Assembly: GCA_902803375.1 (NCBI GenBank)
Contig: CADCPN010000005.1
Location: 1-42,290 of the forward strand
Reading direction: 5' to 3'
Source: an uncultured Erysipelotrichaceae bacterium
Lineage (GTDB): Bacteria > Bacillota_I > Bacilli_A > RFN20 > CAG-826
DNA: 42,290 nt
Shown: positions 1-42,290 of the stretch, in pieces
How the letters are laid out: each line of letters opens with the position of its first letter
Position numbering within the stretch: position 1 is the stretch's first letter
Made by a program: the position numbers and the translations under genes
The notes under the pieces: model-generated
Database searches by the model: none
What the model was told of the DNA's origin: nothing
Seen by the model: the letters and a program-made list of their open reading frames with translations, nothing else

Positions 1-1
1 A

Positions 2-328
2 AAAGCCTTTGAATTATTTACCGACGCATACAATCTCGGCGAGAACGAGGCGATTATCAATATCGGACTTTGCTATCTTCAAGGCAATGGCGTGAAAGAA
101 GACAAAAAAGAAGCGGTGAAATGCTTTAAGACAGCTGCCGAAAAGTACAGTTCGGGTATTGCGTATCACAATCTCGGAATCTGTTATGAAAACGGATTTG
201 GTGTGAGAAAAGACTATAAGAAAGCAATTGCAATGTATGGCAAAGCGGTAGAGAACGGCGAAAAAGCAGGGCTCGAAGCGATTAAGCGACTCTACTTAAA
301 AATGAATGTTTCGAATAGTGGAAAATAG
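2..328 (+). CDS. Sel1-repeat protein, 5' end outside window
   Basis: The reading frame is open from base 2 to the stop at 328, so this is the C-terminal part of a gene that begins before the window; the first ATG at 92 is probably internal. The translation shows tandem Sel1 (TPR-like) helical repeats: motifs such as NIGLCYLQGNGVKEDKKEAV, then HNLGICYENGFGVRKDYKKA, each with the usual LGxxYxxGxGVxxDxxKA pattern at about 36-residue spacing. Sel1 repeats mediate protein-protein contacts; in bacteria they occur in adaptor and stress proteins, with no enzyme activity of their own. A second Sel1 protein lies at 24862-25545, but the two are not close copies. The family call is secure; the biological role is unknown. 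Confidence 0.85.
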   Translation, partial: KAFELFTDAYNLGENEAIINIGLCYLQGNGVKEDKKEAVKCFKTAAEKYSSGIAYHNLGICYENGFGVRKDYKKAIAMYGKAVENGEKAGLEAIKRLYLKMNVSNSGK

Positions 329-705
329 TTTTTGAATCCCTTGTTTCTTGCTTTTGCTCATACATGAGCTGAAATTTTCCGTTATTTCGCTTGGCTTTAA
401 TATCTCCCGCAAATGCAACCTTTCTTGCGCATACTGCTTTGCCAGCGGTCGAAAGGACATAGAACGGCAAGCCTCGGCTTTATAAAACAGGGCGAGAATT
501 TGCCTTTTGATATTGCCACGATTTTCGAAGAATCTTGATTGGCGTACTATCATGGAAGCACGATTTGCGTTGACGATAATGCAATGGAGTCTGAGACGGT
601 GCAAGATATCCGTTTTCACCACAAGGCAAACGAAAGGAGACTCAGGAAACTGGGCCTCCTTGCGATTTTGGAGACTTTGTCTTCCAAGGTGCCAGCGAAG
701 TCGGA
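329..705. other. Gene-free stretch, no supported gene
   Basis: About 375 bases between the Sel1 gene and the small minus-strand gene. Short open frames exist on both strands, but none has a convincing start, ribosome binding site or recognisable family. Two overlapping minus-strand frames between about 300 and 620 have a protein-like composition and could be pieces of one decayed gene, but I cannot identify it. Confidence 0.5.
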
Positions 706-954
706 TCAGTGGAATACCTGCTCTTTGGGGAGGGCTTCGATGATGTCTTTAATGGGCGTGCCATCCAACTGAAAGTCGGGGATGGAGTCGGGAGAGGCGA
801 AGTCGGCCGTGAAGCCGTTGTCGCCCCCTATGCCGTAAACCCTTCCGTTCTCCTCGTCGTCTTTGATGAGGGAGATTGTGTAGAAGACGTCGCCGTGGTT
901 GAACGATACGTCGAACCCAGAGGTGACCAAATCAAGGAAATCGTTAATGCGCAT
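706..954 (-). CDS. Small acidic hypothetical protein, possible immunity-type partner
   Basis: An 82-residue acidic protein with no recognised family. The start is well supported: on the minus strand GAAAGGAGCAAGGCC precedes the ATG at 954, a strong Shine-Dalgarno at good spacing. The composition (FDVSFNHGDVFYTISLI, a glycine/aspartate-rich centre, IKDIIEALP near the end) is that of a compact folded domain. It overlaps by 11 bases the end of the upstream minus-strand coding remnant at 944-1147, which implies translational coupling. That remnant has the C-terminal tail style of phage head-morphogenesis or polymorphic-toxin proteins, and small acidic genes right after such tails are often immunity proteins. 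The immunity role is an inference from order and size only; a plain orphan gene is equally possible. Confidence 0.65.
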   Translation of the reverse strand: MRINDFLDLVTSGFDVSFNHGDVFYTISLIKDDEENGRVYGIGGDNGFTADFASPDSIPDFQLDGTPIKDIIEALPKEQVFH

Positions 955-1147
955 ATGGCCTTGCTCCTTTCTTCCTGACGATTTTGTTGCCTATCTCAAT
1001 TATATGTGTGTGGGGGACTTTGTGCGTGTTCGGCCGTCCGTGGTCGGTGTAGTTGACGTCCTTGTAAGCGTTCCCGTTTATCTTCTCTGGACACCTCTCC
1101 CCGATGGCGGATATCACCGATGAGAGATCTCCCGCACCTGGAGAAAG
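944..1147 (-). pseudogene. C-terminal remnant of a toxin-like or phage-like protein
   Basis: The minus-strand frame is open for 67 codons and ends at a TAA inside the start region of the next gene. It has no ATG, and an in-frame TAA sits just upstream at 1148-1150, so it is a fragment. The readable tail contains NGNAYKDVNYTDHGRPNTHK followed by VPHTH. In my memory this 'xDhxYTxHGxPxxHxxPHxH' pattern closes phage minor-head proteins and polymorphic-toxin-like proteins. Upstream at 1162-1181 lies a 7-bp hairpin (GCTTGCC, loop, GGCAAGC) that may mark the junction of the deletion. The call as a remnant is moderately sure; the exact parent family is not. Confidence 0.5.
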
Positions 1148-1247
1148 TTAGGCGGGCAAATGCTTGCCAAACACGGCAAGCCCAATGCTATTTCTCATCC
1201 TTCTTCCTTCGCTTATCTATTGGGCGGCAATTTCGAAAATCGCCTAG

Positions 1248-1281
1248 AAAAAAACTCTTCCCTGCTTCATACAAGGAAGAG
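1248..1281 (-). terminator. Rho-independent terminator of the VUT-SDR operon
   Basis: On the minus strand, just past the SDR stop: CTCTTCC, a 13-base loop, GGAAGAG, then TTTTTTT. Confidence 0.75.
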
Positions 1282-1291
1282 CGGCTGGCTA

Positions 1292-1960
1292 CTATTGAAA
1301 TTCGGGCCATACGAAGGTGCAGTTGAGGTCTTTCTCGCCGTTATCGATTAAGATGTCTTGCCCTGAGCAGGACTTATTGATGAGCGTGAGGAAGTAGACC
1401 CAATCTCCGGCCTCTTCTAGGCTCACCCATTTCTTTAATGGGGTGACGTCCATGATCGCCTTCCAGCATTTCTCGTCATTCATGACCTCATCGTTAAGGG
1501 AGGTGAGAACGCCGCCGAAGCTGATGGAGTTGCAGGTTGCCTTATATTGCTTAGCCAGCCTCCATGCCACGTTTTTGGCATAGCCAAGAAGCCCTGCCTT
1601 CGAAGCGCTATATTCGGCGAACTCGAAGCCGGTGTGCGCGCTGGAAGAAGCGTTGATGAGAACGGATTTGATGGCGGGGTTGAACGCGTATTTCTCAACG
1701 ACGTTCATGCTGCCCATCAAGTTGATCTTGATCTCATCATGCCCCTGCACGCCTGCATTGGAGAAGAGGTATTCCACCCCGTCGATGTCGGGAAGGGAAC
1801 TTTTCTTTGAGACATCGGCGATATAGTGGTGGTAATGCGGATTATCGATGGAGGACGGCTTGATATCGAGCCCATAGACCTCGTGGCCCATGGATAGGAA
1901 CTTTTCGGCAGCGGCTTTGCCGATGCCAGAGCTGGTGCCGGAAATTAAGACTTTGCTCAT
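1292..1960 (-). CDS. SDR-family NAD(P)-dependent oxidoreductase
   Basis: A 222-residue short-chain dehydrogenase/reductase, slightly shorter than the usual 240-260. The N-terminal Rossmann glycine motif is SGTSSGIG (about residues 7-14), an acidic residue follows in YGLDIK (NAD preference possible), FSNAGV is the NAG motif, and YSASK supplies the catalytic Tyr and Lys with a Ser-rich NASSS strand ahead. The substrate cannot be read from the sequence. The ATG overlaps the TGA of the upstream VUT gene (ATGA), so the two are translated together. No known queuosine step needs an SDR, so the pairing with a queuosine-precursor transporter may be only transcriptional. A terminator follows at 1248-1281. 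Confidence 0.9.
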   Translation of the reverse strand: MSKVLISGTSSGIGKAAAEKFLSMGHEVYGLDIKPSSIDNPHYHHYIADVSKKSSLPDIDGVEYLFSNAGVQGHDEIKINLMGSMNVVEKYAFNPAIKSVLINASSSAHTGFEFAEYSASKAGLLGYAKNVAWRLAKQYKATCNSISFGGVLTSLNDEVMNDEKCWKAIMDVTPLKKWVSLEEAGDWVYFLTLINKSCSGQDILIDNGEKDLNCTFVWPEFQ

Positions 1961-2787
1961 TTCGCCTCCTCAAGCTTAGCTTCGGACTCCATATATTTAA
2001 CGCCAATGTGGTTCTTATCCCAATTCTTGGAGATTGCGAAGGTGATCGGAAGGAAGAGTAGCTCGAGGACGATCTCAAGGATGGCGCCATCGAGGGAGCA
2101 CATCGCCGCGCTGACCCAGGTCCAGCCAAAGAACTTGACGGAGACGAGGGCGGCGAAGACGAAGTTATCGACGAACTGACCGAAGAAAGAAGAGGTGGCG
2201 GAAGCGGTGAAATAGCCCCAATATTTGTTGCCATGCTTCGCCTCGATCTTCTTTAGGACGAATTCCTGGGTGAAGTTATTGACGATTAATCCGCAGGCAG
2301 AGGCGATGGCGCTCCCGATGATGACATACCAGACGTTGCCCATGACTTCGTTGAGGGCACTTCCGACGGCAGCGAAGGTCTTTTCGTCATCGAGATAGTT
2401 GAACTGCGGGCTCCAGGTACCCGGGGTGATGGAGACGAGGGATAGCAAGAGGCTGATGAATAAAGACAAAAATAGGGCGGTAAGGTTAACGCGAAGCGCA
2501 TGCTTGGCGCCGAATTGCTTGGTGAGAAGGTCGCCAGATAGGAAGCCAACCCAGCTTAGCAAGATTCCGGCGTCCTGAATGAGCCAGAAGTGGTTGGTGC
2601 CGGGGATCGGCAATTCGATGATCGCCTTGTTGGCCAGGATGTTCATAAGAATCATCGCGACGCTGATGAGGGCCAAGACCATGCCTGGCACACTGCGAAG
2701 GGTCTTAACCCATTGCCGTGGGCTAAAGAAATCCCTTAGCCCGAGGCCTAGCTTTTTCCAAAAGCCAGGCTTCCTTGCTTTTTCCAT
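1957..2787 (-). CDS. VUT family transporter (putative queuosine precursor transporter)
   Basis: A 276-residue polytopic membrane protein of the VUT/YhhQ type. Several hydrophobic helices begin after a basic N-terminal region of about 30 residues (KARKPGFWKKLG...). The signature SSFFGQFVDNFVFAA (about residues 200-215) matches the conserved FGQxxDT/N segment of the family. Family members import preQ0, preQ1 or queuine for tRNA queuosine synthesis. The start has a strong AAGGAGG Shine-Dalgarno at 2795-2801. The leader upstream contains two abutting hairpins and an A-rich tail that end at this Shine-Dalgarno, in keeping with a riboswitch. The SDR gene follows with a 4-base overlap. The N-terminal extension is longer than in E. 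coli YhhQ. Family call firm; substrate is inferred. Confidence 0.88.
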   Translation of the reverse strand: MEKARKPGFWKKLGLGLRDFFSPRQWVKTLRSVPGMVLALISVAMILMNILANKAIIELPIPGTNHFWLIQDAGILLSWVGFLSGDLLTKQFGAKHALRVNLTALFLSLFISLLLSLVSITPGTWSPQFNYLDDEKTFAAVGSALNEVMGNVWYVIIGSAIASACGLIVNNFTQEFVLKKIEAKHGNKYWGYFTASATSSFFGQFVDNFVFAALVSVKFFGWTWVSAAMCSLDGAILEIVLELLFLPITFAISKNWDKNHIGVKYMESEAKLEEAK

Positions 2788-2794
2788 AAAAAAA

Positions 2795-2872
2795 TCCTCC
2801 TTGGTTTTAGTTTTTTTCGCGCAGGATTTTAGAAAGATGTCGAACTGCGCGTCGGCTACTAGCTTTCGCCGA
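2795..2872 (-). promoter_or_regulatory. Structured leader of the VUT gene, candidate preQ1-type riboswitch
   Basis: On the minus strand two hairpins abut: TCGGC-11 nt-GCCGA (2872 to 2852), then CGCGCAG-20 nt-CTGCGCG (2851 to 2818). They are followed by an A-rich tail AAAAAAACTAAAACC and the AAGGAGG ribosome binding site. The first loop contains UAGU, which can pair with ACUA of the tail to form a pseudoknot. A stem, an A-rich tail and the ribosome binding site are typical of preQ1 riboswitches, but the conserved loop bases do not match the class I or II consensus I know. It is therefore only a candidate. Confidence 0.4.
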
Positions 2873-2976
2873 GTGGAATTTTTTGCATGCCTTTATCTTT
2901 AAAGGCGGACAAATAATGCTCTTCTTGCCCTAGAAATACAAGGAAGAGTCAAAATTGGTTGATTTGTTTAAAAAAA

Positions 2977-3039
2977 TTCCTTTATCAAAAATGGCAATAT
3001 TGATAAAGAAGATGGATGATTCAAAGGCTGCTTTATCAA
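2977..3039. repeat. Downstream copy of the fic operator array
   Basis: Bases 2977-3010 are identical to 4252-4285 (34 of 34) on the other side of fic. The core is a palindrome, TTTATCAA-N11-TTGATAAA (2981-3007). A third half-site TTTATCAA at 3032-3039 overlaps the fic stop codon. The third half-site is 51 bases from the first in both flanks, although the spacer between differs. Confidence 0.9.
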
Positions 3040-4238
3040 AGACGGAAAGCGTCTTCGTTAAGGGAGTAATAGAGAGATTTGGAGATTTTCTCTTTTTTGA
3101 GGAGGCCCGCTCTGCTTAGGCTCGATAATGCCCTATCGATTGTGGCTTTGCCTTTGCCTAACTTAGCAGCGAGTTCGGTGGAGCTATAGCCATTAAAGGA
3201 GAAGACGCTTGGCGGAATAAGAACGATAAGCACTTCTTTGTCCCTGCTGGATAAGGAACCGCTCTTTTCGATTTGGCTTTGGAGAGAAGCCATCTTCGCC
3301 TTCGACTCTTCGATATAGGCGAGATTGTGGTCGATGCCTTCTTTCAATAACGAGAGAAAGGGGTAGACGAATGTGGAAAGGTCGCCGTGATTTCTGACGT
3401 CTTCGGTCTCCTCAAAGGCCTTGTAGTAGCGCGCCTTCTTCCTGGAGATCGCAGGAGATAGGCAGAAGCAGGAGGAAAGCTTTCCCTCCGTTAAGAAGAA
3501 AAGCGAAAGCAAATAACGACCGAGCCTGCCGTTACCATCATAGAAGGGGTGGGTGTACTCATAGATGAAGTGGAAGATCGCGGCCCTGATGAAGACGGGG
3601 ATGCTCTTTTCTTGGCAGATGGAGAGGGCGGTGGCGATGTTCGCCTGCAGCGTCGCCTCGCCATAAGGCGGCTTATGGTATTCCTTAACGCCATCGGTGA
3701 TGGAGACGCCTTTGGCCCGATATAGCTTTCCGTCTGGATAGTTTTCTTTCTCTATGCTTTGGAGAATCACCGAATCGTAGATTTGCCGGACTTCTTCGTT
3801 GGAGGTGGGGAAAGAGGGCTTATTCTCACTTAAAAGGGAGTCATAGCCTTTGGCAATGCTGATGACTTTGGAGTTGCTGGAGGATTTAGCTTCCAGCAAG
3901 GCATCTTGAACTTCCTTCTGTGTGGAATGAATGTTTTCCAATGAGTTGGTGGCGAGTATTTCCTCACATAGGCTATGGCGATAGAATGCCTGCTTCGCCT
4001 CCAAAGGGAGGGCGTTAAGCTCAGCGTTCAGCGTCCCGTCTTTTTCAGCGAGATCGACCAAAAGATTCGTTAGGCTTGGATCGAGGAACAGGAAAGACTG
4101 TTCTCCGTGAATAGAGAAATCGAAAGTCTCCGTGTACGGGGAATTCTTGCGCGCGCTTAAATATTCCTCAAATTCTTTTGGGGATAAGATAGCGAATTGG
4201 CGAAAGGTCGAAATGTATTTCCCGTTTTGCTTTTCCAT
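3036..4238 (-). CDS. Fic family protein with C-terminal winged helix (auto-inhibited AMPylase type)
   Basis: A 400-residue Fic/DOC protein. The Fic motif HPFYDGNGRLGRY lies near residue 230 and has all catalytic residues (His, Asp/Asn, Arg). At about residues 97-102 TNSLEN fits the inhibitory motif [S/T]xxxE[G/N], placing it in class II, where the Glu blocks ATP binding intramolecularly. Residues about 335-395 form a winged helix (STELAAKLGKGKATIDRALS). Such proteins transfer AMP to protein targets, and the HTH suggests DNA binding and self-regulation. The promoter has TATAAT at 4245-4250, six bases before the ATG, with no Shine-Dalgarno, so the mRNA looks leaderless. A palindromic operator covers the -35/spacer, and an identical 34-bp copy sits beyond the stop. 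No partner gene is adjacent. Confidence 0.92.
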   Translation of the reverse strand: MEKQNGKYISTFRQFAILSPKEFEEYLSARKNSPYTETFDFSIHGEQSFLFLDPSLTNLLVDLAEKDGTLNAELNALPLEAKQAFYRHSLCEEILATNSLENIHSTQKEVQDALLEAKSSSNSKVISIAKGYDSLLSENKPSFPTSNEEVRQIYDSVILQSIEKENYPDGKLYRAKGVSITDGVKEYHKPPYGEATLQANIATALSICQEKSIPVFIRAAIFHFIYEYTHPFYDGNGRLGRYLLSLFFLTEGKLSSCFCLSPAISRKKARYYKAFEETEDVRNHGDLSTFVYPFLSLLKEGIDHNLAYIEESKAKMASLQSQIEKSGSLSSRDKEVLIVLIPPSVFSFNGYSSTELAAKLGKGKATIDRALSSLSRAGLLKKEKISKSLYYSLNEDAFRL

Positions 4239-4244
4239 ATCGGA

Positions 4245-4272
4245 ATTATATTTCCTTTATCAAAAATGGCAA
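4245..4272 (-). promoter_or_regulatory. fic promoter
   Basis: Minus strand: -35 TTGCCA (4272-4267), 16-base spacer, -10 TATAAT (4250-4245), then TCCGAT and ATG. The TTTATCAA/TTGATAAA palindrome straddles the -35 and most of the spacer, so a bound regulator would block polymerase. Confidence 0.65.
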
Positions 4273-4314
4273 TATTGATAAAGAAAACTTCCAAAAATGG
4301 CCTTCCTTTATCAA
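4252..4314. repeat. Promoter copy of the fic operator array
   Basis: Identical over 4252-4285 to 2977-3010. Palindrome half-sites are at 4256-4263 and 4275-4282. A third half-site TTTATCAA at 4307-4314 keeps the same 51-base offset from the first as in the downstream copy. Confidence 0.9.
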
Positions 4315-4346
4315 ATAAAAGGAAAGGAGCCCATTTCGGGGCTCCT
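4312..4346 (-). terminator. Terminator after hemolysin III gene
   Basis: Minus strand: AGGAGCCC, 6-base loop, GGGCTCCT, then TTCCTTTTATTTG. It separates the hemolysin III transcript from fic. The tail overlaps the outermost fic half-site. Confidence 0.75.
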
Positions 4347-4361
4347 GAGGTATTCCTGTTT

Positions 4362-5288
4362 TTAGAAGACGTAAAGGTAGATGCCGATCCACATGAATAT
4401 GGCGGCGAGTAGGACGACGAGGTGCCAGATGAAATGGGCCACCGGCTTTTTCCTCAAGGCGGCGAAGGGAATCATGCCAAGCGTATAGGTGACGCCTCCC
4501 GCGATGATCCAAAGGAATAAGGGGAGGGTCTCATTGATCCAAGTAGGAATGAACATGATGGCGCTCCAGCCAATCACGAAATAGAGGGTGAAGTGAAGCC
4601 ATCTTAATCTGCCGGGGCCGAATATTGCGACGAAGGTGATGCCAGTGATGATAAGCGCCCAGACGGCCATGAAGAAGGCGATGCCCCAAGTCTCTCCTAA
4701 GACTCCGAATAAGGGGTGCTGCCCCATATAGAGAAGGTATAAAGGAGTGAGCGTCCCGCCGATCTCTAGATAGATGGAGGAGTAGTCGAAGCGGCGGAAG
4801 ATTCTCTTTACGGTCGATCCGCCTCTAAAGGCGTGATAGAGGCAGCTAAAAAGCATCTGGAAGAAGAAGCAGCATCCATAGATGATGGCGGCGGTCAAAC
4901 TCCAGCCATCGCGCGACTTCAAGACCATCAGGATAAGCGCGACTAGGCCAATGCCCGCGCCGAGGCCATGGCTTATGGAATTGCCGATCTCTTCCAATAG
5001 CCCTCTTCTAGGGGCTTCGTTCATCGCGGCATGACGCTTTCTCGCATCGACCTTATTCGCGTATTTCTGGGCCTTTAAAGGGGAGCGCAGCTCTAATTTC
5101 TTGATCTTGTAGCTATCTTTTAGGTCGCGGAGCTGCTCGCGTTTCTGGTCTTTGATCGCGTTCTTCGCGCGGATGTATTCCAAGTCTAAGGCATCGTATT
5201 CCTTCGCCAGCTCTTTGTATCTTTTCTTAGAAGGAACAACTTCAGTTGCCCCTTCGACTTTCTTCTTTTCTTCCATATAGTTCACCAT
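4362..5288 (-). CDS. Hemolysin III / PAQR family membrane protein with coiled-coil N-terminus
   Basis: A 308-residue protein in two parts. Residues 1 to about 95 are highly charged and coiled-coil-like (repeated K/E/R/D, e.g. KELAKEYDALDLEYIRAKN). The rest is a seven-helix Hly-III/PAQR domain with the conserved zinc-site signatures: ISHGLGA with the preceding EEIG (about 98-108), SCLYHAF (about 150), and HFIWHLVV near the C-terminus. Family members are membrane hydrolase-like proteins; a true hemolysin role is doubtful. Typical bacterial members are about 210 residues, so the coiled-coil N-terminus is extra and may mediate assembly. The ATG at 5288 has no clear Shine-Dalgarno; an ATG four codons later is an alternative. 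A near-palindrome lies directly upstream at 5291-5310. Confidence 0.88.
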   Translation of the reverse strand: MVNYMEEKKKVEGATEVVPSKKRYKELAKEYDALDLEYIRAKNAIKDQKREQLRDLKDSYKIKKLELRSPLKAQKYANKVDARKRHAAMNEAPRRGLLEEIGNSISHGLGAGIGLVALILMVLKSRDGWSLTAAIIYGCCFFFQMLFSCLYHAFRGGSTVKRIFRRFDYSSIYLEIGGTLTPLYLLYMGQHPLFGVLGETWGIAFFMAVWALIITGITFVAIFGPGRLRWLHFTLYFVIGWSAIMFIPTWINETLPLFLWIIAGGVTYTLGMIPFAALRKKPVAHFIWHLVVLLAAIFMWIGIYLYVF

Positions 5289-5290
5289 TG

Positions 5291-5310
5291 TGGAAAATCA
5301 TGTTTTTCCA
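5291..5310. promoter_or_regulatory. Near-palindrome upstream of hemolysin III gene
   Basis: TGGAAAA-N6-TTTTCCA, immediately before the start codon. This is the right size for a dimeric repressor site. The regulator is unknown. Confidence 0.4.
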
Positions 5311-5459
5311 ACGCGAAAACATTCTATCTCGTTTTGAATACTAGATACAGGGAAAAGGTCTGCTTTGTAAGGGAATTTCGAAATAGCCAAGATAGGCCTT
5401 CCTCCCCGGCCGCTTCCATCCTAGAAGAGGCGAATTCGTCTAGATTTTGCTGTTAGAAA

Positions 5460-6029
5460 TTACCAGAACAAGTTCCGGCAAAGCCCATTTTCTACATAGG
5501 GCTTGGCGATAAGGACCTTGTCTTCCTCTAGCTCTAATTCGGGGTAGATTCCGTAATTGGTGAACCCCATCTTCTCAAAGAAAGCCAATAGCCGCTGGTT
5601 ATCGGCGCTGACCGCGGCTGCCCAAGTTGCCTGGGCATAACGGTTCTCCATATCCTTCACCATCTCCTTGCCAACTTGCTTCTTTTGGAAGCTAGGGTCA
5701 ACGAAGATGAAGAGGATGGCCATCGTGGGCTCGCCGCGATAATTGAGCTTATCGAGGAGATCGTAGGTCTTTGAGGAGGAGTGGGTCTTTGGGAAAAGCG
5801 CCTCTTCGATAGAGAAGGAGACCTCAATGGCCCCAAGCACCCTTTTGTTCTCTTTGCTGACATAGACGCGCCCCGCCTCGACCTCTTCTTCGATATGGGA
5901 TTGCCAAAAGGAAAGGTCGCTTAGGTCTTTATAGCCCAAACAGGCGTTATCCACGGATACCCTCCTTAGGCATTTTAGTAGGCTAGGCAAATCTTCTATC
6001 TTGGCTTTGACGATCTTTCTCATATGCAA
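5460..6029 (-). CDS. GNAT family N-acetyltransferase
   Basis: A 189-residue (or 187 from the second ATG at 6023) GNAT-fold protein. Features seen: an N-terminal beta-alpha unit (VKAKIEDLPSLLKCLRR), the central strand MAILFIFVDPSFQKKQVGKEM with the Q/RxxGxG/A-like acetyl-CoA loop (QKKQVGKEM), and the C-terminal motif NQRLLAFFEKMGFTNYG typical of GNATs (N...FYEKxGF). It transfers an acetyl group from acetyl-CoA to an unknown substrate, small amine or protein. It stands alone between hemolysin III and the divergent 6152 operon. No strong Shine-Dalgarno is visible before either ATG. Confidence 0.85.
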   Translation of the reverse strand: MHMRKIVKAKIEDLPSLLKCLRRVSVDNACLGYKDLSDLSFWQSHIEEEVEAGRVYVSKENKRVLGAIEVSFSIEEALFPKTHSSSKTYDLLDKLNYRGEPTMAILFIFVDPSFQKKQVGKEMVKDMENRYAQATWAAAVSADNQRLLAFFEKMGFTNYGIYPELELEEDKVLIAKPYVENGLCRNLFW

Positions 6030-6151
6030 GGTAGTCTAAAAGAATAAAGCGTCAATTGGTAGGCATTTGACCGAAGCAAAAGGCGTTCTTCTCTTTTTCT
6101 CTCCCCTTTAGGGGCTACAATAGACAAGAACATCAATAGGAGGAAAACACC

Positions 6152-7435
6152 ATGGCCAAAGACAATAGCCAATTCACGTACAAAGCCAATGAAAGGGCAG
6201 GCGAATTCCTCCTTGCCAACGATTCCTCTCTCCCCGCCTACGCCGAGGTTTTCATTGACATCGATTCCCGTCTCAAGGGGATGAGTGAGATCGAGGAGGA
6301 TTCCCATACTTGCTTCTATCCTTCCACCTATGAGGAGGAAGAAGGGGAAAGGGTTGCCAGGGCCAACTATCGGAGGTCTGACTTCCTTCTCCCCGCCGCC
6401 ATCGTCGATGAGGAGACTTTCAAAGTCATCTCCTTCTTGCTGGTGGATAGAATCAACCATAACCGCGCCTTCGTCCTCTCCTATAAGACCCTTAAGGTCC
6501 TCTTCGCCATCTATAACGGCTGGAAGGTCGTGGAGGAAGTGCTCCCCGAATCTAGCGAAGTCTTCCTCGATGCCATCGGCATGAATGCCATTGCCGCCCC
6601 TACCTCTAGCTATTCTGCCCCGGTAAAGGCGGTTAAAAACCTTGGCTATGCCATAGCTCGCCCTAGCGAAGATGAAGAAGACGAAGAGGATGACGTCGAA
6701 ATCGAAGTCGCCCGCCCTGCCTTTGAGGCCTCCTCAAAAAAAGGCGTCCGCAACCTTGGCGTCTCCTTTGCCATCCGTAACGACGATGAAGAGGAAGAAG
6801 ATGACGACGACCTGGTAATACCCGTTGCCCGCCCCTCTTTCTCCGCCTCTTCTTCTAAGAAGCCAAGGAACCTCGATGATCCAAAGCCCTATGTCCATAA
6901 AAACAAAAGGAATGCGAGTATTGCCACCCCTTCCTTTACCCCAACTTCTTCTAGAAAGCCCCGCACCATCGCGGATGAGGAGCCTACCTTTGCTAAGCCT
7001 TCCCCCGTTATCGATAGCGAGGAAGAAGACGCCCCGCTAGAGATCAAAGTGCAAGCCCCGAAGTTCACCCCAGCCTCCCATAAGAAGCCGAGGAACCTTA
7101 ACGCTAGGCCGCTTTCCCCAAAGCCTTCTGCTGCCATAACTAAGGAAAAGACGGAGGGAGAGGCAGTCGATAGCAAAGCGAAGAAGCCTAAAAGCCTTAA
7201 CGCCAAACTCAATAATCCTAAGCTTGTGGAAAATAAGGCTGCTATGGAACAGGCAAAGCCCCTCGAGCAGCCAAAGAGCGGGGAAGAGAATAAGAAGAAA
7301 GGTGAAGAGGAAGACCTTAGCATTGATTTCTCTGGCTTCCGCAAATCCATCTCCGCTGGATTGGGCAGGCCCCTAACTAGAGAAGAAGAGCTTGAGCTGA
7401 TGTTTGGCTCCACCAGAAAGAAGAAAACCAAGTAA
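6152..7435 (+). CDS. Unknown protein with acidic tracts and repeated xPxF-SSKKPRNL-type motifs
   Basis: A 427-residue protein I do not recognise. Residues 1 to about 150 look like a folded alpha/beta domain. From there to about 360 the chain is low-complexity: acidic runs (EDEEDEEDDVEIE; NDDEEEEDDDD) alternate with a short basic repeat, seen as ARPAFEASSKKGVRNL, ARPSFSASSSKKPRNL, ATPSFTPTSSRKPRTI, APKFTPASHKKPRNL and weaker copies. The C-terminus has a last helix with REEELELMFG. This is the layout of a disordered tether with repeated peptide docking sites. The start has a strong AGGAGG (6139-6144). The stop overlaps the ATG of the Vsr-NUDIX gene (TAATG), so the two are coupled, which makes a DNA-repair or DNA-binding role conceivable. 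Function unknown. Confidence 0.85.
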   Translation: MAKDNSQFTYKANERAGEFLLANDSSLPAYAEVFIDIDSRLKGMSEIEEDSHTCFYPSTYEEEEGERVARANYRRSDFLLPAAIVDEETFKVISFLLVDRINHNRAFVLSYKTLKVLFAIYNGWKVVEEVLPESSEVFLDAIGMNAIAAPTSSYSAPVKAVKNLGYAIARPSEDEEDEEDDVEIEVARPAFEASSKKGVRNLGVSFAIRNDDEEEEDDDDLVIPVARPSFSASSSKKPRNLDDPKPYVHKNKRNASIATPSFTPTSSRKPRTIADEEPTFAKPSPVIDSEEEDAPLEIKVQAPKFTPASHKKPRNLNARPLSPKPSAAITKEKTEGEAVDSKAKKPKSLNAKLNNPKLVENKAAMEQAKPLEQPKSGEENKKKGEEEDLSIDFSGFRKSISAGLGRPLTREEELELMFGSTRKKKTK

Positions 7436-8439
7436 TGGCCAATAGAGACCCCAAAGTCGTGAGCTTCACGATGTCCCATATCAAAGGCAAGGATACGGGC
7501 ATCGAGATGATCCTTAGGAAAGCCCTCTCCCAAAGAGGCATCAAGTACCGCCTATATTCGGGCAATGTTTTCGGCCACCCCGACATCGTGATCTCCAAAT
7601 ATAAGATCGCGATCTTCGCCGACTCCGAGTTCTGGCATGGCTATAACTTTAAGGAGAACAAGAAAAACCTCCATACCCATCTCGATTATTGGATCCCCAA
7701 GATCGAAAGAAACATCGAAAGGGACAAAGAAGTCAACGCTGAGCTAGAGCGCCAAGGCTACAGCGTCCTGCGCTTCTGGGGATTTGAAATCAATAAGAAC
7801 CTCGACGCGGTCATGAAGACCATCATCAAGGCCTATGATGAAAAAAAGCGCGCCTATGAGCTAAGCGCCTCCATCGATAAGAAGGACTACACCACCCTTT
7901 GCTACATCGAGAAGGGCGATAGCTACCTCTTGCTTCACCGCGTGAAGAAGAAAGATGACCTTAACGAAGGCAAGTGGATCGGCGTCGGGGGACATGTGGA
8001 GGAAGGCGAAAGCCCCGCTTCCTGCATGAAGCGCGAGATCAAGGAAGAGACCGGCTTAGACGTCACCTCCTATCAATACCTTGGCAAAGTCGATTTCCTT
8101 AACGATAGGTATCCCCCCGAAAGGATGTACCTCTATAAGGTCACGGGCTTCACGGGTGAGCTGCGCGACTGCGATGAAGGAGAGCTATCCTGGATAAAGA
8201 AAGAGAGAATGATGTCTCTTCCGATGTGGGAAGGGGATAAGTATTTCCTGCCCTTATTGGAAAAAGAAGAAGCATCTACCTTCTCTCTTGCCCTCATTTA
8301 TGAGGATAATGTTCTCACCAAGGTCTATGGCCCTTGCTTCCCGGCAAGGAAAAATAGAGGCAAGGCCAAGAAGAAAAGGAAGACAAAAAACAATGGAGAA
8401 AAACCAGGAAAAGAAAACCGTCGACATCGACCAGAATAA
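7435..8439 (+). CDS. Vsr-like endonuclease fused to NUDIX hydrolase
   Basis: A 334-residue two-domain protein. Residues 1 to about 140 are a very-short-patch-repair (Vsr) type nuclease: the conserved Glu in GIEMILRKAL, the catalytic Asp in FGHPDIVI (about residue 50), and FADSEFWHGYNF. In E. coli Vsr the last region carries zinc-binding Cys/His residues; here they are replaced, as in a zinc-free subfamily of Firmicutes. Residues about 155-290 are NUDIX: the box GGHVEEGE...REIKEETGLD is complete. The C-terminal 40 residues are very basic (RKNRGKAKKKRKTKN). Vsr nicks T:G mismatches; NUDIX enzymes hydrolyse oxidised dNTPs or other nucleoside diphosphate derivatives. No cytosine methyltransferase is nearby. 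The gene overlaps its upstream neighbour by one base and the next gene by 47. Confidence 0.9.
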   Translation: MANRDPKVVSFTMSHIKGKDTGIEMILRKALSQRGIKYRLYSGNVFGHPDIVISKYKIAIFADSEFWHGYNFKENKKNLHTHLDYWIPKIERNIERDKEVNAELERQGYSVLRFWGFEINKNLDAVMKTIIKAYDEKKRAYELSASIDKKDYTTLCYIEKGDSYLLLHRVKKKDDLNEGKWIGVGGHVEEGESPASCMKREIKEETGLDVTSYQYLGKVDFLNDRYPPERMYLYKVTGFTGELRDCDEGELSWIKKERMMSLPMWEGDKYFLPLLEKEEASTFSLALIYEDNVLTKVYGPCFPARKNRGKAKKKRKTKNNGEKPGKENRRHRPE

Positions 8440-8989
8440 ACTCACCGAGGAGTGCCTTACCTTTGGAATCATGGCCAGCGTTTTGTCTACCTATGTAAGG
8501 GAAAAAGGCATCGCCTGCTCCCACGATGCCCCCTATATCTATACCGCGATTACGCTGCTTGACCAGCGTTTAGGCAGTGAAGGCTATCACGTCGCCGCTT
8601 TCACTTTGATGGATGCTTATTTCGACCGCGAAGTACATTTCGGCAAAGACAAGGTCACCGTCTTCCCGCAATGGGATCCCGACGACCATCACAATGAAGA
8701 CTGCCATCGCCTTAGCGACCTATTCTTCGTGATGCAGGCCTGGAACTATTTCGCCTCCTATGAGGAAGCCTGCAATCCTAGTGACTTCCTAGGGCCCCTC
8801 TTCTTCATGGCGGGCGCCATCAACGAAGACATCGCCAAAGGCTACCATATGGATCCAAGCGCTGAGCATTATCAGAAATTTGAAGAGGCTTTGCTTTCTT
8901 CCAATTCCCTCGCCAAGCTAGACGATAGGCTGAAGATGATCGACCAGCTCATCCTCAATTTCCGCAAAATCAATACCCCCCAAGCTTAA
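8393..8989 (+). CDS. Conserved-looking hypothetical protein, third gene of the Vsr-NUDIX operon
   Basis: A 198-residue soluble protein of unknown family. I chose the ATG at 8393 (MEKNQEKKTVDID) because AAAAGGAAG precedes it and the longer frame from 8288 would lie wholly inside the Vsr-NUDIX coding region with an unnatural composition. Even so it overlaps that gene by 47 bases, so the two are tightly coupled. Visible features are His/Asp-rich stretches (PDDHHNEDCHRLSDL; EDIAKGYHMD) and a helical C-terminus (DDRLKMIDQLILNFRK). The DDHHNEDCHRLSD cluster could bind metal, but this is speculation. A strong terminator follows at 9003-9028. Confidence 0.8.
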   Translation: MEKNQEKKTVDIDQNKLTEECLTFGIMASVLSTYVREKGIACSHDAPYIYTAITLLDQRLGSEGYHVAAFTLMDAYFDREVHFGKDKVTVFPQWDPDDHHNEDCHRLSDLFFVMQAWNYFASYEEACNPSDFLGPLFFMAGAINEDIAKGYHMDPSAEHYQKFEEALLSSNSLAKLDDRLKMIDQLILNFRKINTPQA

Positions 8990-9002
8990 AATCTTTTCTC
9001 TG

Positions 9003-9028
9003 CCTCCCTATGAAAAGGGAGGTTTTTT
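9003..9028 (+). terminator. Terminator of the 6152-8989 operon
   Basis: CCTCCC, 8-base loop, GGGAGG, then TTTTTT, 13 bases after the stop at 8989. Confidence 0.85.
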
Positions 9029-9037
9029 ATCGGGTGC

Positions 9038-10213
9038 CTAGCGAATTTCCCTTTGCTTTAAAGAATATTCTTTTGGGCTCATACCTTTTATTTTCTTAAA
9101 AGACTTCGTGAAATGGGCGGGAGAAGAGAAGCCTAGATAATAGGCGATCTCGTTGCAACGCCTTTCCGGGTCCTCTAAAAGGATGCACGCCTGCTCTATC
9201 TTCTGCTTTTCAATGAAGGAGGAAACACTGCTGCCCGTCTCCTTTTTGAAACGGCTGCAAAGGCTGGAGACGGAAAGGGAAAGGCTATCCGCCACCTCTT
9301 GCAGGCGGATGGGGGAGGAGCAATGCGATTCCACGTAGTTGCCTACCCTTACGCTAAGCGGGCTGTTCTTTCTTTTCCCAAGCAGCCTTACGCGTTTGGT
9401 GTAATCCTCAACCATCTGAAACTGCAGGTTATATAGCTCGCTTTGGCTGGAAAGCGTCTCGGCTTGGCGAAGATAGGCGTCAGAAAGGGATAAGGCGACA
9501 TCGACGTCTAAACCTGCCTTAATGGCTTCCCTGGAGACAAGGGTGACGGAGATTGTGAAGATGTTCCTTTGCTGCCCGCTTAAGGATCCGGAGACGTCGC
9601 CCTGGTTAACCGAGGGAATATTCGCCGCCCACCGGATCAAGCCTTTTCTATCGCCGTTATGGACGAAAGAAAGCATTGCCCTCTCTGCTTCATAAGTAGG
9701 CGCATGCGACTGCATGATGAGGGAGAAGGGGTCTAGCTCTTTTTTCCGCCTTGGGCTAGAGGCGATCTCTGGGAAGGCCTCATCGAAGGTGGCTTTGTTG
9801 CCGGAGAGAGTGAAATAAAGCGACATCACCATGTGGAGGATGGAGTTAATCGGCAAAGGAAGGATGCGAGAGTAGGCGGAGGAAAAGCTCTCCATGTCCG
9901 CCATCTTCACACCCAGCTCATAGGCGAAGGCGGAGATATCTTGGGGAGAAGGGATCTTGCTTCTGCTTGGCCCAAGGATATAGAGACGGCCATTGGCTCT
10001 AAAGAAACCATAGCAATTGCCGAGCTTGTCGTAGCGGTAGCCGATGTTATCGGAGGCGGAAAGAATCTCCTTTTCCACCATGCCTATAGGCGGAAAGGGG
10101 TAGGAGCCATTTTGAAAGAAGCGGTGGAGGGCATTGCCCTCGTATTCGCAGACGGGAATTCGACATAACTCCACGGTGTTTTGCATCAAATAAGCGATTC
10201 CTGACTCATCCAT
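9038..10213 (-). CDS. AraC family transcriptional regulator, likely rhamnose operon activator
   Basis: A 391-residue protein. The last 100 residues are an AraC/XylS double helix-turn-helix: IRLQEVADSLSLSVSSLCSRF is the first HTH, and RCNEIAYYLGFSSPAHFTKSFKK with GMSPKEY is the diagnostic second one. Residues 1 to about 280 form a long effector/signalling region of the kind seen in Firmicutes AraC regulators, with no transmembrane segment. It is transcribed away from the rhamnose genes and shares their 90-base promoter region, so local control of rha genes is the natural inference; L-rhamnose would be the effector. Its own -10 TATAAT (10221-10226) is only seven bases from the ATG and there is no Shine-Dalgarno, so its mRNA is probably leaderless. 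Confidence 0.88.
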   Translation of the reverse strand: MDESGIAYLMQNTVELCRIPVCEYEGNALHRFFQNGSYPFPPIGMVEKEILSASDNIGYRYDKLGNCYGFFRANGRLYILGPSRSKIPSPQDISAFAYELGVKMADMESFSSAYSRILPLPINSILHMVMSLYFTLSGNKATFDEAFPEIASSPRRKKELDPFSLIMQSHAPTYEAERAMLSFVHNGDRKGLIRWAANIPSVNQGDVSGSLSGQQRNIFTISVTLVSREAIKAGLDVDVALSLSDAYLRQAETLSSQSELYNLQFQMVEDYTKRVRLLGKRKNSPLSVRVGNYVESHCSSPIRLQEVADSLSLSVSSLCSRFKKETGSSVSSFIEKQKIEQACILLEDPERRCNEIAYYLGFSSPAHFTKSFKKIKGMSPKEYSLKQREIR

Positions 10214-10220
10214 ATGTGGA

Positions 10221-10226
10221 ATTATA
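10221..10226 (-). promoter_or_regulatory. -10 box of the AraC-type regulator gene
   Basis: Perfect TATAAT on the minus strand, followed by TCCACAT and the start ATG at 10213. The -35 is not obvious. Confidence 0.55.
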
Positions 10227-10258
10227 TAAAAAATGTGTTAGAAGATATAAGTGTTTTA

Positions 10259-10277
10259 TGGAAGCGCTTTCTATAAT
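10259..10277 (+). promoter_or_regulatory. cre (CcpA) site overlapping the -10 box of the rhamnose operon
   Basis: TGGAAGCGCTTTCT at 10259-10272 matches the catabolite-responsive element consensus TGNAANCGNNWNCW. A perfect TATAAT follows at 10272-10277, sharing one base with it. The -35 region is poor, as expected for an AraC-activated promoter. CcpA-HPr binding here would block transcription when preferred sugars are present. Confidence 0.75.
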
Positions 10278-10302
10278 GTGGCCAAAAGAAAGCAGCTTCA
10301 TC

Positions 10303-10575
10303 ATGGATTTACCTAAACTCAGAGAAAGCATTCATTCCCTAAGCCTAGAAGAGAAGGCGAAGTTGCTCGGCTGCGCCTCCTCCCTTAGCCATTATTCCAA
10401 AGGCGCCCTCTCCAAGTGGCTGCTCGCCGTGATGGCTCTAATCAACATAGATGGCGAAAACTCCTTCCTCCTAAAGCCGATCATCGGCGGCAAGGAGACG
10501 TTTGCCAATGCCTCCTATAATGGGTGGCAGAAAACGTTAGGGCCCGGAGAACATAGATTCAAAATCCAAAGGTAA
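10303..10575 (+). CDS. Small unknown protein leading the rhamnose operon
   Basis: A 90-residue protein. The longer frame from 10216 cannot be used because it begins upstream of the -10 box at 10272-10277; the ATG at 10303 (MDLPKLRESIHSLSLEEKAK) is the first good start after it. The beginning (SLSLEEKAKLLG) resembles the opening of GH3 beta-glucosidases, and the rest (SYNGWQKTLGPGEHRFKIQR at the end) resembles a beta-sandwich strand pair as found in glycosidase accessory domains. It could thus be an internally deleted glycosidase, or a small genuine rhamnose gene. It is not the usual rhamnose mutarotase RhaM. rhaB starts 8 bases after its stop, so it is the first gene of the operon. Confidence 0.6.
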   Translation: MDLPKLRESIHSLSLEEKAKLLGCASSLSHYSKGALSKWLLAVMALINIDGENSFLLKPIIGGKETFANASYNGWQKTLGPGEHRFKIQR

Positions 10576-10583
10576 AAGAAATT

Positions 10584-11954
10584 ATGAAACGTTACTTAGC
10601 AATTGATATCGGCGCTTCCTCAGGAAAAGCCCTGCTCGCCGAATATGACGGGCAGAAGCTAGATTTGGAGGAAGTCCACCGTTTCCCCAACCATCCAAAA
10701 AAGGATAAGGAAGGGAACCTATATTGGGATATAGAATCCCTCTTCGCCGAAGTGAAGAAGGCTATTGCCGCCTGCAAGGATTTGGGCAGACTCCCCGATT
10801 CCGTCGGCATCGACACCTGGGGCGTTGACTATGTCTTGCTCGACAAGAAGGGCAACAGGATCGGCCACGCCCATTCTTACCGCGATACCTCTAGAGATAC
10901 CTCCTCTCAAGTCCATAAGATCATCCCCTTTGAGGAGCTTTACGAAAGGACGGGCATCCAGTTTCAGCCCTTTAATTCCATCTATCAGCTCTATGCCGAT
11001 AAGATTCTTGGAAACTTGGAGAAGGCAAGCTACCTCATGCAGCTTCCTGATTACCTTGGCTACCGTCTAACTGGGGTCATGCGCCAGGAATACACCAACG
11101 CGACGACTTCTGGCTTAGTGAATGCCAAAACCCACACCTGGGATAAGGAAATCCTCGCTAAGCTTGGCATCAAGGAGAGCCTATTCGGAGCCCTCACGCA
11201 GCCTGGCACCCTCTTAGGAAAGCTAAGCGAGGATGTGGCGAAGGAAGTCGGCTATCAAACCTCTATCGTCACAGTCGCCACCCACGATACCGCCAGCGCA
11301 GTCCTTGCCATCCCATTAGAGAAGGATGAGCCCTATATCTCTTCTGGCACCTGGAGTTTGTTCGGGCTAGAAGAAGAGGTGGCCCATACCGACGCCCTCT
11401 CCAGGAGATTCAACTATTCTAACGAAGGCGGTCTAAACCATTCCTTCCGTTACCAAAAGAACATCATGGGCCTATGGATGATCCAAGAGGTCAGGAATGA
11501 ATTGGGTGGGAAATATTCCTTCCCCGAGCTCGTCGAGCTTGCCAAAAAGAGCAAGGACGACCACCTCATCAACGTGAATTCGCCGGCCTATCTCTCGCCT
11601 GCTTCGATGATCGAAGCCATCAAATCCGAAATCGGAGAGGAAGCCGATGTCGGCGACCTTGCCAGAGTCATCTACCGCTCCCTTGCCGAGAGCTATCGCG
11701 ACGCCCTAGAGGAGCTTAGCGCCCTCACCGGCAAGAAGTTCACCACCCTCCACATCACTGGGGGAGGCGGCAATAACCAATACCTGAATGCCCTCACCGC
11801 GGAGGCGACGGGCTTAAAGGTCATCGTCGGCCCGATTGAGGGAACTGGCCTAGGCAACCTGCTCATGCAGCTATATGCCGACAAACAGATCTCTAGCCTC
11901 CAAGAAGGCAGAGCCATCATCAGAAGATCATTTGACATTAAGGAGGTCAAATAA
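10584..11954 (+). CDS. rhaB: Rhamnulokinase
   Basis: A 456-residue FGGY-family sugar kinase, close to the usual rhamnulokinase length. It phosphorylates L-rhamnulose to L-rhamnulose 1-phosphate with ATP. Visible motifs: N-terminal phosphate-1 loop AIDIGASSGKALLAEYDG, the substrate region VGIDTWGVDYVLLD with the conserved Asp, YRDTSRDTSSQ, THDTASAVLAIP, SSGTWSLFG, and the C-terminal adenosine motif HITGGGGNNQYLNALTA. The TWGVDY and THDTASA segments distinguish RhaB from xylulokinases. AAAGG lies 11 bases before the ATG. It is followed five bases later by rhaA and is under the cre/AraC promoter at 10259-10277. Confidence 0.95.
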   Translation: MKRYLAIDIGASSGKALLAEYDGQKLDLEEVHRFPNHPKKDKEGNLYWDIESLFAEVKKAIAACKDLGRLPDSVGIDTWGVDYVLLDKKGNRIGHAHSYRDTSRDTSSQVHKIIPFEELYERTGIQFQPFNSIYQLYADKILGNLEKASYLMQLPDYLGYRLTGVMRQEYTNATTSGLVNAKTHTWDKEILAKLGIKESLFGALTQPGTLLGKLSEDVAKEVGYQTSIVTVATHDTASAVLAIPLEKDEPYISSGTWSLFGLEEEVAHTDALSRRFNYSNEGGLNHSFRYQKNIMGLWMIQEVRNELGGKYSFPELVELAKKSKDDHLINVNSPAYLSPASMIEAIKSEIGEEADVGDLARVIYRSLAESYRDALEELSALTGKKFTTLHITGGGGNNQYLNALTAEATGLKVIVGPIEGTGLGNLLMQLYADKQISSLQEGRAIIRRSFDIKEVK

Positions 11955-11959
11955 CTTAT

Positions 11960-13198
11960 ATGGAAAACTTTGAAAAAGAATACGCGAAGCTTGGCATCGA
12001 TGTGAAAAAGGCCTTTGCCCGCGTTAGAAACATCCCCATCTCCGTCCATTGCTGGCAAGGCGATGACGTCCTCGGCTTCGAAGGCGTTTCCAAACTCGAA
12101 GGCGGCATCCAGACCACCGGCAATTACCTTGGCCGCGCCAGAACCCCGGAAGAACTATTCGCCGATATAGAGAAGTGCTTCGCCTATATGCCTGGCAAGA
12201 AGAGGCTGAACCTCCATGCCTGCTATGCGATCCTTGGCGAAGAGCAGGGCAAGGTCGACCGCGACCAGTACAAGTTTGAATACTTCAAGCCCTGGGTCGA
12301 TTTCGCCAAGCGCCTTGGCTTAGATGGCATCGACTTCAACCCGACCTTCTTCGCCCATCGCCGCGTTAAGGATAACCTTACCCTTTCCTCCCCGGATGAA
12401 GAAACCCGCAAATTCTGGGTCGAACACGGCAGACGCTCCCTGGAGATCGCCTCTAGGCTAGGCAAAGAGTTCGGCAAGCCCTGCTTCGTCAACATCTGGA
12501 TCCCCGACGGATTCAAAGACGTCCCGGCCGACCGGCTCACTCCGCGCCTTCGCCTTAAGAAGTCCCTCGATGAAATCATTGACTGGCCGGGATACGACAA
12601 AAAATTCGTCACCATCGGCGTCGAATCCAAAGTCTTCGGCATCGGCGTGGAATCCTGCACCGTCGGCAGCTCCGAGTTCTATCAGAATTACGCCGCCAGA
12701 AAAGGCATCTGCTGCTTGATGGATACGGGCCATTATCACCCGACCGAAGTCGTCTCCGATAAGATCCCCTCCCTTCTTTGCTTCTATGACCACATCGCCC
12801 TCCATGTCTCCCGCCCGGTGAGATGGGACAGCGACCACGTCATCATCTTCGATGACGAGCTAAAGGAAGTCGCCAAGGAGATCATCCGCAACAATGCCGA
12901 GGAGAAGATGATTATTGGCCTCGATTACTTCGACGCCTCCATTAACCGCCTGCTTGCCTGGACTACCGGCGAACGCTCGATGGAGAAGGCACTTCTTTAC
13001 GCTGCCCTTCTCCCGAATGAAGAGATGAAGAAGGCTCAGGATGAAGGAGACTTCACTAAGCTCCTCTATCTGCAGGAACACGCCAAGATGCTCCCCTTCG
13101 CCGATGCTTGGAACGCTTATCTAAAGGAACAGGGGCTGGAAGAGGATTACTATTCCCCGCTTAAGGAATACGAAGAGGAAGTCCTGCAGAAACGCTAA
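11960..13198 (+). CDS. rhaA: L-rhamnose isomerase
   Basis: A 412-residue enzyme converting L-rhamnose to L-rhamnulose, the first pathway step, with a divalent metal. The N-terminal ISVHCWQGDDVLGFEG segment is diagnostic for RhaA. Metal and substrate residues are in GIDFNPTFFAHRRVKDNLTL, NIWIPDGFKD, VGVESKVFGIGVES (here IGVESKVFGIGVESCTVGS), MDTGHYHPTEVVSDK and LHVSRPVRWDSDHV; all look intact. The ribosome binding site AAGGAGG sits at the end of rhaB. Length and motifs agree with the family. Confidence 0.96.
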   Translation: MENFEKEYAKLGIDVKKAFARVRNIPISVHCWQGDDVLGFEGVSKLEGGIQTTGNYLGRARTPEELFADIEKCFAYMPGKKRLNLHACYAILGEEQGKVDRDQYKFEYFKPWVDFAKRLGLDGIDFNPTFFAHRRVKDNLTLSSPDEETRKFWVEHGRRSLEIASRLGKEFGKPCFVNIWIPDGFKDVPADRLTPRLRLKKSLDEIIDWPGYDKKFVTIGVESKVFGIGVESCTVGSSEFYQNYAARKGICCLMDTGHYHPTEVVSDKIPSLLCFYDHIALHVSRPVRWDSDHVIIFDDELKEVAKEIIRNNAEEKMIIGLDYFDASINRLLAWTTGERSMEKALLYAALLPNEEMKKAQDEGDFTKLLYLQEHAKMLPFADAWNAYLKEQGLEEDYYSPLKEYEEEVLQKR

Positions 13199-13222
13199 TC
13201 ATCCATTTAAGGAATAAAAACC

Positions 13223-14086
13223 ATGAAAGACATTCTAGAATCCAGCTTCATTAAGGAGTTCTGCCGCCTCACCACCAATATGTATCGCCTTGGCTGGGAC
13301 GAGCGTAACGGCGGCAACGTCTCCTATCTTCTTAAGGAAGAGGAGCTGAAAGACTACCTCGACCTAACCAAGGTCATCCGCAAGATCCCCTTCGCTGGCG
13401 TTCACCCGACATCCTTCGATGCCACCCCGCTTGCAGGCAAGATCTTCCTTGTCACCGGCACTGGCAAATATTTCAAAAACGTTGAGCTGGACCCCAAGAA
13501 CAACCTCGGCATCGTCCGCATCGCCAATAATGGCAAAGAAGCCGAGCTTCTCTGGGGCTTTGAGGATGGCGGACGCTTCACCAGCGAATTCCCGGCCCAC
13601 ATGATGTCCCATATGGCCCGATTATCCGTCGACCCGAATAACCGCATCGTCATGCATTGCCATCCGACCAATCTCCTTGCGATGAGCTATTGCCATCCCC
13701 TCGATGAGGCTTCCTTCTCCCACACCCTTTGGGAGATGTCCACCGAATGCATCGTCGTCTTCCCGGAAGGCGTCGGCTGCCTCCCCTGGATGCTTTGCGG
13801 CACCGATACCATCGGCGAAGCCACCGCGGCGAAGATGAAGGACTTCCGCCTTGTCCTTTGGCCCTTCCATGGCATCTATGGCGCTGGCAAGGACATCGAT
13901 GAGGCGTTTGGCCTAATCGAGACCGCCGAGAAGGCCGCGAGTGTCTATAACGTCATTGGCTCCCGCCCGATCCTTCAGACCATCACTGAGGACGATATGG
14001 CGGAGCTCATTAGCCTCTTCAACCTTTCCCCGAGATGGGATTTCTTTAAGGAAGAGAAGTACCGTTCTCTTGCCAAGAAGAAGTGA
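13223..14086 (+). CDS. rhaD: Rhamnulose-1-phosphate aldolase
   Basis: A 287-residue class II aldolase that splits L-rhamnulose 1-phosphate into dihydroxyacetone phosphate and L-lactaldehyde. Family features: GWDERNGGNVSYLL near the N-terminus (phosphate loop), LVTGTGKYFKN, the zinc-ligand segment VMHCHPTNLLAMSY with paired His residues, and FHGIYGAGKDIDEAFGLIE with the third His. The end of the gene uses TGA, confirming the standard code. AAGGAAT precedes the ATG. It closes the operon before terminators at 14107 and 14161; no rhamnose transporter or RhaM is present in the cluster. Confidence 0.96.
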   Translation: MKDILESSFIKEFCRLTTNMYRLGWDERNGGNVSYLLKEEELKDYLDLTKVIRKIPFAGVHPTSFDATPLAGKIFLVTGTGKYFKNVELDPKNNLGIVRIANNGKEAELLWGFEDGGRFTSEFPAHMMSHMARLSVDPNNRIVMHCHPTNLLAMSYCHPLDEASFSHTLWEMSTECIVVFPEGVGCLPWMLCGTDTIGEATAAKMKDFRLVLWPFHGIYGAGKDIDEAFGLIETAEKAASVYNVIGSRPILQTITEDDMAELISLFNLSPRWDFFKEEKYRSLAKKK

Positions 14087-14106
14087 CCCTCAAACCAAAG
14101 CAAATT

Positions 14107-14140
14107 GCCCTGCCGCTATCTTTCGGCGGGGCTTTCCTTT
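14107..14140 (+). terminator. Terminator of the rhamnose operon
   Basis: GCCCTGCCG, 8-base loop, CGGCGGGGC (9 pairs with one G-U), then TTTCCTTTAT. Confidence 0.8.
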
Positions 14141-14160
14141 ATAGCCCCTTGCTGGATTAA

Positions 14161-14196
14161 AAAATGCCGACCGCTTCATTTCGCAGCCGGCATTTT
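14161..14196. terminator. Second, bidirectional terminator between rhaD and pepC
   Basis: AAAATGCCG (14161-14169) and CGGCATTTT (14188-14196) form a stem with A/T runs on both sides. It can serve rhaD and the convergent pepC. Confidence 0.7.
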
Positions 14197-14222
14197 CGGA
14201 TGTTACTTTTGCTACTAGGCGA

Positions 14223-15560
14223 TTAATCCATGTTTGCCCACATGGCGTCGAAGGGAGAGACTTCCTTCACGTCGGAGGCCTGATACTTTTTCAAAAGCTC
14301 TTCGGAGATGTATTTCTTATCGACGAAGACTTCATAGACGAAGTTGTCGAACCAGACCTCATCCATATCATAGAAGCCGTCTTTGCCATTTTCCTTGCCC
14401 CAGGAATTCTCAACCTTGAAGCGGTTGGCGACGCCGTTATCAAGGAGATTGACGCCAGTGAAGGTCATGGCGTGGTTGCAGAAGCAGTTGCGGTAGCTAA
14501 GCCTATCGCCTTTGGAGAGGTGGAGGCTATAGCCAAGCAGCTCATCGGTGCGGAGCAGCTTGCCGCCGAGCTTGCCTTCTTTGCGCAGAGATTGCTGCCT
14601 GACATCGGCGCCGAACCAAACGGGATCCCCGCCTTTGATGGATGAGACGACGGCGAGCTTGAATTCATCGGGGGAGACGTTGAAGAAGATGACGGGATCG
14701 CCATCGATGACGTTATTGACGTAGGAGCAGGTGTATTTCTGATAGGGCTTGGTCTCTAGTAGCGGAGCATCGGTGAGAACGACGTAGTCGTCGAGGTCTT
14801 TGCCGATGTAGGAGTCGTAGAACTGCTTCGGGGAGAGCTTGGGGAGGCGGACGAATTTGTTGTCTTTGTCGGTGTACTCAAGCTGGAATTCCTTGACCGG
14901 CTCGCCAAGGGTGATGACCAAGATGCGGTGAACTTCCTCCAGCATCTTCTCCTTCATGGCGCGGAGCTGCTCTAGGCTTTTGCCATCCTTTTTGGCTTGC
15001 CGGAGGTCGTGGATATCTTGGCATAGCAAAGATTCGAGGATCTGGTTGAATTCAGAGGTGGCGCAGTTGACGGCGTTATCCGGCTGGAAATCACTGGGGA
15101 CGACGCCATACTTCTTGACGAGGTTGGTGAACATGACGAAGTGTCCGCCATCGCCTAGTCCGTTATCGAGGATGAAGACGTTAAGGCGGGAGTCGATGGG
15201 CTCATCGGCGAGCTCAATGGCCTTCTCAAGGGAGAAATTGAATTTCTCCAGCTTATCGAAGAACTGGAGATATGCCTGGGAAAGCTCGATGTTCTTAACG
15301 CCGAGTTTCTTGGCGAGGATGACGCGGATGACGTTAAGCCCCGCAAACATCCAGCAGCGGCCAGATTGCTTCTGGTTGCAGACGCTGCCGGCGTCGATGG
15401 AGTGGGAGTAGACGCTCTGGAGCTTGTTAAATTCCTTTTCATCGATGGCGGAATTGCTGATGCCGTTTTTGGCGACCGCGCGTCTAGCCAAGACGACGGA
15501 CTTGTCAGAGAAATCCTTCTCGAAGGAGGAGATGTTCTCAAAGCTGATGCCTTTATTCAT
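14223..15560 (-). CDS. pepC: Aminopeptidase C (bleomycin hydrolase family, C1B)
   Basis: A 445-residue cysteine peptidase, the normal PepC length. The catalytic Cys is in QKQSGRCWMFAGLN (about residue 69), His in NHAMTFTGVN (about 363), Asn in VENSWGKENG (about 385). PepC forms hexamers in the cytosol and removes N-terminal residues from peptides, with the C-terminal tail reaching into the active site. The start has AAGAAGGAACTCACAT before the ATG, a clear Shine-Dalgarno. It is divergent from the M24 peptidase at 15740, and the two probably share a role in peptide use. Convergent with rhaD across two terminators. Confidence 0.96.
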   Translation of the reverse strand: MNKGISFENISSFEKDFSDKSVVLARRAVAKNGISNSAIDEKEFNKLQSVYSHSIDAGSVCNQKQSGRCWMFAGLNVIRVILAKKLGVKNIELSQAYLQFFDKLEKFNFSLEKAIELADEPIDSRLNVFILDNGLGDGGHFVMFTNLVKKYGVVPSDFQPDNAVNCATSEFNQILESLLCQDIHDLRQAKKDGKSLEQLRAMKEKMLEEVHRILVITLGEPVKEFQLEYTDKDNKFVRLPKLSPKQFYDSYIGKDLDDYVVLTDAPLLETKPYQKYTCSYVNNVIDGDPVIFFNVSPDEFKLAVVSSIKGGDPVWFGADVRQQSLRKEGKLGGKLLRTDELLGYSLHLSKGDRLSYRNCFCNHAMTFTGVNLLDNGVANRFKVENSWGKENGKDGFYDMDEVWFDNFVYEVFVDKKYISEELLKKYQASDVKEVSPFDAMWANMD

Positions 15561-15705
15561 ATGTGAGTTCCTTCTTTTTCTGCTTAAAAAAGCGTGCTCT
15601 TAGACGATACTACGCATCAAAGAAATTCCAATAGCCAAAACGATAAAAAGTTAAGTTTAATTAATAAAGAGGTGTTTCTTCCTATGTAATTTGCTTTTTC
15701 ACTCC

Positions 15706-15711
15706 TATAAT
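15706..15711 (+). promoter_or_regulatory. -10 box of the M24 peptidase gene
   Basis: TATAAT, 28 bases before the ATG at 15740, with no clear -35. Here a normal leader with ribosome binding site AGAGGAAAA follows, in contrast to the leaderless promoters elsewhere in the window. Confidence 0.45.
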
Positions 15712-15739
15712 TGGCCTCGTCAAAAAGAGGAAAATCTCG

Positions 15740-17497
15740 ATGGTTAAATTTGAATTGCCTCATCTAGAAGAAGCTAGGGCAGAGATGAGGAAAGAGGGCC
15801 TAAAGGCCTACTTGGTCGTCACCGGCGATCCGCATGACTCGGAGGAGCCTGCCGCCTATTTCGCATCCGAAAGGCGTTATTTCTGCCCCTTTACCGGCGA
15901 TAATGCGTTTGTTTTGCTTACGGAGAGTGGCGCGTATCTTTGGACCGATGGCAGATTCTTCATCTCCGCAGAATCAGAGCTTGCGGGATCTTCCTTTAAG
16001 CTTATGAAGATGGGCACCCCGGGCTATCCGACCCTCAATGAGTTCTTACTGGAAAACTCCCTTTATCCTTTGGGCACCGACTTCAATATGATTAGCCCCG
16101 CTTTCCTTGCTCTGCTAAAAAGGGGTGGCGAAGTCAAAGACACCTCCTTCGCCCATTTGATGGAATCCCGTCCGGAATTCCCTTCTGGCAAGGTCTATAG
16201 ATTCGATGACCCAAAATACAATGACCTCACCCGGGAGCAGAAGTTTGCCAAGGTTATGGCCGCGGTGAAGGGTGCCGGCGGCAAGGCTCACCTTATCACC
16301 ACCCTTGACGATATCGCCTACCTCACCAACCTCCGCGGCAACGATATCCCCTACACCCCTGTTTTCTATTCTTATCTTTATCTCGATGATAGCGGCGCCA
16401 CCCTATTCATCGATAAGGAGAAGCTAGACTTCGAAATCGAAGGAGTTAACGTTCTCCCCTATGAGGAAATCGATAACTTCCTCTTAGCACGCAAAGACGT
16501 CCCGACCCTTCTTGATACCAATAAGGCCAACGCCCACATCGTCAGCCTTCTTGCTAACGTCGTCGATGGCCGCATGCCCTCTCGCCTTATGAAGGCCGTG
16601 AAGGGGGAGAAGGAAATAAGAAACATCAAAGCCATTCAGGAAATCGATGGCGTGGCCCTTCTAAAGTTCATCGACTTCCTCGATGCCCATAAGGAAGAAA
16701 AACTCACCGAATGGGATTACGCCGAAGCCCTTGCTAAGTTCCGCCGGCAAGGGCAACGCTTCCTCGAGGAGTCCTTTATGACCATCGCCGCCAGCGGCAG
16801 CAATGCGGCCATGATGCACTATGCCCCCACCGCAGAGGTCAACTCTGTGGTTGACCCAGAGAACACCGTTGAGCTTCTTCTAGATTCTGGCGGACAGTAT
16901 CTTGGCGGCACCACCGATACCACCCGCACCTTCCTTGTTGGCAAAGCTAGCGACGAGTTCAAGCACGACTACACCCTTACCCTAAAATCCCTCATTGCCC
17001 TAAGCTCCGCCATCTTCATCCGCGGCTCTACCGGACGCTGCATCGATATGACTTCCAGGCAGATCATGTGGAAAGAAGGCCTAGACTATAAGTGCGGCAC
17101 CGGACACGGCGTCGGCTATCTCTCCGTCGTCCATGAATCCCCCAACGGCTTCCGTTATCGCGCTGCCGCCGGCAAAGACGATGATGCCGAAAATGTCCCT
17201 GGCATGATCACCACGATTGAGCCTGGCGTCTATAAGCAAGGCAAATACGGCATCCGCATCGAGAATAACCTCCTGACGGTTCCAGCCTTCGTCACCGATG
17301 ATGGCGAGTTCTATAAGTTTGAGACCATCACCTATGCCCCGATTGACGTGTCGCCCCTTGATCTCTCCCTCCTAAGCGATGAAGAAATCGCCTGGCTTAA
17401 TGACTACCATGCCGAAGTCTATCGAAGGCTTAGCAAGCACGTCAGCGGCCACCTTCTTGAGGTCTTAAAGGCAAAGACCGCGCCGATTCATAGATAA
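15740..17497 (+). CDS. Aminopeptidase P family protein (M24, Xaa-Pro)
   Basis: A 585-residue peptidase with the three-part layout of the long M24B type: two creatinase-like N-terminal domains (residues 1 to about 310) and a C-terminal pita-bread domain. Metal ligands are all present: Asp in LLDSGGQYLGG (about 380), Asp in TTDTTRTF (about 391), His in GTGHGVGY (about 455), Glu in TTIEPGVY (about 493) and Glu in GIRIENNLL (about 507). It removes the first residue of peptides that have proline second. There is no signal peptide, so it is cytosolic. Divergent pepC suggests shared peptide catabolism. The small 17510 gene follows 12 bases later. Confidence 0.94.
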   Translation: MVKFELPHLEEARAEMRKEGLKAYLVVTGDPHDSEEPAAYFASERRYFCPFTGDNAFVLLTESGAYLWTDGRFFISAESELAGSSFKLMKMGTPGYPTLNEFLLENSLYPLGTDFNMISPAFLALLKRGGEVKDTSFAHLMESRPEFPSGKVYRFDDPKYNDLTREQKFAKVMAAVKGAGGKAHLITTLDDIAYLTNLRGNDIPYTPVFYSYLYLDDSGATLFIDKEKLDFEIEGVNVLPYEEIDNFLLARKDVPTLLDTNKANAHIVSLLANVVDGRMPSRLMKAVKGEKEIRNIKAIQEIDGVALLKFIDFLDAHKEEKLTEWDYAEALAKFRRQGQRFLEESFMTIAASGSNAAMMHYAPTAEVNSVVDPENTVELLLDSGGQYLGGTTDTTRTFLVGKASDEFKHDYTLTLKSLIALSSAIFIRGSTGRCIDMTSRQIMWKEGLDYKCGTGHGVGYLSVVHESPNGFRYRAAAGKDDDAENVPGMITTIEPGVYKQGKYGIRIENNLLTVPAFVTDDGEFYKFETITYAPIDVSPLDLSLLSDEEIAWLNDYHAEVYRRLSKHVSGHLLEVLKAKTAPIHR

Positions 17498-17509
17498 AGG
17501 AAAACGCAT

Positions 17510-17821
17510 ATGGAATTAAAGGATTTCAACGAAAAGGAACAGGCAGAGATCAAAGCCGGCCTCTCGCAAGCCGTCATTACGGATAAGGAAGCCAGCAAGA
17601 AGATATTAGACCTGCTCCCGCCGCAGTGGATCAAGCGCATCCCCTTCTTCGTGAGGGGGCATGCGACCACCAAAACGATTGAGCGCATCGCCAGGGAACG
17701 CCCTGACCTCTACGCCATCGCCAAGAAGGAAGGCCCGCTTCCTGAAAAAGAAAAAGAAGAGCTGCGCGTACTCATCACCTCTATCTTCGAGGAGAAGATG
17801 AAGAAGCACAGAATGCTCTAA
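17510..17821 (+). CDS. Small hypothetical protein, co-transcribed with M24 peptidase
   Basis: A 103-residue basic protein of unknown family, starting 12 bases after the peptidase stop with AAAGGAAAA before the ATG. It is mainly helical and charged; a possible structured core is LLPPQWIKRIPFFVRGHATTK, and the end is lysine-rich (EEKMKKHRML). No catalytic motif or membrane segment is visible. The operon position suggests a housekeeping role but does not define it. A strong terminator follows at 17829-17857. Confidence 0.75.
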   Translation: MELKDFNEKEQAEIKAGLSQAVITDKEASKKILDLLPPQWIKRIPFFVRGHATTKTIERIARERPDLYAIAKKEGPLPEKEKEELRVLITSIFEEKMKKHRML

Positions 17822-17828
17822 TCCAAAG

Positions 17829-17857
17829 ATAATCTGGGTTTTGCCCCAGATTATTTT
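17829..17857. terminator. Bidirectional terminator
   Basis: ATAATCTGGG (17829-17838) and CCCAGATTAT (17845-17854) form a 10-bp stem followed by TTTAATT. The 3' end of the convergent phosphatase gene lies inside it. Confidence 0.8.
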
Positions 17858-18435
17858 AATTCTCTTGCCGGTTGGCTAAGAGGGATATGCCTATCTTTGA
17901 ATTCGTACTTCTTTAGGTCGCAGTTGAAGACGAGGTTGTCGAGGAAATCCCGATTCTCCATCTCATCTTCGAAGTAGCTTCTGACTAGGCGCGACATGCC
18001 GCCATGGCAGACCATGAGGACGTTCTTATCGCGGTAATTCTTCTTGATGTCATTGAGGAAGGAGTAGACGCGGTAGCAGACGTCGAGATAGCTCTCGCCG
18101 TTAGGATAGCGCTTCACGAAGTTATCGTGCTGCTTCAGGTAATCCTCGTTTTTGCGGGAGACGCCCTCGAAGGTGCCATAGTATTCCTCAATGATCCTCT
18201 CATCGACGAGGATCGGGGCATGGAGGACTTCGTTAAGGATGTCCGCGGTCTGCCTTGCCCTGGTAAGCGGGGAGACGAAGATGAGGTCGATGTGGATATT
18301 CTCTTCCTTCATCTTGGCGGCAAGCTCTTTGGCCTGGCGGATGCCCTCTTCGTTTAAGGGGATGTCGACTCTGCCTTGGATTACATAGGCCTTATTCCAA
18401 TCGGTTTGGCCATGTCTAACTAGATATACGCTCAT
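17851..18435 (-). CDS. Histidine phosphatase family protein
   Basis: A 194-residue protein of the phosphoglycerate-mutase/histidine phosphatase superfamily. The start at 18435 gives MSVYLVRHGQTDWN, with the phospho-histidine in the standard RHG motif at residue 8; the frame is open further upstream to 18510, but that extension is not family-like. The second histidine is in VLMVCHGGMSR (about residue 143), Arg in SPLTRARQTADI and Glu in IEEYYGTFEG. The family dephosphorylates sugar phosphates, cobalamin precursors or other small molecules; the substrate is not evident. There is a TATAAA-like box ten or so bases upstream and no Shine-Dalgarno. Confidence 0.92.
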   Translation of the reverse strand: MSVYLVRHGQTDWNKAYVIQGRVDIPLNEEGIRQAKELAAKMKEENIHIDLIFVSPLTRARQTADILNEVLHAPILVDERIIEEYYGTFEGVSRKNEDYLKQHDNFVKRYPNGESYLDVCYRVYSFLNDIKKNYRDKNVLMVCHGGMSRLVRSYFEDEMENRDFLDNLVFNCDLKKYEFKDRHIPLSQPARELK

Positions 18436-18632
18436 AACGGTGGCTATTTTATAGGTTTTGCCTCCGTTTGTCTTTCGATAAGGAAAATATTTTTTCCCGT
18501 CAGGATTCACGTTTCCGTTTCCTTAAGGAACTTGCCTATTTGCCTACATTCTTAAGAAAGGGCTTACATAGGTTTCCCCATCGCGGTTTCTTGTTGGAAA
18601 CAAAACGATGATTTTTGGTTTCCTTGCTGTGC

Positions 18633-18638
18633 TATCAT
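18633..18638 (+). promoter_or_regulatory. -10 box of GH36 gene
   Basis: TATCAT, nine bases before the ATG at 18648. There is no Shine-Dalgarno, so the transcript would carry almost no leader. Confidence 0.4.
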
Positions 18639-18647
18639 ATCGTTAAC

Positions 18648-21014
18648 ATGATTAAGCAAAACGGCAATCTCTATTCTATCTCCACCCTTTCTACAACGAT
18701 GCTGGTCAGGGTAAACGACAACGGCAAGGTCACCACCGAATACTATGGTAGGCGCCTTCCAGACGGAGCTGATCTTTCTAGCGTATTGATCCGCTATGGC
18801 GCGCCAAAAGGCAGAAGCGTCGTCTACTGCGATAAGCAGCCCAACATCTCCCTTAACGATATGCCTAGCGATTTCTCTCTCCCGCTAAAGGGCGATTACA
18901 ATAACCCCTCGCTCATCCTTGAGGGCGAGAAGTCTTTTGTCTATGACTTCGTTTTTGCTTCCGCCAATATCTCTAGCATCCAGAAGATGGAGGGCTACCC
19001 GACCCCCCATGATGGCGAGAAGGAGCTCACCCTCGTTTTAGAGGATAAACTCTCGGAAGCTAGCCTTGAGTTGCATTATCTTTGCTTTGAGCGCGCCGAC
19101 GTCATCGGCCGCTACGTCAAGATCATTAACCACGCCGAATCCGCCCTCCACGTCAAGAAGGCCGCATCCATGCAGCTTGTTATCGATGATAAGGGCTATG
19201 AGCTGGTCAGCTTTTATGGCAACTGGGTCGGCGAATGGACAAAAGACGTTGCCCCGATCTCCCATTTCCGCTACGCCTTTGATTCCAATACCGGCAGCTC
19301 CTGCGATTACCGCCAGCCTTTCTTCATGCTAAAGCGCAGGAATGCCTCCCACCAGTTTGGCGAAGCCTATGGCTTTAACCTCATCTACTCTGGCAACCAC
19401 CTAGAGGAGGTGGAGATGAATTCCTATTCTCAGATCCGCATCCAAAACGGCATCTCAGCGCTATATTTCGACGCCAAGCTCGAGAAAGGGGAATCCTTCC
19501 TCACCCCGCTTTCCGTGATGACCTATTCTAGTGAAGGCACCAATGGCATCGCCCATCATATGCACGCCTTCGTGAAGGAGAACGTCCTCCCGAAAGAATG
19601 GGCCGCCAAGCCCCGTCCCGTCCTCTTCAATAACTGGGAGGGCACCTATTTCAAATTCGATGAGGGCAAGATCCTCTCCCTCGCCAAAGAGGCCAAAGCG
19701 TTGGGCTGCGAGCTATTTTGCCTAGACGATGGCTGGTTTGGGCAACGCAACGACGAGAAATCCTCCCTTGGGGATTGGTTCGTGAATACCAAAAAGCTCC
19801 CCCATGGCATCGATGGCTTAGCCAAGAAGATCCATAAGATGGGCATGAAGTTCGGCCTCTGGTTTGAACCAGAAGCCGTCTCCCCCAACTCCAAACTCTA
19901 TGAAGCCCATCCGGATTGGGCGATAAAAGAAGAGGGGCGTGAGCCTGCTCTTAGCAGATTCCAGCTCACCTTAGACCTCACCAAGAAAGAGGTCAGGGAC
20001 TATATCGTCGAAAGCCTCTCCTCCATCATCGACACCGCTAAGATCGACTACATCAAGTGGGATTATAACCGCGTGATGAGCGACCTCCCCTCCAATGACG
20101 GCCTCTTCTTCCATAAATACATCCTCGGCCTATACGAAGTCCTCGATAGGCTTGTGGAAAAGTTCCCGACTCTCCAGATGGAGAACTGCGCCTCTGGAGG
20201 AGCGAGAAACGACTTAGGCATGTTCTCCTATTTCTGCCAGGGCTGGGTCAGCGATGACACCGATTCCTTCCAGCGTTCCTCTATTCAGGCCAATGCCGGC
20301 TTGGCTCTTCCGCCCTGCGTCCTTTCTAACCACGTCTCCGCGAAGACCTCTCACCAGATGCTTCGCAAGACTAGCCTTGGCACCAAGTTCGATGTGGCCG
20401 CCATGGGCGTGCTCGGCTATGAGCTTAACCTCGCTGACCTCGATCCTATCGATAGGAATGAAGTCAAAGCCCAAATTGAGTTCTATAAGAAGCACCGCGA
20501 TACCCTTCAGTTCGGTACCTGGGACCTCCTTGATGGCCTTGATGAATCTAACCGCATGGTCCTAGAGCTCCATGGCGAAGACGAGGCGCTTGTCTCCTAC
20601 GTCCTTGGCGTTCAGCGTCCTTCGGTCATGCAGGAGACCCTCCCGCTAACTGGCCTTGACGAAGATAAGGTTTACTTCTACCGCGTCAGGGATGAGCTCA
20701 ATGACTTCCGCAGATTCGGCGGGCTCGTCAACATGGTCGCCCCGATCCATATCAAGGAAGAAGGCAAGCTCGTCAACTTCATCTCCAGAAGAAAGGGCAT
20801 GCCGATAGAGAAGTTTGAGGGAAGCCTATTAGGCGCTGCCCTCAATGCCGATTCTCTCCGCCTCCCATTGCTTTGGTCTGGCACCGGCATGGGTGATGAC
20901 GTCCGCGTCCTCGGTGACTTCGGCGCAAGGCTATATCTGTTCTCCACCTCCCCCATCGCTGAGAAAAGCGAGGAGGAAGTGAAAGCAGAACAGGCTGATG
21001 AAGAAAGCAAATAA
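18648..21014 (+). CDS. GH36 alpha-galactosidase
   Basis: A 788-residue intracellular glycosidase that releases terminal alpha-galactose from melibiose, raffinose and related sugars. I chose the ATG at 18648 (MIKQNGNLYS), which begins the family alignment and follows a -10 box; an upstream ATG at 18615 adds 11 unrelated residues. The order is N-terminal beta-supersandwich, (beta/alpha)8 barrel, C-terminal beta domain. Barrel motifs: FNNWEGTYF, LDDGWFGQRNDE, FGLWFEPEAVSPNS, nucleophile Asp in YIKWDYNR (about 470), MENCASGGARNDLG, acid/base Asp in WVSDDTDSFQR (about 533). No signal peptide, so the sugar must be imported; no transporter is adjacent. A terminator follows at 21022-21056. Confidence 0.95.
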   Translation: MIKQNGNLYSISTLSTTMLVRVNDNGKVTTEYYGRRLPDGADLSSVLIRYGAPKGRSVVYCDKQPNISLNDMPSDFSLPLKGDYNNPSLILEGEKSFVYDFVFASANISSIQKMEGYPTPHDGEKELTLVLEDKLSEASLELHYLCFERADVIGRYVKIINHAESALHVKKAASMQLVIDDKGYELVSFYGNWVGEWTKDVAPISHFRYAFDSNTGSSCDYRQPFFMLKRRNASHQFGEAYGFNLIYSGNHLEEVEMNSYSQIRIQNGISALYFDAKLEKGESFLTPLSVMTYSSEGTNGIAHHMHAFVKENVLPKEWAAKPRPVLFNNWEGTYFKFDEGKILSLAKEAKALGCELFCLDDGWFGQRNDEKSSLGDWFVNTKKLPHGIDGLAKKIHKMGMKFGLWFEPEAVSPNSKLYEAHPDWAIKEEGREPALSRFQLTLDLTKKEVRDYIVESLSSIIDTAKIDYIKWDYNRVMSDLPSNDGLFFHKYILGLYEVLDRLVEKFPTLQMENCASGGARNDLGMFSYFCQGWVSDDTDSFQRSSIQANAGLALPPCVLSNHVSAKTSHQMLRKTSLGTKFDVAAMGVLGYELNLADLDPIDRNEVKAQIEFYKKHRDTLQFGTWDLLDGLDESNRMVLELHGEDEALVSYVLGVQRPSVMQETLPLTGLDEDKVYFYRVRDELNDFRRFGGLVNMVAPIHIKEEGKLVNFISRRKGMPIEKFEGSLLGAALNADSLRLPLLWSGTGMGDDVRVLGDFGARLYLFSTSPIAEKSEEEVKAEQADEESK

Positions 21015-21021
21015 CGATATA

Positions 21022-21056
21022 ACCCTCCGCTTGTTTTTACGGGTGGAGGGTTTTTG
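21022..21056 (+). terminator. Terminator of GH36 gene
   Basis: AACCCTCC (21022-21029), loop, GGAGGGTT (21046-21053) and a T run. Confidence 0.85.
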
Positions 21057-21128
21057 CATGCTTTTTGCACAAAACCAAATATTTTTTCTAGAGTGTTTTT
21101 AATGTGAATTCTTATATTCTTTTGTAAA

Positions 21129-21180
21129 CTTTTGGAAGAATATTGAAAAAAATGGAAGAATAATTGTAATTTTGGAAGAA
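21129..21180. repeat. Promoter iterons of the AlbA_2 gene (upstream copy)
   Basis: Three TGGAAGAA repeats recur at exactly 20-base intervals (blocks 21131-21140, 21151-21160, 21171-21180). Bases 21129-21164 are identical (36 of 36) to 22679-22714 beyond the gene. The third repeat lies between a -35 TTGTAA (21164-21169) and a -10 TACACT (21186-21191), a repressor position. Confidence 0.88.
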
Positions 21181-21191
21181 TAAATTACACT
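21164..21191 (+). promoter_or_regulatory. Promoter of the AlbA_2 gene
   Basis: -35 TTGTAA, 16-base spacer, -10 TACACT. The spacer carries the third TGGAAGAA repeat. Start would be near 21198, just before the GAGGAG ribosome binding site. Confidence 0.5.
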
Positions 21192-21213
21192 TATGGCAGA
21201 GGAGAAAGATTCT

Positions 21214-22638
21214 ATGGAAAATGAGAATTATCTAAAAACGTTAAAAGAAGGCCTTCAAATAGAACTAAAGGAATCAGGGAAAAAGATTCCTGATAGTCTT
21301 TACGAAACGTATTCTTCTTTTTCTAACACAAAAGGCGGAATCATTTATTTAGGCATTAAAGAAGGAAAAACAAACGATATCATTGGCGTCTCTAATCCCG
21401 AAGAACAAAAGAAAGCACTCATTTCTACCCTTCATTCAAAAAATAAGGCTAGTTATTGCGCTATTTCCGATCAAGACGTGCAAATAATAAATCTCGATGG
21501 GAAAAAGGTTCTTCGCTTTGCCGTTAAAGAAGCTCCTCTAGAAGCGAAACCCGTTTACCTCGATGGAAATTTGTCGAAATCTTACATCAGAATTGGGGAA
21601 GGAGACTTCCTGATGTCGGAAGATGAGATCGCTTCTCTCCTTATAAAGAAAAAAGGGGTTGGCTTTGATATGCTTCCAAACTCCCTTGATTTAGATGAGG
21701 CAAACCTCGACCAAGAATCCATAAAGGAATTCCGGAAGCAAATGAATGAAATCAATCCAGATAACGTTTTTAGAAATCTAAATGACCACGATTTTCTTTT
21801 GCGAGCGGGTGTTTTGACAAAAAACAACGGAAGAGAGGTGCTAAAAAATGGTGCCGTTCTATTTTTCGGAAATCAAAGTGATATTTCTCAAATTTGCCCG
21901 AATTATTTTCTAGATTACCAAGAAAACTTCTCTGGAAAAACAAGATGGGATAGAAGAATCGTTTCGGATGAAAAGAATTTCAATGCTAATTTATTCAATT
22001 TTTTCTGCTTGGTTCGCAAGAACCTGATTGAAAAACTGCCAAATCCTTTTAGGACTGATGGAATTAGCAACATCAATGGGAAGGACATTCAACGTTCTGT
22101 GATAGAAGGACTAGTCAATGCCATTACAAATTGTGATTTTTCTTCGCTGCCTGGAATCGTTATTAAGAAAACATATGAGAATATTACTTTTCTTAACTCC
22201 GGCGATATTCCTGTTGGTGTTAAACAAGCCATTTCTGGCGGAATCACGAACCCTCTTAACAAAAATATCATGAATTATTTCAGGCTTCTTCAAGTGTCCG
22301 ACAGAGCAGGCTCTGGCGTGCCAAGCATTTTTGAAATGTGCCGTTCTTATGGTTTTTTAACGCCAAGCCTGACAGTTGAAAATAGCCCAAAAAGGACGGT
22401 TCTTATCATTAATTTCACTCAATTAAACCAAGAAACGCCGCACTATAATGAGAAAAAGACAATATTGTCTTACTTGGTCGCACATCCAGAAGGTGCTTCT
22501 ACAGAAGAAATTTCTAAAATGATTGGATTGAAGAACTCTTCAACCACTCTGATCATTTCCGAACTCTTATTAATGAATCTTATTAAAACGAATGGCAAAA
22601 AAACGAAAGGCAAACGCTATTTCGCGGCCAATAATTAA
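21214..22638 (+). CDS. AlbA_2/Schlafen-type ATP-binding putative transcriptional regulator (COG2865)
   Basis: A 474-residue protein from the ATG at 21214, chosen because GAGGAG lies nine bases upstream; an ATG at 21193 would add 7 residues without a ribosome binding site. Domains: AlbA_2 (Schlafen-like) about residues 10-130, with IELKES and SFSNTKGGIIYLGI; a GHKL-like ATPase fragment (HATPase_c_4) about 290-390 with VIEGLVNAITNCD and VSDRAGSGVPSIFEM; a winged helix about 415-474 (GASTEEISKMIGLKNSSTT). Codon use is markedly more A/T-rich than neighbours, so it was probably acquired. It sits alone between iteron arrays that are perfect 36-bp direct repeats, likely binding sites of its own winged helix. 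The biochemical role of the family is unsettled: regulators, and possibly defence. Confidence 0.88.
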   Translation: MENENYLKTLKEGLQIELKESGKKIPDSLYETYSSFSNTKGGIIYLGIKEGKTNDIIGVSNPEEQKKALISTLHSKNKASYCAISDQDVQIINLDGKKVLRFAVKEAPLEAKPVYLDGNLSKSYIRIGEGDFLMSEDEIASLLIKKKGVGFDMLPNSLDLDEANLDQESIKEFRKQMNEINPDNVFRNLNDHDFLLRAGVLTKNNGREVLKNGAVLFFGNQSDISQICPNYFLDYQENFSGKTRWDRRIVSDEKNFNANLFNFFCLVRKNLIEKLPNPFRTDGISNINGKDIQRSVIEGLVNAITNCDFSSLPGIVIKKTYENITFLNSGDIPVGVKQAISGGITNPLNKNIMNYFRLLQVSDRAGSGVPSIFEMCRSYGFLTPSLTVENSPKRTVLIINFTQLNQETPHYNEKKTILSYLVAHPEGASTEEISKMIGLKNSSTTLIISELLLMNLIKTNGKKTKGKRYFAANN

Positions 22639-22665
22639 AAAGCGATATTTTCGGGATATTCTGAC

Positions 22666-22714
22666 ATTCTTCCAGAATCTTTTGGAAGAATATTGAAAAA
22701 AATGGAAGAATAAT
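22666..22714. repeat. Downstream copy of the AlbA_2 iterons
   Basis: 22679-22714 repeats 21129-21164 exactly over 36 bases, with two TGGAAGAA units at 20-base spacing. Directly before them ATTCTTCCA (22666-22674) is an inverted unit. There is no gene immediately downstream that this could drive. Confidence 0.88.
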
Positions 22715-23116
22715 AAAATTTTTTGTCCGCCCCCCTCCCGCTTAAAGGAGTTCCTGTTGAAAAAGAAAAAAGCGATTGGAACGATCGAAAGAGTCTAGTC
22801 GGACTTCAAGATCATCCTCAATGATGTCCCTCCTGGTTCTTTCTTTTTCCATTGAGCCGCTTTCGACCTCCCTTATCGGAGTTGGCTTCCTCGTTCGAGC
22901 TTTCCTCATCGACTTCTTCGGCTTGAAGAAGATAAACAAGTCTCCCCTTCCATTATGAGGAGACTGACCAGAAGCTTCTCATCGCTAATCGTTGCCTTGC
23001 CGAAAGGATGTTGCCCAGGGTAAAGATGAAGCTTCCAAAAGAAACGGAATCCGCTAAAGGATAGCCGCATTTGAAATAAGCAACATTTCCCAAAAGAAGG
23101 TGTTTTTCCCTCATGC
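22715..23116. other. Gene-free region with possible decayed minus-strand coding sequence
   Basis: About 400 bases with no credible intact gene. Reading the minus strand, protein-like pieces appear in different frames (for example YPLADSVSFGSFIFTLGN near 23010-23070, then KATISDEKLLVSLLIMEGE near 22950-23010, then EEVDEESSNEEANSDKGG near 22850-22920). This would fit a frameshifted dead gene, but I cannot name its family. Confidence 0.35.
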
Positions 23117-23145
23117 AGAAAAACCCATGGAGGAATTTCCACGGG
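23117..23145 (-). terminator. Terminator after the 23154 membrane protein gene
   Basis: Minus strand: CCCGTGG, loop, CCATGGG (one G-U) followed by TTTTTCT. Confidence 0.65.
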
Positions 23146-23153
23146 CATCAAGG

Positions 23154-23804
23154 CTATAGCTCTAATGAGCCGTCGACGTCGCTAGATTCTTTAGCAACGG
23201 AATGGTTGTCGCCTAGCAAATAGGCAAGAGGCAAGGCAAGCAGCAAGCAATATAGATAGGCGGGCGCATCAAGGTAGAAGCAGAGCAGCCCAATAAGTGG
23301 GAGGATGGCTAATGCGATGCCGGAAGATAGGTATGCGTATTTCCTTTTCCCTTCGATCTTGAGGATGGAGATGACATAGAGGACCACCTCCATATAGAAG
23401 CTAGGCAGAATGGCGGGGAAGAGGAATAAGACCCAAACCTTATCGCCAGAGTCTCCCCAATTCAGGAAGTTGCCTAGCAGCACCAGGATAGCCGTCACGG
23501 CGAGGCCTCCGATGCCAAGGTAGTTCTTTATCCTATATAGAAGCGGCTTTGCCCTTTTCCCTTCCATCTCGACTAGGGGTTCATTGCCTTTGGTGGAGTT
23601 GCCGTATTCTAGGAAGCAATGCAGCGCCACCGAGATCGCTAACGGCAGGAAGGCCAGGAAGAAGGGCGTGTTCGCGACTTCTGGCGCGTATTGGTCTAGC
23701 ACCCCTGCGGTTATCTTCATCAAAATGATGAGGATGACGAGCAAGGCGCACAAGATGGCCTGGATGATGAGGTCGATGGTTCTAAAGGAGTCTAAGCGTT
23801 TCAT
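23154..23804 (-). CDS. Multi-pass membrane protein of unknown function
   Basis: A 216-residue protein with about six hydrophobic segments (e.g. LIIQAILCALLVILIILMKI, PFFLAFLPLAISVALHCFL, GIALAILPLIGLLCFYL, YCLLLALPLAYLLG) separated by short charged loops, and an acidic C-terminal tail. I do not recognise a family. Its ATG overlaps the TGA of the S66 peptidase gene by four bases (ATGA), so it is co-translated with it and could act at the envelope, perhaps related to peptidoglycan recycling; that link is an inference from the operon only. Confidence 0.75.
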   Translation of the reverse strand: MKRLDSFRTIDLIIQAILCALLVILIILMKITAGVLDQYAPEVANTPFFLAFLPLAISVALHCFLEYGNSTKGNEPLVEMEGKRAKPLLYRIKNYLGIGGLAVTAILVLLGNFLNWGDSGDKVWVLFLFPAILPSFYMEVVLYVISILKIEGKRKYAYLSSGIALAILPLIGLLCFYLDAPAYLYCLLLALPLAYLLGDNHSVAKESSDVDGSLEL

Positions 23805-24817
23805 TTCTTGTAGGTAACGAAGATATTGTTTTCCTTATACTCGACTTTGGCAATCCCGCCATTGAGGAAGGGAAGGCCAGGGCCAAGGTGGCCTAGGTCG
23901 ATATCGAATAGCATCGGCAAGCCCAAATCATCCAAGACATCGGTGGCGGCGTTAAAGCGGTTGACGCCCATCATCTCTGGACGCCAGACTGTGCAAAGAG
24001 GCCTGCCGAAAAGGAACCCTTTGGCACTAGCAAACCATCCGGCTTCCTTTAGCTGGAACAAGGCGCGACGGATATCAAGCGGGCTCAAGTCGCAGGCTTC
24101 TAGGTACCAGATGACGCCTTCTTCCTGCTTTGCGATAAATTCCTTAACGTTATCGTATTTGCTGCCGCAGAGGAGGCGGAGGATATCAAGGCAGCCGCCT
24201 AGCATCATCCCTTCGATCGGGGAAGCAAAGTTATGCGGGGTGATGACCTTAACAATGTTGGCCCTTGGCTTATATAGGGCGGGCCAGTCCTTGTTGGATT
24301 TGCCAAACCACTTAGGATAGCCTTTGAATTCGACTTCCCCCTTTAGCATGCGCTCGGCATCGAGCTGGGCAAGCCTCCAGGGTTTCTCGTAGAAGCTGGG
24401 GAGATTAGGGCCATAGATGCTTGGAACATCGGCAAGAGTGGTGAGCAAGAAGGTGAGGTTGCTGTTATCGCTATAGCCCATGAACCATTTTTTCGGGAGG
24501 GATTTGATTTCCTTAAAGTCGATATAGGGGAGGATCTCGTTCATGAGCTCTCCTCCGCCGACGCTTAAAATGAGCTTGGTCTGCCTATCGCGATAGGCGT
24601 CCATGAATTCCTCGGCTCTTTCTTTGGCAGGAGCGCTGGACGCCACGCCATCGGCGCGGCGGATATTGCGCCCTTCTTTGACGCGGTATCCGTGTTTCTT
24701 TATCTCCTTGATGGCGGCCTCCATGCGGGTGGCATAGGGATCACTTGTGCAGCCAAAAGAAGGGGCGACGAGGTAAATGAGATCATTTTCCTTTAGGAAG
24801 GCAGGTAGGCTAAGCAT
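23801..24817 (-). CDS. S66 family LD-carboxypeptidase
   Basis: A 338-residue serine peptidase of the LD-carboxypeptidase/MccF family. The catalytic Ser is in FMGYSDNSNLTFLL (about residue 115), Glu in IWYLEACDLSP (about 239) and His in IDLGHLGPGLPF (about 306). The N-terminal LVAPSFGCTSD is a family hallmark. LdcA-type members cut the L,D bond of cytosolic murein tetrapeptides during wall recycling; MccF-type members cleave toxic aminoacyl nucleotides. The sequence does not separate the two. The -10 TATAAT (24824-24829) lies six bases before ATG with no Shine-Dalgarno. Divergent from the Sel1 gene; followed by a coupled membrane protein gene. Confidence 0.92.
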   Translation of the reverse strand: MLSLPAFLKENDLIYLVAPSFGCTSDPYATRMEAAIKEIKKHGYRVKEGRNIRRADGVASSAPAKERAEEFMDAYRDRQTKLILSVGGGELMNEILPYIDFKEIKSLPKKWFMGYSDNSNLTFLLTTLADVPSIYGPNLPSFYEKPWRLAQLDAERMLKGEVEFKGYPKWFGKSNKDWPALYKPRANIVKVITPHNFASPIEGMMLGGCLDILRLLCGSKYDNVKEFIAKQEEGVIWYLEACDLSPLDIRRALFQLKEAGWFASAKGFLFGRPLCTVWRPEMMGVNRFNAATDVLDDLGLPMLFDIDLGHLGPGLPFLNGGIAKVEYKENNIFVTYKK

Positions 24818-24823
24818 AAGCGA

Positions 24824-24854
24824 ATTATAAACGTTACTCTATCTCTTGTATAAT
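24824..24854. promoter_or_regulatory. Two divergent leaderless-type promoters
   Basis: Minus-strand TATAAT (24829-24824) is six bases before the S66 ATG at 24817. Plus-strand TATAAT (24849-24854) is seven bases before the Sel1 ATG at 24862. The -10 boxes are 19 bases apart, so the two promoters overlap and probably exclude each other. Confidence 0.6.
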
Positions 24855-24861
24855 GTTCGAT

Positions 24862-25545
24862 ATGAAAGACGAGGTCATCAAGGAACTCCTGCCAAAAGCC
24901 AAGAAGATGGATGTGGAATCCATGTATTCTTTGGCTTGCCATTACCTTGCCCTTAATAAAAGGCGCAAGGCCATCAAATGGTATAAGAAGGCTGGCTCTA
25001 AGGCCCATTCCGCAGCCCAAAGGGATTTGGGCATCCTCTATTGCGGTGACGCCTCCCATGAACCGGATTATAAGAAAGCCGTCGAATGGCTGACCCTCGC
25101 CGCCGTCCAGGATGAGGTCAAGGCCATGTGGGCTTTGGGCTGGATCTATGAAAATGGCAGCTCTGGCAGGAAAGACATCAATAAGGCCAACTTCTGGTTC
25201 CAGTCTGCCGCGCAGATGAAATATCCCGATGCCGAATATCGCATGGGCGTCATCTTCGAGGAAGGGCATGGCGTCGCCCAAAGCGATAAGATGGCCTTTC
25301 AGTGGTATTTGAAAAGCGCCTCCCATCATTTCGTGGAGGGCATGTACCGCGTTTCGATGTTTCTAGAAATCGGCAGAGGCTGCCCCCGTTCCATCAATGA
25401 GGCCGCCTTCTGGAAGAAGGAAGCCTATCGTTATGACTTAGCAAGAAGCCAGGAGAAGCTGAAGCGCCTTCCCCATGGCGAAGCCGCCAAAGAGGATAAA
25501 GAAAAGGAAGAGGAGAAGCCTCTTCCTGATAGCCACCAGGCTTAA
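24862..25545 (+). CDS. Sel1-repeat protein
   Basis: A 227-residue protein made of about five Sel1/TPR-like repeats, e.g. YSLACHYLALNKRRKAIKWY, RDLGILYCGDASHEPDYKKA, WALGWIYENGSSGRKDINKA, YRMGVIFEEGHGVAQSDKMA, and a charged C-terminal tail (EKEEEKPLPDSHQA). I start at 24862 (MKDEVIKELL) and not at 24853, because that ATG lies within the -10 box. There is no signal peptide; it is a cytosolic adaptor candidate. The stop codon abuts that of the convergent spermidine-synthase-like gene with no spacer and no terminator, so the transcripts must overlap. Confidence 0.88.
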   Translation: MKDEVIKELLPKAKKMDVESMYSLACHYLALNKRRKAIKWYKKAGSKAHSAAQRDLGILYCGDASHEPDYKKAVEWLTLAAVQDEVKAMWALGWIYENGSSGRKDINKANFWFQSAAQMKYPDAEYRMGVIFEEGHGVAQSDKMAFQWYLKSASHHFVEGMYRVSMFLEIGRGCPRSINEAAFWKKEAYRYDLARSQEKLKRLPHGEAAKEDKEKEEEKPLPDSHQA

Positions 25546-27354
25546 TTAGCCCATGACGTATTCGAGCAGGGCCCAGAGGCCGTGCTCTTTCAAATACTCG
25601 CGGTAGAAGCCTAACTGGTCGTTGATGACCCCATCGATCGCGTTCATCGAACGCAGTTCCACGTCGGCGTTATCGTCATAGAGGCGGATGCCGTTATCTA
25701 CGTGGTCAGTCGATTCGTTATAGACCTTCCATAGCTTTGCGCGCAAAGCTTCCTCCTCGACGTTAGGAAGCTCCTTTTTTAGGTCATCCCACATATGTGG
25801 ATTATCGCTGGCAAAGACCTCCATGCCCGTATCGGCGGGGACCCTAAATTTCTTCACCTGCGAGAAAGATGAGGAAACGGTATCGCATAATGCCTGGTCG
25901 ATGGAGCCTTTGGCTTCGGCGATCATATTGACGTTCATGACCATGACGCCGTTGTCATTGAGGTGGCTCTTCACGAGGTTAAAGAACTCAACCGTGGTCA
26001 TGGAGAAAGGCGAAGAGATCGAGGAGTAGGCGTCGACCATGATGACATCGTATTTGCCCGTGTCGTGGCTAATGTAATTTCTGCCATCGTCGCAGACGGT
26101 CTTCACGCCAAGGGAATCCGGGCAAAACCACCTTTTGCCGATATCGATGATCTTCTGGTCGATCTCGACGCCGGTGACGTCGGTCTTAAAGGGGAAATGC
26201 TGCACGTCATTCTCACCGCCATATTTCAATAGCGAAGCAAAGCTTCCGGTGCCGTTGCCTAGGATCAGGACTTTGACCTCTTCCTTGTCCTGCGGGTGGA
26301 TAAGATATGGGGCGGCCATGCAATAGTCATAGTAGAAGTTCGTGAGCGAGCCATCCTTCTTCACTTTTGACTGCGTTGAGAAGAGGACGCTTGTGGAAAA
26401 CTCATAGGAGTTATCCCTTTTGAGATCTTTGACCTGAAGGTAGTTGTACATCGATTCGCCTTCGTAGATGACCTCGCCATCTCCCCAGAAGACGAAGTTG
26501 CTGGAAGAGCAATCCAAGACGATGCCGGCAAGAAGAAGGGGCGCGCAGATCGCGGAGGCGATAATTTGCTTCTTTAAGGGGTGGGATTTCTTCTTTTTCT
26601 TGCCAGAAGAGGAAACCTCTTCCGCTTTTTCGGCAATAGGTTCTTCCTTCGTTTCTTCGGTAGGCTCTTCTTTGACTTCTTCGCATAGCTTGTTCTTGCG
26701 GGATTTGCCCATGCTGATCCAGCCAACGAGCAGGAATAGCAGACCCATGAATGCGATCAAGCCGCCGAATAAGGCAAACGATGCGCTGGTGCCAATAAAG
26801 GGAATGGTCACGAATGTCGGCAAGAAGGTGCCAAGGATTGAGCCTAGGGTATTGAGGGCTTCCATGATGCCGACGATCTTGCCGCTGGTGGCCTTATTGC
26901 CCATCGCGTACTTGATCATGGTTGGGGTGACCATGCCAAGAAGCAGCAAAGGGGGAATGAATAGGAGTAGGCAGATGATGATCGCACTCCAGATGATGAG
27001 GCCAGAGTTCACGAATAAGGCCAATATTCCCGCAACGCCGGCGATGACGAATCTGCCTAGATAAGGCACGAGGATAATGTAGGTGCCGGAGATGAGGAGG
27101 CAGACGTAAAGGTAGGTGACGTCTTTATGCTTGTCGGAGAGCTTGCCACCAAGATAGTTGCCCCCCGCCATCGCGATCATGATCATGCCGATGATGATGG
27201 TCCAGATGACCTGGGAGGAGGAAAGATAGGGGGCGATGAGCCGGCTGGCTCCGATCTCAACGCCCATCAAGGCGATGCCCACCAAGAACTCGGTGGCGAA
27301 GAGGAAGGCCTTGCTCTTCAATAAAGGGTTGGAGTTGACTTTGGAATTTTCCAT
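25546..27354 (-). CDS. Fused MFS-type membrane / spermidine synthase-like protein
   Basis: About 602 residues from the ATG at 27354 (MENSKVNSNP); a start at 27375 is possible but looks like promoter sequence. Residues about 10-235 form multiple membrane helices with glycine motifs (ASRLIAPYLSSSQVIWTIIIG, MAGGNYLGGKLSDKHK), then an acidic/lysine-rich linker (EEPTEETKEEPIAEK), one further helix, and a C-terminal class I methyltransferase/spermidine synthase fold: VLILGNGTGSF, GVEIDQKIIDIG, VCDDGRNYI, YDVIMVDAYSS. The spermidine synthase active-site Asp pair is partly altered, so aminopropyl transfer is not assured. Proteins of this fused type are common in Firmicutes; their substrates are mostly unknown. 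Confidence 0.85.
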   Translation of the reverse strand: MENSKVNSNPLLKSKAFLFATEFLVGIALMGVEIGASRLIAPYLSSSQVIWTIIIGMIMIAMAGGNYLGGKLSDKHKDVTYLYVCLLISGTYIILVPYLGRFVIAGVAGILALFVNSGLIIWSAIIICLLLFIPPLLLLGMVTPTMIKYAMGNKATSGKIVGIMEALNTLGSILGTFLPTFVTIPFIGTSASFALFGGLIAFMGLLFLLVGWISMGKSRKNKLCEEVKEEPTEETKEEPIAEKAEEVSSSGKKKKKSHPLKKQIIASAICAPLLLAGIVLDCSSSNFVFWGDGEVIYEGESMYNYLQVKDLKRDNSYEFSTSVLFSTQSKVKKDGSLTNFYYDYCMAAPYLIHPQDKEEVKVLILGNGTGSFASLLKYGGENDVQHFPFKTDVTGVEIDQKIIDIGKRWFCPDSLGVKTVCDDGRNYISHDTGKYDVIMVDAYSSISSPFSMTTVEFFNLVKSHLNDNGVMVMNVNMIAEAKGSIDQALCDTVSSSFSQVKKFRVPADTGMEVFASDNPHMWDDLKKELPNVEEEALRAKLWKVYNESTDHVDNGIRLYDDNADVELRSMNAIDGVINDQLGFYREYLKEHGLWALLEYVMG

Positions 27355-27441
27355 ATTGGCATAAGTGTAACCCAAGGGCGTCTGTAGAAAAAGGCAAACC
27401 CAAGCGGATTTGCCTTCATGGATTGACGATTGCTTGCCATC

Positions 27442-28428
27442 TTATTTGGTCTTATCGCCGAATTCCTTGAGGAAGGTTTCGTCGATGGTCCATTCGCGGT
27501 GTTCCGCGATGGCTTTGGCGACGGCTTTCTCCTCGATGTCGCTAGAGGCGAGGGCCTCGTCTCTTTTCTTGCCCTTTTCCTCGAAATCATCGAGAAAGCT
27601 ATATTCCTTTCCTCCACTCTTATAGCCTAGGACCATGTCGAGGTTAACGTTATAGGCCGCGCGGAAGATGTTCTTCTCCACAAGGGGAGAATAGTAGCCT
27701 TTGAGGTCGCGGATGAGGGCTTTGGTCTTGGCACGCTGGCTTCCGCCTCCGCCGTTATCGCAGACGGCGCAGTTCTCGGTGAAGCGGCAGGCGCACTGGA
27801 TGAAGCTGAGCTTATTCTGCTTTCTGAATTCAATGATGTCGGCCTCCCTAACGAAGTAGAGCGGACGGATGACGTCCATGCCGGAATAGTGGTCGCTATG
27901 GAGCTTCGGAAGCATGGTCTGGAAAGAACCGGCGTTAAGCATATTCATGAGAGTGGTCTCGATGACGTCGTCATAGTGGTGGCCTAACGCGATCTTGTTG
28001 CAGCCCCAGCTCTTGGCGATGCGGTATAGCGCGCCGCGCCTCATCTTGGCGCAGAGGTAGCACGGGGATTGCGAGGTGCTATTGGCGATATCGAAGATGT
28101 CGGTCTCGACGATGGTGGCCGGGATCTCAAGGGTCTGGAGGTTATTCTTGATCATCTGGAGATTGATGTCGTTATAGCCTGGGTTCATGACGAGGTATTT
28201 CACATCGAAAGGGAATTTGCTATAGGCATGCAGATGCTTGAATAGAAGCGCCATCAGCATGGAGTCTTTGCCGCCGCTGATGCAGACGCAGATGCTGTCC
28301 CCTGGCTCGACGAGCTTGAACTCATTGATGGCTTTGGTGAATTTGGTCCAGATGGAAGGGCGGAAGTCCGTCATGAGAGAACGGTCAATCGCCTGGAAAC
28401 GGGTGAGGATTTTATCTTTCTTTGCCAT
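27442..28428 (-). CDS. TtcA-like tRNA 2-thiocytidine synthetase (PP-loop ATPase)
   Basis: A 328-residue ATP-dependent tRNA thiolase. PP-loop CISGGKDSMLMALLF (about 49-60); CYLCAKMRRG (about 122-131) supplies the CxxC, typically a [4Fe-4S] ligand pair; HHYDDVIETTLMNML follows; CACRFTENCAVCDNGGGG (about 208-225) gives further cysteines. TtcA makes s2C32 in tRNA; homologues of the TtuA/Ncs6 type make other 2-thio bases, so the position is uncertain. The cysteine desulfurase gene ends two bases upstream, giving a sulfur donor and acceptor in one operon. The ribosome binding site is AAGGAAT in the end of that gene. Confidence 0.88.
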   Translation of the reverse strand: MAKKDKILTRFQAIDRSLMTDFRPSIWTKFTKAINEFKLVEPGDSICVCISGGKDSMLMALLFKHLHAYSKFPFDVKYLVMNPGYNDINLQMIKNNLQTLEIPATIVETDIFDIANSTSQSPCYLCAKMRRGALYRIAKSWGCNKIALGHHYDDVIETTLMNMLNAGSFQTMLPKLHSDHYSGMDVIRPLYFVREADIIEFRKQNKLSFIQCACRFTENCAVCDNGGGGSQRAKTKALIRDLKGYYSPLVEKNIFRAAYNVNLDMVLGYKSGGKEYSFLDDFEEKGKKRDEALASSDIEEKAVAKAIAEHREWTIDETFLKEFGDKTK

Positions 28429-28430
28429 GG

Positions 28431-29540
28431 TTATCTGTATTCCTTGATCGCGGAGACGACCGCGCTTATTTCGTCTAGAGTGGTCAGCTCGCTGATGGAG
28501 AGGCGGATGGAGCTGAGGGCCCGCTTCTTGTCATGATAGATCGCCATCAGCGGCTTGCTTGGGGTATTGGGAACGCTGCAGGCGCTTTTCTGGGAGACGC
28601 AGATCCCTTTGGAGGAGAGATAGCTGACGGTGGCTCCGCCTAGCTTTCCCGATATCGAAATGTTGGTGATATAGGGGTTGCCCGGAAGCGAATTGATGGT
28701 GACGCCTTCGATGCTTGACAAGCCTTCCATTAGAGCGGCGTGGAGGACTTTGACTTTTTTCATGTTCTCGTCTTTGCTGTTCATCGCTAATTCCAAAGCC
28801 TTTTGCGTGGAGACGATAAGCCCAAGCGGGATGGTGCCGCTGCGGTAAAGCGAAGCGCTTTTGCCGCCGTGGAGAAGCGGCGTGAGGATGACGCTTCTTT
28901 TCCTTACTAAGACGCCGGTGCCGATAAGGCCGCCGAATTTATGCGGGGTGAAGCTAACGAGGTCGACGCCGCTTAAATCGACATCGAACTTGCCGATGGC
29001 CTGGGTCGCGTCTAGAAAGAAGTGGGCGTTAGGATAATCCTTTAGGACTTCCATGACGGCTTTGTAGTCCTGAATGGTTCCGACTTCGCTTTCGACTAGG
29101 GCGAGGCAAACGAGAATCACCTCATCGTTAAGCTTGTCCTTGAGGTCAGCTAAGTCCATCTTGCCGTCAGGCCCGGTCTTGAGTAGCGTGATCTCGGCGC
29201 CCCTATCCTTGAGGTAGCTTAAAGAGGCGTTAACCGAGGAGTGCTCGAATTCGCTGCAGAGTATCTTGCTGCCGAATCCGCTATAGGCGTCATAGATGCC
29301 CTTGATGGCCGTGTTGTTAGACTCAGTCGCTGAGGAGGTGTAGATGATTTCGTACTCAGACTTATCTAATCCAAGCAGCTCATACATGCGGTCATTGACC
29401 CTCTCGTATTCTTCTTTCGCCTGCGCCCCGGCAAGGTGAAGGGAATTGGCGTTTCCGCGATAGGAAAGCTCTGCTTGGCAAAGCGCGTCCAAGACTTCTT
29501 TTTTGACGGGATAGTTCGCGGCGTAATCAAGGTAGATCAT
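28431..29540 (-). CDS. Cysteine desulfurase (NifS/IscS type)
   Basis: A 369-residue PLP enzyme that releases sulfur from cysteine as an enzyme persulfide. Start MIYLDYAANYPVKKEV is typical. Signatures: YTSSATESNNTAIKG, the cofactor His/Asp in DATQAIGKFDVDL, the PLP Lys in SFTPHKFGGLIGTGV (about residue 200), and the catalytic loop SACSVPNTPSKPLMAI (Cys about 321). Its immediate neighbour is the tRNA thiolase, so it is probably the sulfur donor for tRNA; no IscU/SufU scaffold is adjacent. The promoter has TACAAT ten bases before the ATG and no Shine-Dalgarno. Confidence 0.93.
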   Translation of the reverse strand: MIYLDYAANYPVKKEVLDALCQAELSYRGNANSLHLAGAQAKEEYERVNDRMYELLGLDKSEYEIIYTSSATESNNTAIKGIYDAYSGFGSKILCSEFEHSSVNASLSYLKDRGAEITLLKTGPDGKMDLADLKDKLNDEVILVCLALVESEVGTIQDYKAVMEVLKDYPNAHFFLDATQAIGKFDVDLSGVDLVSFTPHKFGGLIGTGVLVRKRSVILTPLLHGGKSASLYRSGTIPLGLIVSTQKALELAMNSKDENMKKVKVLHAALMEGLSSIEGVTINSLPGNPYITNISISGKLGGATVSYLSSKGICVSQKSACSVPNTPSKPLMAIYHDKKRALSSIRLSISELTTLDEISAVVSAIKEYR

Positions 29541-29642
29541 AAGTGGACGAATTGTACCACTTTCTAATGGCTACTTCCTAAAGGAAGCATCATTAGGGAA
29601 AAGCCTTTGCCGACATCGCTGCTAGAAAGGGAGGGAGTAGCG

Positions 29643-31610
29643 TTATCGCGGATCGACGTTATACCAAAGCCTTGCCCCGTCGTCATACCAGTACTCGCCT
29701 GGCTTGTTGAGGGAAAGGTCCGCGGTTTGGGAGGAGCCATCATTGAAGATGATGTTGGTCGCGCCATGGGGGATGGAGACCGAGTAGGTGCCATCGCCAT
29801 CTTTGCTCATGGCTAATCCCGGCCACTTGCCGCCAGAATAATTGGGTCCATTTTTGATCCAAGCCCAATAATTGACCTTGGACCAGTTGGATTTATTGAG
29901 GAAGTGAATCTGTAGCTTGCCTTCTTTCTCGGCGGTGACTTCCGCGCCGGTATCGACCGGAACCTTCGCATCGACTGCCTTGGCGGTCGTAGAGGAGATG
30001 GCTGCGCCTTTGCCCGAAAGCACGGCGATGGATTTGGCGCCGATGCTGATTTCATTGCTGCTTTGGCTATAGGAAGAAGAATTGGCGCCGATGCCCTTTG
30101 CGAATGCATACCCCTCGGCGTTAGAGAGCTTCACGCGGATATTCTCTTCGGTGGAATTGAAGAAGACGGAGAACTTCTCAAACTCGTTAGAGATTTCATA
30201 GGCGCCAAGCGAGGCGACCGGGCTAGCGATGGCTTTGAGATTCTCGCCGGTGGTGAAGACGTCATGGGCGTTGCGGAAGCGAAGGATATCGGCGGTAAGC
30301 GAATATAGCGAAGAGCTATCCGCGGCATCTTGGTCGGCGGTTTTTCCAGAGAAGGTGACGTTAACGGTCTTGCCATCTCCATGGAAGCGTTCGAAGTACT
30401 TGGTGCCATCGGTGACTTCAGAGGCGAAAGGCATCGGGGTGCGATAGCCCATATCGGCGTAGCCGCTGGGGCAATTTCCTTCTAAGCCAAGCTCCTCGCC
30501 ATAGTAGAGATATGGGGTGCCTGGGGCAAGCAAATGGGAAGCCAAAGCGAAGCGAAGGTCGGCTTCGGTGTCGATGTTATAAAGCTGGTTGAATCTCCCG
30601 ATATCGTGATTGGAAAGAGTCGGGGCGCCTAAGGCGCTCCCGCGCTTTGAAAGAATCGCGTTCTTATATTCGACGGTGTTGGCGACGTATTCGCTGGCTT
30701 TGCCATAGCGGAGCATATTGAGGAGGTTGCCCTTTTGCTCGAAGTCGAAGGTCTCGATATCGCCGGCATTGAAGTCTCTGGCGCAGCTTGGGGTATCTTC
30801 GGATAAGACCTCGCCAATGATATAGGCGTCTTTGTTGATGGCCCTCATCGCCCCTGCGAATTCCTTCCACCAGGCGATGGTCTTGCTATCGTCATGGGAT
30901 TTCATGCCTTTGGAGTTATAGATCCAAAGCGCGGCATCCAGCCTAAATCCATCCACGCCTAGCTTCAAATATTTGCCGCAGGATTCCTTGATTGCCTCCC
31001 TGACTGCGGGAACATCGTAATCAAGGTCTTTCATGTCGCCGCCGAAAGCATCGTCGCCGCTGTACCAGTTAGGATGGGCTTTATACCAGGGGTTGGTGTC
31101 TGCGGTGTGGTTAAGGACCATGTCCATGATGATCTTGATGCCCTTTTTGTGGGCGGCATTCACCAAGGCGGGGAGGTCATATTTGACGCCATCGACGCTA
31201 ACTTCGTATTTGGAGGCGACGAGGGAGTAGTCCACGACGTTATAGCCGTGGTAGCTCTTCATCTCGTTGATGGGGCTAAGCCAGATGCCTTTGATGCCGA
31301 GGTTTGAAAGGTAATCGAGGTGATCGATGATGCCTTTGAAGTCGCCGATGCCATCGCCATTGCCGTCGGCAAAGGAATAGACGAGCAGCTGATAGAAGGC
31401 GCCGTTATTCGCGCTATCGATAGGCTCATCCGGGGTAGCGGAGCTTTCTTCAGAGAGAGACTGGGCGCTAGAGGAAGAGCTTTCGCTAGAAATGGTTTCG
31501 CTAGAGGAGTTGCCACTAAGGCTAGAAAGGTGTTCTGCGGGGACAATTGCCACCCCGCAGGAAGAAAGAAGCGTAGAGGCGGCAAAGACAATCAATGCGG
31601 ATTTTTTCAT
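29643..31610 (-). CDS. GH13 alpha-amylase lipoprotein with C-terminal starch-binding module
   Basis: A 655-residue secreted lipoprotein. Start at 31610 (MKKSALIVFAASTLLSSCG): a signal peptide with lipobox LSSC, followed by a Ser/Glu-rich linker of about 50 residues. The GH13 barrel has DMVLNHTAD (region I), DGFRLDAALW (nucleophile Asp about 222), IIGEVLSE (acid/base Glu about 265) and LSNHDIGR (Asp about 335). After a beta domain, the last 90 residues resemble CBM26: WSKVNYWAWIKN, KWPGLAMSKDGDG, ATNIIFNDGSSQTADL, GEYWYDD. It degrades starch or maltodextrins at the cell surface. Upstream in-frame codons to 31775 overlap the promoter and are not used. -10 TAGTAT is seven bases before ATG. Confidence 0.94.
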   Translation of the reverse strand: MKKSALIVFAASTLLSSCGVAIVPAEHLSSLSGNSSSETISSESSSSSAQSLSEESSATPDEPIDSANNGAFYQLLVYSFADGNGDGIGDFKGIIDHLDYLSNLGIKGIWLSPINEMKSYHGYNVVDYSLVASKYEVSVDGVKYDLPALVNAAHKKGIKIIMDMVLNHTADTNPWYKAHPNWYSGDDAFGGDMKDLDYDVPAVREAIKESCGKYLKLGVDGFRLDAALWIYNSKGMKSHDDSKTIAWWKEFAGAMRAINKDAYIIGEVLSEDTPSCARDFNAGDIETFDFEQKGNLLNMLRYGKASEYVANTVEYKNAILSKRGSALGAPTLSNHDIGRFNQLYNIDTEADLRFALASHLLAPGTPYLYYGEELGLEGNCPSGYADMGYRTPMPFASEVTDGTKYFERFHGDGKTVNVTFSGKTADQDAADSSSLYSLTADILRFRNAHDVFTTGENLKAIASPVASLGAYEISNEFEKFSVFFNSTEENIRVKLSNAEGYAFAKGIGANSSSYSQSSNEISIGAKSIAVLSGKGAAISSTTAKAVDAKVPVDTGAEVTAEKEGKLQIHFLNKSNWSKVNYWAWIKNGPNYSGGKWPGLAMSKDGDGTYSVSIPHGATNIIFNDGSSQTADLSLNKPGEYWYDDGARLWYNVDPR

Positions 31611-31617
31611 GGAAGGT

Positions 31618-31671
31618 ATACTAGCACTTGGACGTGGAAAATCTCGTGAAGATTTCATAAAAAGGTATGAT
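31618..31671. promoter_or_regulatory. Divergent promoters of amylase and the 31678 gene
   Basis: Minus strand TAGTAT (31623-31618) is seven bases before the amylase ATG at 31610. Plus strand TATGAT (31666-31671) is six bases before the ATG at 31678. Neither gene has a Shine-Dalgarno. Confidence 0.45.
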
Positions 31672-31677
31672 GGACAT

Positions 31678-32385
31678 ATGAAAAAGAAGCAAAACATCTC
31701 AAATAAGCTGCTATTGGCTTTGACGATATTGTTCTGGGCAATCGCGATCGGCCTCGTTTTCATCCTTATCTTCATCGCGAATATCCTTTCTCCCTATGAC
31801 TTAGACCTAAACCTGCAGATCGGCATCGCCATGGGCATAGGGCTTCTCGCCCTCTTCTTATTGTTTTTCCCGCTTATCAGATGGGGCGATGATCTTTTCC
31901 TTTTGCTCACTGGCAAGGAAATGGAAAGCGAGAAATCCTTAAAAGTGATTACCGTTCCCGCCCCAAAAGAAGGGCTAACCAAGTTAGAGGGATTGGGGTT
32001 TACAAAGAAAGACTACGGCTATTCCTTATATACCGCTTCTTCCTTGGGAGAGGTTGAGTTGCTTTTAAAAGAAAGAAACGCCTTTAACCTAAAAGAAGAC
32101 CTCGAATCCGCAAGAAAAGAGGTCATGGGCATCCATAATGGCTATCAGGTCCTTGGCATCGTTATCCTGAAAATGGCGAGCCTAAAGGAAAGTGATGAGA
32201 AACTACTTCTAGACTACGCTAAGGAAGAGATCGAAAAAGAGCAGGTCGCTGAGCTTGCTGATCTCAATTGCCCCTTCTTCCTGCTAGAAAGCGAAGGCAA
32301 CTATCACCTGGTTAGCTATGGCAAACGAAAAGTCCCCTTATACAGAATGGCATGCCAATTCGTAAAGGGGACTTTAGCGGATTAG
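31678..32385 (+). CDS. Membrane-anchored hypothetical protein
   Basis: A 235-residue protein with two N-terminal transmembrane helices (LLLALTILFWAIAIGLVFIL and GIAMGIGLLALFLLFFPLI) and a cytosolic domain of about 150 residues that is mixed alpha/beta and rich in Lys/Glu. No motif is recognised. The start at 31678 (MKKKQNIS) is a good membrane-protein start; frames opening upstream would overlap the divergent amylase gene. It is AT-balanced like its neighbours. Its stop codon overlaps that of the convergent giant helicase gene. No terminator seen. Confidence 0.78.
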   Translation: MKKKQNISNKLLLALTILFWAIAIGLVFILIFIANILSPYDLDLNLQIGIAMGIGLLALFLLFFPLIRWGDDLFLLLTGKEMESEKSLKVITVPAPKEGLTKLEGLGFTKKDYGYSLYTASSLGEVELLLKERNAFNLKEDLESARKEVMGIHNGYQVLGIVILKMASLKESDEKLLLDYAKEEIEKEQVAELADLNCPFFLLESEGNYHLVSYGKRKVPLYRMACQFVKGTLAD

Positions 32386-35300
32386 ATTCTTCCTTCGGCC
32401 AAGCCGCGGGCATAGATCTTGCTTAAGATATCGCGATTCTTCTTTGTGAGGGTCGCGTTTTTATATTCAAACGCCTCAAGGGTGGCCTTATATAGGTCAT
32501 CCTCAGAGAGGTCGCCTTGCAGCTGCTTGATCTCCTTCATCGCGAATTCGATCTCGGCAGGGGCGATATCGGCGAGGTCTCTATCGCCGGCGGTGCGGAA
32601 ATAGGTGAGGTGCCTATCCGCGGATTCCGCCCAATAGAAGCCATCCCTGTCGATGCATTGGGGCTGGAAGACCCTCATCTTCGCCTTTAGGGCGAGCTCT
32701 GCCCTATTGGAGAGGACCTTAAGGTCCATCCTTTCCTTGATGCGGGACTTGATGGTGTTGAAGCTGACGGGTCCTTCGGCAAGCAAGATCTCCTGGATGT
32801 CCTCAAGGACTTCTAACGAGAAGCCGGTGCTTGCGGAATAGGAGACGCCGCGAAGCTTCTCAAACGGGACCTTTTCATAGGCGACGCCGCAGAGGTGGAT
32901 CTCTATGTCTTTTGGCTCAATGACGGGGGAGAGCTTCTCCTCCTCTTTGGCGTAGGGGGCATCGATGGCGGCGAGTATCCTGTTAATCGTGCCTTTCTTA
33001 TCCTTGAAGTAGCCCGCCGCATAGACGGCGATGGTCTTCCAATGGAGGCGGTTAAGGACGGTAGGCTCCACGTATTGCCTATCGCGAAGGGAGGAGTCGC
33101 CCATCTCCCTATCGTCAAGCAAGACGCCTAGAACATAGGAGCCGGAGTTAGGATCGAGGATGGCGAGGTCGACTTTGGAAGAGGACTCGCCGACTTCGTA
33201 ATCGACTTTATATCCTAGCTTCTCCAGGTCTAAGCCGATGAACTTGGCGACGCCTTTGCCTTGCTTTCTCTTTTCTTCCTCATGATTAAGTTCATTGCCT
33301 TGGGCGTAGGAAAGGAAGTGCTTTAGGCAGAGGGCGCCGGCTTTTTCGATATATTCATCCGCGTCGAAGTCGTGGTCGGTGATCGTGGAGATGACATACA
33401 TCTTCTCCTTAGAGCGGGAGACTGCGACGTTGAGCCTTCTTTCGCCTCCTGGAGAAAGAAGCGGGCCGGCGATGGAGGCTTTGCCGCTAGAGTTCTTCCG
33501 GAAGCCGATGGAGAGGATGATGATGTCCCGCTCATCGCCTTGGACGTTTTCTAGGGATTTGACAAACGGGGGCTCTGAGCTGATTTCGGTGGCTTTGGCA
33601 ACCTTCCTGGCGAGTTCTTTGTTCTTGTCTAGAAGGGTGGACAAGGCATCGTCGACGGCATCTTTCTGCTTCATGTTGAAGACGATGATGCCGACGGATT
33701 TATTCTCCGTCTTTGGGTTCATATAGATGGAGGCGAACCTCTTGAGGATAGCCTCTAGCTCAGTCTTGGAGAGTGCGCTATTGGCCTTATTCTCAGGCAG
33801 CACCACCTTCTCGAACTCGATGGCCTTATCCTTCGCGTTGGGGGAAGGGAAGGTATGGAGGCCGCCTTCATAGAAGTTCTTGTTGGAGAAATCGATGAGG
33901 GATTCATGGCGGGAACGGTAATGGTAGCTTAGGCGAATAGTTGGGAAGTCGATATCGATGCACTCATCAAGCAATGAGGGGGCATCCTGGTAATCTAAGT
34001 CATCGCCAGAATAGTCGATCTCGGCGCCGAAATAGTTGCTTGGCGGCATCTGCTGCGGGTCGCCGGCCACGATGAGGGAGTTGCCTCTAGCGATGGGTCC
34101 GACGGCTTCGTGGACCGGGATCTGTGAGGCTTCATCAAAGATGACGAGGTCAAATTTCCTTGGCTTTTTGCCAGACTCTTCTGAGACGTTGAGGTATTGG
34201 GCTGCCGATAGAGGCGACATCAAGAAGCAGGGGAAATACATCCTGATGAGGTCGTCGTATTTGCTTAGCGCATCGCGGATCGAGATGCCTCTGCCGCCAC
34301 TAGCGATGATCTTCTTTAGCTGCCCCACGGGGGAGGAAGACTTGTAATCGACCTTGCCCTGGATCAGCTTCTCGGTAAGGCGAGAGGAGACCGTCTCGAT
34401 GATGAGGTTATCGTAATCGCGGATGAGGGAGCGGTACTTCTCGACGTCCGCATTGAAGGAAGAAGGATTAAAGAAGTTGATGCTAGGATCATTGAAGTAA
34501 GCCTTGATGAGGTTTTTTGCAACCGTGTAGTTATAGGAGTTCCTCACCTCTTCGATGCTTAGCTCGCCTAGCTCATACCCGCGCAAGAACGGGGATAAGA
34601 CTAGTTGCTTAGCCTCCAGGGCTTTCTGGTTGACGAGGCAGATGTCGGGGAGGAGCTGGACGTTTTCTTCCTGGCTTCCGTAATCAAGAAGGGCGGAGAT
34701 TTCCTCTAGGGCAATCTCGTCTTTGGGGGAGAATAGCTCCTTCTTAAGCTTGTATTTGCTAGAGAATTCCTTTTCGACACTCTTTAGGGCGGAAAGCTTT
34801 GGCGCAATCTTTTCTAGCATTGCCTTCACTAGAGAGGGACGTTCGGTTGAAAGCTTGGCGAAATAGAGCTTCGGGCTAGAGGCGTGAGGGAAAAGGGAAA
34901 GCTCGTTTAGCTTTTTGGCAAACTCGATGGTGGAGAGGAAAGCGCTATGGATAGAAGCGTAGCTTAGCACATGTTCCCTTAAGGAGAATGGGAGATAGGC
35001 CTCAAGCTTAGCGGCGATATCCTTTACTTCCTTATCAAGGGATTGATAGGTCGCGAGTAGGTTAAGGTCGGGGATGAGGTTCTTGCCCTTTTCTTTCTTA
35101 TCGTCAAGAAGATATGGGGCAATCGCGTCCTTCGCCTTCTTCTTTGCGACGAGGCGGGCAAAGATATTGGGGCTAGATTCAATCGCGAACTTTAGCCCTT
35201 CTATGTCAAAGCCTTCCGGGATCTTCTCGAAGTCGAGGTGGGCGCCATAGGAATTAAGAAGCTCGGCGAGCTCTTGGACGGTCGCGAAATCCTCTTCTAG

Positions 35301-38300
35301 GCTTATGGGGATAGAAAGGTAGCTATCGATCTTCTCTAGATATAGGTCTTCGCTGATGGCCTTCTGCGAGAGCTCTAGGAACAAGGAGATGGCTTCCTGG
35401 CAGTTAGGCAAGCCTAATCCAGAGGACTTCTCTAGCTCTAGATAGGAAGAAAGGAAGGCGTCTAGGGCCGATTTGTAGGCGATGAAGTCGGCTTTGGCCG
35501 CATCGATGTTGGAGAAGTTGAAATAATCGATTCCCAGCATCTTAAACGGGCTATCCGCGTAGCCGGGGATCGAGGATTCAAATTCCTCTAGGTCCTTAAA
35601 GAAACTAAGGGACTTCCTATAGTCTTCTTTCGATAGGCCAAGGATATAGCCCTCAGGAGTCTCGACAAACTGCACGTGCCCCTCGTTTTGCATATCGAGC
35701 AATATCGCGTCATAGAAGCTTAGGCAATAATCATCGGCCTTATGCATCGCGTCGAGGGTTCTTTGAATCGATGCCTTCTTTTCTTGCAGCTCGTTGATGG
35801 TCTTGGCGAAGTCTTCGTTTTCTTTGCTCGGCCCTAGCTTCATCGATTCGCCTAGGCTTGCAAAGAAATCGGCCTTATTGGCTTTGGAGGAATGCAACTC
35901 TAGCGCGAATCTGCCGAGAGAAATCTTGTTCAAGCGTTCGGCGACGACGTCGAGGGCCGCCTTCTTCTCCGCGACGAAAAGCACGGTTTTGCCATGATAG
36001 AAGGCATTGACGATCATGTTGACGATGGTCTGGCTCTTTCCGGTTCCTGGAGGCCCGTCGAGGATAAAGGATTTGCCCTCACCCGCGGCCAGGATGGCTT
36101 TTAGCTGGGTGGAATCGTAAGGAAGAGGCGCGGCGAAGTCGCGGTAATTCTCTAGCTCATCGATGTTCTCAACGTCTTTTAAAGGGTCGTCGTTGATGAG
36201 GGAGCGCCCAGCGAGAATCGAGGCTACGACCTTGTTCTTCTTCAGCTCCTCCTTACGCTTCCTCATATCCATCCACATGATGTAATGGGAGAAGGTTAGG
36301 TTAGCGACGAAGAAGGTGGATTCATCGAGCTGGATGTCTTCTTCGCAGGAGGATTTGAAGGTGTGGACGATGTCGAGGTAGGCATCGCTAGATGAGACGT
36401 TATACAAAGAGGAGACGTCGAAGTCAGGATGCTCAAGCTTGTAATACTCGAAGAAGGTCTTGTTGAGCATGACCTCGTCATAGTCGTATTTAAGGGTGTA
36501 GGTGCTTGCCCCCATCTTGTCTTTGGTAATGGAGATAGGCAAGACCATGAACGGCGCGCAGCCCTTGATGGGGGTGCTGCCGCTGCCTTTGCGGTTGAAG
36601 GTTAGGACGCCCATGCATAGATATAGGGTGCTGGCGCCAGTCTCTTCGATGGCGCTTTGGCTCTTCTTCAAGATGCCGCGGAACGACCTTTCGTAGCCGA
36701 AGGCGTAGGCTTTGTCTTTATCCGCGGCCTCAGGCAAGGAAGAGAGGTCGCAGCGGTGGATTGCATCCGACTGCTCCTTGGCGGAACCTTCTCGCTTCAT
36801 CTCCACGAAGGAGATCTTGATGGGCTTATCTTCGGCAAGGAGATCGGGAAGGTCTTCTTTGACGAGCTTCACGAAGTTAACGGGGGAGAATGGGAAAACG
36901 ACGAGGGGATTCTTCTCGGTGAGGTCCAGCAGCTTATTCTCCCAGAAGGTGAACCTATCCTTGCTCTGCTCCTTTGCCACATTGATGTATTTGTGGTTAA
37001 GGATTGGGGAAAGATCGTCTCGAGAGAGCAATTCGCGGCGATCAGAGTCGCTGATGCCCTGCTCGCTGCCATAGGTTGGAAGCGGGGTGAAGATTCCCTG
37101 ATGCGCGGAATAGACGTCGATTGCCATGAAGAAGCGGCCCTGGTACATCCTGGTCCTTTCGATGGCATCGGCGGCGGCCTGCACGAATCCGATGCCAGCG
37201 AAAGAGGCGAAATCGACGGCGTCGAAAACGACGATATCCTGCTTGCCGGATACGCGGTTATTGAAGGCGCCGACTTTGCCAAGGCTCGCGTTTTCAAAAT
37301 GGGAGTTCTCGTTGAGGAAGACGCCGACGAAGGCGTGGTCATCGGTGATGATGAGGATCGGGTGGAATCCGATTTCCTCCAATGCGGCGCAAGCGAGGAT
37401 GGAAAGATCAAGGCAAGTGCCCTTCTTATCCAATAGGACCTGCTTTGGGAGGCGGATCCTGCTCCATCTGGAGCTGGTCGCGGCGGGATTTTGATAAGCG
37501 ATTCCCTGCTTTGCCAAAGCAAGGTAGATGGCCTCGATCTCGGAGAGGGTATCCTCTAAGTCTTTGTTTTGATAGGCGACGAATGGCCTATTTCCGTTTT
37601 CTTCCCTGGCGAACAGGGTGAATTTTTCAACCTCTTCTTCTAATGGGGTAACGAATTTGGCATAGAGCCGGTAGTCGCGGTCGATGACTTTATTGGGCTG
37701 GCCAAGCGGCAAGAGATTGAATTTGGTCTCGGCGGAATTTAGCAGCACCCCATTGCTGGAGACGAGGTCGGCTTTGATGGCGCAGGGCAAAGATTCATCA
37801 AGTTTATAGAGGGCATCCTGATCGACTTCGATGAAGGGCATGCGAAGATTCATCTCTTCGCCTTTGTCTATACAGGGAATGAAGAGATCGTTGGCCTTTA
37901 GGATGCCGGTAGCAAAGCTAAAGTGAATAGTTAGGCTGCGGATAGGCTTAGCGGAAGTGTTCTTAAGGGTTAGCTTCTTCACGAAGGAATAACCGGTGTT
38001 TTCGGCCTTGTCTTTGATCTTGCTTTGGCAATCGACCTGATAGGTGACGTAGCTAAAGGAATCATCGATCACAAAGGTGAGCTTAAGGTCTTCGGGGGAG
38101 ACTTCGGGGATGGGGTCAGCCTCGGGTTCTGTGGGTGCATATTCCTCATCTTTCTTCTCTTCGATGATCGGCTCGACCTCGATGATGTTGGAGTTGGCCT
38201 CTTCTGCAAGGCTTTGCTCGTCCTCGACTTCGGCGATTGCGAATTCAGAGATGCGGGCAAGCTGTTTGTCGGCTTTGGTCTTCATGCTCTCGGGAAGTTC

Positions 38301-38528
38301 GATGTGGCCGACTCTGGAAGTGACTTGCTTCAAGGAGGAATAAGGCTTTGGCAAGCAAGATTGCGGCAAGAAAGCAACGCGCAAGACGAGCATGTCTTCC
38401 TGCCGGTCTTCCACGCGGACGACGTCTCCGGAAAGCAAAGACTCATCCGCGCATCTATATAGGGATTCGCCCACTCCTTCGAGGGGCGTTAAACTTAGGA
38501 CAAAATAGACGGGGATAGTGGTATTCAT
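32382..38528 (-). CDS. Giant transglutaminase-like / DUF4011 / SF1 helicase / nuclease protein
   Basis: 2048 residues, multi-domain, COG1112-like. Order: N-terminal beta region and acidic linker (to about 150); beta-sandwich about 150-285; transglutaminase/cysteine-protease-like fold about 300-430 with GTCLDLSILACAALEEIGFH (Cys about 370) and DDHAFVGV (His about 398); DUF4011 start FWENKLLDLTEKNPLVVF (about 530); SF1 helicase with Walker A DGPPGTGKSQT (about 823), Walker B VIFDEASQIP (about 1465), GDPQQMPPS, SYHYRSRHESLI, VQGDERDIIILS and NVAVSRSKEK; a PD-(D/E)XK-like (MTES_1575 type) nuclease about 1760-1880 with YEVGESSSKVDLAILD; a C-terminal DUF3320-like region. Such proteins are candidate nucleic-acid surveillance or phage-defence factors; that role is inferred. 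No Shine-Dalgarno precedes the ATG. Confidence 0.9.
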   Translation of the reverse strand: MNTTIPVYFVLSLTPLEGVGESLYRCADESLLSGDVVRVEDRQEDMLVLRVAFLPQSCLPKPYSSLKQVTSRVGHIELPESMKTKADKQLARISEFAIAEVEDEQSLAEEANSNIIEVEPIIEEKKDEEYAPTEPEADPIPEVSPEDLKLTFVIDDSFSYVTYQVDCQSKIKDKAENTGYSFVKKLTLKNTSAKPIRSLTIHFSFATGILKANDLFIPCIDKGEEMNLRMPFIEVDQDALYKLDESLPCAIKADLVSSNGVLLNSAETKFNLLPLGQPNKVIDRDYRLYAKFVTPLEEEVEKFTLFAREENGNRPFVAYQNKDLEDTLSEIEAIYLALAKQGIAYQNPAATSSRWSRIRLPKQVLLDKKGTCLDLSILACAALEEIGFHPILIITDDHAFVGVFLNENSHFENASLGKVGAFNNRVSGKQDIVVFDAVDFASFAGIGFVQAAADAIERTRMYQGRFFMAIDVYSAHQGIFTPLPTYGSEQGISDSDRRELLSRDDLSPILNHKYINVAKEQSKDRFTFWENKLLDLTEKNPLVVFPFSPVNFVKLVKEDLPDLLAEDKPIKISFVEMKREGSAKEQSDAIHRCDLSSLPEAADKDKAYAFGYERSFRGILKKSQSAIEETGASTLYLCMGVLTFNRKGSGSTPIKGCAPFMVLPISITKDKMGASTYTLKYDYDEVMLNKTFFEYYKLEHPDFDVSSLYNVSSSDAYLDIVHTFKSSCEEDIQLDESTFFVANLTFSHYIMWMDMRKRKEELKKNKVVASILAGRSLINDDPLKDVENIDELENYRDFAAPLPYDSTQLKAILAAGEGKSFILDGPPGTGKSQTIVNMIVNAFYHGKTVLFVAEKKAALDVVAERLNKISLGRFALELHSSKANKADFFASLGESMKLGPSKENEDFAKTINELQEKKASIQRTLDAMHKADDYCLSFYDAILLDMQNEGHVQFVETPEGYILGLSKEDYRKSLSFFKDLEEFESSIPGYADSPFKMLGIDYFNFSNIDAAKADFIAYKSALDAFLSSYLELEKSSGLGLPNCQEAISLFLELSQKAISEDLYLEKIDSYLSIPISLEEDFATVQELAELLNSYGAHLDFEKIPEGFDIEGLKFAIESSPNIFARLVAKKKAKDAIAPYLLDDKKEKGKNLIPDLNLLATYQSLDKEVKDIAAKLEAYLPFSLREHVLSYASIHSAFLSTIEFAKKLNELSLFPHASSPKLYFAKLSTERPSLVKAMLEKIAPKLSALKSVEKEFSSKYKLKKELFSPKDEIALEEISALLDYGSQEENVQLLPDICLVNQKALEAKQLVLSPFLRGYELGELSIEEVRNSYNYTVAKNLIKAYFNDPSINFFNPSSFNADVEKYRSLIRDYDNLIIETVSSRLTEKLIQGKVDYKSSSPVGQLKKIIASGGRGISIRDALSKYDDLIRMYFPCFLMSPLSAAQYLNVSEESGKKPRKFDLVIFDEASQIPVHEAVGPIARGNSLIVAGDPQQMPPSNYFGAEIDYSGDDLDYQDAPSLLDECIDIDFPTIRLSYHYRSRHESLIDFSNKNFYEGGLHTFPSPNAKDKAIEFEKVVLPENKANSALSKTELEAILKRFASIYMNPKTENKSVGIIVFNMKQKDAVDDALSTLLDKNKELARKVAKATEISSEPPFVKSLENVQGDERDIIILSIGFRKNSSGKASIAGPLLSPGGERRLNVAVSRSKEKMYVISTITDHDFDADEYIEKAGALCLKHFLSYAQGNELNHEEEKRKQGKGVAKFIGLDLEKLGYKVDYEVGESSSKVDLAILDPNSGSYVLGVLLDDREMGDSSLRDRQYVEPTVLNRLHWKTIAVYAAGYFKDKKGTINRILAAIDAPYAKEEEKLSPVIEPKDIEIHLCGVAYEKVPFEKLRGVSYSASTGFSLEVLEDIQEILLAEGPVSFNTIKSRIKERMDLKVLSNRAELALKAKMRVFQPQCIDRDGFYWAESADRHLTYFRTAGDRDLADIAPAEIEFAMKEIKQLQGDLSEDDLYKATLEAFEYKNATLTKKNRDILSKIYARGLAEGRI

Positions 38529-38548
38529 GTGCGTTAAGAATAACGCGC

Positions 38549-38570
38549 AAAAAAGTCTAATAATAGACTT
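38549..38570 (-). terminator. AT-rich hairpin before the helicase gene
   Basis: Minus strand: AAGTCTA-TTAT-TAGACTT followed by TTTT. It could end the 58-residue upstream ORF transcript or attenuate the helicase mRNA. Confidence 0.4.
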
Positions 38571-38595
38571 GAAATTTACTTTTTTGACAATTGTC

Positions 38596-38772
38596 CTATT
38601 TTGTTAAAATTTCAGCGGCATCTTCTGGACTTTCACCATTGAGGTAAGCGGCCTCTAATGTGGCTCTTCTCTCATAGGCTTTCTCTTCCATTTCGTCATA
38701 GTCTCCGCCATAGAGGGAGGAGGCCATATCAATGACGGCGAGGAAATAGGAATTGAAGCTGCGGAATCTCAT
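38596..38772 (-). CDS. 58-residue hypothetical protein upstream of the giant helicase
   Basis: A short minus-strand frame starting MRFRSFNSYFLAVIDMASSL and ending TAG, rich in Glu/Asp/Tyr (YGGDYDEMEEKAYERRATLE, then AAYLNGESPEDAAEILTK). Its codon choice and amphipathic helical pattern are those of a real gene. No family is recognised. It lies in the same direction as the helicase, with 67 bases and a weak hairpin between, so it could be the small first gene of that unit. Confidence 0.55.
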   Translation of the reverse strand: MRFRSFNSYFLAVIDMASSLYGGDYDEMEEKAYERRATLEAAYLNGESPEDAAEILTK

Positions 38773-38873
38773 GAGCTAAAGTCTAGCCATGGCGAAATTC
38801 TTTTCAATAACTCTCGTTTCTTTTCTTTTTATCGGACTTATACTATGAGTGATGTTTTTATTAGGAGATAGCT

Positions 38874-39695
38874 ATGAGCAGCGCATCTGACTACACCCTT
38901 TTTGGCGTTGATTTCGGCTCGAATGCCGGGCAACGGGAATTGATTAGGCAAATCAACGAGGACTGCAACCGCAAGCCTGTGGTCTTCTGCAATGGCGCCG
39001 CTGGCACGGGAAAGACCTTCGCTGCGCTAGCCGCTGGGCTCTCCCTTGTCCGTGGCAAAGGCGCTAAGAAGAAATATAAAACCTTATATTACGTACGTGA
39101 GCCTGTTGAGGTTGGCCATCGCCTTGGCTACTTAAAGGGCACGGAAGAAGATAAACTCGCCCCTTACCTCGGCCCATTGCTAGATAACTACAATCACCTC
39201 ATGAACAAAGCCAGGAAGGATGGCATCATTCCTGATACCGTCAAGCAGCCTAGGAGGGTGAAACGTGGCCTCGATGATGAGGACATGTTGCCAAAGGCCT
39301 ATCAGAAGCTCCCTTCTGATATCGTTCCACTTGCTCCTGAATTCATGCGAGGACGCAGCTTTGAAGATTGCGTCATCATCGTGGATGAGGCGCAGAACAT
39401 GACCATCGATGAGCTTCAGACGATGGTTACCCGAATCGGTGCCTTTACCAAGATGATCATCATTGGCTCACCTAACCAGATCGATATTCCTGGAGCGACG
39501 GTTGATGACAACGCCTTCCTCACTGCGTATAAAATTCTTCAGCCAACCGGATTGGTCGGTTATGTGGAATTGGACGAGCCGATGCGTTCTGGTTTCTGCG
39601 CCGAATTCGATGCCAAGTTCGTGGAATACAAACGACAATTGGCGCTTAAGAAAGCGGCGGAAAAAGAAGCTAGGAAACAACTGGAAGAGGCATAG
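38874..39695 (+). CDS. PhoH family P-loop ATPase
   Basis: A 273-residue PhoH-like protein. Walker A is NGAAGTGKTFAAL (about residues 40-52), Walker B CVIIVDEAQNMTIDEL (about 165-180), and the sensor region TMVTRIGAFTKMIIIGSPNQ is characteristic. PhoH domains are related to SF1 helicases and are linked to RNA metabolism. There is no PIN or KH domain attached, and the usual ybeY neighbour is absent; the C-terminus is a short Lys/Glu-rich helix. The start has TAGGAGATAGCT before ATG, a clear Shine-Dalgarno, with TATACT upstream at about 38839-38844. A terminator follows. Confidence 0.92.
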   Translation: MSSASDYTLFGVDFGSNAGQRELIRQINEDCNRKPVVFCNGAAGTGKTFAALAAGLSLVRGKGAKKKYKTLYYVREPVEVGHRLGYLKGTEEDKLAPYLGPLLDNYNHLMNKARKDGIIPDTVKQPRRVKRGLDDEDMLPKAYQKLPSDIVPLAPEFMRGRSFEDCVIIVDEAQNMTIDELQTMVTRIGAFTKMIIIGSPNQIDIPGATVDDNAFLTAYKILQPTGLVGYVELDEPMRSGFCAEFDAKFVEYKRQLALKKAAEKEARKQLEEA

Positions 39696-39702
39696 AGAAT
39701 CA

Positions 39703-39737
39703 AGACTGACTTAGGAAACTTAGCCAGTCTTTTTTTT
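39703..39737 (+). terminator. Terminator of phoH-like gene
   Basis: AGACTG, imperfect inner stem with GAAA loop, CAGTCT, then a run of T. Confidence 0.75.
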
Positions 39738-40166
39738 GCGCTTTCTCGCTTGCCTGCTTAAGGGAATTTGCAATAGATCTGCAATAGAAAAACAGAGAGA
39801 AACGCTGAATGGAAGGCTGATGGAAAAATTACTTTAATCTTATCGAGATCTACTAGCTGCGTTTGCTGAAAGAAATAATGTCAGAAAACAGTGTTAAGAA
39901 GCTTTTAATTAATGAGAAATTAAGAAAACATTTCAGCTTTTAAAATTGTTAATAGAAAAGTCAAAATTCTTTGCCACAATTCTTAACCCCTTTGTTAAGC
40001 GAAAGAATAAAGGGGTTTTTGTTTTACTTGGGTGATCTAGCGCCGAATTGTTACCTTGACCGTTTTCACATAAAAAGGAGCGGCGAGAAAACGCTCATAT
40101 TGGGGCCGGCTAAATAAAAAGAAAGCTAAGAGATAGAGATTTTGAAAAAAAGGCAAAACATAAAAA
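39738..40166. other. Gene-free region with an orphan plus-strand terminator
   Basis: There is no credible protein gene here; the longest possibilities are about 20 codons. At 39985-40024 a strong terminator (AACCCCTTT, 15-base loop, AAAGGGGTT, TTTGTTTT) has no gene of its own on the plus strand, since the phoH-like gene already ends at 39737. A small RNA between about 39780 and 40024 would explain it. A further hairpin, GAGCG-N9-CGCTC, lies near 40079-40097. Confidence 0.4.
39985..40024 (+). terminator. Orphan terminator
   Basis: Stem AACCCCTTT (39985-39993) with AAAGGGGTT (40009-40017), followed by TTTGTTTT. The upstream transcript is unknown. Confidence 0.65.
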
Positions 40167-40231
40167 TAGCGAAAGAATGTATCAATATGAAAATAATAGT
40201 GATAATATTAACTTAGCGAAAGAAAGTATCA
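40167..40231. repeat. Duplicated operator-like repeat upstream of the AbiEi-like gene
   Basis: TAGCGAAAGAATGTATCA (40167-40184) and TAGCGAAAGAAAGTATCA (40214-40231) differ at one base and are 47 bases apart. The second copy begins a GTATC-A7-GATAC inverted repeat. The position just before the gene suggests binding by the encoded winged-helix protein. Confidence 0.65.
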
Positions 40232-40256
40232 AAAAAAGATACATACATGAGCAAAG

Positions 40257-40940
40257 ATGATATTAAAAAGCAAAGACTTAGAAAAAAGGTATAAAACGTA
40301 CTCAAATATCCGAACCAAGGTTGGAAGAGAGGTTGAAAAAGGGGTTTTAATCCCTCTTAAAAAAGGAATCTACACCGATGATCCCATGGCCGAACCTTTT
40401 GTTTTTGCTAATGAAATCTGCTCGCCTTCCTATGTTTCTTTTGAGAGCGCCCTAGCTCTTCATGGCTTGATTCCAAAGAAAAGTGGCAAAGTCTTCTCCG
40501 CTACAAAATCAAAATCTCATACTAAGGAATTCGTCAATCAATTCGGTAAATTCTTTTACCAAGATGTTCCGGCGAAAGTCTATGCTAAAGCAAATGCCTA
40601 TTACGATGCTGGAACCTATGTTGTTTTAGTTGCTAGCAAAGAGAAAGCCATTTGCGATTGTCTATACAGAGGCGAGGTTATTCTTTCTATTCGCGAACTT
40701 AAAAAATACCTTTTTCAAACCCTAGGAATCATCGAAGAGGAATTTTGGAAACTAAATCTTCAGCAAATGCTTTCTCTTTGTCCATATTACAGATCGAGAT
40801 CGCTGAATACGCTCCAGAAGTTTATTGAGAAAAAACTAGGCATCGCCCATAAGGGTAAGAAGAAAAAGAAGAAATCTATCTCCAAGGCCGATGACGCTTG
40901 GGAAGCACTGGCTAAGTTCCGTAATAAGTATGGCGAATAA
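40257..40940 (+). CDS. AbiEi-like antitoxin-family protein without a partner toxin
   Basis: A 227-residue protein. The N-terminal 60 residues form the winged helix of AbiEi-type antitoxins, ending in LIPLKKGIYTDDP; then ANEICSPSYVSFESALALHGLIPKK is the family hallmark, and the middle contains VVLVASKEKAICDCLY. The C-terminus is a lysine-rich tail (GKKKKKKSISK). In type IV systems AbiEi neutralises the nucleotidyltransferase toxin AbiEii and represses its own promoter. No AbiEii gene follows; a terminator at 40957 ends the transcript, so this is an orphan, perhaps a repurposed regulator. Base composition is AT-rich, suggesting acquisition. No strong Shine-Dalgarno is seen. Confidence 0.85.
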   Translation: MILKSKDLEKRYKTYSNIRTKVGREVEKGVLIPLKKGIYTDDPMAEPFVFANEICSPSYVSFESALALHGLIPKKSGKVFSATKSKSHTKEFVNQFGKFFYQDVPAKVYAKANAYYDAGTYVVLVASKEKAICDCLYRGEVILSIRELKKYLFQTLGIIEEEFWKLNLQQMLSLCPYYRSRSLNTLQKFIEKKLGIAHKGKKKKKKSISKADDAWEALAKFRNKYGE

Positions 40941-40956
40941 AAAAGCTGAAAAATTG

Positions 40957-40983
40957 GAGCATGGCATTTGACCATGCTCTTTT
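40957..40983 (+). terminator. Terminator of AbiEi-like gene
   Basis: GAGCATGG, 7-base loop, CCATGCTC, TTTT, 16 bases after the stop. Confidence 0.8.
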
Positions 40984-41157
40984 CGCATAAGCACAAGAGG
41001 CTTCTGACGGTTTGTCTCATCGCATTTAGATTGAAAGCCAAACATTGCTGTTCGTAGAAAGCATGCTCGTCCCAAAAGTTGCGAGCTGAATCCTCTCGAG
41101 GTGGCCTTATGCGCTTCATTGGACCTACTTGGGATGATAAGCGGGAATATTTTCCAT
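40984..41157. other. Gene-free region
   Basis: Nothing supportable was found; open frames on both strands are short and have no family resemblance or ribosome binding site. Confidence 0.4.
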
Positions 41158-41255
41158 TGTGGATAGGCCCATCCATCTTTGGGTTGCTTATCCCCACATC
41201 AGGCTTGTGGATAAAAAACTAGTGCGAAAAACGTTGTTGATAAGTATGTGGAAAA
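41158..41255. other. Cluster of five DnaA-box-like sites
   Basis: Within 98 bases: TGTGGATAG (41158), TTATCCCCA (41188), TGTGGATAA (41206, perfect box on the minus strand), TGTTGATAA (41235) and TGTGGAAAA (41247). Four lie in one orientation; four are one mismatch from TTATCCACA or its complement. The cluster is followed by AT-rich DNA. It resembles a replication origin or a DnaA-binding regulatory site. No dnaA, dnaN, rpmH or parAB is in the window. Confidence 0.6.
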
Positions 41256-41400
41256 GTCAATGATAATCACTTCCTGATATACTTTAGTTTCCAGCATTTG
41301 ATTCTGATACTATGTGATATAAATTGACGATTTTTATTTTTTGATTTGGCTGGTTTATTTTCTTGCTGATTTTTACTCTGGTGATGGGATTTCTCCATCT
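41256..41400. other. AT-rich segment next to the DnaA boxes
   Basis: About 145 bases, strongly A/T-rich with T runs (41330-41345). It could unwind easily if the boxes are an origin. No gene is seen. Confidence 0.35.
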
Positions 41401-41544
41401 ATGATTCGTCTAGTTAAAACTCTTGAGACTGATTTTGACTTTCCGAAATGTCAATCCCTCTACGAAGAAGCGTTTCCGAAAAATGAGAGATGGGCCGATA
41501 CGCCTATTAAAAATGAAAAACTCTATAGTGCACGTGAGGGATAA
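41401..41544 (+). pseudogene. N-terminal fragment of a GNAT acetyltransferase cut by an insertion sequence
   Basis: 47 codons starting MIRLVKTLETDFDFPKCQSL, then YEEAFPKNERW, which is the usual opening of a GNAT protein (beta1-alpha1 with FPxxER). The frame then degrades into unrelated residues and stops at 41544, directly before the transposase gene on the opposite strand. The rest of the acetyltransferase is missing from the window. The open frame upstream to 41341 (MIWLVYFLADF...) looks like AT-rich non-coding DNA. The break probably marks the end of the IS. Confidence 0.6.
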
Positions 41545-41549
41545 AAGAG

Positions 41550-42290
41550 TCAGTCTTTATCGATGTTTTCTTGATCTTTCCAGTCACGATAGCGCAATTT
41601 AGTGCGCTTTTTCACCGCCAATTCGATGAATGCCTGAGCCTTCTCGAACGCACTTCCGTATGTGTTCCAGTAGAAACAGAAAAGATTGAGCCATCCCTGG
41701 AGCTCTTCCCTTGAGAAGCCGTTGTGCGCCCCGATGAATCCCGCCAGATAACGATGGACCTCATTGACCGGTTCCATGGGATTTTTATCATCCGAGATTC
41801 CTTTTGTCTCCGTTGTCGTGTGAATCTCTTCTTTAAGGCCAAGGCTTTCAACCAATGCCCTGTGCGAATTGTCCCCGTCATGGACGACCATCGATCCGCG
41901 AGCGATGACGCCGCCATATGCCCTCAGCGCCTTGGCGGAGCTTGGCTTTCCCACGCCGCAAAGATACAGCACGCATCGCTTTCCATCCGTCGCCGAGCAT
42001 ACGCAGAACTGATTTCTCGACAGTCCCCGGAGCAGCCTGCCGTTTTTGGTGGCGGATCCCGAATTCCATCTGGGGAAGTATGTCTCGTCGATCCACACCT
42101 TTCCGGAAAAGGCTATGCCTGACTGAATGTCGTCGACCACAAGAAAGACCTTGGAAAGCCAGTAAAGCCCCGTAGTTACCGCATTTCTATTGTCAAAGGC
42201 GGTTGTTCTGACGGAGTGGAACTGGAAAAGGTGCACAAGGAACTCTATCCATTCCGAGAACGGAATCTTCCTCGAGTCGAAGATGGTTCC
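41550..42290 (-). mobile_element. IS1595-type (ISXO2-like) transposase, truncated at window end
   Basis: The frame is open from the window edge to the TAA at 41550 (about 246 codons), so the N-terminus is outside. The first visible residues, GTIFDSRKIPFSEWIEFL, match the segment that follows the zinc ribbon in IS1595-family transposases. The DDE domain shows Asp in VWIDETYF, Asp in VVHDGDNSHRALVE, and the C-terminal block NPMEPVNEVHRYLAGFIGAH with EELQGWLNLFCFYWN and LRYRDW. Apparently intact in what is visible, so the element may be active. The left terminal inverted repeat should lie at about 41515-41550, but cannot be defined without the other end. Confidence 0.85.

Follow-up and report, generated by a model that had tools for sequence, protein, structure and literature searches.

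The window, by which we mean the whole stretch of DNA that was analysed (42,290 nucleotides from an uncultured Erysipelotrichaceae bacterium), carries on its forward strand a gene at 21193..22638 for a 481-aa protein with an AlbA_2 (Schlafen) domain, a GHKL ATPase-like region, and a winged helix. The assignment rests on the open reading frame, Pfam matches, a structure model, and dN/dS. A likelier start codon than that at 21193 is the ATG at 21214, which has a Shine-Dalgarno sequence, GAGGAG, at 21199-21204. Comparison of the gene with its homologues gave a dN/dS of ~0.12-0.15, showing that it is under purifying selection. The initial annotation, made from the sequence alone, had described the gene as more AT-rich than its neighbours, and this held: its GC is 0.37 (GC3 0.36) vs 0.50 for the rest of the window, and the neighbouring alpha-galactosidase gene has a GC3 of 0.68. 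A further AT-rich region at 39500-41500 (GC 0.37-0.39) contains a 227-aa ORF without a match (40257-40940) and adjoins an IS1595-like transposase fragment (41550-42236).

The AlbA_2 protein and its bracketing arrays

The AlbA_2/Schlafen domain (residues 19-139; 21247..21609, + strand) matched PF04326 (SLFN_AlbA_2) with E=1.3e-15 and contains three acidic residues, E19, E24, and E57, which are conserved at 95-98% in 57 homologues. A GHKL/HATPase_c_4 match (PF13749, above cut-off) covers residues 329-397 (22177..22383, + strand), and just ahead of it is the GHKL N-box, E305-x3-N309, in which E305 and N309 are invariant. The C-terminal winged helix (residues ~416-477; 22438..22623, + strand), seen in MarR/Csa3-type matches and in the structure model, is the presumed reader of the iterons described below. 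A profile built from 25 relatives matched 2kyy, 3lmm, structures of SLFN8/11/12/14, and MarR/Csa3-type winged helices. For the AlphaFold2 model (mean pLDDT 80), the best fold match was 3lmm over 355 residues; despite a Z of 21 the rmsd was 13.5, indicating that the domains are placed differently. The winged helix of the model matched MarR/IclR winged helices with Z ~10-12 and TtgV-DNA with Z 11.7.

Previous work on rat SLFN13 (Schlafen13) has described an acidic RNase site with catalytic E205/E210 (PMC5862951). The spacing of E19/E24 is that of E205/E210, and we take E57 to be the equivalent of D248 of SLFN13, although this equivalence is assumed. All three acidic nuclease-site residues are present. 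The protein is predicted to be of an RNase-like, DNA-binding Schlafen type; the RNase activity itself is inferred. According to a 2026 survey (PMC12839542), which also cites a preprint about bacterial Schlafens and defence against phages, the combination of Schlafen RNase, minimal histidine kinase, and wHTH occurs widely in the neighbourhood of BREX systems. These bacterial Schlafen-minimal histidine-kinase ATPase-wHTH proteins (BREX-linked, PMC12839542; 3lmm; phrog_12156) have the same three domains in the same order as the protein of the window, their acidic residues are conserved too, and the best fold match, 3lmm, is among them. In contrast to the BREX-linked family, the gene of the window is solitary and is bracketed by two operator-like arrays.

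The bracketing consists of a 36-bp direct repeat without mismatch, whose copies lie at 21129-21164 and 22679-22714 (both + strand) and enclose this one gene. In a segment of this composition, the chance expectation for such pairs is ~7e-15. The repeat is composed of TGGAAGAAT units spaced by exactly 20 bp, three of them in the upstream array (21108..21181, + strand; units at 21133, 21153, and 21173) and two in the downstream array (22658..22723, + strand; units at 22683 and 22703), which also has a perfect inverted unit at 22666-22674. The initial annotation had reported the repeats, the unit counts, and the inverted unit, all of which held; in addition, a degenerate counterpart of the inverted unit lies at the same offset in front of the upstream array, so that the similarity of the two arrays runs to 66 bp (83%; 21108-21173 / 22658-22723). 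The period of the upstream array was significant relative to shuffles (p=0.01). A third downstream unit, found in the genomes G194 and G195 discussed below, is missing from the downstream array of the window.

The third upstream unit had also been placed in the spacer of a promoter. Its position held, as it lies between TTGTAA (21164-21169) and TACACT (21186-21191), the elements of a putative promoter (TTGTAA-16-TACACT; 21164..21191, + strand) that is simply read from the sequence. This promoter is weak, matching the consensus at 8/12 positions, and a promoter scan with a cut of 9 consensus positions did not list it.

Searches by pattern only revealed no other place in the genome of the window with 20-bp-spaced arrays of the TGGAAGAAT unit. 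Among 224 genomes of the family, 20-bp-spaced GGAAGAAT arrays were present only in the three that hold this gene. Because the array was found only together with the gene, we rejected the idea of a dispersed repeat.

Helically phased iterons across the family

We compared the regions upstream of 36 relatives from the same bacterial family with those of 55 alpha-galactosidase and S66 peptidase loci from the genus of the window, which served as controls. A significant upstream self-repeat was present at 25 of the 36 AlbA_2 loci vs 4 of the 55 controls. The lags at the AlbA_2 loci were 20 (n=9), 21 (n=6), and 41 (n=5), with 10, 12, 23, 31, and 42 seen once each; nearly all are multiples of the DNA turn, that is, the iterons are helically phased. 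Control lags (8, 8, 9, and 45) included no helical lag. About one third of the 36 sister loci had no significant upstream iterons with this statistic; the start codons of the relatives were guessed by rule, which lowers its sensitivity.

The sequence of the unit is specific to the gene or clade, as in AAAAGTGAACGAACT, TTAGATAGAT, TCAGCAGATTA, and TTGGCAAACT. Phased iterons (~10-12 or 22 bp) also precede distant members on a Lactobacillus iners plasmid, on a Staphylococcus plasmid, in satellite phages, and in prophages. On the L. iners plasmid pC0094A1 (L167:3428-3967), ~20 AATCGTG units at 11 bp occur in repeated 87-bp modules before the gene, and two more such units follow it. Similarity of the HTH region did not covary with iteron similarity (partial rank correlation -0.07, p 0.87), and given this negative coevolution test, iteron binding by the winged helix remains an inference. 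The family-wide rule, that the gene lies beside its own helically phased iterons, predicts where many as yet uncharacterised proteins bind and opens their regulation to direct tests.

At 12 loci, namely that of the window, those of its two 96% homologues, and nine diverged others, we found a matching downstream array in the same orientation. The best scores for a repeat shared by the upstream and downstream regions were 27-58 at these bracketed loci, compared to <=12 in the 55 controls. The unit sequences of bracketed loci mostly differ (TTGCTCTAA at L026/L029; CAAGAATA at L014/L098/L100; TTTCAAAAGATT at L008; AATTTGAAAGTTTT at L031), and several arrays carry one inverted unit at the same end. 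On a tree of 60 proteins the bracketed state needs seven changes, six of which are forced by well-supported branches. Bracketing arrays are kept in the diverged syntenic orthologues L098/L100 (84-88%), and the downstream array is kept in L101/L103 (81%) as well. The protein family is already known; neither bracketing nor solo arrays around these genes were described in the open-access PMC literature that we searched.

Transfer between genera and the states of related sites

Two genomes of another genus in the same family, RUG13633 (G195, locus L032) and RUG13722 (G194, locus L033), carry the same segment at 95.1% nucleotide identity in other surroundings. Homology with the window stops at 21060 and 22725, which delimits a single-gene cassette (21060..22725, + strand) of leader, upstream array, gene, and downstream array. 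The AlbA_2 protein is 96% identical across the genera, whereas a host aminopeptidase of the window is only 60% identical in G194. We conclude that the segment crossed between bacterial genera as a unit, which supports the initial annotation in its claim of a transferred single-gene cassette. The associated claim of binding arrays at both ends held only in part: on the left, the transferred unit extends ~70 bp beyond the first iteron and thus does not end exactly at the array, and binding is only inferred. Within the genus of the window, the alpha-galactosidase and LD-carboxypeptidase neighbours are found together without the gene, for example in G012.

No clear target site duplication was seen at the junctions in the window, and the nearest empty site (G012) is too diverged. 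In a search of the window, L032, and L033 for tRNA genes near the points of insertion, ARAGORN found none, although tRNA-3'-like fragments border the G194 copy. The AlbA_2 gene is alone in 21060-22725, with no transposase, integrase, or other recombinase gene; terminal inverted repeats are absent, and the arrays are in direct orientation at all bracketed loci. A classical transposon, an integron cassette, and an integrase element were ruled out, since recombinase genes and inverted ends are lacking and the gene comes with a promoter region of its own. At locus L105 (G194 contig 12), a 2-kb AlbA_2 block lies between 158-bp direct repeats (83.5%; 4447-4603 and 6551-6708) that contain tRNA-3'-end-like sequence, and KAP NTPase-like gene fragments are found beside its arrays.

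A search for loci with one repeat and no gene was successful in G194 and G030. At a second place on contig 12 of G194 (12742-13322), an upstream flank, a single three-unit array, and a downstream flank follow one another without the gene. The upstream flank is orthologous to that of the occupied site in G195 (90.5% over 1.57 kb), and the downstream flank matches for ~75 bp beyond the array. An independent case is contig 3 of G030, where a single TTGCTCTAA array at ~50,037 lacks the gene and the sequences on its two sides share 89% and 85% identity with the flanks of the occupied G023 site. At these two orthologous sites, then, a solo array is the alternative to the array-gene-array arrangement. 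Most of the genomes are draft MAGs; because the arrays are shorter than typical reads, assembly collapse is unlikely, and the solo array of G030 sits in a 206-kb contig. Relatives of L021 and L101 have empty sites that lack any array, and related sites thus occur in three states: empty, occupied, and solo. Such sites provide a natural setting in which to study how recombination between operator arrays adds or removes a single gene.

In G029, a version of the cassette lies on the opposite side of the neighbouring gene relative to G023, and the block of homology spans array to array. No array remnant was found at either of the alternative positions. At L115 and L118 (G001, G023, and G030), AlbA_2 genes occupy two adjacent insertion points that flank one conserved gene, which suggests a hotspot.

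Arrays at a single locus tend to share their variants: G000 has ATATTG in both arrays, and G194/G195 have C at the last position in both. The two arrays of L101 are identical over 39 bp, and the orthologous array of G200 differs. The resemblance of arrays within a locus exceeds the expectation from orthologues, with few informative sites. At L014, the present gene is preceded by what is left of a tandem copy, namely the final 194 bp of the gene together with an array. The homogenised arrays, the solo sites, and the L014 remnant fit recombination between arrays.

A favoured reading and its rivals

The reading that we favour, with moderate confidence, is that of an autoregulated Schlafen-type gene that is spread in a single-gene cassette and disappears through recombination between its flanking operator arrays. 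The winged helix would most likely bind cooperatively, along one face of the DNA, to the iterons with their 20-bp phasing, an inference for which there are no binding data. The upstream array overlaps the putative promoter and would act as an autoregulatory operator; repression is likewise inferred, without expression data. The most economical account of such autoregulation is that it would restrain a potentially toxic effector. A second operator copy behind the gene, in the same orientation and with a role that is inferred, would have come from tandem duplication or insertion. The two arrays would then recombine, staying alike and at times deleting the gene to leave one solo array, in the way that a solo LTR remains after loss of an LTR element. 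The outcomes show that the cassette inserts at new places, although the route of insertion is inferred. Against this reading, solo arrays could stem from deletion in situ with no role in mobility, neither a recombinase nor a target duplication was found, HTH similarity does not track iteron similarity, and roughly a third of sister loci lack significant iterons.

Aspects of the cassette resemble known systems. The head-to-tail wHTH oligomers of BldC, RdfS, and Cox also combine a winged helix with phased repeats (PMC11963761), and for BldC and RdfS about one protomer per DNA turn has been reported (PMC11963761). However, these are small one-domain proteins, some of them directionality factors beside an integrase, and there is no integrase at the cassette of the window. 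In an LTR element, as here, direct repeats flank the unit and a single repeat persists after loss, but the cassette has no reverse transcriptase or integrase and the repeats that flank it are short arrays resembling operators. The Rep/operator systems of iteron plasmids have 20-bp iterons and an adjacent gene for a winged-helix protein, as here; unlike these, the protein of the window is not a Rep and its gene is chromosomal.

It remains possible that the operator was duplicated without any mobility. The arrays would then be binding sites only, with the downstream copy serving a DNA loop or insulation of the repressed gene, and transfer and loss would come about by homologous recombination and deletion of the ordinary kind, with no particular link to the arrays. 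The placement of helically phased arrays in promoter regions, the retention of bracketing arrays in L098/L100 and of the downstream array in L101/L103, and the left end of the transferred segment outside the array all agree with this explanation. Nevertheless, in two lineages orthologous sites have solo arrays from which the gene is precisely missing, and this, together with the boundaries of the G029/G023 cassette at arrays, goes beyond incidental deletion.

At the other extreme, the cassette might be a self-mobile minimal element, in which the AlbA_2-GHKL-wHTH protein pairs two oriented arrays and drives excision and insertion without a known recombinase; solo arrays would then be scars across these Erysipelotrichaceae-like genomes. 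The empty, occupied, and solo states, the varying cassette positions in related genomes, and the orientation of the arrays, several of which carry a single inverted unit at the same end, speak for it. We consider it unlikely, given the absence of a known recombinase motif and of a visible target duplication, the match of the AlbA_2 acidic residues to the Schlafen13 RNase site (PMC5862951), and the fact that simple RecA-type recombination, acting on identical arrays, accounts for the losses. Least plausible of all is that the arrays are replication or partition iterons and the gene a plasmid-derived initiator. Iterons of ~20 bp beside a winged-helix gene do resemble iteron plasmids, and the L. 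iners plasmid homologue has ~20 upstream units, but the Schlafen/GHKL/wHTH domains are not those of a Rep initiator, and homologues lie in type I restriction operons and beside a satellite-phage integrase.

Returning to the favoured reading, the restrained effector is likely to be a defence or stress protein, a role in defence being inferred without phage-protection data. The cassette bears on two open questions, namely how Schlafen-type defence proteins are silenced and how defence genes spread one at a time. Distant homologues are found inside type I restriction operons and others adjoin the integrase of streptococcal satellite phages; the gene of the window stands alone, without an adjacent defence operon, and PADLOC gave only a partial match to a pAgo profile. 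At 10 kb from the cassette, 32382-38528 (- strand) is likely a defence gene, encoding a 2048-aa protein that combines DUF4011, AAA_11/12 helicase, and MTES_1575 nuclease domains. A single-sequence search of viral contigs yielded no close relatives, and a profile search of such contigs yielded 29 distant ones. In IMG/VR 2630968485_000003 (L206; ~3001-4206), an AlbA_2 gene lies between ~114-bp direct repeats whose sequence appears to code for the beginning of an integrase; the arrangement looks like an insertion of the gene after an integrase 5' end that had been duplicated.
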